Assembly: GCF_001427025.1 (NCBI RefSeq)
Contig: NZ_LMGA01000001.1
Location: 3,298,017-3,362,016 of the forward strand
Direction of reading: 5' to 3'
Source: Mesorhizobium sp. Root554
GTDB taxonomy: Bacteria; Pseudomonadota; Alphaproteobacteria; Rhizobiales; Rhizobiaceae
DNA length: 64,000 nt
Shown here piece after piece: positions 1-64,000 of the stretch. Below the pieces are notes generated by a model, which was not told the DNA's origin, did no database searches, and saw nothing but the letters and a program-made list of their open reading frames with translations. How positions within the stretch are numbered: the stretch's first letter is position 1; every line of letters starts with the position of its first letter. The translations under genes and the position numbers were made by a program.

Positions 1-399
1 ACCTGTCAGCCCCGTCGGCGTCTTGTGGTCATTCTCGAAAAATGCCGAATAGCTGTCGATGTTGGGCCGAAAACCCTTGCGCAGGACCAGTTCCGCCTTC
101 CCCCAGGCAAGCCCGGAATGGAACCGCGACCCTGTGCTGCCCTGGATGCAATGATCCGGCCACAGGGTTTGCGGACCATAGTCCATCTCGATTGCCTCGA
201 ACGGTTTCCTGCCGGGATGGCTGGAAGCGAAGCTGGAGTGACCGGCAGGGTGCCAATCCTGCGTCATGACGACATGATCGGCATGACGGATCAGATCGTT
301 GACGAGCGGAACGATCTCGTCGCCGCCGGCAACCGCCAGCGCCCCGCCGGGGCAAAAATCGTTCTGCATGTCGATGACGATCAAAGCTTCGTTGGACAA
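1..399 (-). CDS. pncA: Nicotinamidase PncA, 3' end outside window
   Basis: Hydrolyses nicotinamide to nicotinate and ammonia in the cytoplasm (NAD salvage). The frame starts at a TTG at 399, five bases after a perfect AGGAGG (405-410), and stays open for 133 codons to the window edge. Visible marks of the isochorismatase-like nicotinamidase family are IDMQNDFCPGGALAV near the N-terminus (catalytic Asp10), the metal-binding QDWHPAGHSSF segment (Asp48, His50, His54), LWPDHCIQGS (77-88 region) and the catalytic-lysine segment LRKG (Lys108) followed by DSYSAFF. The family is about 200-215 residues long, so roughly the last third, including the catalytic cysteine, lies outside. It is divergent from the molybdenum hydroxylase operon across 185 bases. 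The identification is very secure; no ATG start exists for this frame. Confidence 0.93.
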   Translation of the reverse strand, partial: MSNEALIVIDMQNDFCPGGALAVAGGDEIVPLVNDLIRHADHVVMTQDWHPAGHSSFASSHPGRKPFEAIEMDYGPQTLWPDHCIQGSTGSRFHSGLAWGKAELVLRKGFRPNIDSYSAFFENDHKTPTGLTG

Positions 400-491
400 G
401 AAAGCCTCCTCGCGAACGGAAGGCAGAAACTCGGCCAGATGGCCGCTTGCGTCAACCGCGAACCGTCCGTCGCCGCCTGCGAAACTCGGCT

Positions 492-532
492 TTGACAATA
501 TGACGCGGCTTGATATCATTTGCATACGAATG
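492..532 (+). promoter_or_regulatory. Promoter and palindromic operator for the Mo-hydroxylase operon
   Basis: TTGACA at 492-497 and TATCAT at 514-519 (16-base spacer) form a credible sigma70-type promoter reading toward the gene at 585. The palindrome CATTTGCATACGAATG at 517-532 overlaps the -10 and presumed start, with 12 of 16 positions symmetric, a position suited to repression. A closely related 16-mer lies at 12137-12152. The binding protein is unknown; the MarR regulator of the same operon is the nearest candidate, though the core also resembles GntR/FCD-type sites. Confidence 0.5.
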
Positions 533-584
533 AATTGGCCGGCACACCGGCTGGTCTTGGGGAAGGCCGCTCCTCGCGAAGTTT

Positions 585-1478
585 ATGTCTGCGGTGAAAT
601 GGAAGGCAGGCGTGACTCGTTACGCAAAGCCCACCGAACTTGAACAGGCGCTCGCCCTGCTTGGCGAAGGATCCTGGCGAATACTTGCCGGCGGCACGGA
701 TTTCTATCCGGCCTTGGGCAACCGGCCATTGCGGGAAAATGTGCTCGACATAAACGGCCTCTCGGCGCTGCGCGGCATCGCCGAGAGGGACAACCATTGG
801 TCTATCGGTTCGCGCACCGCCTGGACCGATCTCATCGGGCATGAGTTGCCGCCGGCCTTTGATGCCCTGAAGCAGGCCGCGCGTGAGGTCGGTTCGCAAC
901 AGATCCAGAATGTCGCGTCCATTGCCGGCAATCTCTGCAACGCTTCTCCGGCCGCCGACGGTGCTCCGGCGCTGATGGTGCTGGGCAGCGAGGTCGAACT
1001 GCGTTCTGCGGCGTCGACGCGATACCTCCCGCTCGAAGCCTTTATTCTCGGCAACCGGCGCACCGCCTTGCAGCCCAACGAGATGGTAACGGCCATTCGC
1101 GTTCCGAAGGCCGCCGCCACCGGCCGCTCGGCCTTCGTCAAGCTTGGCGCACGGCGCTACCTGGTGATTTCGATCGCCATGGCCGCCGCCCGGTTCGTCA
1201 TCGAGAACGGAATAGTTGCGGAGGCTTCGATTGCCGTCGGTTCCTGCTCGGCGGTTGCTGTCCGCTTGGCGGGGCTGGAATCCCTGTTGCTGGGGAAATC
1301 GGTCAGGGAATTGCCGGACATCGTGCGCGATGCATCGATTGATGAACTCTCGCCCATCGATGATGTGCGTGGCACCGCCCTCTATAGGCGAGACGCAGCG
1401 CGGGAAATCGTCAGCCGCGCCATGCTCTCCGCCACCGGACTTGATTCCGCTGAAATAGCGGCCGGGATGGTTGCATGA
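585..1478 (+). CDS. FAD-binding subunit of a molybdenum hydroxylase (xanthine dehydrogenase family)
   Basis: Medium subunit of a xanthine-dehydrogenase/CO-dehydrogenase-type enzyme; it carries FAD and passes electrons from the Fe-S clusters to the acceptor. The 297-residue length is typical. The FAD-pyrophosphate loop AGGTDFYP is at residues 35-42 and the second flavin motif SIAGNLCNASPAADG at 112-126, both characteristic of FAD_binding_5 proteins; the CO_deh_flav_C domain follows from about 175. No convincing SD precedes the ATG, but no better start was found. The last codons overlap the next gene (ATGAGC), so the subunits are translationally coupled. The substrate cannot be read from this subunit; context points to an N-heterocycle such as nicotinate. 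Confidence 0.9.
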   Translation: MSAVKWKAGVTRYAKPTELEQALALLGEGSWRILAGGTDFYPALGNRPLRENVLDINGLSALRGIAERDNHWSIGSRTAWTDLIGHELPPAFDALKQAAREVGSQQIQNVASIAGNLCNASPAADGAPALMVLGSEVELRSAASTRYLPLEAFILGNRRTALQPNEMVTAIRVPKAAATGRSAFVKLGARRYLVISIAMAAARFVIENGIVAEASIAVGSCSAVAVRLAGLESLLLGKSVRELPDIVRDASIDELSPIDDVRGTALYRRDAAREIVSRAMLSATGLDSAEIAAGMVA

Positions 1479-4228
1479 GCATCGACGGCGTTGACATCGA
1501 GTTCGCGGTGAACGGAACGGCAGTTTCGGTCCGAACCCTGCCTGTTCGCCGCCTTTCGGCGCTGCTGCGCGATGATTTGCGGATGACGGGAACGAAGGTG
1601 GGCTGCGATGCCGGCGATTGCGGCGCCTGTACCGTGCTGGTCGAAGGGGCGCCAGTCTGCGCCTGCCTGGTGCCGGCTGCATCCGTGGCCGGGTGCTCCG
1701 TTACCACAGTAGAAGGGCTTGCCGCCTGCAATCTGTCGGCGCTGCAGGCATCCTTTCTAAAGCACGGCGCGGCCCAGTGCGGCATTTGCACGCCAGGCCT
1801 TCTCGTCGCGGCAACAGCCTTGCTGGAACGGAATGCCTCTCCAACCGAGGCGGAGGTGCAGGACGCGCTGGGCGGGATACTGTGCCGCTGCACCGGCTAC
1901 CGCAAGATCGTCGCGGCAGTGATGGACGTCTCGTCGAATGCGCTCGGATTGGATCGCCGATGGCCGAGGGTGGGGCAGGCTGTGGGAGCGTCGCCGGTCC
2001 GGCTGGATGGTGTGCCGAAAGTGACGGGGGCTGAAAAGTTCGGCGCCGATTCCTTCCCGACGGACGCTTTGGCTGTGGCTGTGATCCGGTCGCCTTATTT
2101 CCATGCGGATTTCAGCTTTGGCGATCTTGCTGGATGGGCTGAGGGCCGGCCGGGCATCGTCGCTATCTTCACGGCGGCCGACATTTCCGGGCGCAATTGT
2201 TTCGGCGTCATCACGCCCTTTGCCGATCAGCCGGCGCTGGCCGAGGAAACGGCTAGGTTCCGCGGCGAGGCGGTGGCGCTGGTCGCGGGCGAGCGGGAAG
2301 CGATGCTCGCTCTCGACCTCACGGATTTTCCCGTGGAATGGCGCGAGCGGCCCAACATGCTGGAAGCGGCCGCTGCAACCGCCGAAGGCGCGTACCGCAT
2401 TCATTCTGGCCGTGAGGGAAACCTGCTGACCAGCGGCTTTGTCGAACGCGGCGATCCTGACGAAGCGCTTGCCTGCGCGGCCTTCATCGTGTCCGGCGCC
2501 ATCAGCACCTCCTATGTCGAACACGCCTATATCGAGCCGGAGGCAGGCCATGCCTATATGGACGGCGACACGCTGGTGATCGTCGCCTGTACCCAGGCGC
2601 CCTACATGGACCGCGACGAGACGGCCAAGGTGTTGGGACTCGCGCCTGAAAAGGTCCGCATCGTGCCGACCGCCACAGGTGGAGGTTTTGGCTCCAAGCT
2701 GGACATCTCGTTGCAGCCGCTGATCGGGCTCGTGGCATTGAAAACAGGCCGACCCGCCGCCCTTGCCTACACACGCGGCGAATCCATGATGTCGACGACC
2801 AAGCGTCATCCGGCACAGATGCAGGCGCGCATCGGCGCCGACGCCGAAGGCCGCATTGTCGGCATGACTTTCGCGGGCGAGTTCAACACCGGCGCCTATG
2901 CGAGCTGGGGGCCGACCGTCGCCAACCGCGTGCCGGTTCATGCCAGCGGCCCTTACCTCACGCCGAACTATCGCGCCTGGGGGCGGGCGATCCATACCAA
3001 CGGCCCGATCTCAGGGGCCTTTCGCGGCTTTGGGGTGCCGCAGGCGACGCTCATGCAGGAAACCTTGTATGATGAGCTTGCCGCAAAGCTGAACATTGAT
3101 CGGTTAGAGTTCCGGCTGCGCAATTGCCTTCGTAACGGTGCCGAAACGGTTACCGGACAATGGCTGGAAAGCGGCGTCGGCATTGCCGATTGCCTGGACG
3201 CGTTGAAGCCGCACTGGCGGCGTGCCCTGGCCGAGGCCGAAGCCTTCAATACATCGGACAGCGGCCTGAAACGTGGCGTTGGCATAGCCTCGTGCTGGTA
3301 TGGTTGCGGCAACACGTCTTTGCCAAACCCGTCCACCATCAAGGTCGGCCTCTCGCAAAGAGGCGAGGTGGTGCTGCATCAGGGCGCGGTCGACATCGGC
3401 CAGGGTTCGAACACAGTCATCGCGCAGATTTGCGCAGACGCGCTTGGCGTGCCGCTGCAGTCGCTGCGCCTCAGGGGCGCCGACACCGCGATAACTCCCG
3501 ACGCAGGCAAGACCTCGGCCTCGCGCCAGACTTTCATCACCGGCAAGGCCGCTCAAAAAGCCGGTCAGGCGCTGCGCGACGCGGTCCTGCGCTTTGCCAA
3601 CGTTTCGGCGCAGGCCGAGCTCGATCTTGACGGATCGGTCGTGGTGATCCGCGAGGGCGAGGCCGTCCGGCGCATCGATCTGGCGTCGATGCCCGCGGAT
3701 GCCGATGGCTTCGTCTTTGTGGCTGAGGAGACCTACGATCCGCCGGTGACGGCCATGGATGCCAAGGGCCAGGGTAAGCCTTATGCCGTCTACGGCTACG
3801 GCGCGCAGATCGCTGAACTCGAGGTCGATATGAAGCTCGGCACGGTGAAGCTCATCAAGATCACCGCGGCACACGACGTCGGCAAGGCGATCAATCCGAT
3901 ACTGGCGGAAGGCCAGATCGAAGGCGGTATCGCCCAGGGCATAGGCATGGCGCTGATGGAGGAATACATCCCCGGCCGCACCGAGAATTTGCATGATTAT
4001 CTCATTCCGACAATCGGCGACGTGCCGCCGATTGAAACGATCCTTGTCGAGGTGCCCGATCCCGAAGGTCCGTTCGGCGCCAAGGGGCTGGGCGAGCATG
4101 TGCTGATCCCGACGGCACCGGCCATCCTGAACGCGATTCGCCATGCCACCGGCATTCTCGTCACCAAGGTTCCCGCCACCCCGTCACGGGTGCTGGCGGC
4201 GATCCAGGCAGGAAAGGACGCCGCATGA
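1475..4228 (+). CDS. Fused [2Fe-2S]/molybdopterin subunit of a molybdenum hydroxylase
   Basis: A single 917-residue chain combining what is usually two subunits. Residues 1-155 form the small Fe-S subunit: plant-type cluster ligands Cys44, Cys49, Cys52 and probably Cys64, then the helical-domain cluster Cys102-x2-Cys105 and CRC at 137-139 with the usual CRCTGY ending. From about 165 onward is the aldehyde oxidase/xanthine dehydrogenase Mo-binding region, with GGGFGSK, AFRGFGVPQ and, near the C-terminus, the GAKGLGEH loop whose Glu874 matches the catalytic base of the family. The Mo cofactor would hydroxylate a heterocycle with water-derived oxygen. It overlaps its neighbours at both ends (ATGA-type), so the operon is tight. 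Annotation as xanthine dehydrogenase would be too specific; nicotinate-dehydrogenase-like activity is an inference from context. Confidence 0.88.
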   Translation: MSIDGVDIEFAVNGTAVSVRTLPVRRLSALLRDDLRMTGTKVGCDAGDCGACTVLVEGAPVCACLVPAASVAGCSVTTVEGLAACNLSALQASFLKHGAAQCGICTPGLLVAATALLERNASPTEAEVQDALGGILCRCTGYRKIVAAVMDVSSNALGLDRRWPRVGQAVGASPVRLDGVPKVTGAEKFGADSFPTDALAVAVIRSPYFHADFSFGDLAGWAEGRPGIVAIFTAADISGRNCFGVITPFADQPALAEETARFRGEAVALVAGEREAMLALDLTDFPVEWRERPNMLEAAAATAEGAYRIHSGREGNLLTSGFVERGDPDEALACAAFIVSGAISTSYVEHAYIEPEAGHAYMDGDTLVIVACTQAPYMDRDETAKVLGLAPEKVRIVPTATGGGFGSKLDISLQPLIGLVALKTGRPAALAYTRGESMMSTTKRHPAQMQARIGADAEGRIVGMTFAGEFNTGAYASWGPTVANRVPVHASGPYLTPNYRAWGRAIHTNGPISGAFRGFGVPQATLMQETLYDELAAKLNIDRLEFRLRNCLRNGAETVTGQWLESGVGIADCLDALKPHWRRALAEAEAFNTSDSGLKRGVGIASCWYGCGNTSLPNPSTIKVGLSQRGEVVLHQGAVDIGQGSNTVIAQICADALGVPLQSLRLRGADTAITPDAGKTSASRQTFITGKAAQKAGQALRDAVLRFANVSAQAELDLDGSVVVIREGEAVRRIDLASMPADADGFVFVAEETYDPPVTAMDAKGQGKPYAVYGYGAQIAELEVDMKLGTVKLIKITAAHDVGKAINPILAEGQIEGGIAQGIGMALMEEYIPGRTENLHDYLIPTIGDVPPIETILVEVPDPEGPFGAKGLGEHVLIPTAPAILNAIRHATGILVTKVPATPSRVLAAIQAGKDAA

Positions 4229-5766
4229 GCGAGCTTTCCGAACGGTTTGAAACCCACGATCCCGGTCAGAAGCAGATAGCCGAAAAGGTTCGCTGCGACG
4301 CCTGTCCCGTCATGTGCTACATCGCCGATGGCCGCACCGGAGCTTGCGATCGTTACGGCAACATAGACGGCCGCATCGTTCGCATGGACCCGCTGACGAT
4401 CCTCGATCATGCGGCCGATGCCGGCGGCGCAGTCGTTCCCTTTGCCGTGGGGGACCGGGAGTGGAACGGCGATCTTGTCAGCACTGCGCGCCCGTTCGTC
4501 ACCGCCATCGGCGCCGGCACGACCTATCCCGACTACAAGCCAGCGCCCTTCATCGTCAGCCAGGAGGTCGAGGGTGTCGATCTCGTGACGGTCGTCACCG
4601 AAGGCATCTTCTCCTATTGCGGCGTCAAGGTGAAGATAGATACGGACCGTCACCTCGGTCCCGAAACGGCGATGGTGCGAGCGCAGGGCGAGGCGGTCGG
4701 CCACGTGACAACAGGTGAATACGGCTCGCAGATGCTGTCGCTCGGCGGCGTGCAGCATCTGACCGGCGGCTCGAAGCAGGAAGGCCGCGTCACCTGCGAC
4801 ACACTGCTCGACCTTTGCAACCGCAAGCCCGTCGAACTGGCCATCGAGGGCGGTTCGACAGTCATTGTCGAAGCCGGCAAGCCGCCCGTTATCGACGGCA
4901 AGGCAGAGAGCCGCATGCGCGTCGGCTGCGGCTCCGCCACCATCGGCATGTTCGCCTCGCAATGGCGCGGGCTGGTCGACGAGGTCGTCGTGGTCGACGA
5001 TCACATCACCGGTGTCGTGTCCGAGCATCAGGCCGGCAAGGTGCTGGGCTGGGAAGACACCGGCATCAGGATCGTCGGTCGCCGCTCAACCCCTGGCCGC
5101 TATTTCAAGGTGTCGGAACCAGGCATCGGCTGGGGCGGCACGAGCATTTCCGACCCGCTGTCGATTCTTGGCGACTGGAATGAGAAAAAAGGCGCTCGCC
5201 CCGGCCTGTCGCTGCTCATGGTGTCGACCACTGGCGAGCAGTTTGCCTACTACGAACTGGACGCGGCGTTGAAGCCGGTCGAAAAGCCGTTCCCTGAACG
5301 GCTGCGCAAATCGGTGGGCCTGATCGAGGACAATTGCGAGCCGGCGCTGTGCACGGTGCTGTTCATTGGCGGCGCGGGCGGTTCGCTGCGGGCCGGCGTC
5401 ACCGAAAATCCGGTCAATCTCACCCGTTCCGTCCAGGGGATGAAAACCTATGTCACAGTTGGCGGCGCGCCGGTCTATGTCTGGCCCGGCGGTGGCATCA
5501 CCCTGATGGTGGATGTCACCCGCGTGCCCGAAAACGCCTTCGGCTATGTGCCGACCCCGGCGCTGGTGGCGCCGATAGAGTTCACGCTGAGACGGGATGA
5601 CTACATAAGGCTTGGTGGCTACGCGGACGAAATCCGCAGCGTCGAAGACGTCAAAGCGCGCGGCGGCGAATATCTCAATGCCCGGCGCGACAGGGACGCT
5701 CCACCCAGCAATCCGTGGCCACCGCTGGCGCAATTACACAGAGGTGGCGAGGGTGGCCGATCATGA
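4225..5766 (+). CDS. 6-hydroxynicotinate reductase-like protein
   Basis: A 513-residue protein that I match to the 6-hydroxynicotinate reductase family known from anaerobic nicotinate fermentation in Eubacterium barkeri; that enzyme reduces 6-hydroxynicotinate to 1,4,5,6-tetrahydro-6-oxonicotinate with ferredoxin. Directly visible: four N-terminal cysteines spaced C24-x2-C27-x3-C31-x9-C41 (in CDACPVMC and GACDRYG), suitable for a [4Fe-4S] cluster, and a glycine-rich segment around 233-240 (VGCGSATI). There is no signal peptide or membrane segment. It overlaps the Mo subunit upstream (ATGA) and the UPF0280 gene downstream (ATGA). The electron donor is not in the operon, though fpr lies about 6.5 kb downstream. 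Family recall is good; the substrate is not demonstrated. Confidence 0.75.
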   Translation: MSELSERFETHDPGQKQIAEKVRCDACPVMCYIADGRTGACDRYGNIDGRIVRMDPLTILDHAADAGGAVVPFAVGDREWNGDLVSTARPFVTAIGAGTTYPDYKPAPFIVSQEVEGVDLVTVVTEGIFSYCGVKVKIDTDRHLGPETAMVRAQGEAVGHVTTGEYGSQMLSLGGVQHLTGGSKQEGRVTCDTLLDLCNRKPVELAIEGGSTVIVEAGKPPVIDGKAESRMRVGCGSATIGMFASQWRGLVDEVVVVDDHITGVVSEHQAGKVLGWEDTGIRIVGRRSTPGRYFKVSEPGIGWGGTSISDPLSILGDWNEKKGARPGLSLLMVSTTGEQFAYYELDAALKPVEKPFPERLRKSVGLIEDNCEPALCTVLFIGGAGGSLRAGVTENPVNLTRSVQGMKTYVTVGGAPVYVWPGGGITLMVDVTRVPENAFGYVPTPALVAPIEFTLRRDDYIRLGGYADEIRSVEDVKARGGEYLNARRDRDAPPSNPWPPLAQLHRGGEGGRS

Positions 5767-6668
5767 ACGGCCCGCAGGCGCACTGGCTGGAAGACGGCAG
5801 GCGGCTTCATCTCAATCACGGACCTATCGATCTTGTCATCGAGGTTTTCGGACCGCCGACCGAACGCCGGTTGGCTTACGAGCAAGCAATCGCCCGCTTC
5901 GAGACAGTGCTCGGCGAACTGGTGGAGGAACTGGCCGAACTTCGCCGGCCGGCCACTCCTGGGCCCCGGCCTTTCTGGCGCACAACTGCTCGCCGTATGG
6001 AGCAGGCGGTTTCGCCACTCGCCCATACCTTCATCACGCCGATGGCGGCCGTGGCCGGCTCGGTCGCGGATGAAGTGCTGGCGGCTCTGGTGGCGGGCCG
6101 TACGCTCGACAAGGCCTATGTCAACAATGGCGGCGACATCGCTTTGCATCTGGCCCCGGGCCAGACGATGACGTTGGCGATCGGCGGAACCGGCCATGGC
6201 CTCTCGGACCGTATCGCTATCAGCGCCGACAACCCGGTGCGCGGCATCGCCACCAGCGGCTGGCGTGGGCGGTCTTTCTCGCTTGGCATTGCTGATGCCG
6301 TCACGGTGCTGGCCCGCAATGGCGCTGCTGCCGACGCCGCCGCAACGCTGATCGCCAACGCGGTCGATCTGCCGGGCCACCCCGCGGTGGCGTGTCAGGC
6401 GGCGTGCGAACTGGCACCGGACAGTGATCTCGGCGATCGGCTGGTGACGACTGGCGTGGGATATTTGTCCGAGCAGGATATTGAAACGGCATTGTCCGCC
6501 GGCCTTGGGGTGGCGGAGGATTTTCGCCGGCGCGGCCTGATCGAGGCGTCGGCATTGTTCCTTGCAGGCAGATGTGTGATGACGGGCCCATTCCCGTCGA
6601 AGAGTTCTCTTTCGCCGCCGGCTGGAACCATCGACCAGTCATTCGCCAGGGGTCCTGCCCATGCCTGA
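5763..6668 (+). CDS. UPF0280 family protein (ApbE-like fold)
   Basis: 301 residues, starting at the ATG that overlaps the preceding stop (ATGA) rather than the 16-codon-longer open frame. UPF0280 proteins are related to ApbE flavin transferases. Here AYVNNGGDIAL near residue 120 matches the ApbE 'V-x-x-GGD' segment, RGIATSGW near 161 matches the SG loop, and SLGIADAVTVLA followed by AADAAATLIANA matches the conserved ApbE tail. Classical ApbE proteins are lipoproteins exported to the periplasm; this one has no signal peptide, so it would act in the cytoplasm. Its position directly after the reductase suggests a cofactor-maturation role, perhaps flavinylation, which is inference. The last 40 residues are low-complexity and poorly conserved in appearance. 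Confidence 0.8.
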   Translation: MNGPQAHWLEDGRRLHLNHGPIDLVIEVFGPPTERRLAYEQAIARFETVLGELVEELAELRRPATPGPRPFWRTTARRMEQAVSPLAHTFITPMAAVAGSVADEVLAALVAGRTLDKAYVNNGGDIALHLAPGQTMTLAIGGTGHGLSDRIAISADNPVRGIATSGWRGRSFSLGIADAVTVLARNGAAADAAATLIANAVDLPGHPAVACQAACELAPDSDLGDRLVTTGVGYLSEQDIETALSAGLGVAEDFRRRGLIEASALFLAGRCVMTGPFPSKSSLSPPAGTIDQSFARGPAHA

Positions 6669-7245
6669 CTTTCCCGTCCGCAAGATCGCCGTCATTACCG
6701 AGGAAATCCTTCATGAAGGTGGTCCGGCTCCCGCGATGCCGCGTCGCCGCGCCGCCGCGTGGGCAATCGTGCAAAACCCGTTTGCCGGCAAATATGCCGC
6801 CGATCTGCAGCCGGCGATGGATGATCTGAAGCCGCTTGGCCTTGACCTTACCGACCGATTGATCGCTGCGCTGGGCGGCGATGTCGTGCAGATTGACGGC
6901 TACGGGAAGGGCGCCATTGTCGGCAGCGCAGGCGAGATCGAACATGGCGCGCTTTGGCATGTGCCGGGCGGTTATGCGATGCGGGAGCGCCTCGGTCAGG
7001 CCAAGGCGATTGTGCCCTCGGCGATGAAGGTCGGCGGCATTGGCGCGACACTGGACGTGCCGCTCGGACACATCAACGCCGCCTATGTGCGCAGCCATTT
7101 CGACGCCTTCGAGGTGCGCGCCGGCGACGGCCCCCGCGCGGACGAAATCCTGTTTTGCCTCGCCATGGCCTGTGGCCCGCGTATCCACAGTCGTATGGGT
7201 GGGTTGGAAGCCAAGGACATCAAGTTGTGGGACGGCCAGCGATGA
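6661..7245 (+). CDS. Amino acid synthesis family protein (AA_synth, PF06684-like)
   Basis: 194 residues, overlapping the previous gene by 8 bases and the next by ATGA. It resembles the AA_synth family, whose biochemical role is unestablished. Visible features are the start VRKIAVITEEILHEGG, a conserved PFAGKYAADLQPAMDDL block near 38-56, an IDGYGKGAIVG glycine-rich turn and SAMKVGGIGATLDVPLGH near 120. There is no signal peptide or membrane helix. Members are often found beside amidohydrolase, hydantoinase or hydroxynicotinate-type catabolic genes, which agrees with this neighbourhood. I do not assign a reaction. Confidence 0.75.
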   Translation: MPDFPVRKIAVITEEILHEGGPAPAMPRRRAAAWAIVQNPFAGKYAADLQPAMDDLKPLGLDLTDRLIAALGGDVVQIDGYGKGAIVGSAGEIEHGALWHVPGGYAMRERLGQAKAIVPSAMKVGGIGATLDVPLGHINAAYVRSHFDAFEVRAGDGPRADEILFCLAMACGPRIHSRMGGLEAKDIKLWDGQR

Positions 7246-7703
7246 CCGGCGAAAGCAGTCTCCTCAAGATCGTCGAGGCCGATGCCGCCACGGACGAGGC
7301 CTATCACCTGCAGGAGCAGGTGGGCTTTATCCTGCGCAAGGCGCACCAGCGCCATGTCTCGATTTTCGCCGCTCATATCGCCGACCTGACGCCGCCACAG
7401 TTTGCGGCGTTGGCGAAGCTTCACGACGTCGGCGAGACCTCGCAGAACCAGCTTGGCACGCTTGTCGCCATGGACGCAGCCACGATCAAGGGTGTCATCG
7501 ACCGGCTGAAGGCGCGAGGATTGGTCGATCTTTCCAGGCATGATGCCGACAAGCGCAGGCTGATGGTGAGCCTGACCGCCGAGGGAAGATCGACCATCGA
7601 GCGGCTCATCCCGCTGGCGCAGCAGGCCACACAGGAGACGCTGGCGCCGCTGACGGACAAGGAAATCGCCATTTTCCTGAAGCTTCTGGCAAAGCTTGCC
7701 TGA
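7242..7703 (+). CDS. MarR family transcriptional regulator
   Basis: 153-residue winged-helix regulator. The winged helix-turn-helix is visible as TPPQFAALAKLHDVGETSQNQLG, then the recognition helix MDAATIKGVIDRLKARGLV and the wing RHDADKRRLMVSLTAEGR, all typical of MarR. N-terminal and C-terminal helices would form the dimer. It begins inside the stop of the AA_synth gene (ATGA), so it is the sixth cistron and is probably an autoregulator of the operon responding to an aromatic or heterocyclic ligand. The matching palindromes at 517-532 and 12137-12152 are possible targets, but no direct link is visible. Confidence 0.92.
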   Translation: MTGESSLLKIVEADAATDEAYHLQEQVGFILRKAHQRHVSIFAAHIADLTPPQFAALAKLHDVGETSQNQLGTLVAMDAATIKGVIDRLKARGLVDLSRHDADKRRLMVSLTAEGRSTIERLIPLAQQATQETLAPLTDKEIAIFLKLLAKLA

Positions 7704-7728
7704 GCCCCGCATTCATGAGGAGGCGCGG

Positions 7729-8310
7729 GTGACTGATCCGGTGGACAAGCCCCGAAACGCCCTCTGGCGCTGTCTCTATACGCAGGGCCATGACGCCGCA
7801 CTGCTCACGACTGTCTCCAACGGCTGGAAGCTGACCGGGACAGCCGTGTTCCGGGGCGACAACGGGCCGATGTCAGCCGGTTACTCGGTCGAAATGGACG
7901 AGGCCTGGGTAGCGTTTCGAGGCGCCGTCGCGGGCTTTTCCGGCGGACGGCATTTTCGACACGAAATTGAAAAGACGGCGGAGGGCTGGATGCTCGACGG
8001 CAGGCCTAACGGGCTGGTGGAACTGACCGATCTCGATTTCGGCTTCACGCCCGCAACCAATTTCCAGCAGTTGCGGCGTGCAAACTTGCATATTGGCGAA
8101 AGGGCTGAATTCTCCGTCGTCTGGTTCGACATAGGCAGGGAGCGCTTGCTTGATTTGCCGCAGATATACGAACGGCGCGACGACACCCACTATTGGTATG
8201 AGTCGCCCACGAGCGGATATCGGGCCACGCTCGAGATCGACAGCAGCGGTTTCGTTCGGCTCTATCCGGAACTGTGGCAGATGGAGGATCGGACAGCTTC
8301 AGCGGTATGA
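7729..8310 (+). CDS. Putative glycolipid-binding domain protein (PF06475-like)
   Basis: About 193 residues from a GTG placed five bases after AGGAGG (7718-7723); the longer open frame from 7696 lacks any SD. The sequence has the tryptophan- and acid-rich beta-barrel character of the putative glycolipid-binding family: LWRCLYTQGHDAALL at the start, a central LTDLDFGFTPATNFQQLRR, and HYWYESPTSGYRATLEID near the C-terminus. There is no signal peptide. It lies 25 bases downstream of marR in the same direction, so it may be the last cistron, but its function is unknown and it may be a bystander. Its 3' end overlaps the 3' end of the opposite-strand hyuB by 12 bases. Confidence 0.7.
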   Translation: MTDPVDKPRNALWRCLYTQGHDAALLTTVSNGWKLTGTAVFRGDNGPMSAGYSVEMDEAWVAFRGAVAGFSGGRHFRHEIEKTAEGWMLDGRPNGLVELTDLDFGFTPATNFQQLRRANLHIGERAEFSVVWFDIGRERLLDLPQIYERRDDTHYWYESPTSGYRATLEIDSSGFVRLYPELWQMEDRTASAV

Positions 8311-9990
8311 GGTTCCGAACAGCCGCTCCGCCTGCTCCGGCGTATAGTAACCCATCTCCACATCGCGGCGGATCAGCTCGGGGCTGCGCTCCGCCGGATC
8401 GCCATAGCCACCGCCGCCTGGCGTCGCCACCCGTACACGGTCGCCGGCCTTGAGAGGAATGTCCTGTTCCTTGGAAAGATGCGGCGGCACATGTGCCTCA
8501 CCATCCCGGAAAACCGTTACCTCGTTCACTGCGCCGTCCCCGCCACCCAGAACGCCCTGCGGTCCGAAGCGGCCGTGGTCCATGACGAAGGAGGCCCGCG
8601 CCTCGCCGCGCAAAATCTCCACCTCATAGGCGAGACCGAAGCCGCCGCGATGCTTGCCGGCGCCGCCGGACCCTTCACGCAAGGCATAGTGGCGGTAGAG
8701 CACGGGGAATGCCTGCTCCATGATCTCGACCGGCGGGGACTTCGAAATGCCGATGGTCGAGCAGCCGTTGGAGAGGCCGTCATGGCCGGCATTGCCGCCA
8801 TAGCCGCCGCCGGAAATCTGGTACATGACATAGTCACGCCCGCGCAGCGGATCGCTGCCGCCAAGCGCGAAATTGCCGCTCGATCCGGCCGGGGCCGCCG
8901 TCACTTTTTCCGGCAATGCCTGAACCATCGCCGCGAATACGGCTTCGGCGATGCGCTGCGAAACCTCAGCCGCGCAGCCCGAGACGGGGCGTGGATAATG
9001 CGCATCGAGGAAGGTGTCCTCCGGCGTATTGACGACAAGCGGCTCGAAGGCGCCGGCGCTGATCGGAACGTCGGGAAAGATGTGGCGCATGGCGAGATAG
9101 ACAGACGACAGCGTCGTCGCCAGAACGCTGTTCATCGGCCCGGCGCAGGGTTTCGACGATCCTGTAAAGTCGAACGTCAGCCTGTCGGTCGTCTTCTCGA
9201 TAGCCAAAGCGATGGTCAGCGGTTCGTTCACGACGCCGTCTGAGTCCACGAACGCCTTGGAGCGATAAGTGCCATCCGGGATGGCGGCGATATGCGCGCG
9301 CATCTGGTCGGCGGCGCGGCGGCGCAGTTCCGCAATGGCCTCGGAGACTGTTTCGTCGCCGTAACGGTCCAGGATTTCGTTCACCCGGTCTTGCCCGACC
9401 AGCAAGGCGGCTGCCTGCGCCTTGATGTCGCCGATGCGCTGGTCCGCGACCCGGATGTTGGATGAAATGATGGCATGGATCTCGCGGTCGAGCACGCCTT
9501 TCTTGAACAGCTTAACCGGTGGCAGCCGCAGGCCTTCCTGCTCGACGGCTGTTGCGGAAGCCGAGAAGCCGCCCGGTACCGAGCCGCCAATGTCGGGCCA
9601 ATGACCGGTGTTGGACAGCCAGCAGAAGATGCGGCCCGCCCGGTAAAGCGGCATGACAAAGCGGACATCCATCAGATGCGTGCCCCCGAGATAGGGGTCG
9701 TTGACGATGTAGATGTCGCCTTCCTCGGGCGGCAGGCAGCGCCCGTCGGCGATCATCTCGATAACAGTTCTCGTCGAATACTGCATGACGCCGACGAACA
9801 CCGGCAGGCCCTGGCTGCCCTGTGCGATCAGCGAACCGTCAGCTGCCGAATAAATGCCGTCCGAGCGGTCGTTGGCTTCCGCGATGACGGGCGAAAAGGC
9901 GGCGCGCGAAAATGTCAGGTCCATCTCGTCGCAGGCCTGCTGCAGCGCCGCCTGGATGACGGAAAGAGTGATGGCGTCGAGGGTGGTCAT
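8299..9990 (-). CDS. hyuB: Hydantoinase B/oxoprolinase family protein
   Basis: 563-residue beta subunit of an ATP-dependent hydantoinase/5-oxoprolinase-type enzyme, which opens lactam or imide rings. The true start is the ATG at 9990 inside the end of hyuA (ATGA); an upstream open stretch to 10149 is hyuA in another frame. Family marks are the N-terminal LDAITLSVIQAALQQACDEM, the GDIYIVNDPYLGGTHLMDV segment near residue 95, SNTGHWPDIGG near 130 and the C-terminal glycine-rich GGGGYGDPAERSPELIRRDV. Translational coupling to hyuA is clear. The physiological substrate is not visible; placement beside the 6-hydroxynicotinate-reductase-like operon makes a reduced-pyridone lactam a candidate. Confidence 0.9.
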   Translation of the reverse strand: MTTLDAITLSVIQAALQQACDEMDLTFSRAAFSPVIAEANDRSDGIYSAADGSLIAQGSQGLPVFVGVMQYSTRTVIEMIADGRCLPPEEGDIYIVNDPYLGGTHLMDVRFVMPLYRAGRIFCWLSNTGHWPDIGGSVPGGFSASATAVEQEGLRLPPVKLFKKGVLDREIHAIISSNIRVADQRIGDIKAQAAALLVGQDRVNEILDRYGDETVSEAIAELRRRAADQMRAHIAAIPDGTYRSKAFVDSDGVVNEPLTIALAIEKTTDRLTFDFTGSSKPCAGPMNSVLATTLSSVYLAMRHIFPDVPISAGAFEPLVVNTPEDTFLDAHYPRPVSGCAAEVSQRIAEAVFAAMVQALPEKVTAAPAGSSGNFALGGSDPLRGRDYVMYQISGGGYGGNAGHDGLSNGCSTIGISKSPPVEIMEQAFPVLYRHYALREGSGGAGKHRGGFGLAYEVEILRGEARASFVMDHGRFGPQGVLGGGDGAVNEVTVFRDGEAHVPPHLSKEQDIPLKAGDRVRVATPGGGGYGDPAERSPELIRRDVEMGYYTPEQAERLFGTSYR

Positions 9991-12056
9991 CGTCCCACCT
10001 CGACGACCAGATTCCCATCCGCGTCGCTCTGCGCCCGGTCGCCCGGCTCCATCACCGTGGTGCAGTCCATCTGCTCGAGGATCGCAGGACCCTCGATCGC
10101 GGCATCGAGCGGCAGCTTTTCGCGATCGTAAACCGGCGTATCGTGCCATGTCCCGCCGTACCAGACAGGCCGGACCTCGCGCAGCGCGGCATCAAGGCTG
10201 GAAGCTCGCCCGGCCGGATCGATCAGCCGGCTAAGATCGAGCGGCGTCCGCACGCCGGTGACGGATGTGTTGAGATTGACCAGTACGGCGCGGATTTCCG
10301 GCAGTTCGACCCTGAAACGGGCGAAATAGGCACGCTCGAACAAATCTTGCAGCACCGCCCGTTCGATGTGGGGCGAGGGGAGCGGCACGTTGATGATATG
10401 CGTCTGGCCGATGAACTGCATGTCCGCCGAATGGGTGACGCGAATCGTTTCAGGCGTCACCGCTTCCTTGGCGATCAGCGCGGCGCCTTCTGACCTGTGG
10501 CGCGCCAGAATGCCCGCCGCCTGTGCTACATCGAGGCCGCCGACCGGCTGGTTGATCGTGTTGACGAAATCGTGGCGCATGTCGGCCACCACGCAGCCCA
10601 ATGCATTGGTGATGCCCGGCCGCGCGGGCACCAGTACGCGCGGCAGGCCGAGCTCTCGCGCCAGCGCCGAGGCGTGCAGCGGTCCCGCGCCGCCGAAGGC
10701 GAACAGGGAAAAGTCGCGCGGGTCATGCCCCCGTGCAACCGAGACCATGCGGATCGCCCCCGCCATCTTGATGTTGCCGAGGCGCAGAACGGCGCCTGCG
10801 GCGTCAACGCCCGACAGTCCGGTCGCCCGGCCGATCTTGTCTTCGAATATTCGCGTGACGCTCTCCATCGAAATCGGATGATCGACCGCCAAAAGCTTTT
10901 TCGGCGCCAATCGGCCAAGCACCAGGTTGGCGTCGGTCACGGTGGGCTCGCTGCCGCCGCGGCCATAGCAGATCGGGCCAGGGTTGGCGCCCGCGCTTTC
11001 CGGTCCAAGCTGGATGAGACCTGCCGCATCGACGCGCGCGATCGACCCGCCGCCGGCACCCACCGTATGCACCGCGACCATCGGCACATGGATCGGCATC
11101 CCATATTCGATTTCGATTTCGTTGGAGACGGCCGGTTCGGCGTTGCGGATCAACGCCACATCGGTCGAGGTGCCGCCCATGTCGTATGTGACGAGATTGG
11201 GGAACCCGGCGCGCTTGCCGGTATAGGCGGCGGCGATGACGCCGGAGGCGGGTCCCGACATCACGGTCTTTGCCGACTCTGCGGTGACGAAACGGGCCGA
11301 GATCATGCCGCCATTGCCGTTCATGATCAGGAAGTCGCGCGCATAGCCCTGCGCGGCCAGTTCCTTGCGCAGCCTGGCGACATACCGTTCCAGTATGGGC
11401 TGGACGGAGGCGTTGACGGCGGCGGTGACGCCGCGCTCGAACTCGCGCGCTTCCGACAGAAGCGCATGGCCGGCGGTGATGTGGCCGTTGGTCCAGATCT
11501 CAGCGGCGATCTCGGCCGCGCGCCGCTCGTGCGTGGGATTGGCGTAGGAATGGAGGAAGTGGATGACGAGGGATTCGCAGCCGGCTTCGACAAGGCGCTG
11601 CACGGCCTCGCGCACTTCTTGCTCGTCGAGCGCGACACGGATCGCGCCGCCGGCTTCGACGCGCTCCGTCACCTCCAGCCGCAGATTGCGAGGAATGACG
11701 GGCACGAATGTTCCGGTCATCCCGTAGGCCTGTGGCCGGGTGCGCCGGCCGAGCTCGATCACGTCGCGGAACCCCCGCGTGGTGATCATGCCGGTTTTCG
11801 CCAGACGCCGCTCGAGCACGGCATTGGTGGTGGTCGTCGTGCCGTGGACGATGAGGTCGATGTCGGAGACTGGGAATTGCGTGGCGCCAAGCGCCGAAAC
11901 CACGCCGAAGGCCTGGTTCTCCACGGTGGTGGGTATCTTGGCGATGTGGACGCTTCCGCCGTCGCGCGCGTCGATCAAAAGCAGGTCTGTGAAGGTGCCG
12001 CCGACATCGATGCCCGCGACGACGCTGCCGGCCGCGGCCGAAACTTTCTCATTCAT
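9987..12056 (-). CDS. hyuA: Hydantoinase A/oxoprolinase family protein
   Basis: 689-residue alpha subunit, the ATP-binding partner of HyuB. The actin-like ATPase phosphate loop AGIDVGGTFTDLLLID is at residues 14-29, VHGTTTTTNAVLERR near 70 and VTYDMGGTSTDVALI near 290, all diagnostic of the hydantoinase A/oxoprolinase family. It is the first gene of the two-gene operon hyuAB. Upstream is a 224-base intergenic region shared with the divergent fpr, and this holds a palindrome related to the one in front of the Mo-hydroxylase operon. That shared motif is the best evidence that this pair belongs to the same pathway. 'N-methylhydantoinase' would be over-annotation. Confidence 0.92.
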   Translation of the reverse strand: MNEKVSAAAGSVVAGIDVGGTFTDLLLIDARDGGSVHIAKIPTTVENQAFGVVSALGATQFPVSDIDLIVHGTTTTTNAVLERRLAKTGMITTRGFRDVIELGRRTRPQAYGMTGTFVPVIPRNLRLEVTERVEAGGAIRVALDEQEVREAVQRLVEAGCESLVIHFLHSYANPTHERRAAEIAAEIWTNGHITAGHALLSEAREFERGVTAAVNASVQPILERYVARLRKELAAQGYARDFLIMNGNGGMISARFVTAESAKTVMSGPASGVIAAAYTGKRAGFPNLVTYDMGGTSTDVALIRNAEPAVSNEIEIEYGMPIHVPMVAVHTVGAGGGSIARVDAAGLIQLGPESAGANPGPICYGRGGSEPTVTDANLVLGRLAPKKLLAVDHPISMESVTRIFEDKIGRATGLSGVDAAGAVLRLGNIKMAGAIRMVSVARGHDPRDFSLFAFGGAGPLHASALARELGLPRVLVPARPGITNALGCVVADMRHDFVNTINQPVGGLDVAQAAGILARHRSEGAALIAKEAVTPETIRVTHSADMQFIGQTHIINVPLPSPHIERAVLQDLFERAYFARFRVELPEIRAVLVNLNTSVTGVRTPLDLSRLIDPAGRASSLDAALREVRPVWYGGTWHDTPVYDREKLPLDAAIEGPAILEQMDCTTVMEPGDRAQSDADGNLVVEVGR

Positions 12057-12123
12057 TCCCGAAACCCGAAATGCTCGAACTACGGATATGTATCAGTTTG
12101 GAAAGGCGTTTCTCTCACTTATC

Positions 12124-12153
12124 TTGACTCGAAGATCGTTTGTATACTAATAG
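12124..12153 (+). promoter_or_regulatory. Palindromic operator-like site between hyuA and fpr
   Basis: CGTTTGTATACTAATA at 12137-12152 shares 12 of 16 bases with the palindrome at 517-532, including TTTG-N-ATAC-N-AAT, and is centred on the symmetric hexamer GTATAC. A TTGACT at 12124-12129 with TAATAG at 12148-12153 (18-base spacer) could be a rightward promoter overlapped by the site. Whether it controls hyuAB, fpr or both cannot be decided from sequence. The rest of the 224-base gap shows no gene. Confidence 0.45.
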
Positions 12154-12280
12154 TTTTACGAAACAAGGGCTTACGTCATTTCGGCCCGGCAGCGCTTCTG
12201 CGGCTCGGGCGCGTCGTGTCGTCGCCCTTTTTGCCCTACAAGCGCCAGGTAACGAGCGCCAGGCAGAGGTTGGTTTTGCA

Positions 12281-13105
12281 ATGAACACCATTCCCGCGTT
12301 GAACGACGCAGGCGCGAAGGCGCAATTTCCGATACCTGCCAATGTTTTCGCCGAGACGGTGGTATCGGTGAAGCATTATACCGACCGTCTGTTTGCGTTC
12401 CGCATCACCCGTCCGCAATCGTTCCGATTCCGCTCGGGCGAGTTTGTCATGATCGGCCTGCCCAATGCCGAAAAGCCGGTCTTCCGCGCTTATTCGGTCG
12501 CCAGCCCGGCCTGGGACGACGAACTGGAATTCTTCTCGATCAAGGTGCCGGACGGCCCGCTGACCTCGCACCTGCAGAAGATCCAGGTCGGTGATACTGT
12601 CATCATGCGGCAGAAGCCGACCGGCACGCTGGTGCTGGATGCGCTGACGCCGGGCAAGCGGCTGTTCATGATCTCCACCGGCACGGGCATCGCGCCTTTC
12701 GCCAGCCTGCTGCGCGATCCCGATACCTATGAGAAGTTCGAGCAGGTCTATCTGACCCACACCTGCCGCGACATTGCCGAGCTGACCTATGGCCAGGAGC
12801 TGGTTTCGGCTCTGGAGAACGACCCGCTGATCGGCGAACTGACCGGTGGCCGGGTCACGCTCTACAACTCCACCACGCGCGAGGCTTCGGCCTGCATGGG
12901 CCGCATCACCGCGCTGATCGGTTCCGGCAAGTTCTATTCCGACCTCGGCATCGAACCGCTGGATCCGCAAACCGATCGCGTGATGATCTGCGGCTCCATG
13001 CACATGCTGAAGGACGTCAAGGAAATGGCCGAGGGGCTCGGCTTCGTCGAGGGCTCGCTGAGCCAGCCCGACAGTTTCGTCGTCGAGCGCGCCTTCGTCG
13101 GCTGA
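12281..13105 (+). CDS. fpr: Ferredoxin--NADP reductase
   Basis: 274-residue FAD enzyme exchanging electrons between NADPH and ferredoxin or flavodoxin. The FAD site FRAYSVASP is near residue 70, and the nucleotide site STGTGIAPFASLLRDP near 130-145. CGSMHMLKDVKEMAEGLGF and the C-terminal FVVERAFVG complete the bacterial Fpr pattern. I chose the ATG at 12281 over the open frame from 12140 because the family begins about 20 residues before the FAD domain and the upstream codons look like intergenic DNA. Fpr is usually a housekeeping, oxidative-stress-linked enzyme in rhizobia; supply of reducing power to the nearby HNR-like reductase is possible but unproven. Confidence 0.93.
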   Translation: MNTIPALNDAGAKAQFPIPANVFAETVVSVKHYTDRLFAFRITRPQSFRFRSGEFVMIGLPNAEKPVFRAYSVASPAWDDELEFFSIKVPDGPLTSHLQKIQVGDTVIMRQKPTGTLVLDALTPGKRLFMISTGTGIAPFASLLRDPDTYEKFEQVYLTHTCRDIAELTYGQELVSALENDPLIGELTGGRVTLYNSTTREASACMGRITALIGSGKFYSDLGIEPLDPQTDRVMICGSMHMLKDVKEMAEGLGFVEGSLSQPDSFVVERAFVG

Positions 13106-13179
13106 TCGCCGGGACGCCAGCTGGACTGGCGGTTCGTTAGCCATCCCATGTCTACGGATCGCAGGATGCGGAGATCGGC

Positions 13180-13467
13180 ATGGACGTTAGCAGGACGATC
13201 TGTCAGGCCATAAGCGGGTGGCGCCGGCTCCGCTTCACTTACAAGGACTGCGTCCGGATCGTCGATCCCTATATTCTCGGCTATGGCGAGAATGGCGCTC
13301 TCATTCTCTCGGCCGTGCAGGTGTCGGGCGGCAGCGGCCGAGGTTTTCGCAGTTTCGCCGTGCAGGACCTGGAAGCGCTTGCCGTCATCGCCGAAAAATT
13401 CTTCGGCAACCATCCGGACTACAACCCGCGCGACAGGTTTTTTCGGCGGATAGTCTGCCAGATCTGA
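13180..13467 (+). CDS. Small protein, possibly a stand-alone WYL-like domain
   Basis: 95 residues, preceded by a GGAG about seven bases before the ATG. The sequence RRLRFTYKDCVRIVDPYILGYGE, then ILSAVQVSGGSGRGFRSFAV and FFGNHPDYNPRD, resembles the ligand-sensing WYL domain of regulators, but there is no DNA-binding domain. I recognise similar small proteins in rhizobia only as hypothetical. It sits alone between fpr and the SDR gene, same strand, 74 bases after fpr. Confidence 0.6.
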   Translation: MDVSRTICQAISGWRRLRFTYKDCVRIVDPYILGYGENGALILSAVQVSGGSGRGFRSFAVQDLEALAVIAEKFFGNHPDYNPRDRFFRRIVCQI

Positions 13468-13587
13468 TTCCGCAAGACTGGTCCTTGACGTCTCAAGTTT
13501 TGTTCTTTACCGAGAAAAAACATTTGGAATGCGGCGCCGGTCGTTTCGGGTTTGGCGTGACGAAATGACCGCAGCGGGAGGACGATC

Positions 13588-14322
13588 ATGATAACGAAAC
13601 TCGCTGGCAAGACGGTGGTCATCACGGCTGCAGCGCAAGGCATCGGCCGGGCCAGCGCGCTTGCCTTCGCGGCTGTGGGTGCGAAGGTGCATGCCACAGA
13701 CATCAACGAAACGGCACTGTCGGAGCTCACCGGAAAGTCCGGCATTTCAACCCGTCGGCTGGACGTGCTCAATAGCGCCGCGGTCGAAGCCGCCTTCGCC
13801 GAAATCGGCCCGGTCGACGTGCTGTTCAACTGCGCCGGCTTCGTCCATGCAGGCTCCATTCTGGAGATGAAGGAAGGCGATCTCGATTTCGCCTTCGACT
13901 TGAACGTCCGCGCCATGGTCCGCACCATCCGCGCTGCGCTGCCCGGCATGCTGGAGCGCGGCGATGGCGCGATCATTAACATGGCCTCCGTTGCCGGCGC
14001 GCCAAAGGGCGTGCCGAACCGCTTCGTCTATGGCGTCACCAAGGCGGCGGTTATCGGACTGACCAAGGCGGTGGCGGCGGACTATGTCGGCAAAGGCATC
14101 CGCTGCAACGCCATCTGCCCGGGCACGGTCGAAAGCCCGTCGCTGGAAGGCCGCATGCGCGCGGGTGGAGACTATGACGCGGCCCGCGCCGCCTTCATCG
14201 CCCGCCAGCCCATGGGCCGGCTGGGCACGCCTGAGGAAATCGCCCACCTCGCCGTCTATCTCGCCGGTGCTACCTATACGAGCGGGCAGGCGTATAACAT
14301 CGATGGCGGCTGGTCGATCTGA
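13588..14322 (+). CDS. SDR-family oxidoreductase, likely 2-keto-3-deoxy-L-fuconate dehydrogenase
   Basis: 244-residue classical short-chain dehydrogenase. The NAD-binding glycine motif AAAQGIGR follows the first strand KTVVIT, NCAG is near residue 77-80, and the catalytic Ser/Tyr/Lys set is seen in NMASVAG, then YGVTKAAVIGLTKA. The C-terminal YTSGQAYNIDGGWSI is the usual SDR ending. A strong SD (GGGAGGA, five bases from ATG) marks the start. The best match I recall is the dehydrogenase that oxidises 2-keto-3-deoxy-L-fuconate; the FAH-family gene 154 bases downstream would then cleave the diketo product to pyruvate and lactate. No fuconate dehydratase, lactonase or transporter is present here, so the pathway is incomplete in this window. 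A TTGACG at 13485-13490 could be the -35. Confidence 0.82.
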   Translation: MITKLAGKTVVITAAAQGIGRASALAFAAVGAKVHATDINETALSELTGKSGISTRRLDVLNSAAVEAAFAEIGPVDVLFNCAGFVHAGSILEMKEGDLDFAFDLNVRAMVRTIRAALPGMLERGDGAIINMASVAGAPKGVPNRFVYGVTKAAVIGLTKAVAADYVGKGIRCNAICPGTVESPSLEGRMRAGGDYDAARAAFIARQPMGRLGTPEEIAHLAVYLAGATYTSGQAYNIDGGWSI

Positions 14323-14350
14323 GAGACCCTCCGCCGGGCGCGCGACGCGA

Positions 14351-14434
14351 CTGTCCGCGCATCCCGTGCTCACATACTTAAAGTACGCTCCGCTCCGGTT
14401 CTCGAAAAGCCACGCCGTGCACCTAGGCGGACAG
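14351..14434. repeat. Intergenic inverted-repeat element
   Basis: Arms CTGTCCGC (14351-14358) and GCGGACAG (14427-14434) are perfect reverse complements. Between them is a second palindrome CATACTTAAAGTACG (centre near 14380) followed by a CGCTCCGCTCCGG stretch. The architecture resembles short interspersed palindromic elements common in Rhizobiales intergenic DNA. It separates the SDR from the FAH gene and could form a stem-loop in their transcript. No copy with the same core was noticed elsewhere in the window. Confidence 0.4.
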
Positions 14435-14476
14435 AGTTTTCAAACGGCTTCTCGGCCGTAATCAGGGAGACAAAAT

Positions 14477-15322
14477 ATGAAACTTCTGCGCTACGGCGAA
14501 CCCGGTTCGGAAAAACCCGGCCTCCTGGATGCCGAGGGGTCGATCCGCGACCTGTCCGGCAAAGTGGCTGACATCGGCGGCGCGGGCATCTCACCTGAGG
14601 GCCTGGCGCAACTGGCGGCGCTCGATTCCGCCTCGCTGCCGAAGGTCGAGGGCCAGCCGCGTCTCGGTCCTTGTGTGGCGGGTACGGGAAAATTCATCTG
14701 CATCGGGTTGAACTATTCAGACCATGCCGCCGAGACCGGCGCCACCGTGCCGTCCGAGCCGATCATCTTCATGAAGGCGACTTCGGCCATCGTCGGCCCC
14801 GACGACGACGTGCTGATCCCGCGCGGTTCGGTCAAGACCGACTGGGAGGTCGAACTCGGCGTCGTCATCGGCAAGACGGCGAAGTACGTTTCCGAAGCCG
14901 AGGCGCTGGACTATGTCGCCGGCTACTGCGTTGCCCACGACGTGTCGGAGCGCGCCTTCCAGGCCGAGCGGCAGGGGCAGTGGACCAAGGGGAAGAGCTG
15001 CGACACGTTCGGTCCGACCGGTCCATGGCTGGTGACCAAGGACGAGGTCGCCGACCCGCAGAACCTTGCCATGTGGTTGAAGGTCAATGGCGAGACCATG
15101 CAGAACGGCTCGACGAAGACCATGGTCTACGGCGTGGCGCATCTCGTCTCCTATCTCAGCCAGTTCATGAGCCTGCAGCCCGGCGACATCATCTCGACCG
15201 GAACGCCGCCCGGCGTCGGGTTGGGCATGAAGCCGCAACGCTTCCTCAAGGCCGGCGATGTCGTCGAACTCGGCATCGAGGGACTGGGCACGCAGAAACA
15301 GAACATCAGGGCGGACGGGTAG
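14477..15322 (+). CDS. Fumarylacetoacetate hydrolase family protein (probable 2,4-diketo-3-deoxy-L-fuconate hydrolase)
   Basis: 281 residues. The FAH fold is shown by FICIGLNYSDHAAETG near 74-89, the metal-binding KTDWEVELGVVIGK with its paired acidic residues near 120-135, GKSCDTFGPTGPWLV near 175 and DIISTGTPPGVGLG near 240. The start ATG follows GGGAG. Proteins with this FAH subtype are often labelled ureidoglycolate lyase, but pairing with the upstream SDR favours the final C-C bond hydrolase of the nonphosphorylative L-fucose route, giving pyruvate and L-lactate. It ends 32 bases from the convergent ABC ATPase gene. Confidence 0.82.
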   Translation: MKLLRYGEPGSEKPGLLDAEGSIRDLSGKVADIGGAGISPEGLAQLAALDSASLPKVEGQPRLGPCVAGTGKFICIGLNYSDHAAETGATVPSEPIIFMKATSAIVGPDDDVLIPRGSVKTDWEVELGVVIGKTAKYVSEAEALDYVAGYCVAHDVSERAFQAERQGQWTKGKSCDTFGPTGPWLVTKDEVADPQNLAMWLKVNGETMQNGSTKTMVYGVAHLVSYLSQFMSLQPGDIISTGTPPGVGLGMKPQRFLKAGDVVELGIEGLGTQKQNIRADG

Positions 15323-15354
15323 GCGCTCTCTCCGCTCGCACGGGTGCGCCAAGC

Positions 15355-16353
15355 TTACTTGATAGCCTTCCTATCCGCATCGAACCGATAAGTCTTCGTC
15401 GGGTCCGGCGTTGCATAAAGCGTCGCGCCGGGCTCTGCATCGTAGACGCCGAAAATGCGCACCGTGATCAACCCGGTCTTTTCGCAGTCGAGATAGAGGT
15501 TGGTGTCGGCGCCGAGATGTTCGGCATGCACCACCGTGCCCTTCCAACTGCCCTTCTTCGGGTCTACCGTGATGTGCTCCGGACGGACGCCGATCGTTTT
15601 CGCCGTCTCGCCCAGCCGCCCGCCGTCGATGAAATTCATCTTCGGCGAGCCGATGAAACCGGCGACGAATTCGTTTGCCGGTGCATTGTAGAGCTCCATC
15701 GGCTTTCCGACCTGCTCGATGCGTCCGGCGTTGAGCACCACGATCTTGTCGGCCAGCGTCATCGCCTCGACCTGATCGTGGGTGACATAGATCATCGTCG
15801 CCTTCAGCCGCCGATGCAGTTGGGCGATTTCCAGCCGCGTGTTGACCCTGAGAGCCGCGTCGAGGTTCGACAGCGGTTCATCGAACAGGAACAGCTTCGG
15901 CTCGCGCACGACTGCGCGGCCAATGGCGACGCGCTGGCGCTGGCCGCCTGACAGTTCCGCCGGCCGGCGCTTGAGGTAGGGCTCCAGCGACAGCATCGAC
16001 GACGCAATGCCGATGCGTCGGTCGATCTCGCTCGCCGCTTCGCCGGCCTGCTTGAGGCCGAGGCCCATATTGTCGCGCACGGTCAGGTGCGGGTAGAGCG
16101 CATAGGTCTGGAACACCATCGCGATGCCGCGCTTGGCCGGCGGCGTGGCGCTGACATCGCCGCCGTCGATCAGCACGCGACCCGAGGACGAATCCTCCAG
16201 ACCGGCGATAACCCTGAGCAGCGTGGACTTGCCGCAGCCGGACGGCCCGACGAAGACGACGAACTCGCCATCCTCGACCGTCAGGTCGATGCCTTTCAGC
16301 ACATCCACCTTGCCGAAGGATTTTTGCACATTCTCGATTGTCAGCGAGCCCAA
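15355..16353 (-). CDS. Sugar ABC transporter ATP-binding protein (MsmK/UgpC type)
   Basis: 332-residue ATPase powering a carbohydrate importer at the inner membrane. Walker [12 protein letters not shown] is near residues 37-47, signature [14 protein letters not shown] near 135, Walker [13 protein letters not shown] near 155, and the switch His in YVTHDQVEA. After about 235 comes the OB-fold regulatory domain ([11 protein letters not shown]) typical of the MalK/UgpC group. It is the last cistron of the leftward operon murQ-SBP-permeases-oxidoreductase. Such ATPases are often shared among several sugar importers. Confidence 0.93.
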
Positions 16354-16411
16354 GGCATTCCCCTTTGTTGAAGCCGGGGGTTGGAACGAAACATCCGGCT
16401 CGATAACAATC

Positions 16412-17476
16412 TCACAGCCGCACCGCCTTGCCGGTTCGCACGCTCTCGTCCGCCGCCAGGCAAACGGCCAGCGACTTCACCGCGTCGTCCATATGGCGGG
16501 TCAGGTCGATATCCTCGCGGATAGCCTTGAGCAGGAAGGCCTGTTCGGCGTCGCACAGTTCCTGATGGCCGGGTTCGCCTTGCATGGACAGAAGCTCGTC
16601 CGGATTGGCGAATTTCCCATCCGGTCCGGTCGTCGCGCTGTGCAGCCTTATGGTCGAGGTTTTCGTATGTGTATCGATGTCGTCGGATTTCACGCCTTCC
16701 GCCATGACGATCGATACGCAGCCGTTCGGCGAGATCACGTCCTTCACGAAGAAGGCGGTTTCCGAAATCATCGGACCCCAGCCGGCCTCGTACCAGCCGA
16801 CCGAGCCGTCCTCGAACAGCACTTGCAGATGGCCGTAATTGTACATGTCCGACGCGATCTCGTCGGACAGCCGCACGCCCATGCCACGCACTTCCACCGG
16901 CCGGGTATCGGTGATCTGCAGCATGACATCGAGATAATGCACGCCGCAGTCGACGATCGGCGAGGTCGTCTGCATCAGTTGCTTGTGCGTGCCCCATGTT
17001 GCGCCAGAGGATTGCTGGTTCAAATTCATGCGGAAGACATAGGGGCCGCCGAGTTTGCGGGCCTCCGCGATCAGCCGCATCCATGATGGGTGATGGCGCA
17101 ATATGTAGCCGACGACCAGCTTCTTGCCGTTAGCCTTCGCTGCATCGACGACGCGTTGCGCATCGGCGATCGTCGTGGCCAGCGGCTTTTCGACGAAGAC
17201 ATGACAGCCGGCTTCCAGCGCCCTCACGGCGTAGTCCGCATGGCTGTCCGAATAGGTGGCGATGGCGACGACATCCGGTCTCTCGGTGGCAATCGCCTCG
17301 TCGAAGGAACGGCGGATTTCCTGGCCGGACAGACCGCCCGGCAACGGCACGTCCGAACGGTTCACCAGCGCGGCGATCTCGAAGCCCGGATTCTGGTGAT
17401 AGGCCAGCGCATGGCTGCGGCCCATATTGCCGAGCCCGGCAATGACGACACGCAGGGGGTTCAGCGACATGCTCAT
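16412..17476 (-). CDS. Gfo/Idh/MocA family oxidoreductase
   Basis: 354-residue NAD(P)-dependent oxidoreductase. The Rossmann motif [14 protein letters not shown] is at residues 10-23, the family signature FVEKPLATT near 94-102, and the C-terminal sugar-binding domain contains [11 protein letters not shown] with the catalytic-type His. It overlaps the upstream permease stop (ATGA), so it is an integral part of the importer operon. The family oxidises or isomerises sugars such as inositol, glucose, or anhydro sugars; which amino-sugar derivative would be the substrate here is unknown. It is not a standard member of GlcNAc or MurNAc catabolism, so it is the least explained gene of the operon. 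Confidence 0.9.
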
Positions 17477-18312
17477 TTCACCGCTCCTGACGTGATGCCC
17501 CGGATCAGTTGCCGCGAGAAGATGACGTAAAGAACGAGCACCGGCAGGATGGCAAGCGACAGCGCCGCCAGCACGGCGTTCCAGTTGGTGACGAACTGGC
17601 CGAGGAAAAGCTGCGCGCCCAGCGTCACAGTCTTGGTGCTTTCCGACGGCGCCAGGATGAGCGGGAACCAGAGATCGTTCCAGATCGGGATCATGGTGAA
17701 GACGGCGACGGTCGCCATGGATGGCCGCACCAGCGGCAGCACGAGGCGGAAGAAGATCGTGTATTCGGACAGGCCGTCGATGCGGCCGGCGTTCTTGAGG
17801 TCGTCGGAGACGCCGCGCATGAACTCCGACAGGATGAACACGGCGAGCGGCAGCCCCTGCGCCGTATAGACCAGGATCAGCGCCGTCAGTGTGTTGACCA
17901 GCCCGCCGGCGACCATCATCTGCAGGATCGCCACGGTGCCCAGCCGGATCGGGATCATGATGCCGAGCGCCAGATAGAGCCCCATCAACGTGTTGCCGCG
18001 AAAGCGGTATTCCGACAAGGCGAAGGCCGCCATGGCGCCGAACAGGAGCACGAAGAACAGCGACGCGACCGTGACGACGATGCTGTTCTGGAAATAGAGA
18101 AGGAAGTCGCCCTGGTTCACCACCGTGGCGTAGCCGACGAGGTCGAACGTCGTGCCTGTCGGCGGCATCAGCGGCGTGCGGAAGATGGCGGCGCGCGACT
18201 TGAACGAATTGACGATGATCAGCACGACCGGAAACAGCGCGATGATCGTGTAGACGATCAGGATCGCATGTGCAGCAACCGAGCGTGGAAGGGAAGAAGT
18301 GGCGCGGCTCAT
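17473..18312 (-). CDS. Carbohydrate ABC transporter permease (MalG type)
   Basis: 279-residue inner-membrane permease with about six hydrophobic helices, beginning with AHAILIVYTIIALFPVVLII. The EAA loop that contacts the ATPase is seen as KNAGRIDGLSEYTIFFRLVLPLVRP around 185-210, with the usual A-x-x-DG pattern. It pairs with the MalF-type permease ending 10 bases upstream and overlaps the Gfo/Idh/MocA gene. Belongs to the CUT1 family of oligosaccharide/amino-sugar importers. Confidence 0.92.
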   Translation of the reverse strand: MSRATSSLPRSVAAHAILIVYTIIALFPVVLIIVNSFKSRAAIFRTPLMPPTGTTFDLVGYATVVNQGDFLLYFQNSIVVTVASLFFVLLFGAMAAFALSEYRFRGNTLMGLYLALGIMIPIRLGTVAILQMMVAGGLVNTLTALILVYTAQGLPLAVFILSEFMRGVSDDLKNAGRIDGLSEYTIFFRLVLPLVRPSMATVAVFTMIPIWNDLWFPLILAPSESTKTVTLGAQLFLGQFVTNWNAVLAALSLAILPVLVLYVIFSRQLIRGITSGAVK

Positions 18313-18321
18313 CCTACCCCC

Positions 18322-19251
18322 TCAGAACTGGTAGCGACGCAGGCGCGTCTGGATGAGGAACAGATAGATGCACACGCCGGCCAGGATGATCAGGAACATC
18401 ATCGTCGCGATTGCCGCACCCATATTGGGATTACCGACCTGGAGCTGGAAACCGAAGAAGGCGCGGTAGAGGAAGGTGCCAAGAATATCGGTCGAGTAGT
18501 TGGGGCCGGCAAGCGCGCCTTGCGCCGAGTAGATCAGGTCGAAGGCGTTGAAATTGCCGACGAAGGTGAGCACCGAAATAATGCCGATGGCCGGCAGGAT
18601 TAGCGGCAGCTTTATCTTCCAGAATTGCGACCAGCCAGTCACGCCGTCGCATTCGGCCGCCTCGATCACTTCATCCGGGATCGACAAAAGGGCTGCATAA
18701 ATCAGCATCATCGGGATGCCGACGAATTGCCATACGGAAATCAGGGCCAGCGTGGTCAGCGCATAGGCTTCCTTGCCGAGCCACGGCGTGAACAGGCTCT
18801 TCAGGCCGATCAGGTCGAGCAGGTTTGGCGCCACGCCCCAGAGCGGCGACAGGATGAGCTTCCAGGCAAAGCCGACAACGACAAAGGAAAGCACAGTCGG
18901 TACGAAAATGGCCGTGCGGTAGAAGGTGGAGAAACGCAGGCGAGGGCTGGACAGAAGCGCCGCCAGCAGGATGCCGATCGGGTTTTGCACGAGCATATGG
19001 ACGATGAAGAACCATACATTGTTGCGCAGCGCGTTCCAGAAGCCAGCTGACCAATTCGGATCGCCGAACAGGGTGCGGAAATTCTGCAGGCCGACGAAGG
19101 TCTGGCTCCGCTCGATGTTGCGGAATAGGGAAAGCTGCAGCGTGCCGGCCAGCGGTAGGATCATGATCGCGGTATAGACCAGCACCGCCGGCGCCAGGAA
19201 CACGAGGATGTGCCAGCGGAACGGTTTTTTCGGTGATGCTGTTGCGGCCAT
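18322..19251 (-). CDS. Sugar ABC transporter permease (MalF/UgpA type)
   Basis: 309-residue permease with six to seven hydrophobic segments. The first, ILVFLAPAVLVYTAIMILPLAG, follows a short basic N-terminus. The EAA loop is visible as EAAECDGVTGWSQFWKIKLPLILPA near 215-240. It lies 215 bases downstream of the binding-protein gene, a gap filled by a GC-rich inverted repeat that probably lowers permease expression relative to the binding protein. Forms the membrane channel with the MalG-type partner. Confidence 0.92.
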   Translation of the reverse strand: MAATASPKKPFRWHILVFLAPAVLVYTAIMILPLAGTLQLSLFRNIERSQTFVGLQNFRTLFGDPNWSAGFWNALRNNVWFFIVHMLVQNPIGILLAALLSSPRLRFSTFYRTAIFVPTVLSFVVVGFAWKLILSPLWGVAPNLLDLIGLKSLFTPWLGKEAYALTTLALISVWQFVGIPMMLIYAALLSIPDEVIEAAECDGVTGWSQFWKIKLPLILPAIGIISVLTFVGNFNAFDLIYSAQGALAGPNYSTDILGTFLYRAFFGFQLQVGNPNMGAAIATMMFLIILAGVCIYLFLIQTRLRRYQF

Positions 19252-19305
19252 GGATGCGAGCCTGTTGAGAAGTTGGAGATTAGCCGCGCCCGCTGGGCCG
19301 GCACA

Positions 19306-19456
19306 CCCTCCCCCTTGAGGGGAGGGCGGCGAGCAATCGTAGCGGAGCGAAGATTGAGAGCAGGGCTGGGGGTAGGTCAGCGTGGAGCGCTGCCTCGATC
19401 ACCCCCGCCCGCGTCAAAAACCTCGCAAGCTCGGTCCTCCCCAAAAGGGGGGAGGG
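19306..19456. repeat. GC-rich inverted repeat between binding-protein and permease genes
   Basis: Two hairpins with related sequences face each other: CCCTCCCC/GGGGAGGG at 19306-19326 and CCTCCCC/GGGGAGG at 19436-19455. Each is self-complementary and the ends are inverted copies of one another (ACCCTCCCCC type), bounding about 110 bases without a gene. This is the layout of a palindromic intergenic element of the RIME/REP-like kind seen in rhizobia. Located 3' of the binding-protein gene in an operon, it could stabilise that mRNA or attenuate readthrough. Confidence 0.6.
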
Positions 19457-19466
19457 TAAAGTGCTC

Positions 19467-20726
19467 TTACTTAGCCGGCTTGTACCAGGCGTCGAGACCG
19501 TCCTGCAGTTTCTTGGCCGCGGCTTCCGGCGTATCGGTGCCATTGATCACATTGGCCGATTCCACCCAGGTCTCGTTCTCGAGGTTCGGGGTGCCGCGCG
19601 ACAGGATCTGGTAGGTTGAGCGGATCGTCGGCTTGCACTTCTCGCGCCACGAGACGAACTCCTGCGCCAGCGGGTCTTCCATCTTCACTGGCGAGGAGTT
19701 CAGGCTGAAGAAGCCGGGCAGCGCGTTGGCATAGATGGTGGCGAATTCCGGCGAGGCGACCCAGGTGAGGAATTTCTTCGCCGCGTCAGCGTTCTTGGAG
19801 GCGGCGTTCAAACCCATGCCGATGTCGTTGTGGTCGGAGATGTAGCAGGTGTCGCCGGCCTTTTCGACCGGCGGCGGGAAGGCGCCCATCTTGAACTGCG
19901 CCTGCGTGTTGAACACCGAGATTTCCCATGAGCCGGACGGATAGATGGCGGCGCGCCCGAGCGTGAACAGGTTCTGGCTGTCGGGATAGGTTTGTGCCTC
20001 GAAGCCGTCGCCCAGATAGGGCTTCCATTTCGCCAGTTCGGCATAGGGAGCGACCCAGTCGGCGTCAGTCAGTTTCTGCTCGCCCTTGATAAGCGCCAGA
20101 CGGCCTTCCTCGCCCTTCCAGTAGTTTGGACCGATGTTCTGATAGCCCATGGTCGCGGCTTCCCAGAGGTCCTTGGTGCCCATCGCCATCGGCACGTAGG
20201 TGCCGTCGGCCTTGATCTTGTCGAGCGCTGCGAAGAACTCGTCACGCGTCTGCGGCACCTTGATGCCGAGCTTGTCGAAAGCGTCCTTGTTGTAGATGAA
20301 GCCATGGATGACCGAGGCCATCGGCACGCAGAAATTCGCCTTGCCGTCGTCCGTGGTCCAAGCCGCCTTGGCGACATCGGAGAAGTTCTCCATGCCGGGC
20401 AGGGTGGTCAGGTCGGCGAGGTTCTTCTTGTTGTAGAGGTCGAGCGACTTGTCGAACGGGCGGCAGGTGATCAGGTCGCCGGCCGAACCTGCCTGAAGCT
20501 TGGCGCCGAGCGCGGCATCATACTCGGTTGGGGCCGACGGCGAGAACACGACCTTGATGCCGGGATTCTTGGCTTCGAACGCCGGGATCAGCTTCTCCTG
20601 CCAGATGGCGAGATCGTCGTTGCGCCAGCTTTCGATGTTCAGCGTCACGTCCTGGGCATGAGCGGTGCCGGCAGCGCCAAGCACGCTCGAACCCAGAAGA
20701 AGGGCGGTAAAGAGCTTCGTCTTCAT
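19467..20726 (-). CDS. ABC transporter substrate-binding protein (amino sugar/oligosaccharide)
   Basis: 419-residue periplasmic binding protein of family 1 (CUT1). A Sec signal peptide is evident: KTKLF, hydrophobic TALLLGSSVLGAAG, and cleavage after AHA at residue 24. The mature protein has two lobes with an aromatic-rich binding cleft (WEAATMGYQNIGPNYWKG, IYPSGSWEISVFN). The ATG lies only two bases after the murQ stop and uses a GGGAGA SD inside the end of murQ. With murQ as first cistron and nagA-type genes divergent, the likely ligands are GlcNAc, MurNAc or their oligomers, an inference from context only. Confidence 0.92.
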   Translation of the reverse strand: MKTKLFTALLLGSSVLGAAGTAHAQDVTLNIESWRNDDLAIWQEKLIPAFEAKNPGIKVVFSPSAPTEYDAALGAKLQAGSAGDLITCRPFDKSLDLYNKKNLADLTTLPGMENFSDVAKAAWTTDDGKANFCVPMASVIHGFIYNKDAFDKLGIKVPQTRDEFFAALDKIKADGTYVPMAMGTKDLWEAATMGYQNIGPNYWKGEEGRLALIKGEQKLTDADWVAPYAELAKWKPYLGDGFEAQTYPDSQNLFTLGRAAIYPSGSWEISVFNTQAQFKMGAFPPPVEKAGDTCYISDHNDIGMGLNAASKNADAAKKFLTWVASPEFATIYANALPGFFSLNSSPVKMEDPLAQEFVSWREKCKPTIRSTYQILSRGTPNLENETWVESANVINGTDTPEAAAKKLQDGLDAWYKPAK

Positions 20727-20728
20727 TT

Positions 20729-21685
20729 TCAGTCTCCCAATTGACCTTTTTCAGGTTCGGCTTTGAAACGGTTGTGGGTGGTTTGCATCCTCCCCTCGAT
20801 TGCGGACAGGGCCGGCCTGAGCTTCTGGCCGCTTTGGTCCAGCATTTTGTGTGCCGTATCGGCATCGGTCGCACCCGCTGCCAAAAGGATGGCGGCCTTG
20901 ACGGAGCCACCGCTTTTCTCAAGCAGGCGAGAAGCCTCGCCATGGCTGCGGCCAGTGACCGCCGCGACGATGCGTGTGGCGCGGTCGCGCAGCTTGATGT
21001 TGTCTGCGGTCAAATTGACCATGTAGCCGTCATGCACATGTCCGAGATGGATGGCGGCCAGCGTCGACAGCATGTTGAGCGCGATCTTCTGCGCCGTGCC
21101 GGCGCCCATGCGGGTCGAGCCGGCGATGACTTCCGGCGGGGTCTTCAGGAGAATGGCGACGTCGGCTTGCTTGAACAGCGCTGCATCGGCGTTGTTGGCG
21201 ATGGCGATGGTGGCCGCACCGCGCCTCCGGGCTTCTTCAAGCGCCCGCAAGGCGTAAGGCGTCGAGCCGCTGGCGGAGACGGCGATCAGGCAATCGCCCG
21301 CGCCGATCGACGCCGATGCAACAGCCTCCGTCGCTTCTTCCGTGTCGTCCTCGGCGGCCCCTGCAAGGGTGCGGAGCGCCTCGTCGCCGCCGGCCAGCAA
21401 TATCGAGATGCGCTCGCGCTCGAGGCCGAACGTGCCGGGTAATTCCAGCGCATCGGCCAGCGCCATCAGCCCCGAGCTTCCGGCTGCCGCATAGGCGAGC
21501 CTGCCGCCGGCGCCAAGGCAATTGGCAACCAGGACGGCGGCTTGTGCGATGGCGGGAATGGCGTCGCGCACGGTGGCGGCGGCTTCAATCTGCGCGTCGG
21601 CCAGCGACCGCAGGATGGCGTCGGGAGCCTGGGCGTCGAGCCCGGGAGCATTCCTGTGCTGCGCCTCTGTGCGCGGTTCCGCCAT
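20729..21685 (-). CDS. murQ: N-acetylmuramic acid 6-phosphate etherase
   Basis: 318 residues from the ATG at 21685, which has a GGAGG six bases upstream; the longer frame starts in promoter DNA. MurQ removes D-lactate from MurNAc-6-phosphate giving GlcNAc-6-phosphate. The N-terminal motif AEPRTEAQHRN, the SIS-fold sugar-phosphate site GGRLAYAAAGSSGLMALAD and the ISILLAGGDEALRTLAGAAEDD block with acidic residues agree with the family; STRMGAGTAQKIALNMLST and the C-terminal three-helix domain (LLEKSGGSVKAAILLA) complete it. It is the first gene of a leftward operon with the sugar importer. Promoter and operator lie at 21706-21733. Confidence 0.95.
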   Translation of the reverse strand: MAEPRTEAQHRNAPGLDAQAPDAILRSLADAQIEAAATVRDAIPAIAQAAVLVANCLGAGGRLAYAAAGSSGLMALADALELPGTFGLERERISILLAGGDEALRTLAGAAEDDTEEATEAVASASIGAGDCLIAVSASGSTPYALRALEEARRRGAATIAIANNADAALFKQADVAILLKTPPEVIAGSTRMGAGTAQKIALNMLSTLAAIHLGHVHDGYMVNLTADNIKLRDRATRIVAAVTGRSHGEASRLLEKSGGSVKAAILLAAGATDADTAHKMLDQSGQKLRPALSAIEGRMQTTHNRFKAEPEKGQLGD

Positions 21686-21705
21686 CTGTTTCCTCCGAAT
21701 GAAAG

Positions 21706-21733
21706 ACAATACCAAAAAAATACCACTTGTCCA
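21706..21733 (-). promoter_or_regulatory. murQ promoter with TGGTAT direct-repeat operator
   Basis: On the minus strand TGGACA (21733-21728) and TATTGT (21711-21706) are separated by 16 bases. The 17-mer TGGTATTTTTTTGGTAT (21725-21709), two TGGTAT units 11 bases apart, fills the spacer and overlaps the -10. The same element occurs at 21843-21859 for the divergent operon. A HutC-type GntR repressor encoded at 22761 is the natural candidate to bind it. Confidence 0.6.
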
Positions 21734-21833
21734 CACGCATTAACGAGTTTTCAAACAGCCAAGGATGAAAGTGAGAAAAAATGATGATTTTCAATGAGAT
21801 AAATCTTAACCGTTTGTCAGTGGAAATTAATCC

Positions 21834-21862
21834 TTGGTCAATTGGTATTTTATTGGTATGGT
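21834..21862 (+). promoter_or_regulatory. Kinase-operon promoter with TGGTAT direct-repeat operator
   Basis: TTGGTC (21834-21839) and TATGGT (21857-21862) with a 17-base spacer form a weak promoter for the rightward operon. The 17-mer TGGTATTTTATTGGTAT at 21843-21859 differs from the divergent murQ copy by one base and again covers the spacer and -10. Extra TTGGTCAA and TGGTCAAA half-sites flank it, giving four near-helical-repeat half-sites in a row. Confidence 0.6.
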
Positions 21863-21882
21863 CAAATCGAGGAGACTCCAAT

Positions 21883-22764
21883 TTGGATTTCGTGCTCGGC
21901 ATCGACGGCGGCGGCACCAGTTGCAGGGCGGCTCTGGCCACTCCTGACGGCCGGATTCTGGCCCGCGCCAAGAGCGGGGCCGCCAATATACGCACCGATC
22001 TCACCGGCGCGCGAGACAACATCGTCGAGGCGGCGCGGCAGGCATTTCTTGCCGCCGGCCACACGCCGGAATTGATCGAAGCGACGCCGGCCGTTCTGGG
22101 GCTCGCCGGGGCCAATGTCGGCACCTATCGCCAGCAGTTGGAGACGATACTGCCTTTCAGCAAAAGCCGGGTCGAGACCGACGCCGAGATTGCCCTGGAA
22201 GGCGCCGTCGGCGGCGGCGATGGTGCAATGGCCATTCTCGGCACCGGCACGGCCTATATGGCGCGCAAGAATGGCAGTTCACGTGCCATAGGCGGCTGGG
22301 GCTTTCAGGTCGGCGATCAGGGCAGCGGCGCCCGCATCGGCCGCGATCTTCTCGAACAGACGCTGCTGGCCCATGATGGCATTCGCGCTGCCTCGCCGCT
22401 GACGGACGAGATGCTGGCAGTGTTCCGCGGCAATCCCGAGGATCTGGTCGAGTTTACCACCAACGCCAAACCAGGCGATTTCGGCGGCTTCGCGCCCAAG
22501 GTTTTTGAGCGCGCGGCGGCAGGCGATGCGGTGGCGAACTGGATCGTAGGCAAGGCGGTAGACGATGTCGAGGCGGCGCTCGGCGTGCTCAATCTGCGTG
22601 ACGGCGATCCCTTGTGCTTGCTCGGCGGGCTGGCTCCGCTTTACGCCTTGCGCCTTTCGCCGCGTTATCAGGCATTGCTGAAGCCACCGCTGGACGATGC
22701 GCTGGGCGGCGCGGTGCGCATGGCTGTGCGCTTGTTTACCGATGCGGCGGAGGTCGCTCCATGA
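21883..22764 (+). CDS. BadF/BadG-type sugar kinase (N-acetylglucosamine/N-acetylmuramate kinase)
   Basis: 293 residues from a TTG at 21883 with AGGAG eight bases upstream; the longer open frame (from 21781) runs through the promoter and operator and is not credible. ASKHA ATPase motifs are visible: LGIDGGGTSCRAAL at the N-terminus (phosphate 1), ILGTGTAYMARKNG near 109-122 (phosphate 2), GWGFQVGDQGSGARIGRDLL near 128-147, and LLGGLAPLY near the end. BadF/BadG proteins include human-type GlcNAc kinase and the clostridial MurNAc/GlcNAc kinase MurK. Since murQ is divergent and no phosphotransferase gene is present, cytoplasmic phosphorylation of both sugars is the likely role. It overlaps the GntR gene (ATGA). 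Confidence 0.85.
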   Translation: MDFVLGIDGGGTSCRAALATPDGRILARAKSGAANIRTDLTGARDNIVEAARQAFLAAGHTPELIEATPAVLGLAGANVGTYRQQLETILPFSKSRVETDAEIALEGAVGGGDGAMAILGTGTAYMARKNGSSRAIGGWGFQVGDQGSGARIGRDLLEQTLLAHDGIRAASPLTDEMLAVFRGNPEDLVEFTTNAKPGDFGGFAPKVFERAAAGDAVANWIVGKAVDDVEAALGVLNLRDGDPLCLLGGLAPLYALRLSPRYQALLKPPLDDALGGAVRMAVRLFTDAAEVAP

Positions 22765-23549
22765 GCGAAGCTGCCGATAGCATCTTCTCAGGTTTGAAGC
22801 AGTCGCAGCAGGGCGGCGCGCCACTCTATTTGCAATTGCGGCGGAGCATCGAGGACGCCGTGAACCGCGGCGTGATCGGACCTGGCGATGCCCTCCCTTC
22901 CGAACGCGATATCGCCAGCAAGGCGGATATATCCCGCGTCACCGTGCGCAAGGCTGTCCAGGACCTGGTCAAGGGCGGCATCCTGGTGCAACGGCACGGT
23001 TCCGGCACCTTCGTTGCGCCGCGCATGGAGCGTGTCGAACAGTCGCTGTCGCGGCTGACCTCCTTCACCGAGGACATGGCGCGCCGCGGCATGGCGGTGC
23101 GGTCGCAGTGGCTGGACCGCGGCCTCTATGCGCCGTCGCCGGAAGAGATGATGGTTCTCGGCCTTGCATCGAGCGAACTGGTCGCGCGCGTCGCGCGCCT
23201 GCGCATCGCCAACGATACGCCGCTCGCTATCGAGCGTGCCTCCATTTCGGCCAGCGTGCTGCCTGATCCCGGCGCCATCGCGACCTCGCTCTATGCGGTG
23301 CTTGAGACCACCGGTAACCGGCCGGTCAGGGCGGTGCAGCGCATATCCGCCGCCAATCTCGGCGAAAGCGATGCGCAATTGCTCGAAGTGCCGGCAGGCT
23401 CGGCCACTTTGCGCATCGAGCGCATCTCCTATCTCGGCAGCGGCAAGGTGATCGAGTTCACCCGCTCCATCTATCGCGGCGATGCCTATGACTTCGTCGC
23501 CGAACTGCGCCTCGGTGTTGCAAGCGACGGCAATGGGGAGCGCTCATGA
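22761..23549 (+). CDS. GntR/HutC family transcriptional regulator of amino-sugar genes
   Basis: 262 residues, starting at the ATG within the kinase stop. The N-terminal winged helix is typical of GntR (PLYLQLRRSIEDAVNRGVI, LPSERDIASKADISRVTVRKA, GSGTFVAPR), and residues from about 100 to 245 form a UTRA ligand-binding domain as in HutC/NagR/PhnF regulators, which often sense GlcNAc-6-phosphate or glucosamine-6-phosphate. Internal position in the operon it probably controls suggests autoregulation. The duplicated TGGTAT elements in the intergenic region are likely targets. No oddity in length. Confidence 0.9.
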   Translation: MSEAADSIFSGLKQSQQGGAPLYLQLRRSIEDAVNRGVIGPGDALPSERDIASKADISRVTVRKAVQDLVKGGILVQRHGSGTFVAPRMERVEQSLSRLTSFTEDMARRGMAVRSQWLDRGLYAPSPEEMMVLGLASSELVARVARLRIANDTPLAIERASISASVLPDPGAIATSLYAVLETTGNRPVRAVQRISAANLGESDAQLLEVPAGSATLRIERISYLGSGKVIEFTRSIYRGDAYDFVAELRLGVASDGNGERS

Positions 23550-24574
23550 CGGCCAAGACCCATATGCGGCGCGAGATCGAGGAAATTCCGCAAGCAGCGG
23601 CTCGCCTTCTCGACGGTTCAGGACCGGCGCTGACCGCCGCCGGCCGCGATATCCGCGCCCGCGATCCGAACTTCATCATCAGCGTGGCGCGCGGTTCGTC
23701 CGACCACGCCGCTACCTTCATCAAATACGCCGTCGAGCTGACTGCCGGGCTGGCTGTCGCCTCGGTGGGACCGTCGATCGCTTCCATCTACGGCGCGAAG
23801 CTGAGGCTGAACGGTTCGGCCTGCCTTGCGATATCGCAATCCGGAAAAAGTCCTGACATCGTCGCCATGGCTGAAAGCGCGCGCTCCCGCGGGGCGCTGA
23901 CCGTCGCGCTGACCAACACAGCCGGGTCGCCGCTGGCCTCGGCCTGCGACCATGCCATCGACATTCTCGCCGGCCCGGAGCGCAGCGTCGCCGCGACCAA
24001 GACATTCGTCAACTCGGCGCTGGCAGGGCTCGCCTTGATGGCGCATTGCACGCAAGACACCAGCCTGTTGACGGCGCTCAGGCAACTGCCACAGCATTTC
24101 GAAAAGGCCATCGACTGCGACTGGATGGCGCTGGCCGGCGCGCTGGCGAACCACGGCTCGCTGTTCGTGCTCGGTCGGGGTCCGTCCTACGCCATCGCCA
24201 GCGAAGCGGCGCTAAAGTTCAAGGAAACCTGCGCCATGCATGCCGAGGCCTATAGCGCCGCCGAGGTGATGCACGGGCCGCTGGCTCTGGTCGGGCCGGG
24301 CTTTCCCGTGCTGACGCTGGCGGCGCGGGACGCATCGCACCGGTCGGTCGCCGAAGCGGCGGATGACCTCGCCGGCAAGGGTGCGGCCTCATTCATCACC
24401 AGCGACGGCGCGAAGAAGGCCATTTCGCTTCCGTTCGTCGCCACCGGTCACCCGCTGACCGACCCGTTGCCGCTCGTTGTGTCCTTCTATGCCTTCATCG
24501 AAGCCTTTGCCCGCCATCGAGGCCTCGATCCGGATACTCCGCCCAATCTGCGGAAGGTGACGGAGACGATATGA
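23546..24574 (+). CDS. SIS-domain glucosamine-6-phosphate deaminase (NagB-II/GlmS-like)
   Basis: 342 residues with two SIS domains and no glutamine amidotransferase domain, the make-up of NagB-II, which converts glucosamine-6-phosphate to fructose-6-phosphate and ammonia. First SIS: ISVARGSSDHAATFIKY near 46-62 and AISQSGKSPDIVAM near 97-110; ERSVAATKTFVNSALAGL near 145 is the GlmS-type ATKTF segment. Second SIS: FVLGRGPSYAIASEAALKFKE near 208-228 followed by HAEAYSAAEVMHGP. The overlap with the regulator upstream and nagA downstream (both ATGA) places it in the catabolic chain. AgaS-like activity on galactosamine-6-phosphate is the alternative. Confidence 0.85.
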   Translation: MTAKTHMRREIEEIPQAAARLLDGSGPALTAAGRDIRARDPNFIISVARGSSDHAATFIKYAVELTAGLAVASVGPSIASIYGAKLRLNGSACLAISQSGKSPDIVAMAESARSRGALTVALTNTAGSPLASACDHAIDILAGPERSVAATKTFVNSALAGLALMAHCTQDTSLLTALRQLPQHFEKAIDCDWMALAGALANHGSLFVLGRGPSYAIASEAALKFKETCAMHAEAYSAAEVMHGPLALVGPGFPVLTLAARDASHRSVAEAADDLAGKGAASFITSDGAKKAISLPFVATGHPLTDPLPLVVSFYAFIEAFARHRGLDPDTPPNLRKVTETI

Positions 24575-25725
24575 GAGCGCCCTTCGCCTTGACCGGCGCC
24601 CGGATTTTCGACGGCGATGATTGGCACGAAGGCGCTGCGCTGGTCATGCGCGACGGCCTGATCGAGGCCATCCTGCCGGAAGCGGCCGTGCAGCCGGACG
24701 TCGAACGCCTTGAGATCGGCGGGATCCTGGCGCCGGGTTTCGTCGATCTTCAGGTCAATGGCGGCGGCGGCGTCATGTTGAACGACCACCCGTCGGTTGA
24801 AGGCATCGGGACGATCTGCAGCGCGCACGCACCGTTCGGCACGACGTCGCTGCTGCCGACGCTGATCACCGATACGCCGGAGATCACGGCCAGCGCCGTC
24901 GCAGCCGGCGCTGAAGCTGCGCGACAGAAGGTGCCGGGCTTTCTTGGCCTGCATCTGGAGGGGCCGCACCTTTCGATCGGCCGCAAGGGCGCGCACGATC
25001 CCAAATTGATTCGACCGATGACCGCCGCCGATCAAGCCGCACTGATCGCGGCGCGGGAACAACTGCCGGTATTGCTCACCACCGTCGCGCCGGAATCCGC
25101 GACCGTCGAACAGGTTGCCGCATTGGCGCAGGCGGGAATCGTGGTCAGTCTCGGCCATTCGGACGTCAGCTACAAGACCGCTGTCATCTACGCAGCCGCC
25201 GGTTCATCGATGGTGACGCATCTGTTCAACGCCATGAGCCAGATCGGCAACCGCGAGCCGGGCCTTGCCGGCGCGGCGATTGACGATGGGCGTCTTTCGG
25301 CTGGCCTGATCGCGGATGGCATCCATGTCAATCTTTCCACGATAGAGATTGCCATGCGCGCCAAAATCGGTCCGGGCAAAATTTTCCTCGTCACCGACGC
25401 CATGGCCACCATCGGCACCGACATGACCTCGTTCACGCTTAACGGCCGCACCATCCACCGCAAGGACGGGCGCCTGACGCTGGCCGACGGCACGTTGGCT
25501 GGGGCCGACCTCGACATGATCTCCGCCGTGCGCTTCATCACACGGCTGCAGGGCAAGGATTTGACGGATGCCTTGCGCATGGCCTCGCTCTATCCAGCCG
25601 AAGCGGTGGGCCAGTCGCACCGGATCGGCCGGTTCGCGAACGGCACGGCGGCCGACGTCGTCGCCCTGTCGGACGATCTGGAGGTCAAGGGCGTCTGGAT
25701 CGGTGGTGAAAGGGTCGTCGGCTGA
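24571..25725 (+). CDS. nagA: N-acetylglucosamine-6-phosphate deacetylase
   Basis: 384-residue amidohydrolase producing glucosamine-6-phosphate and acetate. Family motifs: GFVDLQVNGGGGVMLND near 56-72, GLHLEGPHLS near 128-137 with the metal-binding Glu, SLGHSDVSYKTAV (metal His) near 191, HLFNAMSQIGNREPGLAGAAI near 212-232, and LVTDAMATIG with the catalytic Asp near 272. It is the last gene of the kinase-GntR-deaminase-nagA operon, joined by ATGA overlaps, and receives the product of MurQ as well as GlcNAc-6-phosphate. It faces rpe, whose stop is 29 bases away. Confidence 0.95.
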   Translation: MRAPFALTGARIFDGDDWHEGAALVMRDGLIEAILPEAAVQPDVERLEIGGILAPGFVDLQVNGGGGVMLNDHPSVEGIGTICSAHAPFGTTSLLPTLITDTPEITASAVAAGAEAARQKVPGFLGLHLEGPHLSIGRKGAHDPKLIRPMTAADQAALIAAREQLPVLLTTVAPESATVEQVAALAQAGIVVSLGHSDVSYKTAVIYAAAGSSMVTHLFNAMSQIGNREPGLAGAAIDDGRLSAGLIADGIHVNLSTIEIAMRAKIGPGKIFLVTDAMATIGTDMTSFTLNGRTIHRKDGRLTLADGTLAGADLDMISAVRFITRLQGKDLTDALRMASLYPAEAVGQSHRIGRFANGTAADVVALSDDLEVKGVWIGGERVVG

Positions 25726-25753
25726 AACCTTACGTTCCCAACAATGGAGGGCT

Positions 25754-26431
25754 CTAGACCGCTGCCCTGTCCGCCGCCGACCGGATAGCCTCGATGTTTT
25801 TCCGATAAGACTCGACGCTGTCGCCCTTGAAGATCGCCGCGCCTGCCACCAGCACGTCAGCTCCGGCTGCTGTCACCAGCGGCGCCGTCTCGGCCGTGAT
25901 GCCGCCATCGATCTCGATGCGGATCGGCCGCGCGCCGATCATCGCCTTCACCCGCTTCACCTTATCGACGATGGAGGGAATGAAGGCCTGGCCGCCGAAA
26001 CCGGGATTCACCGTCATGATCAGCACGAGATCGAGCCGGTCCAGCACATATTCGATTGCCGATTCAGGCGTCGCTGGATTGAGCGATACGCCGGCTTTCT
26101 TTCCGAGGTTCCTGATGCTCTGCAGCGAGCGGTCGAGATGCGGCCCGGCCTCGGCATGCACCGTCATGCCGTCGCAGCCGGCCTCGGCGAAGGCGGCCAG
26201 ATAAGGATCCGCCGGCGCGATCATCAGATGGCAGTCGAAGAACTTGTCGGTGCGGCTGCGGATCGCCTTGATGACCGGCGGGCCGAAGGTGATGTTCGGC
26301 ACGAAATGCCCGTCCATGACGTCGAGGTGGATCCAGTCGGCGCCCGCGACCGCGATTGCCTCGACCTCGTCTCCCAGCTTCGAGAAATCCGACGCCAGGA
26401 CGGATGGCGCAATCAGTGTCTTGCCGGTCAT
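25754..26431 (-). CDS. rpe: Ribulose-phosphate 3-epimerase
   Basis: 225 residues, the normal size, interconverting ribulose-5-phosphate and xylulose-5-phosphate in the pentose phosphate and Calvin pathways. The start is the ATG giving [16 protein letters not shown]; the longer frame adds 51 residues of intergenic sequence. Motifs: [18 protein letters not shown] near 35-52 with the catalytic Asp and metal His, DCHLMI near 67, [10 protein letters not shown] near 140, and IDGGIT with the second catalytic Asp near 174. Probably housekeeping and unrelated to the neighbouring nag genes, although its product pathway is central carbon metabolism. Confidence 0.95.
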
Positions 26432-26495
26432 GCCGATGCCTCTTTCTACAGGCCTCCGGCCTAGCTGGAGGAACGCCGGTTGTCGACCGGAATTT

Positions 26496-26524
26496 CTTCG
26501 CCTCCCGGGAGAGGAGAGGCGAAG
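26496..26524 (-). terminator. Hairpin downstream of the DUF11 gene
   Basis: CTTCGCCTC (26496-26504) and GAGGCGAAG (26516-26524) form a perfect nine-base stem with an 11-base loop, 14 bases past the DUF11 stop and before rpe on the same strand. No run of T follows, so it may be a processing or pausing structure rather than a classical intrinsic terminator. Confidence 0.35.
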
Positions 26525-26537
26525 GTCCTGGGTTCGA

Positions 26538-29500
26538 CTATCTCTGGAAATTGTCGCTCCGGCCTGGGCGGCGGCGTATGTCACCGCCGCGCGGGATGAA
26601 AGGTTCGATCATGCGTGGCTCGAACTCGAAAATCGGCCGCCGCGGCTCGAAGCAGTCCGGATATTCGCCGATCATGCCGCGCGGGCAGTCCCGTTGCCTG
26701 AGCAGGATGCAGCGACCGCCCCGGGCGACGGTTCCTTCCGGGCATTCGAGCTGCCGGGCAGGCCGGCATGAGCCGCGGACCACTTCCATGCCGCGTGGGC
26801 AGACGCAGGATCCTCGTTTGGTGCGGATCTGCCCACGGATGTCGCATTCCAGCACCGGCTTCTTGGCCGACACGCAGCGCTTGCCATTGAACTCGCTGCC
26901 GCGCGGGCAGACGCAGTCACCGGCCTGGGTCCTGATCTGGCCCGGCAGCAGCTTGCATTGGCGCACAGGCGGCTTTTCCGGTGTCTTTTTTTCCGGCGTA
27001 CGGCAAGCGCCTTTCAGCAACTGCGTGCCGCGCGGACAGACGCATTCGCCTGCACCGGTGCGTATTTGGCCTTTCAGCAGCACGCATTGTTCGGGTTGCG
27101 GGTCGATAGGCTTAGGCCTTTCCGGCCTGGGCTGTTCAGGCTGCGGTTGATCGACAGGACCGCCGGAGCATTGTCCGTTGCGGAAGGTCGCGCCGGTCGG
27201 GCACGTGCAGGTGCCCGAAGGGCTCATCACGAATGTTGCCGGGCAGGCGTCGTCGCCCGGAGGCGTGCGTGGCGGTTCAGGTTTCTTGCTGTCCTTGACG
27301 ATGGTGAAGCCATGGCAGGCAGAGGCCTTGCCGCTGCCGTCCGCGCCGCGGCCGAGCACCACACCGCCGCGCACCGGCGTCTCCGGCGAGACGACGCCGA
27401 CACAATTCTGCGCCGGTATCCGGCCTTCCATCGCCGTCAGCGGGCCGGCATCCGGAATAACGACGGTGACGGAGTGCGAGTGGCTCTGGCCGGGATCGAG
27501 CGAGAGGTTGGCAATGCAGGAGAGCGGCAGCGTGGTCGGTTCGGCGTCGCAGCCGAAGGGAGGCGAGATGGATTTCACCGTTACGCCCTCCAGCCGGTCG
27601 GCGCCATTGATGCCGATGGCATCGCCGACCCGCATCGGCGCGGAGAAAGCGCTGTCGCCATCGTTGGCGATGGTGATGCGGAAGCTGCAGGGTTGGCCGA
27701 CGCGGCATTCGGCGTCGCCGGTCTTTTCGACGCGTATCGGCGCTTGCCGAACACCGCCGCCCTTGGCGCAGGCTTTGCCGATTGGGTAGACGATGTCGTC
27801 TCCCGGCGCTGGGCCTTGGGTGGCCCGCGCGCAGTTCTCGAATTCGGCGAGGCCTGCGACCGTGACGTCGAAATGACGGCTGGCCCCGGGTGTCAGCACC
27901 TCGCCGGGAATTTTGCACGACAGGTTGGCCGACGGCACACCGCCGCATGACCATTCTACGCCGTCCGGTGTGACGTTCTGGATCTGGACCGGATTGCCGG
28001 AGCCGATCAGGGTCGCGGCATCGTCCACGCGAATGGAGCCGGCAGGCGTGACCGTGCCGGCATTCACGACAGTAATTCGGCACGATACCGCCGCGCCGCC
28101 ATTCGCTGCGTTGTTGCACTGCTTGGTGATGCGCAGCGCCGGCTTTTCGCCGTTCGGGCGGCGGAAGCGCGCCGTGGCGCATGCCTTGTTGTTGGTGAGG
28201 TCGGTCTCGCCGCCAAGGGGTTTCACCTCGGCGCAGTTCTGCACGATGTCGCGCTGGTAGCCAGCCGGCATGATGGCCTTGACGCCGATCGATGTGGAAG
28301 CACCCGGAGGCAGTACAATGCCCGGGTGGTCGCAACGGAACTGGCTAGGCCCGTTGGGTCCGCAGGTCCAGGGCGGCGTCGGCCCGAAAGTCGAAGACGA
28401 AGGCGCGCCGGTGGGGTAGGAATCGGCCACCGTTAGCGGTCCGCTATAGGTTGTCGAGCCGTTGTTGATGACGTCGATGAGGAAGGTGCAAACGCCTTCC
28501 GCCGTGCAGACAGGACTGCGGGCGCGCTTCTTCAGGATCAGGTCGGCCTTCTTCTCCGGTGGCGGGCGGCAGCTCTTGTCGCGGTCGCCGCGCTGGCAAA
28601 GCGGAATACGGGCGCAGGCGCGGTCGTTTTCCGTGCGGCCGAAATAGGTCTTGTTGCTGCCCCGATAGTCGAAGCGCGCGCAGTTGGCGAAAGTGCGTCC
28701 CTGCCAGCCGGCTGCCGGCTTGAAGCTCAGGCTGAGATCGACGGACTGGCCCGGATTGAGCGTCGTTTCCGGATGCGTGCAACTCATCGGGCTTGTCGCG
28801 GGCGCACAGGTCCACGGCGGATTCGGTCCGGCATCGATCGTCGAGCCGGCCGGCAGGGTCACCTCGTCGAGCACGATCGGCCCATGATAGGGCGCCTCGC
28901 CGACATTCGTGACAGTGATCGTGAAGGCGCAGCCGCCGGCGATCGTGCAGCGCCTCACATCGGCGCGCTTTTCTATCTTCAGGTCCGGTTCACGCTGGCG
29001 GCAGTCCACCTGCCGGTCGCGTCCCGGTTCGCCTTGCGTCGGCACGGCATGCGTCTGTGGCCGCTTTGTCTCGGGGCGCCGCGGGTCGGGCCCCTTGTGG
29101 CCGGGTTCGCAAAACGGCAGGTCGATGCCGGGTGGTATGTAATGCGGGTAGAAGGGCAGGAAGCCTTCCAGCGTTTCGTCATAGACGTCGCCGCTGCCCT
29201 GGCACGGGCGCCAGACCTCGACGTCGCCAACCTGGCCTTCCATCTGTGGGTCTTCGAAATAACCGTCGAAATCGACGAACCATGAGGCGAAGGGCGGTTC
29301 GTTGGCAGGGCGGACATTCTCGGTTCCGGTGATCTGGACGCCATGCACCGCCAGCGGCCCGCCTGCCGCGAGCCGTTCTGCGTAGGCCGGATTGTCGCGC
29401 AGCTTGTCGCCGGTTGCCAACAGCGTGGCGGCGCAGGCATTGGTGTCGAGATTACCGTCGCGGTCATAGCCATATTGCAGGTCGAGCCCGCCGGCGGCCT

Positions 29501-31004
29501 GTCGGTGGCCTTCCGGAAAACCGATGGCGTAGCTCTGCGGGCTTTCGACCCAGGCGCTTTCGGTGGCCGGATCGTCCGGCGTTTCGCGGACATAGCGCTG
29601 CACCTCCCCCTTCCCGGAATCGGCGAACTGGCTGTAGTCGTAGCGGTTCTCGAGAGGGCCGCGCTGCGCCAGATAGAGCGCGCCGTCGCTGCCGAAGGCG
29701 ATGTCGGTGACGGCCTGGTCGCGCTCAGCCTTCACCGTGAGTTCACGGCGCGGATCGGTGCCGAAGCCGCCGTTCTCGGTGATGCCGACCGACCAGATTT
29801 CGGCCTCTTCGCCGACGGAATAATAGAGCCGGCCGGAACGGTAGGCGACGGCCCACACACGCCGCTGGTCCTGTGTATAGCCCCAGCTTTCCGGGTCCTC
29901 GCTGTCGAAGACGGGATTGCGAATATCCATCACAGCGCCGTCGTCGGCGACGGCCTCGAGGTCTTCCCCCTGCCGTCCGGCGACGCCATGATCGAATGTG
30001 TCGAGGAGATTGCCGTCGGCGCCGATGCGGTGGATCAGGCCATTGTCGAGGTCGGATGCGAAGAACTGGCGATGTTTTCCGTCGAACGTGACATCGCCGA
30101 TGCCCGGTCCGCTGTTGCCGTCGATGTCGGCGAGTTTGCTGACCGTACCGCTGATGCCGTCGATCTTCCAGATTGTGCCAGGGCCGCCGCCATTCTCCTC
30201 GCCGAACTGTCCGTCCATGAAGACGGCGTCCGCCGCGCCGCGCCGCTGCCGCTCTGGCCGGCCGTCTCCGTCGGCGTCCGGGGTGACGATGCGCAAACCG
30301 TGCAGCGACGTAGCACCGGCGTAGAGATTGGGAACGTCTGACGGCAGGCCGTCGCGCATGCCGTCGTCATAAGTGAGGCCGAACACTTGCCCGATCTGTC
30401 CGGCTGTAACCTCAAAGGGCGGTGGCGTGCTGACGAGTTGGCCTGACGCCGGACCGCCGAGACTGGATGGGTCGAAGACGCGCAATGTCGCAAGGCCGGT
30501 GTCGATGAATGTCTCGTCGACGGGATCGACGCCGGGCGGCAGGCCGTTTTCGATGCCGGGAATGGTCGTCCCGGCAAAGCCGGTCACAGCCATGGAGCCG
30601 GGGTAGATGATCTGTGTCTGCGCGTCCTGCGCTTGAGCGGGCGAGAACCAGAGGCCGGCCGTCAGAGCCGCCAAGCCTGCGGCAAACCGGAAGCTCTGGC
30701 GAATGCGCGCCAGGCGGGCTGGGAGGTGTGGGATCGGGCGTTCGCCGTCACAAGGCACGGGACATCTTCCGTTGTCTGTGGGATCAACTGCCGGGATGGA
30801 CGCACCGCAGGAAACCAGCCGCGCTGTTCCGGCACTCTCTCCCGTATTCAAACCGCAAATGTCCCTCGGCCTCACGATACGCCGGGCGTTGGAGCCGGTC
30901 AACGGAACCAGCGGAAAGCCGAACGCGTCGTGATTGTCGCCAAGGTTGTGCCATGTGGCCCAAGGCCGTTTGGTGAGCTGTCCGCGTTCCATCGTCCTGT
31001 TCAT
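26538..31004 (-). CDS. Very large secreted protein with DUF11-type modules and cysteine-rich C-terminal repeats
   Basis: 1,488 codons. A Sec-type hydrophobic core ([14 protein letters not shown], then PAQA before QDAQTQ) lies near residues 107-125. Residues 130-620 look like a beta-propeller-type domain with [29 protein letters not shown] and [14 protein letters not shown] strands. Four DUF11-like adhesion modules begin near 675, 825, 958 and 1090, each with two to four cysteines and the 'TxxNxG' pattern ([56 protein letters not shown]). From 1250 a cysteine-rich tail repeats GQIRT-x5-CVCPRG three times with two divergent copies. The ATG at 31004 has an excellent SD (GGGAGGAG, six bases away), but that places the signal core 100 residues in; a GTG at 30758 (RCPVPCDG region) would give a normal signal peptide. 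Probably extracellular or outer-surface; function unknown. Confidence 0.78.
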
Positions 31005-31104
31005 GTCCCGCTCCTCCCGCTGAAACGCCTGATGGCTTCAGACAGTCAGTCGTGGCGGGTGGATGGAAGGTTCACGGAAATATATTCGGGGCCGAACCTT
31101 CGGA

Positions 31105-32085
31105 TCAGTAACCGGCTTCGCGGTTGACGAGGTGCTGCAACGGCTCGCCGCGTTCGAAGGCGGCCATCTGGCGCAGCATGATCGGCGCCAGATGCGAAGG
31201 ATCCGAGGTTGCCGCCGCGTGCGGCGTCACGAACACTTTCGGATGGCTCCACAGCGGGCTGGTTTTGGGCAGCGGTTCGACCTCGAAGACATCGAGGCTG
31301 GCTTCCTTCAACGTGCCGTCATCCAGCGCCCGCAAGATGTCGGCATCCTTCTGCAGCCGGCCGCGGCCGGCGTTGATCAGCACCGCGCCGCCAAGGCCGT
31401 TACGCCTGCGCAACTGCTTGAGCAGGCCGTAATTGACGATGCCTTGCGTCGCCGAGGTCAACGGTAGGAGGACGACAAGAATATCGGTGGCATTGAGGAA
31501 GGGGAAAAGTCCAGCCTCGCCTGCGAACGTCGAGACGCCCGGCAGCGGGCGGTCAGTGCGCGACCAGCCATTCACGGTGAAGCCGAGCGGAAGCAAGGCC
31601 GATGCACAGGCCCGCCCAAGCGTTCCCAGTCCCATGATGCCGACCGAAATATCCTGCGCCGACCGCTGGGGCGGTTCATGCCAGGTCTTCTTCGGCTGCT
31701 GCGCCCTGTAGAGCATGCCCTGGCGGTGGTGGTCGAGAACGCGCCAAACCACATATTCCGCCATGTGTTGGCTCAAATTGTCGGCGACGATCTTGACGAT
31801 GGGTACGTCCGGCACAGTCGGATCGGCGAAGATGTGGTCGACGCCCGCGCCGATCGAGAAGATGACGCGCAGATTGGGCAGTGACGAGAGCACGTTCGGC
31901 CGCTGCTTCCACACCACGGCATAGTGAATGGAGGGATCGGCTGGTCCGTCCGGTTCCGTCACCACCTCGCGCTCGGCCGACAGCAGATCATGCCAGCGCT
32001 GCGGATGGAAACCGGTGACCGACAAAAGCACGCGGCCGCGCTCAATTGGTGGCCGGCTATCTTCCGAGCTGTCCGCGGCTGGCAT
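31105..32085 (-). CDS. D-isomer 2-hydroxyacid dehydrogenase (glyoxylate/hydroxypyruvate reductase A-like)
   Basis: 326 residues from the ATG at 32085, chosen because AGGAGGAG lies about nine bases upstream; a seven-codon-longer start has none. NAD-binding motif VGIMGLGTLGRACASALLPLG is near the middle, and the catalytic Arg, Glu and His are seen in INAGRGRL, DVFEVEPLP and VTPHAAATSDP, the GhrA pattern. Expected reaction: NAD(P)H-dependent reduction of glyoxylate or hydroxypyruvate. It begins 28 bases after yejF in the same direction, so it may be cotranscribed with the Yej importer, though no functional link is obvious. Confidence 0.88.
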   Translation of the reverse strand: MPAADSSEDSRPPIERGRVLLSVTGFHPQRWHDLLSAEREVVTEPDGPADPSIHYAVVWKQRPNVLSSLPNLRVIFSIGAGVDHIFADPTVPDVPIVKIVADNLSQHMAEYVVWRVLDHHRQGMLYRAQQPKKTWHEPPQRSAQDISVGIMGLGTLGRACASALLPLGFTVNGWSRTDRPLPGVSTFAGEAGLFPFLNATDILVVLLPLTSATQGIVNYGLLKQLRRRNGLGGAVLINAGRGRLQKDADILRALDDGTLKEASLDVFEVEPLPKTSPLWSHPKVFVTPHAAATSDPSHLAPIMLRQMAAFERGEPLQHLVNREAGY

Positions 32086-32113
32086 GTGCCTGGTCTCCTC
32101 CTGCATCGGAATG

Positions 32114-33745
32114 CTACTGGCTGACCACGTCTACAGGCGCGGTTTCGATGCGGAACGCAGCCGAGATCAGCGCCCTTGTATAGTCGGTTTGCGGATTGCC
32201 AAAAATATCCTCGGAGGCTCCCGCCTCGACGATCTTGCCATTGCGCATGACGATGACATGGTTGGCCAGCGCGCGCACCACCTTCAAATCGTGGCTGATG
32301 AACAGGTAGGCGAGGTTGTGTTTGGCCTGCAAATTGCGCAGCAGGTCGACCACTTGCGCCTGAACGCTCATGTCAAGGGCCGAGGTCGGTTCGTCCAGCA
32401 TGACGAAGCGCGGATTGAGCACCATTGCCCGTGCGATGGCGACGCGCTGGCGTTGCCCGCCGGAAAACTCATGCGGGTAACGGAAACGCGTTGCCGGATC
32501 GAGGCCTACCTCATTGAGCACATCGACGACGCGGTGGTCTCGTGCCTGTGCCGACAGTTTCGGCTCGTGGATTTTCAGGCCTTCCTCGATGATCTCGGCC
32601 ACCGACATGCGCGGGCTGAGCGAACCATAAGGGTCCTGGAAAACGATCTGCAGTTCACGCCGCAATGGCCGCATGGCGTTGAAGGACAGTTCGTTGATGT
32701 CGCGGCCGTTAAAGCGGATTTCGCCCTCTGACGAAATCATCCGCGACAGCGCCAGGCCGAGCGTCGTTTTGCCGGAACCGGATTCGCCGACGACGCCGAC
32801 TGTCTGGCCGGCGCGCACGGTGATGTCGATGCCGTCCACGGCCTTCACATGATCGACAGTGCGGCGGAAGAAGCCCTGTTTGATCGGGAACCAGACCTTG
32901 ATGTCCTCGCCCGTCATCACCGGCTTCGCCGTCTCGTCGGCTGTCGGTGGTTTGCCTTTCGGCTCGGCGGCCAGCAGATGGCGGGTGTATTCATGCTGCG
33001 GGTTGGCGAAGATTTCCTTGGTGATGCCGGTTTCGACGATCTTGCCCTTGGTCATGACGCAGACGCGATCGGCGATCTTGCGCACGATGCCCAGGTCGTG
33101 AGTGATGAACAGCATCGACATGCCGTTTTTCTTCTTGAGATTGGCCAGCAGCTCGAGAATCTGCGCCTGCACGGTGACGTCGAGCGCCGTCGTCGGCTCG
33201 TCGGCGATCAGCAGTTCCGGCTCGTTGGCGAGCGCCATGGCGATCATCACGCGCTGGCGCTGGCCGCCGGAAAGCTGATGCGGGTAAGCTGAAAGCCTTT
33301 TTTCCGGGTCGCGGATGCCGACCTCGTTGAGAAGCTCCAGCGTGCGCGCCTTCGCTTGCCGGTCGCCCATGCCGCGATGCAGTTTCAGCACCTCGACGAC
33401 CTGCTGCTCGATTGTATGCAACGGGTTCAGCGAGGTCATCGGCTCCTGGAAGATCATGGTGATCTTGTTGCCGCGGACCTTGCGCAGTTCCTTTTCATTC
33501 AGGGAAAGAAGGTCCTTGCCGTCGAAGACGATCCTGCCGGACGGATGGCTGGCGGTTGGGTAGGGCAAAAGCTTCAGCACCGAAAGCGCCGAAACCGATT
33601 TCCCCGAACCGGATTCGCCCACCAGCGCCAGCGTTTCTCCCTTGGCGATGTCGAAGGATATCCGGTCGACCGCAAGCGAAGCCTTGCCGCCTTGTTCGAA
33701 GGCGACGGACAGGTCCTGGACAGAGAGGAGGGGAGCTTCGCTCAC
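32114..33745 (-). CDS. yejF: Peptide ABC transporter ATP-binding protein YejF (two ATPase domains)
   Basis: 543 residues from a GTG overlapping the yejE stop (GTGA). It contains two complete ABC cassettes: Walker [14 protein letters not shown] near 39-51 and [13 protein letters not shown] in the second half; [14 protein letters not shown] and [14 protein letters not shown] signatures; Walker [13 protein letters not shown] and [12 protein letters not shown]. The Opp/Dpp-type C-terminal motif [11 protein letters not shown] follows the first cassette. The single fused ATPase is characteristic of YejF, which powers uptake of microcin C-like and other peptides. The open frame continues upstream to 34429 only as a shadow of yejE. 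Confidence 0.95.
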
Positions 33746-34905
33746 TTGAACGTTTTCCTTGGATCGAAAGCGTCGCGCGTCGCTTCGCCGACGAAGATCA
33801 GCAGCGACAGCATGAGCGAGATGACGAGGAAGCCGGAGAAGCCGAGCCACGGCGCGTTGAGGTTGCGCTGGCCCTGCTTCAGCAATTCGCCCAGCGAGGC
33901 GGACCCTGGTGGCAGGCCGTAGCCGAGGAAGTCGAGCGAGGTCAGCGTCGAGATCGAGCCGTTGAGGATGAATGGCAGGAAGGTCAGCGTCGCCACCATG
34001 GCGTTCGGCAGGAGATGCCGGAAGATGATGGTGCGGTTGGGCACGCCGAGCGCCCGCGCCGCGTTGACATATTCGAAGTTGCGGGCGCGCAGGAATTCGG
34101 CCCGCACGACGCCAACGAAGGCGACCCAGGAAAACAGCAGCATCAGCCCCAACAATATCCAGAAACCGGGCGGCAGGATCGCGGCGACGATGAGCAGCAG
34201 GTAGAGCACCGGGATCGCCGACCAGATCTCGATGAAGCGCTGGAAGATCAAATCGGTCCAGCCGCCGAAATAGCCCTGGATCGCGCCGGCGGACACGCCG
34301 ATCAGGGCAGAACCTGCCGTCAGGATCAGGCCGAACAGCACCGAGATGCGGAAACCGTAGATGACGCGCGCCAAGACGTCGCGCGCCTGGTCGTCGGTGC
34401 CGAGCCAGTTCCAGTTGCCGACCACGCATTCAGGGTCGGCGGCCTTCTGCGGATACTGGGCGCAGCGCTTGTCCTTGTCATAGAGCCAGGAGGGCTTTGC
34501 CGGCGCCGCTTCGGGAACGGCGTTGTTGACCGTCCGGTAGGAATAGCGGATCGGCGGCCAGATCATCCAGCCATTGGCCTCGATCTCGTCGCGGATCACC
34601 GGATCGCGGTAGTCCGCGACAGCGTAGAAGCCGCCGAATTTTTCTTCCGGATAGGCGACCAGAACCGGAAACAGGATTTCGCCCTTGTAATAGGCGAGGA
34701 TCGGCTTGTCGTTGGCAATGAACTCCGAGAACAGCGTCAGCACGAACAGGATGAGGAAAATCCACAGCGACCAGTAGCCTCGCCGGTTGGCCTTGAAATT
34801 GGCCCAGCGGCGCTGGTTGAGCGGCGAAAGCCAGGCCCTTTTCGTTTCGCGGCCGATTTCCTCGCGCTCCGTCTCGACCGCCGCTTTCATCTGGATGTCC
34901 GACAT
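33742..34905 (-). CDS. yejE: Peptide ABC transporter permease YejE
   Basis: 387-residue inner-membrane permease (a GTG one codon earlier is possible). It starts at an ATG overlapping the yejB stop (TGATG). The N-terminal cytoplasmic segment LSPLNQRRWANFKANRRGYWSLW and first helix match the OppC_N region; a long periplasmic insertion (about residues 65-165, rich in Trp/Tyr/Asp) precedes the binding-protein-dependent transport domain with EAA-type loop NAARALGVPNRTIIFRHLLPNA. Forms the channel with YejB. Confidence 0.94.
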   Translation of the reverse strand: MSDIQMKAAVETEREEIGRETKRAWLSPLNQRRWANFKANRRGYWSLWIFLILFVLTLFSEFIANDKPILAYYKGEILFPVLVAYPEEKFGGFYAVADYRDPVIRDEIEANGWMIWPPIRYSYRTVNNAVPEAAPAKPSWLYDKDKRCAQYPQKAADPECVVGNWNWLGTDDQARDVLARVIYGFRISVLFGLILTAGSALIGVSAGAIQGYFGGWTDLIFQRFIEIWSAIPVLYLLLIVAAILPPGFWILLGLMLLFSWVAFVGVVRAEFLRARNFEYVNAARALGVPNRTIIFRHLLPNAMVATLTFLPFILNGSISTLTSLDFLGYGLPPGSASLGELLKQGQRNLNAPWLGFSGFLVISLMLSLLIFVGEATRDAFDPRKTFK

Positions 34906-36011
34906 CACACTTCCCGGCGTTCGAAATCGATGCGCGGATCGATCCAGGTGTAGGTGAGGTCGGAGACGAGGCTGACGAACAGGCCGATCAGCGAAAAGAT
35001 GTAAAGGTTGGCGAACACCACCGGATAATCGCGGGCGACGATGGACTTGTAACCGAGCAGGCCGAGGCCATCGAGCGAGAAGATGTTTTCGATCAGCAGC
35101 GAGCCGGTGAAGAAGGCCGAGATGAACGCGCCCGGGAAACCGGCGATGACGATCAGCATGGCGTTACGGAAGACGTGTCCGTAAAGCACCCGACCTTCCG
35201 AAAGGCCCTTGGCCCGCGCCGTGACGACATATTGCTTGCGGATCTCCTCGAGAAAGGAATTCTTGGTCAAAAGCGTCGTGGTGGCAAAGGCGGACAGCAC
35301 CATCGCCGTCAGCGGCAGCGTCAGGTGCCAGAAATAGTCGAGGATGCGCGCCGGCCAGGAAAGCTGGTCCCAATTGTCCGAGGTGAGGCCGCGCAGCGGA
35401 AACCAGTCGTAGAACGAGCCGCCGGCGAACAGGATCATCAGCAGGATGGCGAACAGGAAGCCAGGGATGGCGTAGGCGACGATGACGATGCCGCTGGTCC
35501 AGACGTCGAAGCCGGAGCCGTCGCGCACCGCCTTGCGGATGCCGAGGGGAATCGAGATCAGATAGGAGATCAGCGTGATCCACAGACCGAGCGAGATCGA
35601 GACCGGCATCTTTTCGAGAATGAGGTCGACCACCGAAACATCGCGGAAATAGCTGTCGCCGAAATCGAAGCGCAGATAGTTCCACAGCATCATGCCGAAG
35701 CGTTCGAGCGGCGGCTTGTCGAAGCCGAACTGCTTTTCCAGCTTGGCGATGAATTCCGGGTCAAGACCCTGCGCGCCGCGGTATTTGCTGTTGGCGTCGC
35801 CGCCCGAGGCATCGAAGCCGCCGCCGGCAAGGTCGCCACCGCCTCCGCCGCCAAGCCGGTCGCCGCTGTCGCCGCCCTGGTTGGTCAGATTGGCGATGAC
35901 CTGCTCGACCGGTCCGCCGGGCGCGAACTGGATGACGGCGAAGGAGATCGCCATGATGCCGAACAGCGTCGGGATCATCAGGAGAATGCGGCGCAGTATA
36001 TAGGCGCCCAT
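34905..36011 (-). CDS. yejB: Peptide ABC transporter permease YejB
   Basis: 368 residues, close to the size of known YejB. Starts with [20 protein letters not shown], the typical DppB-type first helix. Residues 45-75 hold a glycine-rich periplasmic loop ([20 protein letters not shown]) where other YejB proteins have a less extreme glycine-rich stretch. After it, [20 protein letters not shown] and the later EAA loop [21 protein letters not shown] are conserved. Lies 30 bases downstream of the second binding-protein gene and overlaps yejE. Confidence 0.95.
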
Positions 36012-36041
36012 CAGGAAGCAGCCCCTGTTCGAACCGGAATA

Positions 36042-37919
36042 TCAGGCCTTGCCAATCTTCGCCGCCTTGTCCTTGTCGAACCACCACAGTGCTTCCATCG
36101 CGAAGCCATAGTCCGGTTTCGGTTCCTTGAAGCCGAACATGTCCCAGAAGGCCACGCGGTGATTCGCCGAATACCAACTTGGAATCCAGTCCAGGCGCGC
36201 GCGCAAGACCCTATCGAGCGCGCGCAGCACCGTTATAAGAGCGGCGCGGTCCTGGACTTTGTCTATTGCCTCTACCAGCGCGTCGACCGCAGGATCCGCT
36301 ATGCCGGGCAGGTTGCGCGACCCCTGCAGACTGGCCGAGCGCGAATGGAAGACGCCGTCCATGCCCTCCCGTGTGGGGGTCGGCGAGAACAGCAATGCCA
36401 TGGCGATCATGTCGAAATCGAAACTGGCCTGTCTTTCCTGATACTGCGCCGATTCGACGAGACGAATCGAGGCGTCGAAGCCGACGGCCTTCAAGTTCTC
36501 CACCCAGGGAGCGTAAATGCGCGTAAGGTCGTCATCGTGAACAAGGACTTCCGCCTTGAAAGTTTCGCCGGCTGCATTCTGGAAGAACGGGCCGGATCGC
36601 TTCCAGCCCGCCTCGATCATCAGCCTTTGCGATTCACGCAGCAGTTTCCGGTCGCGGCCGCTGCCGTCCGAGGCGGGTAAGATATTGACTTCGCCAAAGA
36701 CTTCAGACGGCAGTTTGTCGCGCAGCGGTTTCAGCAATGCCAACTCCTCTGGCGAGGGGACGCCTGTCGCCTTGAAGTCCGACTTCTCGAAGTTGGACTG
36801 GGCGCGGTCGTAGAGGCCGTAGAACAGCGATTTGTTGGTCCATTCGAAATCGAAGCAGAGCGAAATCGCGCGCCGCACGCGCACGTCTTTGAACCGTTCG
36901 CGCCGCTGGTTCATGGCGGTGCCATACAGGAGAGGGCGTTTTTCCGAGGGAAATTCGCGTTTCACCACCTTGCCGGCGGTGAGCGCCGGAAAATCGTATC
37001 CATTCGCCCAGACCCGGGACGTCGCTTCCTCGCGGAAATGTACCTGACCCTTTTTGAACGCCTCGAAAGCCGCTTGCCGGTCGCCGTAGAATTCGATGCG
37101 CAGCTTGTCGAAATTATTGGCGCCGCGATTGACCGGCAAATCCTTGCCCCAGTAATCGGCCACCCGGTCCAGCTCGATCGTCTGCCCAGGCCGCACCAGC
37201 CCGACCTTGTAGGGACCGGAGCCGAGCGGCGCTTCCATGCGCGAGCCGTCGAAGGGGACCTTGGCGAAATAGGCTTTCGACAGGATCGGAAAAATTGCGA
37301 CATCCAGTATGGTGCGATCGGACTGCTTTCCGGAAAAACTCAGCCGCAATGTTGTCTTGTCTACCGCGACGGCCTTGGTCAGCTCCTTGAGCGGCAGCGA
37401 GAGGTCGGGGTGCCCCTGATCCTTGAAAAGATTGAACGTGAAGGCGGCATCTTCGGCCGTCAGCGGCGAACCGTCATGCCAGCGCGCCTCGGGCCGCAGC
37501 GCGAACACGAAGCTGTTGCGATCCGGCGAAATCGTCACCGCTTCCGCTACCAGCCCGTAGATGGAGTCCGGTTCGTCCAGGGCGCTGACCATCAAGCTGT
37601 CGAAGCACATTTCCATGCGCGGCGGGGCGTCGCCCTTGGGCACGAAGCTGTTTAGCGTGTTGAACGTGTTGGGGTTCTGGTTGAACACCCATTGCGACGG
37701 ACCGAAATTGAAGGTCCCACCCTTGGGCGCATCGACGTTCACATAGTCGAATTGCTGGAAATCGACCGGATATTTGAGCTCGCCGAACGCCGACAGGCCA
37801 TGCAGCCTAGCACCGGCCGGGCTGCTGGCGAAGAGCCTGCCCGGCAGGAATGCGGCCGTCGCCGCCGCCCCACCAAGCGCGATGACGTTCCTGCGGGACA
37901 GCCGCGCCAAACCAACCAT
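36042..37919 (-). CDS. YejA-type peptide-binding protein, Tat-exported copy
   Basis: 625 residues, family 5 (Opp/Dpp) solute-binding protein. The N-terminus has a twin-arginine signal, SRRNVIALGG followed by AAATAAFLPG, so export is probably through Tat. Family features include FDYVNVDAPKGGTFNFG near 60, ARWHDGSPLTAEDAAFTFN near 148 and GSGPYKVGLVRPGQTIELDRV near 235. The start ATG overlaps the stop of the upstream paralogue by one base (TGATG), indicating coupling. It is the second of two tandem copies feeding YejBEF; the known E. coli system has one. Confidence 0.92.
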   Translation of the reverse strand: MVGLARLSRRNVIALGGAAATAAFLPGRLFASSPAGARLHGLSAFGELKYPVDFQQFDYVNVDAPKGGTFNFGPSQWVFNQNPNTFNTLNSFVPKGDAPPRMEMCFDSLMVSALDEPDSIYGLVAEAVTISPDRNSFVFALRPEARWHDGSPLTAEDAAFTFNLFKDQGHPDLSLPLKELTKAVAVDKTTLRLSFSGKQSDRTILDVAIFPILSKAYFAKVPFDGSRMEAPLGSGPYKVGLVRPGQTIELDRVADYWGKDLPVNRGANNFDKLRIEFYGDRQAAFEAFKKGQVHFREEATSRVWANGYDFPALTAGKVVKREFPSEKRPLLYGTAMNQRRERFKDVRVRRAISLCFDFEWTNKSLFYGLYDRAQSNFEKSDFKATGVPSPEELALLKPLRDKLPSEVFGEVNILPASDGSGRDRKLLRESQRLMIEAGWKRSGPFFQNAAGETFKAEVLVHDDDLTRIYAPWVENLKAVGFDASIRLVESAQYQERQASFDFDMIAMALLFSPTPTREGMDGVFHSRSASLQGSRNLPGIADPAVDALVEAIDKVQDRAALITVLRALDRVLRARLDWIPSWYSANHRVAFWDMFGFKEPKPDYGFAMEALWWFDKDKAAKIGKA

Positions 37920-39796
37920 CAATTGCCGCTCTTGTACTTGGCCGCGAGCGCCTTTTCTTTCTCCGGATCGATCCACCAGGATTCGATGTCGGGACCGACA
38001 TAGGTCGGCTGCTTGTCCGGCACGCCGAACTTGTTCCACGAGGCGAGCCAGACGTCGGGCCGGGTCAGTTGCGGCACGACGTAAAAATTCCACAGCAAAA
38101 CGCGGTCGAGGGCATACGTCGCCGTCACCAGGTCGTCCCGGTTCGTCGCGAAGATCACACGCTCCACCAGCGCGTCGATAACCGGATCCTTGATCCCCTC
38201 ATAGTTGCGCGACCCTGGCGAATCCGCAGCTTTGGACGACCAGAAGTCGCGCTGCTCGTTGCCCGGCGAATCCGACTGGGCCAGCACGACCGTCGTCATG
38301 TCGAAGTCGAAGTCGCTAAGACGATTCACATATTGGGACGGATCGACAAAACGCAGCGTCGCCTCGATGCCGATCTTGCGAAGCATCTGGATGTAGGGCG
38401 TCAGCGACGATTCCGCGCCTTGCCGCGAATCCAGGACCTCGAATCGGAATGGCGCGCCGCTCTGCGCATTCACCATCCTGCCGTCCTTGATGTTCCAGCC
38501 CGCGGCGGCCAGAAGGTCCACCGCCTGCTTGAGAACCTTGCGCTCGTCCTGCGAGTTGTCGAAGGCCGGCAGCTTCCATTCCTGCGTGAACAGTTCCGGC
38601 GGCAGCTTGTCCTTGTACTGGTTCAATATTTCCAGCTCCTTGCCCTGCGGAAGGCCGCTGGAAGCAAGTTCGCTGCCGATGAAGTAGCTGGTAATGCGCG
38701 TATTCAGCCCGAACGACATCGTGCGGTTCATCGTGTCGAATGGGTAGAGAAGAGAAAGCGCCTGGCGCACGCGCCGGTCCTGGAACAGCGGGCGACGCGT
38801 ATTCATTGCGAAACCCTGCATGCGGGCCAGTGCGTTCGCCTTGAATTCCTTCTTCGTCACGTCACCGGCTTTCAGGGCTGGAAAAGTATACTTGGTCATC
38901 CAGTCGCGGGCGCTGTTTTCGGAATTGATGTCCTGCAGGCCGCCCTTGGTGAAGGCCAGCCATTCCGCGGTTTCATCGAGGAAGTAGGTGTAGCGGCGGG
39001 TGTCGAAATTCTCGCGCCCCAATTTCACCGGCAGCCTGGCGGCCCAGTAGTCCGGCACGCGCTCCCAGACGATCTCCGCGCCGGGCTTGAAGCTCTTGAT
39101 CTTATAGGCGGCGGAGCCGAGCGGGACTTCCAGCGTCGGCTTGGTGATGTCGCGCTTCTTGCCACTGGCGTCCGTGCCTTCCCACCAGTGCTTCGGCAGT
39201 AGCACGAGGTCGCCGATGATCTTCGGCAGTTCGCGATTGCCCTTCTGGTCGAACTTGAACTGGACCTCGCGGTCGGAAAGGGCGACCGCTTCCGTGACGT
39301 TCTCGAAATAGCGGTTGTACATCGGGCTGTTGGCTTTCAGCACGTTGAAGGACCAGACGACATCATCGACCGTAATCGGCTTGCCGTCATGCCATCGGGC
39401 GCGGGGATCGAGCCGGTAAGTCGCAGACGAATAATCGTCTGGATATTTATAGGCGTCGGCGACGAGCGGATGGCTGACGCTGCCTTCGTCGGTCGCCTGT
39501 TCCATCAATGTATCGTAGAGCAGCCCGCCTCCAAACCCGACGAGGCCCGCGGCCGGCGAACCCTGCACGATGTAGGGGTTGAAGCTGTCGAACGTTCCGG
39601 TGACCGTCGAATTCAGCGTCCCGCCCTTCGGCGCATCCGGGTTCACATAATCGTAGCGTTGGAAGTCCTGGCCATATTTCGAGTCGCCGATCAGGGAGGA
39701 AGATGTGTGCCATTCCTGGGCGTGGACCGCACCAGCGGCCAACAGGGCAGCGGCAACGACCGTTCCAAGAATGCTTCGCTTGCGGCAACCCGTCAT
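37919..39796 (-). CDS. YejA-type peptide-binding protein, Sec-exported copy
   Basis: 625 residues, the same length as the adjacent paralogue. The signal peptide is Sec-type (KRSILGTVVAAALLAAGAVHA, cleavage after Ala26). Shared features: FQRYDYVNPDAPKGGTLN near 45-62, ARWHDGKPITVDDVVWSFN near 128, and GSAAYKIKSFKPGAEIVWERV near 213. The start at 39796 has AGAGGA six bases upstream. It is the first gene of the yejA-yejA-yejBEF operon; in Sinorhizobium a comparable arrangement helps resist host antimicrobial peptides by importing them, which is family knowledge rather than evidence here. Confidence 0.92.
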   Translation of the reverse strand: MTGCRKRSILGTVVAAALLAAGAVHAQEWHTSSSLIGDSKYGQDFQRYDYVNPDAPKGGTLNSTVTGTFDSFNPYIVQGSPAAGLVGFGGGLLYDTLMEQATDEGSVSHPLVADAYKYPDDYSSATYRLDPRARWHDGKPITVDDVVWSFNVLKANSPMYNRYFENVTEAVALSDREVQFKFDQKGNRELPKIIGDLVLLPKHWWEGTDASGKKRDITKPTLEVPLGSAAYKIKSFKPGAEIVWERVPDYWAARLPVKLGRENFDTRRYTYFLDETAEWLAFTKGGLQDINSENSARDWMTKYTFPALKAGDVTKKEFKANALARMQGFAMNTRRPLFQDRRVRQALSLLYPFDTMNRTMSFGLNTRITSYFIGSELASSGLPQGKELEILNQYKDKLPPELFTQEWKLPAFDNSQDERKVLKQAVDLLAAAGWNIKDGRMVNAQSGAPFRFEVLDSRQGAESSLTPYIQMLRKIGIEATLRFVDPSQYVNRLSDFDFDMTTVVLAQSDSPGNEQRDFWSSKAADSPGSRNYEGIKDPVIDALVERVIFATNRDDLVTATYALDRVLLWNFYVVPQLTRPDVWLASWNKFGVPDKQPTYVGPDIESWWIDPEKEKALAAKYKSGN

Positions 39797-39900
39797 CCGT
39801 CTTCCTCTGCAGTAAGCTTCGGCGCGCAATCTAGACCATTAACCGCCACAAGAAACCGCCTCGGCGCGCTTTCTGACGGCGGTTCGCCCGTTTCATAACA

Positions 39901-39927
39901 AAAAAGCCGGGGCGAACCCGGCTTTTT
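39901..39927 (-). terminator. Strong intrinsic terminator after cycM
   Basis: AAAAAGCCGGG and CCCGGCTTTTT form a perfect 11-base stem with a GCGAA loop, ending in a T run on either strand. It follows the cycM stop by 25 bases and precedes the yejA start on the same strand, separating the two units; symmetric, so it can work in both directions. Confidence 0.85.
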
Positions 39928-39952
39928 CATGGATATGGCGATTACAATTTCG

Positions 39953-40681
39953 TCATTTGGCGGGAGCGGCGCCCTCGGCGGGCTTTTCCGCCGGTGACGC
40001 TCCGTCCGCAGGTTTGGCATCGGCTGGCGCTGTACCTTCGGAAGGCTTTTCCGTTGGCGCGGCGCCCTCGGTGGGTTTGGCCTCGGCAGGTGCCGCGCCG
40101 CCCTCGGCCGGCTTGGCATCGGCAGCTGGCGCCGCAGCTTCAGGCAAAGGCTTCGGGCTGTCGGACAGCGTGCGCAGATAGGCGATGACGTTGGCGCGCT
40201 CGTCGTCCTTCTTCAGGCCGGCAAAGCCCATGGCCGTACCCTTGACGAAATTTTTGGGCGAGGTGAGGAAATGGTTGAGGTTGTCGTAGGTCCAATGTTC
40301 CTCGCCACCCTTGGCGAATTCCTTCATGCCGGACGAATAAGCAAAGCCCTCATGATGGGCGACGGGACGGTCGACGATGTCCCACAGGTCCGGACCGACC
40401 TTGTTCGGGCCGCCCTTCTCGCCGGAATGGCAGGCCTGGCATTTCTTGAAGACGGTGGCGCCGGCTTCCGCATTGGCGGTGGCGAGCAGTTCCGCGATCG
40501 GCTTGGCGGCTTCTGCCGGGCCTGCTGCGCCAGCCTCGGGCTCGACCGCCTCGATGGCGAAGCCGGGTTTTTCGGGCGCGGGCGAGGCAAACAGCGCATC
40601 GGACACGAGGCCGACCGAGAACACCACGAAAACGGTTCCGAGAAGTCCGCCGATCACCTTGTTAAGTTCGAACGAGTCCAT
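39953..40681 (-). CDS. cycM: Membrane-anchored cytochrome c (CycM-type)
   Basis: 242 residues from the ATG at 40681. An uncleaved N-terminal anchor ([23 protein letters not shown]) is followed by a class I cytochrome c domain: haem site CQACH near residue 81-85, and axial Met in GTAMGFAGL near 148. In rhizobia CycM carries electrons from the bc1 complex to the aa3 oxidase. The C-terminal 65 residues are a low-complexity Pro/Ala/Lys/Glu tail built from repeated units such as [20 protein letters not shown], which is not part of the haem domain. Monocistronic, divergent from kdsB, with a strong terminator downstream. Confidence 0.9.
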
Positions 40682-40872
40682 GCACCCCAACTCCCTTTTC
40701 CGGCGGACCGTTTCGTCCATCCGTCCGTCGGTATGGCGACACACCTTGGGAAGGCGGTCAAATCGGGCGGAAACTAGGTCTTTTGCTCTGGCGTTGCAAC
40801 ACCTATAAGGGCGCTTCCAGTGAGACCTTTTGCCACTTTTTTCGCAATCCTTTTCATCTGCCGCAGAGCCCG

Positions 40873-41601
40873 ATGTCCACTCTCGTCCTGATCCCGGCCC
40901 GCATGGCCTCCAGCCGCCTGCCGGGCAAGCCGCTGGCAGACATCGCCGGCAAGCCGATGATCGTGCATGTGGCCAGCCGCGCCGTCGAAAGCGGTGTCGG
41001 CCGGGTGGTCGTGGCGACCGATACGGAAAGCGTCGCCGAAGCCGTTCGGGCGCATGGTTTCGAGGCGGTCATGACCCGCGCCGACCACGAATCGGGGTCG
41101 GATCGCATTCACGAGGCGCTTTCGATGCTGCAGGGCGGCGGCGAGGTGGACGTCGTGGTCAATGTGCAGGGCGATTTGCCGACGATAGAGCCGGGCATCA
41201 TCGGTGCGGCGCTGCGGCCTCTCGACCAGGCCTCGGTGGATATCGCCACGCTCGGTGTCGAGATTGTCCGCGACGAGGAGAAGACCAACCCCAATGTGGT
41301 CAAGATCGTCGGATCACCTCTGTCGGGAACACGCTTGAGGGCGCTCTACTTCACCCGCGCCACCGCGCCCTGGGGCGATGGGCCGCTCTATCACCACATC
41401 GGCCTCTACGCCTATCGCCGCGCCGCGCTGGAACGTTTCGTCGGCCTCAAGCCTTCGCCGCTCGAACGCCGCGAGCGGCTGGAGCAGTTGCGCGCGCTCG
41501 AGGCCGGTATGCGTATCGATGCCGAAATCGTCCAGTCCGTTCCCCTTGGCGTCGACACGCCCGAGGATCTCGAACGGGCGCGCCAGATCCTTTCACGCTG
41601 A
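40873..41601 (+). CDS. kdsB: 3-deoxy-manno-octulosonate cytidylyltransferase
   Basis: 242 residues; activates Kdo as CMP-Kdo for lipopolysaccharide inner-core synthesis. The N-terminal nucleotide motif [30 protein letters not shown] near 74-81, [13 protein letters not shown] near 94-106 and [16 protein letters not shown] near 178-193 are those of KdsB. The ATG at 40873 gives the conserved N-terminus; the longer frame adds 30 unsupported residues. Fourteen bases separate it from pheA, the usual rhizobial pairing. Confidence 0.95.
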
Positions 41602-41615
41602 ACCGAGCTACGAAC

Positions 41616-42479
41616 ATGCCCGAAAAGACCAACAGAATATCCTTCCAGGGCGAGCCCGGCGCGAACTCTGACACCGCCAGCCGCAATATGTTCCCGGCGA
41701 TGGAGCCGTTGCCATGCCCCACCTTCGAGGATGCTTTCAACGCGGTTGAGACCGGCAAGGCCGATCTGGCGATGATCCCGATCGAAAACACTATCGCCGG
41801 GCGCGTCGCCGACATCCATCATCTCCTGCCGGAATCGAAGCTCAACATCATCGGCGAGTATTTCCTGCCGATCCATTTCCAGCTTATGGTCCTGCCGGGT
41901 GTGAAGCGCAGTGAGATCAAGACCGTCCACAGCCACATCCACGCGCTTGGCCAATGCAGAAAATACGTCCGCAAGAATGGCTGGAAGGCGGTCGTGGCCG
42001 GCGACACCGCCGGCGCGGCGAAGTTCGTTTCCGAGGAAAAGGACCGCACCATGGCAGCGCTAGCCCCGGCGCTGGCAGCCAAACTCTACGGCCTCGACAT
42101 CATCGAGGAGAATGTCGAGGACACCGACAGCAACGTCACCCGCTTCGTCGTGCTGACGAAGAACAAGCAATGGGCCGACCGTCCGTCCGCAGGCACCAAG
42201 ATGATGACCACCTTCATCTTCCGCGTCCGCAACGTGCCGGCGGCGCTCTACAAGGCCATGGGCGGCTTCGCCACCAACGGCATCAACATGACCAAGCTGG
42301 AAAGTTACCAGCTCGGCGCCTTCACCGCGACGCTGTTCTATGCCGACATCGAAGGCCATCCCGACGATGCCAACGTCAAGCTGGCGCTGGATGAACTGCG
42401 CTTCTTCTCCAAGGAGGTGCGCATTCTGGGCGTCTACCCGGCCAGCGCCTCGCGCGACGAATGGAATGCGCCCGACTGA
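41616..42479 (+). CDS. pheA: Prephenate dehydratase
   Basis: 287 residues; converts prephenate to phenylpyruvate for phenylalanine synthesis. The PDT domain shows ISFQGEPGANSDTA at the N-terminus, ADLAMIPIENTIAGRV near 50-65 and the catalytic TRF in NVTRFVVLTK near 175. A C-terminal ACT domain for phenylalanine feedback runs from about 195 (TTFIFRVRNVPAALYKAMGGF; LESYQLG). No chorismate mutase domain is fused. It is downstream of kdsB in a two-gene unit. Confidence 0.95.
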   Translation: MPEKTNRISFQGEPGANSDTASRNMFPAMEPLPCPTFEDAFNAVETGKADLAMIPIENTIAGRVADIHHLLPESKLNIIGEYFLPIHFQLMVLPGVKRSEIKTVHSHIHALGQCRKYVRKNGWKAVVAGDTAGAAKFVSEEKDRTMAALAPALAAKLYGLDIIEENVEDTDSNVTRFVVLTKNKQWADRPSAGTKMMTTFIFRVRNVPAALYKAMGGFATNGINMTKLESYQLGAFTATLFYADIEGHPDDANVKLALDELRFFSKEVRILGVYPASASRDEWNAPD

Positions 42480-42508
42480 TCTCTGTGTCGGCGAGTCGGC
42501 CGGTTCGG

Positions 42509-43447
42509 CTACTCGTTGTCCAGCCACGCCAGGATCAGATGGTGCGCGATCGCACCCTTCTGCGGCGTCGACAGATTATCCGGATGCGCCCGCGCCATCA
42601 TCAGCCGTACCTCATCGCGGCCGAACCAGCGGCAATCTTCCAGTTCGGTCAGGTCGGTCCTGATCTCGTCGTTGATGGGCTCGCCGAAGCAGCCGATCAT
42701 CAGCGAATAGGGGAAGGGCCAAGGCTGGCTCGCATGATAGACGACGCGGCCAAGCCGGATGCCAGCCTCCTCGAAGGTTTCCCGACGCACCGCATTCTCG
42801 ATTGTCTCTCCCGGCTCGACGAAGCCGGCAAGTGTTGAATACATGCCCGGCGCGAAGTGGCGGCTGCGGCCGAGCAGGCATTTGTCTTTCGTCGCCGTCA
42901 GCATGATCACCACCGGATCGGTGCGCGGAAAGTGGTCGGCGCCGCAGGCCGGGCAGTGCCGCCGATAGCCGCCGGCGCGCATGTCCGAGGCCGCGCCGCA
43001 GCGACTGCAGAAGCGATGGGTCGAATTCCAGGCCAGCAGCGCCGCCGCCTGCGCCAGCGCGCCGAGGGCTTCCTGGTCGATCAGGCCCTGCAAGAGAATG
43101 GAGCGGTGGTCGATGGCCTTGATGTCCTGCGGCAATTGCTCCGGATCGATGGTCGCGGGCACCGCAAGCACCGGACCTTCTTCCGACATGCCGAGCAGGA
43201 TCGCGTCGTCCACCACCGGCATCAGTGTGCGGCTTTCCGCCGGCGTTAACCACGGCATGAAGGTCTCTCCGGCCTTCAGGTGCAGCCTGCCGTCGCGCAG
43301 GACGAGCAGCCGCGCGCGCGGGTCGGTCAGAGCCTTTTCCACGCAGTCGTCGGTGCGATTTTCGGATTGACGGTCTATCGTGTTGCCGGCAAAGCCGACG
43401 AACTGACTCGGCTCGCGCAAGGGCGCGTCAAAAAGGCTGAATGGCAT
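42509..43447 (-). CDS. nudC: NAD(H) pyrophosphatase / NADH-capped RNA decapping Nudix enzyme
   Basis: 312 residues. The four-cysteine zinc ribbon (FCSRCG, then HCPACG) lies near 145-170, the Nudix box GFVEPGETIENAVRRETFEE near 210-230, and the NADH-specific SQPWPFPYS motif near 243-251, diagnostic of NudC. Hydrolyses NADH to NMNH and AMP and can remove NAD caps from RNA. Convergent with pheA, 29 bases apart, and 36 bases downstream of the HIT-family gene on the same strand. Confidence 0.95.
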   Translation of the reverse strand: MPFSLFDAPLREPSQFVGFAGNTIDRQSENRTDDCVEKALTDPRARLLVLRDGRLHLKAGETFMPWLTPAESRTLMPVVDDAILLGMSEEGPVLAVPATIDPEQLPQDIKAIDHRSILLQGLIDQEALGALAQAAALLAWNSTHRFCSRCGAASDMRAGGYRRHCPACGADHFPRTDPVVIMLTATKDKCLLGRSRHFAPGMYSTLAGFVEPGETIENAVRRETFEEAGIRLGRVVYHASQPWPFPYSLMIGCFGEPINDEIRTDLTELEDCRWFGRDEVRLMMARAHPDNLSTPQKGAIAHHLILAWLDNE

Positions 43448-43483
43448 GGACGGGACTCAAGCGATCGTTCGGATACAGTCGCT

Positions 43484-43903
43484 CTATAACGCCGCGCGGA
43501 TCGTTTGGGCAAACCGGTGCAGGTCGTTTCCGGTGTAGGGCTCGCGCACCCCGTGGCTCCAGACCGGTCCGGGCCAGCCGGCGTCGCCCTCATTGCGTGC
43601 GATGACGTGGATATGCAACTGCCGCACGATATTGCCCAGCGCGCCCGAGTTGATCTTGGTGCAGCCTGTGGCCTTTTTCAGCGCTTCCGCAACCATATTG
43701 ACCTCGAAGGTCAGCATGGCTTGATCGAGCGGGGTGAGGTCGTGGATTTCCTCGATGCCCGGCCGCTGCGGGATCAGCAGCAGCCACGGCCAGCGGCTGT
43801 CGTTCATCAGCCGCAGCTCGCACAGGCCGAGCCACATCACCTGCTCGCTGCTGGCTTCCAGCCGGGCGTCGAGCGTAAATCCGGCCTTGAGGCCCGGCAG
43901 CAT
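43484..43903 (-). CDS. HIT domain protein
   Basis: 139 residues from the ATG at 43903 (AGGGG upstream); longer frame extensions run into intergenic DNA near the SRP RNA. The histidine-triad motif appears as QLHIHVI near 105-111, with glutamine at the first histidine position. Preceding PWLLLIPQRPGIEEIHDL is the nucleotide-binding strand-helix of the HIT fold. Likely a nucleotide hydrolase or transferase; substrate unknown. It may be cotranscribed with nudC. Confidence 0.85.
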   Translation of the reverse strand: MLPGLKAGFTLDARLEASSEQVMWLGLCELRLMNDSRWPWLLLIPQRPGIEEIHDLTPLDQAMLTFEVNMVAEALKKATGCTKINSGALGNIVRQLHIHVIARNEGDAGWPGPVWSHGVREPYTGNDLHRFAQTIRAAL

Positions 43904-44045
43904 TGGCGTTTCCCCTGAATCCCGTTGTCGGCGAAGGCTATTGCGCCGTACTGTCCGCTGCAAGCGAATCATGGGCCGCTTTCGTGAATAGCTGCAATCG
44001 CCGCGACGCCCTTGCATTTCGCTGACGAATTGCCGATATGGACAG

Positions 44046-44143
44046 CGGGAGGTTGGTGGTGGACGATCCACTCGCCAACCGGGTCAGGTCCGGAAGGAAG
44101 CAGCCCTAACGAGCCCGGAACGGGTCATTGTTCCAGCCTCCCA
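44046..44143 (+). ncRNA. ffs: Signal recognition particle RNA (4.5S type)
   Basis: The universally conserved SRP domain IV core GGTCAGGTCCGGAAGGAAGC is present at 44082-44101, with the GGAA tetraloop and symmetric internal loops. Complementary ends (GGGAGG near 44047 and CCTCCC near 44137) close a single hairpin of about 98 nucleotides, the small bacterial form. It precedes dnaX, a conserved position in Rhizobiales. End coordinates are good to a few bases. The RNA scaffolds Ffh for cotranslational membrane targeting. Confidence 0.95.
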
Positions 44144-44341
44144 CCTCAAGAACCGCTTGTGCAAGGCGTGCCGCGGATATTCGACGCGGATCGGCATCGC
44201 GCCGTTTGCGGGCCGGGATGCCTCCGATCGTGAAATGGCTCCCAAACGGTTCGCGCAAGGTTGACGATGGCCGCCCCGGCGCGTCAATGTTGACGGGACT
44301 GACCGCCCTGCCGCGGTCCGACGAGGAAATTATCGAGACCG

Positions 44342-46162
44342 ATGAGCGAAGCCGGACAGTCAGGCAAGGACAAGGGCGGCGCCTATCGCGTTCTGGCGCG
44401 AAAGTACCGGCCGTCGAATTTTTCCGAATTGATCGGCCAGGAGCCGATGGTTCGCACGCTGACCAACGCCTTCGCCACCGGCCGCATCGCCCAAGCCTGG
44501 ATGCTGACGGGCGTGCGTGGCGTCGGCAAGACAACGACCGCGCGTATTCTCGCTCGGGCTCTCAACTACAAGACTTCGGACAAGAATGAGCCATCGGTCG
44601 ATTTGGCCGTGCTCGGCGAACATTGCCAGGCGATCATGGAAGGCCGCCATGTCGACGTGATCGAGATGGACGCCGCCTCCCACACCGGCATCGACGACAT
44701 CCGCGACATCATCGAACGGGTGCGCTACGCGCCGGTTTCGGCGCGCTACAAGGTCTACATCATTGACGAGGTGCATATGCTTTCGACGCAGGCCTTCAAT
44801 GGCCTGCTGAAAACGCTGGAAGAGCCGCCGCCGCACGTCAAGTTCATCTTCGCCACCACCGAAATCCGCAAGGTGCCGATCACGGTGCTGTCGCGTTGCC
44901 AGCGCTTCGACCTGCGCCGTATCGACGCCGGCGCTCTTGTCGGGCATCTGACTTCGATCGCCAGCCAGGAGGGCATTGATGTTGACCCGGCCGCTCTGGC
45001 GATGATCGCCCGCGCCGCCGAGGGATCGGCCCGCGATTCGCTTTCCATTTTCGACCAGGCCATCGCCCATGGCGGCGGCAAGGTGGATGCCATCGCGGTA
45101 CAGGCTATGCTCGGCCTTGCCGACCGCGCCCGCATCGTTGACCTGTTCGAGCATGTGATGAAAGGCGACGTGGCCGCCGCGCTTGGCGAATTGCGCGCCC
45201 AGTACGAGACCGGCGCCGATCCGGCCGCGGTGCTGACCGATCTGGCGGAGTTCAACCATCTCGTCACCCGTCTGCGTTTCGTGCCGAGCGCCAGCGACGA
45301 TGCTTCGTTGTCGCAGGATGAACGCAGCCGCGGCGCCGAATTCGCCGCCAGCCTGTCCGTCCGCATTCTGTCGCGCACCTGGCAGATGCTCCTGAAGGGC
45401 ATTCCGGAAGTGCAGAGCTCGAACCGGCCGATGAGCGCGGCGGAAATGGTGCTGATCCGGCTTGCCCACGCCGCTGATCTGCCGACGCTCGATGAGGCGC
45501 TGAAATCGTTCGAAGCTGGCGATGCGGTTCCCGCTGCTCCCCGGTCCAATGGCGCCTCCGCCGCTCCCGGAAATGGCGGCGCGAACGGCGGAGCATCCGC
45601 GGGCGCGGTTTCGCATGCGCGTATGCCCACGACGGGCGGCGGCGCGCAGACCATGCGGCTGGTGGAAAGCACCCCCGAACCGGCAATGTTTGCGCCGCCA
45701 CCAGAAGCCGTTACGGAAGCGCCGCCTGCGGTATCGGTCAAGACGCTGGCGGATATCGCCGCACTCGCCGACACCCATCGCGACATGACCTTCAAGGTGC
45801 TTTTGAAGCGCTGCGTGCGACCGGTGCGCATCGAGCCCGGCCGCATCGATGTCAGCCTGACCGCCGACGCGCCGAAGATGCTGCTGAACGACCTGACCGC
45901 CAAGCTGCGTGCCTGGACCGGCCGCAACTGGCTGGTTTCGCTGTCGAAGGACGAGGGCGGGCAGACGCTGGCCGAGATGGAATCGGCGAAGCGTGAGAAC
46001 GCCTTTGTCGATGCGCGCAGCGACCCCGCCGTCGCCGCAATTCTCGCACGTTTCCCCGGCGCCAAAATCATCGACGTGCGTATTCCGGATGCGCCGGACA
46101 TCGACGTTGACGCCGATATCTCGCCGACGGACCCTCCCGTCGAAGACGACGATCAAAACTAA
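44342..46162 (+). CDS. dnaX: DNA polymerase III subunit gamma/tau
   Basis: 606 residues; clamp-loader ATPase. Walker [14 protein letters not shown] near 57-69, Walker [11 protein letters not shown] near 139, sensor 1 [12 protein letters not shown] and the arginine-finger SRC (VLSRCQRF) near 190 are intact. The four-cysteine zinc knob of E. coli DnaX is reduced to one cysteine here (VLGEHCQAI). A Pro/Ala/Gly-rich hinge at about 395-460 leads to the tau C-terminal domain. No obvious poly-A slippery site was noticed, so production of a separate gamma form is uncertain. Followed by ybaB at 28 bases. Confidence 0.95.
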
Positions 46163-46190
46163 GCGATCATCAACCGCAAAGGACCGCACG

Positions 46191-46514
46191 ATGAAGGATC
46201 TTCTCGGCCTGATGGGCAAGGCGAAGGAAATGCAGGCCAAGTTTCAGGCCATGCAGGACGAAATCTCAGGACTGGAGGCAAGCGGCCAGGCCGGCGGCGG
46301 TCTCGTCAACGTTACGCTGACAGGCAAGTTCGAGATGAAGACGCTCAAGATCGACCCGTCGCTTTTCAAGGAGGACGATATCGAGGTGCTGGAGGATTTG
46401 ATCCTTGCAGCCCACAACGACGCCAAGACAAAGGTCGAACAGGTGATGCAGGAAAAGACCAAGGCGCTGACCGCCGGTCTGCCGATGCCGCCCGGCATGA
46501 AGCTGCCTTTTTGA
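46191..46514 (+). CDS. YbaB/EbfC nucleoid-associated protein
   Basis: 107 residues of the YbaB family, small dimeric DNA-binding proteins of uncertain role, encoded between dnaX and recR in most bacteria. The pattern [40 protein letters not shown] and MPPGMKLPF at the C-terminus is typical. Start ATG at 46191 follows AAAGGA; same strand and probably same transcript as dnaX. Confidence 0.94.
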
Positions 46515-46711
46515 GGCTTAGAAGGACCGGCCTTTGTTTCGCCTCTATCACGCTATGTTGCCGAGTAGGGCGGATTGTTGATCAGTCATAGAGTCTTGTG
46601 CGGAACGGTTCACTTGCGTTCGTAAGCATTTGGCCATCTTTTTGCCGGAAAGATTCTCATTCTGGCCGTGACCTGGGGACAAGGCGGCAGCAAAATAATG
46701 AGGCTAGGCCA

Positions 46712-47692
46712 TTGACTGCCGCGCGATGGAAGGTGCCGCTTGTACTCGGCATCGCATTATCTCCGCTCCTTCTGGCCGGTTGCAGCCAGACTTCTTCCCA
46801 CGGCATGTCCGTCGCCAATCTGACTGACTCCCTCAAGCCGTCTTCCCGTGCGCGGCCCTACCGGTACACGTCCCGTGACAAGGAATGCCTTGAACGCGCA
46901 ATGTTCTTCGAGTCCAATCGCTCCAGCCGTGATGGCATGGTGGCGGTCGGAACGGTGGTGATGAACCGTCTCAGGTCCGGCCAGTACAGCGATTCTATCT
47001 GCGGCGTAGTTGGACAAAAGCGGCAGTTCGCGCCCGGTGTGATGACCCGCCAGATGAATTCCAAGGCGATGCCTGACGTTCAGGAGGCGGCTGAGGCCGT
47101 TCTCAAGGGCGAGCGCGCGCCAAAGCTGAACAACGCCATGCACTTCCATACGGCTGGCCTGAAGTTCCCTTACAAGAACATGCATTACATCACCGTGGCC
47201 GGCGGCAACGCTTTTTACGAAAAGCGCGGCCGCAAATGGCAGCCACTGCCGCCGGATACCGGAACGGCGTTTGCATTTGCCGGCCCGACGACTGCGCCCG
47301 CAGCTGATGGCGTGCCGGGTGTCCAGACGCCGGCCCTTATGGTTGCCTCCGCCGAGCCGACTGCGACAACCACGGCCGCATCCTTTGCCGCTGCCCCTGC
47401 CGGCGCTGCATCTGCTGTTGAAAAACCGACTCTCGTCGCCTCGGCCGCCGCTGCCCCCCTGCCTGAAGCCAAGCCGTTCGGGGAGGCAAGACAGGCCAGG
47501 ATCGCCTACGACCGCCAGCCTGACGCGGCCCGTTTCGGTGGCGCTTCGGCCGCGCCGCAGAGCACGCCCTTCATGACCGCATCCGCTTCGGCGAACGAGG
47601 CGCAGCCGGTCATGGGGTTCGAGTCCACTCCCGACGACACCAGCGCCATCGGCGCGTTGATCGTCAAGGAAGGGCGTCCTTTCGACGAATAG
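46712..47692 (+). CDS. SleB-like cell wall hydrolase, predicted lipoprotein
   Basis: 326 residues from a TTG at 46712 preceded by GAGG; the longer ATG frame (46598) would bury the signal peptide. The lipobox LLLAGC follows the hydrophobic VPLVLGIALSP, placing the lipidated cysteine near residue 23. Residues 50-170 form a cell-wall hydrolase 2 (SleB/CwlJ) domain: ECLERAMFFESNRSSRDGMVAVGTVVMNR with the catalytic Glu, then ICGVVGQKRQFAPG and AMHFHTAG. After about 185 is a long Ala/Pro-rich tail. Probably a periplasmic or outer-membrane-attached peptidoglycan hydrolase. It interrupts the usual ybaB-recR adjacency. Confidence 0.85.
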   Translation: MTAARWKVPLVLGIALSPLLLAGCSQTSSHGMSVANLTDSLKPSSRARPYRYTSRDKECLERAMFFESNRSSRDGMVAVGTVVMNRLRSGQYSDSICGVVGQKRQFAPGVMTRQMNSKAMPDVQEAAEAVLKGERAPKLNNAMHFHTAGLKFPYKNMHYITVAGGNAFYEKRGRKWQPLPPDTGTAFAFAGPTTAPAADGVPGVQTPALMVASAEPTATTTAASFAAAPAGAASAVEKPTLVASAAAAPLPEAKPFGEARQARIAYDRQPDAARFGGASAAPQSTPFMTASASANEAQPVMGFESTPDDTSAIGALIVKEGRPFDE

Positions 47693-47764
47693 CGGACAAT
47701 TCGCGGACGCCTCCTGCCGCCCAGACATCTGTTCGGCTTGGCGCATTCGCTCTATACGAATCGC

Positions 47765-48370
47765 ATGTCCAAGCGAATCGCCGGCCCCGAGATCGAGCGC
47801 CTGATCCAGCTTCTGGCCAAGGTGCCGGGGCTGGGACCCCGTTCGGCGCGCCGCGCTGCCCTCCATCTCATCAAGAAGAAGGAGCAGCTTCTGCAACCGC
47901 TGGCCGACGCCATGGGCGAAGCTGTCGAGAAAGTGCGCATCTGCTCCGTTTGCGGAAATGTCGATACAGCCGATCCCTGCCTGGTCTGCACGGATCCGCG
48001 ACGCGACGACGCCACGCTGATCGTCGTCGAGGATGTCGCCGACCTGTGGGCGCTGGAACGCGCCGTGGCGATGAATGTGCGCTACCATGTCCTCGGCGGT
48101 ACGCTGTCGCCGCTGGACGGCATCGGTCCGGACCAGCTGAACATCAAGGCGCTGGTCGATCGCGTCGCCGGCGGGGCGGTGCGCGAGTTGATCATCGCCG
48201 TCAACGCCACGGTCGAGGGCCAGACTACCGCGCACTACCTCACCGACCAGCTTGCTGGCTTCGACATCAAGGTGACACGGCTGGCGCACGGCGTGCCGGT
48301 CGGCGGCGAGCTGGACTATCTGGACGAAGGCACGCTGGCGGCGGCGCTGAAATCGCGGACGGCGTTCTGA
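47765..48370 (+). CDS. recR: Recombination mediator RecR
   Basis: 201 residues; loads RecA with RecF/RecO at gapped DNA. Helix-hairpin-helix [20 protein letters not shown] near 13-32, zinc finger [16 protein letters not shown] near 57-72 with four cysteines, and Toprim domain [15 protein letters not shown] near 82-96 are intact. The ATG at 47765 gives the conserved N-terminus [15 protein letters not shown]. Ends with a stop overlapping an out-of-frame ATG of the next gene region. Confidence 0.96.
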
Positions 48371-48405
48371 TGTGGCCGCCGAGATCGACGAGGGAGCGAT
48401 GCAGG

Positions 48406-49644
48406 ATGCTGCGCTCCCAAACGGCCGCAATCTTCGCTGCCATTCTGGCGGCTATCTTTGTTTTCCCGGCCTCCGCCGCCAAAATCGACGATCAGTTCCA
48501 GACGTGGCTGCAAGCCGATCTCTGGCCGGAGGCCAAGGCAAAAGGTATTTCGCAAACGACCTTCGATGCCGCCTTCGACGGCATCAAGCCCAATCTCAAG
48601 CTTCCCGATCTCGTCCTGCCAGGCGAAAAGCCCAAGACGCCGAAACAGCAGCGGCAGGCCGAATTCGGCTCGCCGGGCAATTATTTCGCCGAAAAGGTCA
48701 TCGGGGCGTTGACGAGCGGCGGCCGCGCCCGCTCCGGCAAGTATGCCAAAACACTAGCCGCCGTCGAAAAGCGCTATGGCGTGCCGGGCGAGGTGGTGCT
48801 CGCCATCTGGGGCCGCGAGTCCGGCTTCGGCGCGGCGAAAATGCCTTACGACGCTTTCGAGGTGCTGGGCACCAAGGCTTTCCTGTCGACCCGCAAGGAC
48901 ATGTTCCGAACCGAATTGCTGGCGGCGCTGGAGATCGTCCAGCGTGGCCTGGCGCCGGCCGGAGCCATGCGGTCGTCCTGGGCCGGCGCGCTCGGCCAGC
49001 CTCAATTCATGCCGACTTCGTTTCTCAAGCACGCCGTGGACTTCGATGGCGATGGCGCGGTCGATATCTGGAATTCTGTCCCCGATACGCTCGGCTCCAT
49101 CGCCAACTATCTTGTCCACTACGGCTGGGCCTCTGGCCGCGACTGGGGTTTTGAGGTGACCGTGCCGGACAGCCTTTCCTGCGCGCTGGAAGGGCCGGAC
49201 CGCGGCAAGCCGATTGCGCAATGGGCTTCGATGGGCGTGACGCGCGTCGGCGGCAAGCCGTTCCCGGCCCGGGAGGCGAAAGCCGAGGGTTTCCTGATGA
49301 TGCCCGCGGGACGCGACGGGCCGGCCTTCCTCGTCACGCAGAATTTCTACGTGCTCAAGGAATACAATATGAGCGATCTCTATGCGCTGTTCATCGGCCA
49401 CGGCGCCGACAGGATCGCCCATGGCGACAGGAAGTTTTCGGCTGCGTGGGGAGCTGTCGGCGGACTCCATCGCTCCGATGTGGCGGCCCTGCAGCGGGCT
49501 TTGCAGGCGAAGGGCTATGATGTCGGCGGCGCCGACGGGCTGCCCGGCTTCAAGCCCCGCCGCTCGATCGGCGATTGGCAGGCGAAGAACGGCCGCGCCG
49601 CGACCTGTTTTCCCGATGCGGAACTGGTGAAGGCGGTGAATTGA
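48406..49644 (+). CDS. Lytic murein transglycosylase (MltB-like, with peptidoglycan-binding domain)
   Basis: 412 residues; start ATG at 48406 has GAGGGAG upstream. A Sec signal (FAAILAAIFVFPASA) precedes an SLT_2/MltB catalytic domain: KYAKTLAAVEKRYGVPGEV, VVLAIWGRESGFG with the catalytic Glu near 144, and GALGQPQFMPTSFLKHAVDFDGDG. The C-terminal 60 residues (SDVAALQRALQAKGYDVGG and PRRSIGDWQAKNG) form a peptidoglycan-binding domain. Cleaves murein to 1,6-anhydromuropeptides in the periplasm. Downstream of recR on the same strand, 35 bases away. Confidence 0.9.
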   Translation: MLRSQTAAIFAAILAAIFVFPASAAKIDDQFQTWLQADLWPEAKAKGISQTTFDAAFDGIKPNLKLPDLVLPGEKPKTPKQQRQAEFGSPGNYFAEKVIGALTSGGRARSGKYAKTLAAVEKRYGVPGEVVLAIWGRESGFGAAKMPYDAFEVLGTKAFLSTRKDMFRTELLAALEIVQRGLAPAGAMRSSWAGALGQPQFMPTSFLKHAVDFDGDGAVDIWNSVPDTLGSIANYLVHYGWASGRDWGFEVTVPDSLSCALEGPDRGKPIAQWASMGVTRVGGKPFPAREAKAEGFLMMPAGRDGPAFLVTQNFYVLKEYNMSDLYALFIGHGADRIAHGDRKFSAAWGAVGGLHRSDVAALQRALQAKGYDVGGADGLPGFKPRRSIGDWQAKNGRAATCFPDAELVKAVN

Positions 49645-49680
49645 TTTTCTTCGTCCCGTTTACGGGGCGCGGGAAAGGAA

Positions 49681-50682
49681 CTACGCCGCCTGCGACAGCT
49701 CTCTTTGAACCTCCGCCAGAAGCTCGAACGACCGCACCCGCGCGGCGTGGTCGAAGATCTGCGCCGTTACCATCAGCTCGTCGGCCCCGGTGCGCTCGAC
49801 GAAGGCCTCGATGCCGCGCCGCACCGTATCCGGCGAGCCGACCACGGCTTGCGACAGCGCATGGCCAAGCATGGCGCGCGCCTGCGGGTCGAGTTGCGTC
49901 TCGTAACCCTCTACCGGCGCCGGCAGCTTGCCCGGCCTGCCGCTGCGTAGATTGACGAAGGCCTGCTGCAGCGAGGTGAAATGCAGTTTCGCCTCCGCGT
50001 CCGTGGGTGCTGCGATGACATTGATGCCGAGCATCACATGAGGCTTTTCGAGATGTTCGGACGGCTGGAAGCGCGAGCGGTAGACCTCCAGCGCATTGTC
50101 CAGTTCCGCTGGTGCAAAATGCGAGGCGAAAGCGTAGGGCAGGCCAAGCATGGCGGCGAGCTGGGCGCCGTAGAGGCTCGAACCCAGTATCCACACCGGA
50201 ACATTCTGGCCTTCGCCGGGCACGGCGCGCACGCGCTGCCCTTCCTCCGCCGGGCGGAAGTAATTCATCAGCTCGATCACGTCCTGCGGAAAGGTATCGA
50301 CGCTGGCCTCGAGATTGCGGCGCAGCGCCCTGGCCGTGAGCATGTCGGTTCCCGGCGCCCGCCCGAGGCCGAGGTCGATACGGCCTGGAAACAATGCCGC
50401 CAGCGTGCCGAATTGCTCGGCGATGACCAGCGGCGAATGGTTCGGCAGCATGATGCCGCCGGCACCGACGCGGATGGTCTTGGTGCCGCCGGCGACATGG
50501 CCGATGACGACGGCCGTGGCCGCGCTGGCGATGCCAACCATATTGTGATGCTCGGCCAGCCAGTAGCGCTTGTAACCGAGCCGTTCGGCATGGCGTGCGA
50601 GATCGAGCGAATTGGCCAGCGATTGCGCTGCGTCGCCACCCTCCGGCACGGGGGCAAGATCGAGGACGGACAGTTCGGCCAT
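49681..50682 (-). CDS. LLM class flavin-dependent oxidoreductase
   Basis: 333 residues of the bacterial luciferase-like monooxygenase superfamily. Start ATG at 50682 gives the conserved [22 protein letters not shown]; longer frames are shadow. Motifs [20 protein letters not shown] near 43-62, [22 protein letters not shown] near 72-93 and [10 protein letters not shown] near 107 fit the YhbW/luciferase-like group. Requires reduced FMN; substrate unknown. Isolated between the transglycosylase (convergent) and the AI-2E family gene. Confidence 0.9.
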
Positions 50683-50755
50683 GGCAACGGGTCTCCGGGA
50701 TCCGCTGGATATGGAGGCCGGAGACCCGTTCTGCAAGCGGCCGAAAGTCCAATCC

Positions 50756-52747
50756 TCAGGCGGCAGTCTTCGTCTTGGCGCGGCTCGCCCTGGGCGGCGC
50801 TGTTTTCGGCGAAGTCGGCTTCGAGGGCGCCACACGGCGTTGCGGGCGCCGCTTCGGCAAATTCTTCAGCGGCTTGGCTGCATTGTCGGCAAAAGCGATG
50901 CGAACGGCCTCAGCAATGCTCGAAACGACGAAATCGGCATTGGTTTTTTCCTCGGTTATCGCGCTTGCGCGGCTGTCGTCGTCCGTCGCCATCGGTACGA
51001 GCAGTCCGACCCTCAGCTTGGAATCGCGCCGCTTCAGCCGCCTCACCGTATGCCGCGCCTGGGCTAGGGATGCTGCGTTGAGGTAGATCAGGATCACGGT
51101 GTCGACTTCCTTCACGGCGAGATCCTTGAACCGGTCAGGTTCGATCGCTTCGTATGAAGCGGCCGCTGCCGTCGCCCCCTGAACCTCGAGCACCTGGACG
51201 ACCATCTCTGCTGCTGCGTCGTCGATTTCGCCGCGTCCGCCGATGCACAGCAGCGTGCGTCCCTCGCCATCCGGCAAGGTTTCGTCGGGTGTATCGTCCT
51301 CGTCCTTTTCCGTCTTGGCATCGTCGCCATTGTCGCCGTTTTCTTCTTCTTCCTCGTCTGCGGTTTCGCTTAGTTCCTGCACCAGTGTCTGGGCCGCCGA
51401 GGCAAAGCGTATCCGCTGCTCGTCGGTCATGACGCCGCGCTGGCGGTCCAGTTCCGCCAACGCCAGCGCCGGCAGTCCTACCTTGTCGTAGAAAGAGACG
51501 AGATATTCGTCCTCCAGGAAGTCCTCGGCATAATCGGCAGCCTCATAGGGGTCGCCGGCCAGCAGCCTCTGGTAGACGCGGGCATGCGGTTCCAGAACCG
51601 GCTCGTCACCAAGCAGCACATCGAGGAATTCGAACTGCGAAACATGCCGCCCCAGAACCACCAGGCAAACGGTCAGCGGTGTCGACAGCACCAGCCCAAG
51701 CGGCCCCCAGAGCCATGCCCAGAAGATGGCGGCGATGATGATGGCAAGCGGGGAAAGGCCGGTCTGCGAGCCGTAGAGCCATGGCTCAAGCACGTTGTTG
51801 GAGATGAGTTCCATGGCGATGAAGAGGCCCACCGTCCACAAAAGCGGCGCCCACCCTGGCGATACCGCGACGGTAAGAAGCATCGGCAGGATCATGCCGA
51901 TCGCCGGACCGATATAGGGCACGAAGCGCAGAACCAGTGTGAGCAGGCCCCAGAGCATGGCGTTGGGAATATTCAGCAGCCATAGGCCGAGCGCGATCGG
52001 CACCGCATAGATCGTGTTGATCAGGAGCTGCATCAGAAGATAGCGTCCGACCCTCTTCCCGGCGTCCTGAAGGGCCTCGGTCGTCTTGTGCAGGTCGCCA
52101 TAGCCGGCAAGCCGGATGAAGCGGTCACGCAATCCTTCCCGCTCAAGCAACATGAAAATGACCACGACCACGATCAGGCCCGCAGTGGCGAACGGACTGA
52201 TCAGCGGCACGACGATGTTCCGCAGGATGTCGAGCGGGCTTTCACGGTAGATGATTTCGACCGGCAGCGGTTGCGGGCCTGGAATGGTCGTGGACTGCTG
52301 CGTGCCGGCCTGCAGTTCCTTGCCTACCCTTTCGACCATGTAGGTGAGCCGCTCGATAAGGCCGCCGCCTGCGCCCATCTCTTTGAGGGAGCGGACCTTT
52401 TCGACGATATTGGCCTGGTAGGTCGGTATGTTCTGGGCAAGGTTCGAAACCTGCGTGGCCACAAGGAAGGCAAACGCCGCAATGACCAGGAAAGTGATCA
52501 TGACCGTCAGGATGACGGCCACTACTTTCGGCACCGACCACTTCCGCAGTCTCGACACGATGGGCGCGAGCGCAAAGGTGAGGAGAAGTGCAATGGCAAA
52601 GGGGAGCAGGACATCCTTGGCGAGGTAAAGGATCGCCGTCACGCCGATGATGGTGACGACCGGCGGCAGCGACAGCCGCGTATGCCGCGCCGCTCCGCCA
52701 TCGGCTAGTGGGGCGGTCATCTGTGGAATTTCGGTATTCGTCGCCAC
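50756..52747 (-). CDS. AI-2E family transporter with extended C-terminal cytoplasmic region
   Basis: 663 residues from a GTG at 52747 with AGGAGG seven bases upstream. Residues 30-400 contain the AI-2E/UPF0118 permease core: paired N-terminal helices ([21 protein letters not shown]), the periplasmic helical segment and the late helices ([41 protein letters not shown]-like region). Typical members stop near 350-400. Here an extra 260 residues follow: a helical part, an acidic linker around 462-490 ([18 protein letters not shown]), a Rossmann-like region ([33 protein letters not shown]), and a Lys/Arg/Pro/Ala tail. The transported substrate is unknown; 'AI-2 exporter' should not be assumed. Confidence 0.88.
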
Positions 52748-53134
52748 CTTTCGCCCCTCCTGGTGGGCATCGCCCGGACTGCACCATGCGCGCACGGTTT
52801 TCGTCGGGAGGGAAGTCACATTCGTCGGTCAGCTTCGCGGTTTGTCCTGAAAAGAACCCTTATTCGCCCTCTTGCCCGCTCGCGGCGGTCAATACGGAAC
52901 AGTAACAGCCGCGTCGGCACTCAAGACATCAGCGGTCCGGGCAGAAACGCAGGCCAGCAGACGAGGTTCCAGTGCGATGCCGGCCGCGCCGCCCTGGACA
53001 GGCCAACCCTGGCGCCGAACCTGTTTCGCCACGGCAACAGCTATGAATTTCATGGCTGCCATTCCGTTTTGGCGCTTGAACTCTCGGCTCGCGCGCGTAT
53101 GTAAGCGACGCGAATTGAGTTCAGGGAAACAGAT
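52748..53134. other. Gene-free stretch between AI-2E gene and DUF6481 gene
   Basis: 387 bases with no convincing coding region on either strand: frames that stay open lack SD sequences and recognisable families. It is a divergent promoter region for the two flanking genes. No hairpin, riboswitch or repeat stood out. Confidence 0.5.
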
Positions 53135-53563
53135 TTGGCTATCTACAGGGAAAAAGACTTCTCCGAGCGGCGCAATGCTGCAGACGAAGCAAGAAAGGCG
53201 CTCTTGGAGCGCTTCAAGGCGAAGCCGGCGGCAGATGACCCGGCGGTGTTGGCAAAGCGGGCGGAACGCAAGGCGATCCTGGAGGCCCGCGCGCTCCGTG
53301 AAGCTGAAAAGCTGAAGCAGAAGCAGGAGCGGCTGGCCCGTGAGGCTGCCGAAAAGGCGGCCCGCGAAGCCGCCGAAGAAGCCGCTCGGCTCGAAGCCGA
53401 GATCCAGGCTGCCGCCGACGCCAAGATTCGCGAAGCCGAGGAAAACGAGCGGATCGCTCGCCTTCTGGCTGACGAAGCGGAACGCAAGGCCAAGCGCGAT
53501 GCGCGCTATGCAGCGCGCAAATCGCGTAGCGGTCGCGCTCCTCCCGGCTTCTCGGCGCGCTAG
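53135..53563 (+). CDS. DUF6481-type small charged coiled-coil protein
   Basis: 142 residues from a TTG with CAGGGA nine bases upstream. It is almost entirely a charged alanine-rich helix, predicted coiled coil from residue 10 to 130 (AEKLKQKQERLAREAAEKAA; EAARLEAEIQAAADAKIREA), starting with the family-like YREKDFSERRNAADEARKAL. I recognise it as a small conserved rhizobial family without a known function, often near cold-shock genes; none is adjacent here. A hairpin follows 27 bases after the stop. Confidence 0.75.
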   Translation: MAIYREKDFSERRNAADEARKALLERFKAKPAADDPAVLAKRAERKAILEARALREAEKLKQKQERLAREAAEKAAREAAEEAARLEAEIQAAADAKIREAEENERIARLLADEAERKAKRDARYAARKSRSGRAPPGFSAR

Positions 53564-53590
53564 CTTCAAGAATCGGCTGAATTTTTTGAA

Positions 53591-53616
53591 GCAGGCTGCC
53601 CGCGAGGGCGGCCTGC
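53591..53616 (+). terminator. Hairpin after the DUF6481 gene
   Basis: GCAGGCTGCCC and GGGCGGCCTGC pair over 11 positions (one G-U) with a GCGA loop. It lies between the convergent DUF6481 and sugE genes. Only two T follow on the plus strand, so it is a strong stem with a weak tail. Confidence 0.5.
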
Positions 53617-53728
53617 TTATGCCGTTGCCTTATGCATGTCGCCCAAAGGTGGGCAGCGGTTTTGGGAAAACGACATGACTGAAATGCGTCGGTTGAATCC
53701 GTTTTGACGTGACGTGCTCTGTCACGAT

Positions 53729-54043
53729 TCAGGCGGCGAGCTTGAGACCGACGATCCCGGCGACGATCAACCCGATGCAGGCCAGCCTTGTCACGGTGGC
53801 GGGTTCTCCCAGCAACCAGATGCCGAGCATGGCGGTGCCGACCGTGCCGATGCCGGTCCACACGGCGTAAGCGGTCCCGACCGGAAGCGTCTTCAGCGCC
53901 AGGCCGAGCAGGCCAAGGCTGACGATCATCGAGGCGATGGTGAGAAGAGTAGGCAGCGGCTTGGAAAAGCCATCGGTGTATTTGAGCCCTATGGCCCAAC
54001 CGATTTCGAACAGCCCGGCAAAGAACAGAAAAATCCACGACAT
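53729..54043 (-). CDS. sugE: SugE/Gdx small multidrug resistance-type guanidinium exporter
   Basis: 104 residues with four transmembrane helices. The essential membrane glutamate is in [17 protein letters not shown] (Glu13), and the SugE-type signature [35 protein letters not shown] and GIVGLKLAA are conserved, separating it from EmrE-type drug pumps. Gdx proteins export guanidinium in exchange for protons as antiparallel dimers. A guanidine-II riboswitch lies 16 bases upstream, which makes this assignment particularly strong. Monocistronic as far as can be seen. Confidence 0.95.
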
Positions 54044-54059
54044 GACGTGCTCCGTTTCG

Positions 54060-54107
54060 TTGGCGGGCCGTCCAGCCGGGTTTCAATGGCGAGGTCGTCC
54101 TCGCCTC
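54060..54107 (-). promoter_or_regulatory. Guanidine-II riboswitch (mini-ykkC)
   Basis: Reading the minus strand, two short hairpins with ACGR loops lie in tandem: GGCGAGG-ACGA-CCTCGCC (54105-54088, perfect) and GGCTGG-ACGG-CCCGCC (54077-54062, one mismatch), separated by ten bases. GG-ACGR-CC hairpin pairs are the defining feature of the mini-ykkC/guanidine-II class, whose usual target is sugE. The SD (GGAG near 54052) lies just after the second hairpin, consistent with translational control by guanidine. Confidence 0.9.
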
Positions 54108-54183
54108 GGGAATATATGAATTTGTCGGCAGTCTTTCAACCGGATCACCGGCGGCTCGCGCCGCCGGTGCAGCCTTCCGCCGT

Positions 54184-54309
54184 CTATTTTTCCTTGATGC
54201 GCATCGCCTTCACCGGCGGCGCTTTCGGGGCCGCGGCGGCTGCCGGCTTCTTGGCATCCTTTTTCGGTTTGCGGGCTTCCTTGCCCGCCTTCATCGCACC
54301 TTTGGCCAT
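54184..54309 (-). CDS. 41-residue lysine/alanine-rich basic peptide
   Basis: A very short reading frame with a near-perfect SD (GGAGGA, seven bases before ATG). The product MAKGAMKAGKEARKP... is strongly basic with Lys/Ala/Pro repeats and ends in MRIKEK. No signal peptide or membrane helix. It lies between the sugE promoter and the divergent CDF gene. Composition resembles small nucleoid- or ribosome-associated basic peptides, but no function can be assigned. Confidence 0.6.
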   Translation of the reverse strand: MAKGAMKAGKEARKPKKDAKKPAAAAAPKAPPVKAMRIKEK

Positions 54310-54462
54310 GATTCGTTCCTCCAAATTGTTACGAGCGGAGTGAAGCAAGAGTCCTGCCCGACTGCAAGGGATGCTCGCAGATGGCTCAGGCCTCACGGTG
54401 AAAGGGTCTGGGCTTTGGCGGTTGAAACGCTATCTTCCGCTGACAGAGCAATGGAAGCAGGC

Positions 54463-55425
54463 ATGGCGGCGCACGGCGGATCGAAGAAAGTCATCTACGC
54501 AGCGCTGGCCGGCAATCTGCTGATCGCGGTGACCAAGTTCGTCGCCGCCTTCTTCACCGGCAGTTCCGCGATGTTATCGGAAGGCGTCCATTCGCTGGTC
54601 GATACCGGGAATGGCGGGCTGCTTCTCTATGGATTGCACCGCGCCGCGCGTCCGCCCGACAAAACCCATCCCCTCGGCCATGGCCGCGAGCTTTATTTCT
54701 GGAGCTTCATCGTCGCGCTGCTGGTCTTCGCCCTCGGCGCCGGCGTCTCCTTCTATGAAGGCGTCATCCACATCATGGCGCCGGAGCCTGTGGAGAACCC
54801 CAGCGTCAACTATATCGTTCTTGCCTTGTCGATGCTTTTCGAAGGCAGCTCCTGGTGGGTGGCCCTTAGGGAATTCCGCCTTACCAAGGGCAAGCTCGGC
54901 TGGTTCGAAGCCGTGCGGCTGAGCAAGGACCCCAGCGTCTTTACGGTGCTGTTCGAAGACAGCGCGGCCTTGCTCGGCCTGCTGATCGCTTTCGCCGGCA
55001 TACTGGCAGCCGACATCTTCGATATTCCGGAACTCGATGGCGTCGCCTCGATTGGCATCGCGGCCATCCTCGCCACGACGGCCATCTTCCTTGCGCGCGA
55101 AAGCAAGGGTCTGTTGATGGGCGAGCCGGCATCGCCGGAGGTGCAGGCCAAAGTGATGGACATCGTCCAGAATGATCCCGCCGTGCAGCGTGCCAACGGC
55201 GTCCTGACCGTCCATATCGGGCCGACCGAGATCGTCGCCGGTCTCAGTATCGAATTCGAAGACCATCTGACCGCGCCGGAGATCGAGGCGTGCGTCGAGC
55301 GGCTGGAGGAAGAGCTGCGGCGGGAGATGCCGGAAATCACAAATCTGTTCGTCAAGCCGCAGACCACAGGCACCTGGGAGCGGCGGCGCAAGCCGATTGT
55401 GGACGCATCGCCGCCGAGTGGTTAA
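54463..55425 (+). CDS. Cation diffusion facilitator family transporter
   Basis: 320 residues; inner-membrane divalent-cation/proton antiporter. The ATG at 54463 has GGAAG five bases upstream; an ATG four codons earlier is possible and the long frame from 54340 is not. Helix II carries the metal-site HSLVDTGNG (HxxxD) near 43-51, and the HPLGHGRELYFW loop near 66-77 is a CDF hallmark. Further helices follow to about 210, and a cytoplasmic domain (LTVHIGPTEIVAGLSIEFE) ends the protein. Metal specificity cannot be read with confidence. Confidence 0.92.
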   Translation: MAAHGGSKKVIYAALAGNLLIAVTKFVAAFFTGSSAMLSEGVHSLVDTGNGGLLLYGLHRAARPPDKTHPLGHGRELYFWSFIVALLVFALGAGVSFYEGVIHIMAPEPVENPSVNYIVLALSMLFEGSSWWVALREFRLTKGKLGWFEAVRLSKDPSVFTVLFEDSAALLGLLIAFAGILAADIFDIPELDGVASIGIAAILATTAIFLARESKGLLMGEPASPEVQAKVMDIVQNDPAVQRANGVLTVHIGPTEIVAGLSIEFEDHLTAPEIEACVERLEEELRREMPEITNLFVKPQTTGTWERRRKPIVDASPPSG

Positions 55426-55501
55426 ATCGTCCACCTGCGGGTATGGCGAGGGGTCTTGTCTGGGGACCGTCGCCAATGCCCGGACCGAGAGGAGAGCTGG
55501 G

Positions 55502-55906
55502 ATGAGAATTGACGGCGGCTGCCATTGCGGCGCGATCACTTACGAAGCCGAGGTGGATCCCGACAAGACCTCGATCTGCCACTGCACCGATTGCCAGCAA
55601 CTCACCGGCACCGCTTTCCGCGTGACAGTGCTGGCCCCGGAAGACAAATACGAGGTCACCAAGGGCACGCCGAAGGTTTATATCAAGCTTGGTGAGAGTG
55701 GCGCCAAGCGGGCGCAGGCTTTCTGTCCGGAATGCGGTTCGCACCTCTACGCCACCTCGGTCGGCGACGGACCGAAAATTTACGGTATCCGGGTTGGTAC
55801 GGCCAAACAGCGTGACAAGCTCGTGCCGAGAACGCAGAAGTGGCACCGCTCGGCGCTCCACTGGCTGCCGGAATTCGAGGACATGCCGGCGACTGAAAAA
55901 CAGTAG
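55502..55906 (+). CDS. GFA family protein (glutathione-dependent formaldehyde-activating enzyme-like)
   Basis: 134 residues with the zinc-binding cysteines of the family: GGCHCGAITYEA near 6-17, CHCTDCQQLTG near 28-38 and FCPECGSHLYA near 82-92. SD GGAGAG precedes the ATG. GFA members include Gfa of Paracoccus, but most have unknown reactions, so only the family is claimed. It is 76 bases downstream of the CDF gene on the same strand and convergent with rmuC. Confidence 0.9.
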   Translation: MRIDGGCHCGAITYEAEVDPDKTSICHCTDCQQLTGTAFRVTVLAPEDKYEVTKGTPKVYIKLGESGAKRAQAFCPECGSHLYATSVGDGPKIYGIRVGTAKQRDKLVPRTQKWHRSALHWLPEFEDMPATEKQ

Positions 55907-55923
55907 CCGCGGGCCGGCGGACT

Positions 55924-57183
55924 TTACTCGCCGTCTTCGACGACACGCAGGCGCAACTGCCCGGTTTTCGAATCCACCCGCTTGGCGGGCTCCGCCTGCG
56001 GTTTTTTTTCGTCTAACGCATCGGCGCTGTCCGCTGTCTGCGTGGCGAACTCCATCGCTTCGATCTTCTGCCCGCGCTTGGTCACCTTCGAAGAAGACAC
56101 GAGGATTTCGTCGATGTCCTTGGATGCCTGGCCGAAATGGCTTTGCAGCTTGCGCACACGGTCGTCCAGCCGGCCGACATCGTCCATCAGCCGGATGACC
56201 TCATGCTGGATCAGATGCGCCTGCTCGCGCATGCGGGCGTCCTTCAGGATCGCCTGCACCACCTGGATCGACAGCATCAGCAGCGATGGTGAGACGATGA
56301 CGACGCGGGCGCGGTGGGCGCGCTGCACCAGCGCCTCGAAATTCTCGTGGATTTCGGCGAACACCGATTCCGACGGCACGAACATGAACGCCGTATCCTG
56401 CGTTTCGCCCCGGAGCAGGTATTTCTCGGCGATGTCACGGATGTGGACTTCGATATCGCGCCGGAACGCCTGCGACGCCACCTTCTGCAATTCAGGGCTC
56501 TCGGCGGCGCGAATGGCGTTCCATGCCTCCAGCGGGAACTTCGCATCGATGACGAGCGAAGCGGTGCCGTTCGGCATCTTCACCAGGCAATCGGGGCGGC
56601 TGCCGTTCGAAAGCGTCGCCTGGAACTCGTAAGCGCCCATCGGCAGCCCGTCCGCGACGATGGCCTCCATGCGCGATTGCCCGAAAGCGCCGCGCGTCTG
56701 CTTGTTCGACAGGATCGCCTGCAATTGCACGACCTGCCCGGCCAGCGACTGGATGTTGCCTTGCGCGGTGTCGATGACGGCCAGCCGTTCCTGCAGTTTG
56801 GCCAGGCTTTCATGCGTCGACTTCGTCTGCTCGGTCATGGTCTGGCCGAGCCGGCCGGTCATGGCATCGAGGCGTTGGCCGATGGATTGCGTCAGTTCGG
56901 CCTGCCGCGCGCCGAAAACTTCGGCGATGGCGCCCATGCGCCCCTGCATCTCGGCCTGCGACTGAAGGATGCCGGCCATCCGGGCCTCGGCGTCGCGGGC
57001 AATGTCGGCGGCTTCCGCCGCGGCCACGGCGCGCGCCTTGGCGGAGCGCCACAACGCAACGACAAGCGCCACCATGAGGACAACAAGCAGGATGACCAGA
57101 AAACCCAGCAACTGGCCGAGTGTGAACACGCTCGCGCCAAGCCGCACGATCGGTTCCGAAAGAATGCTGTCGAATTCGTTCAT
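55924..57183 (-). CDS. rmuC: DNA recombination protein RmuC homologue
   Basis: 419 residues. An N-terminal transmembrane helix (LGFLVILLVVLMVALVVALW) is followed by a long coiled coil (residues 40-150) and the RmuC domain from about 170: LPMGAYEFQATLSNGSRPDCLV, SLVIDAKFPLEAWNAI near 210 with the nuclease-like Asp/Lys, and FMFVPSESVFAEIHENF. RmuC limits sequence inversions and is thought to be a PD-(D/E)xK-type nuclease. The acidic/polar C-terminus is not conserved in appearance. Divergent from def. Confidence 0.93.
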   Translation of the reverse strand: MNEFDSILSEPIVRLGASVFTLGQLLGFLVILLVVLMVALVVALWRSAKARAVAAAEAADIARDAEARMAGILQSQAEMQGRMGAIAEVFGARQAELTQSIGQRLDAMTGRLGQTMTEQTKSTHESLAKLQERLAVIDTAQGNIQSLAGQVVQLQAILSNKQTRGAFGQSRMEAIVADGLPMGAYEFQATLSNGSRPDCLVKMPNGTASLVIDAKFPLEAWNAIRAAESPELQKVASQAFRRDIEVHIRDIAEKYLLRGETQDTAFMFVPSESVFAEIHENFEALVQRAHRARVVIVSPSLLMLSIQVVQAILKDARMREQAHLIQHEVIRLMDDVGRLDDRVRKLQSHFGQASKDIDEILVSSSKVTKRGQKIEAMEFATQTADSADALDEKKPQAEPAKRVDSKTGQLRLRVVEDGE

Positions 57184-57278
57184 CGCCGCAGCATAGATGA
57201 TTCGCGATCGGCTAACAGATCAAAACGGGAACGTGCGTTCCAGTTGACGCTTTTCGTGCAACGTCTTAGGTGAGCATC

Positions 57279-57809
57279 ATGCCGATCAAGCCGCTCATCA
57301 TTCTTCCTGACCCCATTCTGCGCCTGGTGTCCAAGCCCATCGAGCGCGTCGATGCGCCGCTGCGCAAGCTGGCCGATGACATGCTGGCCACGATGTACGA
57401 TGCTCCGGGCATTGGTCTTGCCGCGATCCAGATCGGCGAACCGCTGCGGATGCTGGTGATCGATCTCGCCAAGGAGGACGAGGAGCCGGCTCCGCATGTT
57501 GTCATCAACCCGGAAATTCTCGAAAACGGCGAGCAGCGCTCGGTCTATGAGGAGGGCTGTCTGTCGATCCCGGATTATTATGCTGAAGTCGAGCGCCCGG
57601 CTTCGGTGCGGGTGAAATATCTCGACCGCGACGGCAAGGAGCAGGAAATGCTCGCCGAGGGCCTGATGGCGACCTGCCTGCAGCACGAGATCGACCACCT
57701 CAACGGCGTTCTCTTCATCGACCACATCTCCAAGCTGAAGCGCGACATGGTCGTGAAGAAGTTCAAGAAGCTGGCCAAGGACAAGGCTCCAGGCCGGCTG
57801 GTGGGGTAG
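57279..57809 (+). CDS. def: Peptide deformylase
   Basis: 176 residues; removes the N-formyl group from nascent proteins. The three signature motifs are intact: [10 protein letters not shown] (46-55 region), EEGCLSIP with the metal Cys, and HEIDHLNG with both metal His and catalytic Glu. I chose the ATG at 57279 (AGGTGA just upstream) which gives [12 protein letters not shown], the usual N-terminus; a GTG three codons earlier is possible. fmt lies 400 bases downstream in the same direction, separated by a small opposite-strand frame. Confidence 0.96.
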
Positions 57810-57817
57810 GCCCGACC

Positions 57818-58054
57818 TCACACCAGGCCTGCCACCAGCCAGGCGAGGCCCGCCCGCACCAGGCCGCCGATCAACGACCAGACGCCGGGCGCCAGCGACA
57901 GCGCGACGATGATCCAGAGGCCGAGCGGCCGTACCCTCAGCGCCAGAGTCTTGCGGCGTGTCTGCTGCGGCTTGCCGTCCTGATATTGTGTTTCACATGC
58001 TTCCACTTCCGCAAGCGCGGAAGCAAGGGGAGTCCCAGATACGCGGTGTGTCAT
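57818..58054 (-). CDS. Small putative membrane protein
   Basis: 78 residues. The second half is hydrophobic (GLWIIVALSLAPGVWSLIGG and GLAWLVAGLV), enough for one or two membrane helices, preceded by a basic RRKTLALRVRP stretch that suggests an inward N-terminus. No strong SD and no family I recognise. It occupies the gap between def and fmt on the opposite strand, so it may be real or a chance frame. Confidence 0.45.
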   Translation of the reverse strand: MTHRVSGTPLASALAEVEACETQYQDGKPQQTRRKTLALRVRPLGLWIIVALSLAPGVWSLIGGLVRAGLAWLVAGLV

Positions 58055-58215
58055 CGCACTCTCTCGAAATTTGTCTGATGTCCGAGGCTAAGCGCGTGGG
58101 GATTGGGGTGGATAAGTCGCCCTCTTCGTTCCTGCCAGTTCTCGCCAGCATGGCGAAGCCTTGACGTTGCGTGCGGAAACCCGTTGAACGAGCCGTCTTG
58201 GAACGGAACGGCTGC

Positions 58216-59160
58216 ATGCTTCGCGTCGTCTTCATGGGAACGCCGGATTTCTCGGTGCCGACGCTGCGTGCTCTGGCGCAGGCCGGGCACGAGATCGCCG
58301 CCGTCTATACACAGCCGCCGCGTGCCGGCGGCCGGCGCGGGCTGGAGGAAGTGCCCTCGCCGGTGCAACGCGAGGCTGAGAGCCTCGGCCTTGAGGTTCG
58401 CACGCCGGTCTCCTTGAAGGGCGAAGCCGAGCAGGAAGCGTTCCGCGCGCTCGGAGCCGACGTCGCCGTCGTCGTCGCCTATGGCCTGCTGCTGCCGAAA
58501 CCCGTGCTGGAGGCGCCGCGTCTGGGCTGCCTCAACGGTCACGCCTCATTGTTGCCGCGCTGGCGCGGCGCGGCGCCCATCCAGCGCGCCATCATGGCTG
58601 GCGATCACGAAACCGGTATGATGATCATGAAGATGGAGCGGGGGCTGGATACCGGTCCCGTCGCGCTGCTTGAAAAAACCGCAATCGAACCCGACATGAC
58701 CGCCGGCGACCTGCATGACCGGCTGGTGGCGATGAGTGCATCGCTGATGATGCGGGCGCTCGAGTTGCTCGAAGAGGACAGGCTGGTCTATACGCCGCAG
58801 TCGGCTGAAGGGGTGACCTACGCGTCCAAGATAGATAAGGCTGAAGCTCGGATAGACTGGACGCTTCCGGCGAGCGAAGTACACAACCGCATCCGTGGCC
58901 TTTCCCCTTTTCCAGGGGCGTGGTGCGAGGCGGAAATCGGCGGCCGGGTGGAGCGGCTGAAACTGCTGCGGTCGACCTTGCCGGCACAGGCCGAGGACCG
59001 GTCCGGCGAACCGGGAGGAATTCTCGACGACCGGCTGACGATTGCGTGCGGAGCGGGCGCGGTCAGGCTGGTCGAACTCCAACGGGCGGGCGGAAAGCCC
59101 GTCAGCGCGCTACAGTTTTTGCATGGCGCGAAGATCGAAGAAGGAATGAAACTGTCATGA
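58216..59160 (+). CDS. fmt: Methionyl-tRNA formyltransferase
   Basis: 314 residues; formylates initiator Met-tRNA with 10-formyl-THF. The ATG at 58216 gives the conserved start [17 protein letters not shown]; a longer frame adds 15 residues. The catalytic [20 protein letters not shown] segment near 106-125 contains the Asn, His and (with GLDTGPV) Asp of the active site. The C-terminal tRNA-binding domain begins near 205. It overlaps the GNAT gene (ATGA), which itself precedes truA. Confidence 0.96.
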
Positions 59161-59666
59161 GCATGATGTCGATACGCGCGGCGACGCCGGGCGACCGCGA
59201 TGCCATACGTCAGGTCGAGGAACATGCATTCGGCCAGGCCGCCGAAGCCGGCCTTGTCGATGCGCTGATCGGCGAAGGCGATGCGGTGGTCGAACTGGTT
59301 GCCGTCGAAGAAGGTCAGGTGGTCGGCCACATCCTGTTTTCGCGGCTGTTCGTCCAGACGGTCGGCGGGAAGGTGCCTGCCGTGGCGCTGGCGCCGCTGG
59401 CGGTGGAACCTTCGTTCCACGGCACCGGCATTGGCGGCGCTTTGATCAGCGAGGGCCATATCCGTCTCAAGCAGGCTGGCGAGACGCTGTCTGTGGTTCT
59501 GGGCGATCCTGCCTATTACGGCCGCTTTGGCTATACGCATTATCGCGCGGCAAGGTTTGAAAGCGTCTATCAGGGCGAAGCTTTGCAGGCACTGGCCTGG
59601 GGCGATGCGCCGGAAGCCGGCCTGCTGGTTTATCCTTCGGCCTTCGGTTCGGCGCTGGCCGCCTGA
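59157..59666 (+). CDS. GNAT family N-acetyltransferase
   Basis: 169 residues with the acetyl-CoA-binding strand and loop [20 protein letters not shown] near 78-97 (the Q/R-x-x-G-x-G/A motif appears as HGTGIG) and [15 protein letters not shown] near 117-131, which is the YhbS-type subgroup. Starts within the fmt stop. The acyl acceptor is unknown; the fmt-GNAT-truA order is common in rhizobia. Confidence 0.9.
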
Positions 59667-59676
59667 TCGGAGCCTG

Positions 59677-60432
59677 ATGCCGCGCTTTCGCCTCGACATC
59701 GAATATGATGGCGGCCCCTATGCCGGCTGGCAGCGGCAGGCCGACCATCACACGGTGCAGGCGGCAATCGAGCAGGCGTTGGAAAGGTTCTGCGGCGAGG
59801 CGATCACGTTGCGCGCCGCCGGCCGCACCGACGCGGGCGTTCACGCTGCCGGACAGGTGGCTCACCTGGACCTGGCGAAGGCGTGGTCGACCGACAAGGT
59901 ACGCGACGCGGTCAACGCACATCTCCAGCAGGCCGGCGAGCGTGTGACAGTCTTGAAAGTTGCTGCCGTCCCGGACGATTTCGACGCGCGGTTTTCCGCC
60001 ACGGGCCGGCATTATCTCTACCGCATCTCCAACCGAAGAGCGCCGCCTGCACTGGACCGCGGCAAGGTCTGGTGGGTTCCCAAGCGGCTCGACGCCGCCG
60101 CCATGGACGAGGCGGCGAAGGTGCTGCTCGGCAGGCACGACTTCACCACCTTCCGCTCCACCCAATGCCAGGCGAACAGCCCGCTGCGCACCCTTGAGCG
60201 GCTGGACGTGGTTCGCGATGGCGACGCGATCGATATCCGCGCCTCCGCCCGCTCGTTCCTGCACAATCAGGTTCGCTCGATGGTCGGCTCGCTGAAGCGA
60301 GTAGGCGACGGCGGCTGGTCGGCGAACGATCTGAAGGCGGCGCTGGAAGCCCGGGACCGCGCTGCCTGTGGGCAAGTCGCTCCGCCCGACGGCCTATTCC
60401 TCGTCAAGGTAGACTATCCTGACGAAGGCTAG
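59677..60432 (+). CDS. truA: tRNA pseudouridine(38-40) synthase
   Basis: 251 residues. The catalytic aspartate is Asp52 in [16 protein letters not shown]. The N-terminal [17 protein letters not shown] and the later [18 protein letters not shown] are standard TruA segments. ATG at 59677, 10 bases after the GNAT stop; longer frames are shadow. Modifies the anticodon stem-loop of many tRNAs. Confidence 0.96.
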
Positions 60433-60444
60433 AATCGGGCTGTG

Positions 60445-61041
60445 CTAGTTCGCCGGCGCGTTAATGCCCAGCAAGGCTTGCAGCAGGAAAAGCACGGCAA
60501 GCGACGTCACGAACATGCCGGTGAACACGGCGGTACCGACTGCCGGTCCCTTGCCGATCGTCGCGGTGGTCATGCGCCAGGTCAGCGCCATCGAGACCAG
60601 GAGCAGGACAAGCGACACCAGAACCGCGAACTGGTTCGTCGAGGGCAGGAAAAGCCGGATAAGCGCCGCTGGCAGCATCATCCAGGCGATGATGGCCGAA
60701 GCCCAGTTGGACGCCACGACGTAGTGGACGAAGCGGTTACCGATGCCGGTCCTGGGAGCGATTGCTGCGAAGGCGACCAGCGGCAGGATCCAGGCGCCGA
60801 GGTCGATCGTAGCGAGGCGCATGACGAGACTGAAGCGGCTGGAAAACGCTTCCGGGTCTCCGATCTCATTGGCGATGCCGACCCAGCCGACGATCAGCGC
60901 CGGCGCAGCGACCAGAATCGCGAAGAAGGAATTCCAGAAACCATCGACCGAAAGGTCGAGCAGCCGCAGGCCATCGGCCTTGCCCAGCATCAGCCGCCAG
61001 GCGCCGTTCAGCGAAGCGTGGGTTTCATCGGCGGAAAGCAT
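60445..61041 (-). CDS. Uncharacterised multi-pass membrane protein
   Basis: 198 residues with about five hydrophobic helices (SFFAILVAAPALIVGWVGI, LGAWILPLVAFAAIA, AIIAWMMLPAALIRLFL, FAVLVSLVLLLVSMALTW, FTGMFVTSLAVLFLLQALLG). The first 30 residues are polar. I recognise this as a conserved hypothetical found beside dapE in rhizobia, sometimes labelled transporter without evidence. Its ATG is four bases after the dapE stop region, same strand, so it is probably cotranscribed with dapE. Convergent with truA. Confidence 0.75.
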   Translation of the reverse strand: MLSADETHASLNGAWRLMLGKADGLRLLDLSVDGFWNSFFAILVAAPALIVGWVGIANEIGDPEAFSSRFSLVMRLATIDLGAWILPLVAFAAIAPRTGIGNRFVHYVVASNWASAIIAWMMLPAALIRLFLPSTNQFAVLVSLVLLLVSMALTWRMTTATIGKGPAVGTAVFTGMFVTSLAVLFLLQALLGINAPAN

Positions 61042-61045
61042 CGAT

Positions 61046-62248
61046 TTACGGGTCCACCATGTGGCCGAACCAGTCCTCGATGAAACGCAGATAGATCCGC
61101 GTCAGCGTCTCCAGTTCCGAGACCGGAACGCGCTCGTCCACCATATGCATGGTCTTGCCGACGAGGCCGAACTCGACCACCGGGCAGTAATCCTTGATGA
61201 AACGCGCATCCGATGTGCCGCCGGAGGTGGAAAGGGCTGGTTCGCGGCCGACAACCGCCGCGACCGACCGTCCGAGTGCCGCGACCAGCCGGTCGTCGCG
61301 GGTGAGAAAAACCTGGCTCGGCCTGTCTTTCCACGTGAGTTCGTAGTCGATCGGCTCATTTCGGCCCTGCCGGTACTTCTTGCGCCGGCTTGCCTTGTCC
61401 AGCCGGTTGTGGATCTCCGCCTGCAGCGTCTCAGGCGTCCATGTGTCGTTGAAGCGGATGTTGAAGGCGGCGGTCGCTCTGGCCGGGATGACGTTGGTCG
61501 CCGGATTGCCGACATCGACCGACGTCACCTCCAGATTGCTCGGCTGGAAATCCACGGTTCCTGCATCGAATACGGGATCGAGCAGGGCGTCCACCAGCGT
61601 CAGCAGCCCGCGCACTGGGTTGTCGGCTAGCTGCGGATAGGCGGCGTGCCCCTGCCGGCCATTGACTGTTACGAGACCGGAGATCGACCCGCGCCGACCG
61701 ATCTTGATCATGTCGCCAAGCGCATTCGGATTGGTCGGCTCGCCGACCAGTGCCGCATCCCATTTCTCGCCTTTCGCGGCAGCCCACTCCAGCAGTTTTA
61801 CCGTGCCGTTGATGGCAGGGCCTTCCTCGTCGCCCGTGATGAGCAATGAAACGGAGCCCTTCGGTCCGCCGTGCTTTTCGACATGGCGTGCCACCGCCGC
61901 GATGAAGCAGGCGATGCCGCCCTTCATGTCCACCGCGCCGCGTCCGTACATCTCGCCATTGGCAATGGCTGCGGAGAAGGGTGGATGCGTCCACGCCGCC
62001 GGGTCGCCGACAGGCACGACATCGGTATGGCCCGCGAACATCAGATGCGGGCCGTTGCCGGAACGCCGTGCGTAGAGGTTCTCGATATCGGGCGTGCCGT
62101 CTTCCGAAAACACCGGGCGGTCGATTGCAAAGCCGAGCGGTTCAAGCATCGCCGCCAGCGCGGTCAGCGCCCCGCCTTCCTCGGGCGTCACGGAGGCACA
62201 GCGGATCAGGGCGGCGAGATTGGATGCGGGATCGGTCGGCAGCGTCAT
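61046..62248 (-). CDS. dapE: Succinyl-diaminopimelate desuccinylase
   Basis: 400 residues; yields LL-diaminopimelate for lysine and peptidoglycan. Zinc ligands appear in [12 protein letters not shown] near 69-80 and [14 protein letters not shown] near 98-111; [12 protein letters not shown] with the catalytic Glu near 137, and [22 protein letters not shown] near the C-terminus complete the M20 pattern. The ATG at 62248 was preferred because the longer frame adds 58 unconserved residues. dapD, the preceding pathway step, ends 1.6 kb away at the window edge. Confidence 0.95.
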
Positions 62249-62375
62249 GCGCAAAGCGATAGTCGAAAGCGGATTGCCTGTCACGAGCAACGATGACGCG
62301 ACGCTTTTTATGGTTTCGCGATCTGGCCAGCCGGCAATATGGTGCAGATTATATCGTGCTGAGCTCTGCGACAGG

Positions 62376-63395
62376 ATGCTGGATAAAAACGCCTCAATTG
62401 CCATAGCCGGCGCAGGCAACATCGGCTGTTATGTCGGCGGCTGTTTGGCGCTGGGCGGCAGGACGGTAACCTTGCTGGCGCGGCCCGGCGTCGCCGCCGG
62501 CATCCGGAACCACGGCTTCCAGGTGACGGACCTTGACGGCAGGGATCGACACCTCGCCGCGGCGCAAGCCATGGTAACGGGAGACCCGGCGGTTGCGTTC
62601 GCTGCCGCCGACGTGATTCTCGTGACGGTGAAAAGCGGGGCGACCGCAGGGATGGCCGCCCTCATTGCCGAACACGCAAGAAAGAATGCCGTCGTCGTCA
62701 GCCTTCAGAACGGCGTCGGCAATATCGACGTCTTGCGGTCCCATGCCGGCGACCGCCGGTTCCTGCCCGGCATGGTGCCGTTCAATGTCGTCCGGTTCGA
62801 AGGACCGCCTTTGCGTTTCCACCGCGCCACCGAAGGCACGGTGTTGATTGGCGAAGGCATGGCGGGTCTGGCGGAACTGCTTTCAGTGGAAGGCTGTATG
62901 GTGAAAACCCATGCCGACATGAAGGCGGTGGCGTGGGGCAAGCTGCTGCTCAATCTCAACAATGCGCTGGTGGCGCTATCCGACCTTCCGCTTGCAACAG
63001 AACTGTCTGACCGGCGCTGGCGGCGCGTGCTCGCCACGCAGATCGCCGAAGGGCTTGCGGTCCTGAAGGCGGCGGGTATCCGCCCGGCAGGCGGGGTCGG
63101 CGCGCCGCCTTCGCTGCTGCCGACGATCCTGCGGCTTCCCGACTGGATCTACACGCGTCTGGCGCGGCGCATGCTGGAGATCGATCCGCAGGCGCGCTCC
63201 TCCATGTGGGATGATCTGCAACGCGGACGCTTGACGGAGATCGACGAATTGCAGGGCGCCATCGTCGCTCTCGCGCACGGGACGAATGTGGCGACGCCTT
63301 TGTCCAATCGCATCATCGCGCTAGTTCACGCGGCCGAGACAGCCCGGCGCGGCTCGCCGGGCCTGCCGCCCGAGCACATTGTGCCGGATGCCTAG
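62376..63395 (+). CDS. Ketopantoate reductase family protein (PanE-like)
   Basis: 339 residues. The NADP-binding [21 protein letters not shown] is at residues 8-28; [14 protein letters not shown] and [12 protein letters not shown] near 108 with the conserved Asn, and the C-terminal-domain [15 protein letters not shown] and [20 protein letters not shown] (catalytic Lys/Asn and Glu region) are all ApbA/PanE features. Expected to reduce 2-dehydropantoate to pantoate, but the family contains paralogues with other substrates, so the symbol is withheld. Divergent from dapE; its stop overlaps the convergent DUF805 gene by four bases. Confidence 0.88.
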
Positions 63396-63763
63396 GCCGG
63401 GACGTCCGGCTGCTGGCCGTACTGGTTCGCTCCGGCCTGTCCTGGCATCAGGCACAGCGCCAGGAAGGCGATCAGCGAAATAACCGGGATGAAAAGGCCG
63501 ATGACGAAGAAGCCCGGTCGGCCCAGATCATGCAGGCGTTTCACGCTTGTGGCGATGTGTACCCAGAAGAAAACCGCGGCCGAAACCAGAAAGAACTTCG
63601 ACCAGAGCTGCGCCTCCGAGCTTTCTTCCGGCACCCGCAGATACTGGTAAAGCGGGAACGACATCACCACCGAAAAAAGCAGGAACGCCAGTATGTACGG
63701 GACACGGCTTATCCGGCCCGTCAGCTTGAAGAAAAGCCACGGCATTTTCGATTGTGAGTTCAA
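63392..63763 (-). CDS. DUF805 family membrane protein
   Basis: 123 residues with three membrane helices (YILAFLLFSVVMSFPLYQYL, FFLVSAAVFFWVHIATSV, FFVIGLFIPVISLIAFLALCL). The segment KRLHDLGRPGFF and the C-terminal LMPGQAGANQYG are hallmarks of DUF805. Function unknown. It lies 70 bases downstream of dapD on the same strand and is probably cotranscribed. Confidence 0.87.
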   Translation of the reverse strand: MNSQSKMPWLFFKLTGRISRVPYILAFLLFSVVMSFPLYQYLRVPEESSEAQLWSKFFLVSAAVFFWVHIATSVKRLHDLGRPGFFVIGLFIPVISLIAFLALCLMPGQAGANQYGQQPDVPA

Positions 63764-63833
63764 GACCGCTCGATCCAGCGCATAGAGTTAGGGACTGCGT
63801 TTCCGCCAGAGGTGGGAACCTGCGGGATAAAAA

Positions 63834-64000
63834 TCAATCTCTGAGCAGTTCGTTGATGGAGGTTTTGGACCGCGTCCTGGCATCGACGCGCTTGACGATC
63901 ACTGCGCAATAAAGGTTTGGCCCCGGTTCTCCGTTCGGCAACGGCTTGCCGGGCATCGTGCCCGCTACCACGACCGAATTGGACGGAACCTCGCCGTAGA
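63834..64000 (-). CDS. dapD: Tetrahydrodipicolinate N-succinyltransferase, 3' end only
   Basis: Only the last 55 codons are in the window. They read [20 protein letters not shown], then [20 protein letters not shown] and end in INELLRD before TGA, which is the C-terminus of DapD. The left-handed beta-helix core and the start lie outside. DapD makes N-succinyl-2-amino-6-ketopimelate, two steps before DapE, encoded 1.6 kb away on the same strand. Confidence 0.93.

Follow-up and report, generated by a model that had tools for sequence, protein, structure and literature searches.

A candidate reductive nicotinate catabolism operon of variant form in Mesorhizobium sp. Root554

We lean towards the view that a gene block of Mesorhizobium sp. 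Root554, contained in the 64,000-nucleotide stretch of DNA analyzed here (the window), encodes, as a whole scheme, reductive nicotinate catabolism of the Azorhizobium/Eubacterium barkeri type in variant form. Judged from sequence, a reductive nicotinate route is the interpretation that fits the block best, given its BpsR-type regulator, the vitamin B3 salvage genes nearby (nicotinamidase and nicotinate phosphoribosyltransferase) and the clear enamidase that stands beside the 6-hydroxynicotinate reductase homologue (HNR) in 12 of 90 loci. An earlier note had proposed a reductive route for nicotinate or a related lactam or pyridone; this is supported in part, with nicotinate standing as the best reading. 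Earlier work (PMC3511419) already describes the reductive route in Rhizobiales as well as a conserved hnr cluster with two functionally uncharacterized proteins. The apparent novelty lies in the combination of the parts, namely UPF0280 with HNR, HyuAB with enamidase, and a MarR regulator with a DNA dyad.

Organization and conservation of the block

The operon consists of six overlapping genes on the forward strand (585-7703). They encode the FAD subunit of a Mo-hydroxylase (585..1478; PF00941, PF03450), a fused [2Fe-2S]/molybdopterin subunit (1475..4228; PF01799, PF02738, PF20256), HNR (4225..5766), the ApbE-fold protein UPF0280 (5763..6668; NF003322 at 394 bits, cut-off 290), AA_synth, or DUF1185 (6661..7245; PF06684 at 224 bits, cut-off 27; PDB 3byq at E 4e-54), and a MarR-family regulator of the BpsR type (7242..7703). 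Successive genes overlap by 4 bases, or by 8 between UPF0280 and AA_synth. A nicotinamidase gene, pncA, is divergent on the 5′ side (1..525, reverse strand; PF00857 at 43 bits, over the cut-off), with its 3′ part outside the window; the piece inside, cut by the left end, scores 147 bits against NCBIfam PRK11609, below the cut-off of 174. The complete ORF in the host genome spans 241 amino acids; judging from the sequence, translation probably begins closer to 399 than to the ATG at 525. A nicotinate phosphoribosyltransferase gene lies upstream of the block and also adjoins hnr in loci L129, L130, L142 and L073. On the 3′ side, hyuB (8299..9990; PF02538 at 534 bits) and hyuA (9987..12056; PF01968, PF05378, PF19278) occupy the opposite strand, their domains scoring over cut-off. 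Beyond them a ferredoxin-NADP reductase-like flavoprotein is encoded on the forward strand (12281..13105; PF00970, PF00175). Its top NCBIfam family is ferredoxin-NADP reductase (134 bits, short of the cut-off of 390), a relative occurs in 28 of 89 loci, and it is a possible electron donor route.

These ORFs and families bear out the block of nicotinamidase, Mo-hydroxylase, HNR, UPF0280, AA_synth and hyuAB that the earlier note had described. Absent from that note were the MarR gene, which overlaps the end of the operon, and its probable operator; a PF06475 gene (7729..8310, strand not given); the ApbE fold of UPF0280; and the apparent enamidase-for-HyuAB exchange.

Comparison of the HNR gene neighborhood, as had been suggested, places UPF0280 on the same strand and adjoining HNR in 78 of 80 loci of other genomes, and AA_synth at most 4.5 kb downstream in 69 of them; because only the best 80 of at least 589 matches were taken, this sample leans to close relatives. 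The conserved gene order rules out chance clustering, and the view of UPF0280, AA_synth and hyuAB as extra conserved components is upheld.

HNR has no match among Pfam and NCBIfam families at E 0.001. Its putative identity comes from the names of its relatives, which are labelled 6-hydroxynicotinate reductase in public and plasmid records and form a family at 60-89% identity, found in 92 of the 397 genomes surveyed from the order; the gene is single-copy in the host. Cys 24, 27, 31, 41, 132, 235 and 371 are kept in 116 of 116 alignment rows and Cys 191 in 115, and the invariant C-x2-C-x3-C-x9-C motif at codons 24-41 (4294..4347, forward strand) is probably an Fe-S site. The structure model of HNR is of medium confidence (pLDDT 76.3). 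Against the PDB, Foldseek returns no match to it at E up to 0.001 and none of 996 chains compared by VIA reaches Z 5, while the top match of the HNR sequence to PDB sequences reaches only E 0.22.

Predicted roles of UPF0280, HyuAB and AA_synth

HNR of E. barkeri carries a covalent flavin. We infer from the ApbE fold of UPF0280, its co-occurrence with HNR and a host genome in which no canonical ApbE (PF02424) was found that UPF0280 may flavinylate HNR. In the fold comparison, rows 2-20 reach Z 13.4-15.4 for the ApbE fold, and the next, unrelated row scores 7.8. Foldseek gives 12 matches at E up to 0.001, of which 10 are flavin transferases (ApbE, Ftp or FmnB) and two the UPF0280-like 2o34, and hhalign aligns UPF0280 with ApbE over 88 columns (probability 93.4, E 2.6e-7). 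The fold and three stretches that line up with the ApbE core (NGGD, ATSG and ADxxxT) are common to UPF0280 and the flavin transferases ApbE, Ftp and FmnB. Unlike them, UPF0280 matches neither PF02424 nor any Pfam family at E 0.001, is gapped in the stretch holding the catalytic His (His257 of V. cholerae ApbE), and has a soluble Fe-S enzyme as its operon partner. Among the 397 genomes, UPF0280 is found in 89 of 92 HNR-positive versus 1 of 305 HNR-negative ones, and the pairing persists where the two genes lie on separate contigs or more than 200 kb apart (G068, G135, G181, G208, G308). Relatives also occur in two methanogens, a point against the flavinylation of HNR as its role. UPF0280 was not found by name in the literature text searched, nor in the passages of PMC8238504 examined.

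The flavin would plausibly be attached at DHITGVx(S/T), a candidate site in HNR (DHITGV-V-S, codons 259-266; 4999..5022, forward strand). DHITGV is present in 116 of 116 rows, 107 of them distinct, and residue 266 is Ser in 111 and Thr in 5. The ApbE-target motif D-x-x-[ST]-G-A-[ST] is not in HNR; the nearest stretch, D-H-I-T-G-V-x-[ST], departs from it by Val for Ala and by Ser/Thr one position later. In the ApbE consensus, an Ala-to-Val change halves modification.

HyuAB appears to take the place of enamidase as the lactam opener, a reading drawn from the host, where no enamidase match at E up to 1e-20 was found, and from the alternation of enamidase and HyuA among relatives. At 48 of 90 loci neither gene is seen, which resembles counter-evidence, but the flanks of these loci reach at most 10 kb; the counts given here come from whole genomes. 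The survey used 80 of the 92 HNR-positive genomes; 12 were dropped for completeness below 95, fragmentary HNR or contamination of 8 (G032, G037, G047, G133, G151, G181, G183, G206, G224, G246, G279, G288). Enamidase only occurs in 46, HyuA only in 28, both in 3 and neither in 3, that is, exactly one of the pair in 74 of 80. This HyuA type does not occur in any of 80 HNR-negative genomes, among them 11 from the same family. Thresholds were set after viewing the gaps, at ≥65% identity for enamidase (the rest at 42-44%) and ≥57% for HyuA (next at 49-50%); the HyuA matches were score-ordered, and 57% is far above the lowest one listed. The relatives' enamidase matches 2vun at E 1.6e-113. HyuAB has its HyuA and HyuB domains in common with the caprolactamase CapAB/5-oxoprolinase family, and caprolactamase is its best curated NCBIfam match. 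It differs in scoring 489 and 308 bits against the caprolactamase NCBIfam cut-offs of 1000 and in its proposed substrate, 1,4,5,6-tetrahydro-6-oxonicotinate (THON).

AA_synth forms one family (PF06684) with the DUF1185 proteins BB2672 and SPO0826, whose context is amino-acid metabolism, whereas here it lies in an N-heterocycle operon. The idea that it is an HNR-exclusive partner was rejected, since 48 HNR-negative genomes also carry it. Its neighbors at one HNR-negative locus (L170) include enamidase, MarR, isochorismatase and nucleoside hydrolase; at another (L171) they include alpha/beta hydrolase, flavin reductase, luciferase-like monooxygenase and aldehyde dehydrogenase, an arrangement that may resemble the Rut pathway, home of a YjgF-type protein. 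AA_synth would act near the lactam/enamine step, the weakest part of the scheme. The label "amino acid synthesis" goes back to neighboring transporter genes and a fold resembling chorismate mutase (PMC2954203).

Regulator and proposed route

The MarR protein resembles BpsR of Bordetella (6pcp/6pco, 105-106 bits), its second-best PDB relative after 2nnn (114 bits); the next scores 56. BpsR binds 6-hydroxynicotinate through contacts with Tyr15, His23, Arg26 and His32. Three of the four are kept in the aligned MarR protein (Tyr15, Arg26 and His32 as Y21, R32 and H38) and His23 is replaced by F29, so the full ligand set is not present. The two regulators also differ in that the MarR protein would control a reductive pathway. 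Upstream of the FAD subunit lies a promoter-like site, TTGACA-16-TATCAT (492..519, forward strand), though the scan by itself is no evidence because it gave one site against a shuffle mean of 2.2. A conserved dyad, TCATTTGCATACGAATGA (516..533), covers the -10 box. Copies with at most one substitution precede the FAD subunit gene in 37 of the 73 loci compared (the window counted), mostly close Mesorhizobium-like relatives, versus a shuffle mean of 0.3. The dyad is probably the MarR operator, at which the regulator would repress the operon until 6-hydroxynicotinate binds.

In the proposed route, nicotinamidase would release nicotinate, which the Mo-hydroxylase would convert to 6-hydroxynicotinate. 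HNR would reduce this to THON, perhaps with electrons supplied by the nearby ferredoxin-NADP reductase, and HyuAB, acting as an oxoprolinase/caprolactamase-like lactamase that consumes ATP, would open THON to 2-formylglutarate and ammonia. The fused FeS-Mo subunit is probably the nicotinate hydroxylase, although homology does not decide its substrate; its best single PDB chain is the aldehyde oxidoreductase 1dgj, and E. barkeri nicotinate dehydrogenase (3hrd) is also matched. The block resembles the Azorhizobium caulinodans/Bradyrhizobiaceae (PMC3511419) and E. barkeri systems in its Mo-hydroxylase, its putative HNR, an ABC transporter and a pair of conserved uncharacterized proteins, which probably correspond to UPF0280 and AA_synth. 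Unlike those systems, the host has no enamidase and has HyuAB, a fused FeS-Mo hydroxylase, nicotinamidase and a BpsR-type MarR.

Alternative explanations and wider reading

It is rather improbable that the true substrate of the block is some other lactam or N-heterocycle, for example a pyridone or a nicotinate carrying substituents, in place of nicotinate. The breadth of the hydroxylase family, with an aldehyde oxidoreductase as top single chain, would allow this, as would the missing BpsR contact and one locus (L098) that has HNR, UPF0280, AA_synth and HyuAB without a Mo-hydroxylase in the 25 kb shown. The BpsR type of the regulator, the two vitamin B3 salvage genes and the relatives' enamidase nevertheless point to nicotinate, and a Bradyrhizobiaceae strain carrying the hnr cluster degrades both nicotinate and 6-hydroxynicotinate (PMC3511419).

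We also consider it unlikely that HyuAB works outside this pathway as an independent hydantoinase or oxoprolinase, with THON opened by AA_synth or an unrelated enzyme and the alternation mirroring lineage. Such a reading would accommodate AA_synth beside HNR in both versions, the frequent distance of hyuAB from hnr in Mesorhizobium, and the clustering of the enamidase/HyuA contrast on the tree, where only 3 independent pairs remain (p 0.25). The absence of this HyuA type from the 80 HNR-negative genomes and the near-exclusive choice between the two enzymes argue instead for replacement of enamidase by HyuAB. For UPF0280, a role as flavin carrier, FAD pyrophosphatase or HNR assembly chaperone that retains the ApbE fold with no transferase activity seems similarly doubtful: the gapped His stretch and unmatched PF02424 would suit it, and PMC12052999 describes FAD hydrolysis by some ApbE relatives, yet the three core stretches align and the near one-to-one pairing with a single reductase fits a one-target modifying enzyme.

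Joining these parts, we tentatively suggest that UPF0280 could be a dedicated HNR flavin transferase acting at DHITGVx(S/T), that HyuAB, as an ATP-driven oxoprolinase-type lactamase, may have replaced enamidase in several lineages, and that AA_synth, whichever of the two openers is present, may act on the lactam or enamine intermediate. Gene content and overlaps, the ApbE fold, the co-occurrence, the alternation and the conserved dyad are observed; the catalytic activities, flavin attachment and regulation are predictions. One operon thereby yields functions to test for UPF0280, AA_synth/DUF1185 and one HyuAB subfamily. If the suggestion is true, the UPF0280 family would gain its first function, with an ApbE-fold protein flavinylating a ring-reducing Fe-S enzyme, the "amino acid synthesis" name of AA_synth would be corrected, and one ring-opening enzyme would have taken the place of another in vitamin B3 breakdown.

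Layout and proposed regulation of the operon

The gene positions proposed in the earlier note, which read this region as a possible nicotinate breakdown block, were borne out by ORF and family checks, and a MarR gene was added as an operon member missing from its list. The operon (585-7703, + strand) encodes the FAD subunit and fused FeS-Mo subunit of the hydroxylase, the 6-hydroxynicotinate reductase homologue HNR (4225-5766), UPF0280 (5763-6668), AA_synth (DUF1185/PF06684; 6661-7245) and MarR. Adjacent genes overlap by 4 bases, or by 8 bases for UPF0280/AA_synth. On the opposite strand, 3' of the operon, lie hyuB and then hyuA (8299-12056). The intervening gene of the PF06475 glycolipid-binding family (7729-8310) is probably outside the pathway, since a relative occurs in just three of 80 fetched loci (L022, L024 and L025).

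The nicotinamidase gene is divergent and runs, as an ORF of 241 aa, beyond the edge of the window, which spans G000:C1:3298017-3362016 in the 3.75-Mb host genome. Farther left are a nicotinate phosphoribosyltransferase gene (L082:10735-12039), whose product exceeds two NCBIfam cut-offs, and a branched-chain-type ABC transporter, with its binding protein assigned by Pfam and its remaining subunits by ORF reading. PMC2954203 connected AA_synth proteins with amino acids on the strength of a fold resembling chorismate mutase and of neighbouring branched-chain transporter genes. Here a transporter of that type stands beside an N-heterocycle operon.

Elsewhere in the window, 15355-25725 has the look of a block for amino-sugar (GlcNAc/MurNAc) use: ORF reading gives an ABC sugar transporter, a dehydrogenase of the Gfo/Idh type, proteins with SIS domains, a kinase-like protein, a regulator of the GntR family and an amidohydrolase. 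The gene at 26538-31004 encodes a protein of 1488 aa that looks secreted, contains repeated domains and ends in a tail rich in cysteine.

The MarR protein scores 114 bits against 2nnn and 105-106 against BpsR, the 6-hydroxynicotinate regulator of Bordetella, with the next match at 56. The BpsR contacts with 6-hydroxynicotinate reported in PMC6837509 (Tyr15, His23, Arg26 and His32) correspond in a sequence alignment to Y21, F29, R32 and H38 of the host protein. One promoter-like site has a -10 box that overlaps a dyad at 516-533; the promoter scan by itself gave no excess over chance. With at most one substitution, the dyad recurs upstream of the FAD subunit gene in 37 of 73 loci including the window (shuffle mean 0.3), mostly in close relatives.

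UPF0280 and a candidate flavin site in HNR

Of 397 genomes of the order, 92 carry HNR, as a single gene per genome (in two pieces in G133), and 26 records place it on plasmids. Pfam and NCBIfam searches assigned it to no family, and neither its sequence nor a medium-confidence structure model matched a PDB entry. Confirmed matches number at least 589, and the closest named relatives among the best of them are from Mesorhizobium (83-89% identity). In the 80 best of these matches, a sample therefore skewed to close relatives, UPF0280 is the same-strand neighbour of HNR in 78 loci and AA_synth lies downstream in 69; contig ends account for some of the exceptions. UPF0280 is present in 90 of the 397 genomes, 89 of them HNR-positive. 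It is missing from HNR-positive G120 and from G183 and G224 (both with partial HNR), occurs without HNR in G185, and lies more than 200 kb from HNR or on a separate contig in G068, G135, G181, G208 and G308.

The AlphaFold2 model of UPF0280 (pLDDT 92.8) retrieved 12 PDB chains with Foldseek at an E-value limit of 0.001. Two belong to 2o34, the structure of DVU1097, which is also a sequence relative of UPF0280 (E 1.1e-5), and the other ten to the flavin transferases ApbE, Ftp or FmnB. VIA gave Z 20.0 with 2o34, flavin transferases in rows 2-20 (Z 13.4-15.4), and urate oxidase in the following row (Z 7.8). Comparison of 49 UPF0280 with 12 ApbE sequences by hhalign yielded a probability of 93.4 and, as a single comparison, E 2.6e-7 over 88 columns, in which the VNNGGD, ATSG and ADxxxT stretches line up. 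Two observations count against a transferase role: the alignment has a gap at the ApbE stretch holding the catalytic His, and UPF0280 does not match the Pfam ApbE family, PF02424. The host genome has no PF02424 ApbE.

Alhapel reportedly described a covalent flavin on Eubacterium barkeri HNR in 2006. All 116 HNR rows (107 distinct) contain DHITGV, and residue 266 is Ser in 111 and Thr in 5. According to PMC12052999, the ApbE target consensus is D-x-x-[ST]-G-A-[ST], and an Ala-to-Val change cuts modification to about half. The DHITGV stretch with residue 266 is a suggestive but inexact match to that consensus.

AA_synth and the alternation of enamidase with HyuA

The nicotinate pathway itself is already known. 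PMC3511419 describes an hnr cluster conserved in Azorhizobium and Bradyrhizobiaceae and the degradation of nicotinate and 6-hydroxynicotinate by a Bradyrhizobiaceae strain that carries the cluster; PMC9304392 summarises the route via 1,4,5,6-tetrahydro-6-oxonicotinate (THON) to 2-formylglutarate, in which a bifunctional enamidase acts. An amidohydrolase is present in 12 of 90 loci, with E 1.6e-113 to the solved enamidase 2vun; no enamidase was found in the host genome at E up to 1e-20. L130 and the Comamonadaceae plasmid locus L097 carry a different hydroxylase type with cytochrome c domains, which presumably resembles Pseudomonas putida NicAB.

Across 80 of the 92 HNR-positive genomes (thresholds of at least 65% identity for enamidase and 57% for HyuA), 46 have enamidase without HyuA, 28 have HyuA without enamidase and three have both (G098, G209 and G248). 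The three with neither (G064, G159 and G245) all carry HyuA at 49-50%, and G245 additionally an enamidase relative at 44%. This alternation gives a Fisher p of 6e-15 with relatedness ignored. In a 44-row HNR tree with labels on 41 rows, HyuA presence changes three times and enamidase presence five times; enamidase is opposite to HyuA in 2.5 of three independent pairs on average and never in the same direction, a contrast that falls short of significance (p 0.25) because there are only three such pairs. Among 80 HNR-negative genomes, the host type of HyuA is absent (top identity 46%), as is enamidase save for fragments in G072 (57-65%) and a relative in G056 (43%). In G209 the enamidase lies with two AA_synth genes distant from HNR, and coordinates suggest the same placement in G248 and G098.

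AA_synth is found in 88 of the 92 genomes with HNR and in 48 of the 305 without it. Near HNR, it is present in two copies in 8 of 12 enamidase-type loci and in one copy in 25 of 29 HyuA-type loci. Modules of two AA_synth genes with enamidase, MarR and an isochorismatase-type hydrolase occur distant from HNR in L170 (G225; 5083-10755), which adds a nucleoside hydrolase and is the locus covered by the Pfam domain check, and in L174 (G209; 5456-9224). In L171 (G396; 462-5364), AA_synth adjoins an alpha/beta hydrolase, a flavin reductase, a luciferase-like monooxygenase and an aldehyde dehydrogenase; a similar gene order is readable in L173.

No earlier report of the proposed flavin-transferase assignment of UPF0280, the proposed enamidase/HyuAB exchange or the probable operator was found in a literature search with thin coverage of subscription journals. 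As a guess, AA_synth could be an enamine or imine hydrolase. The top curated match of HyuAB, at a score far below its cut-off, is caprolactamase, a lactam hydrolase, and we infer that HyuAB opens THON.
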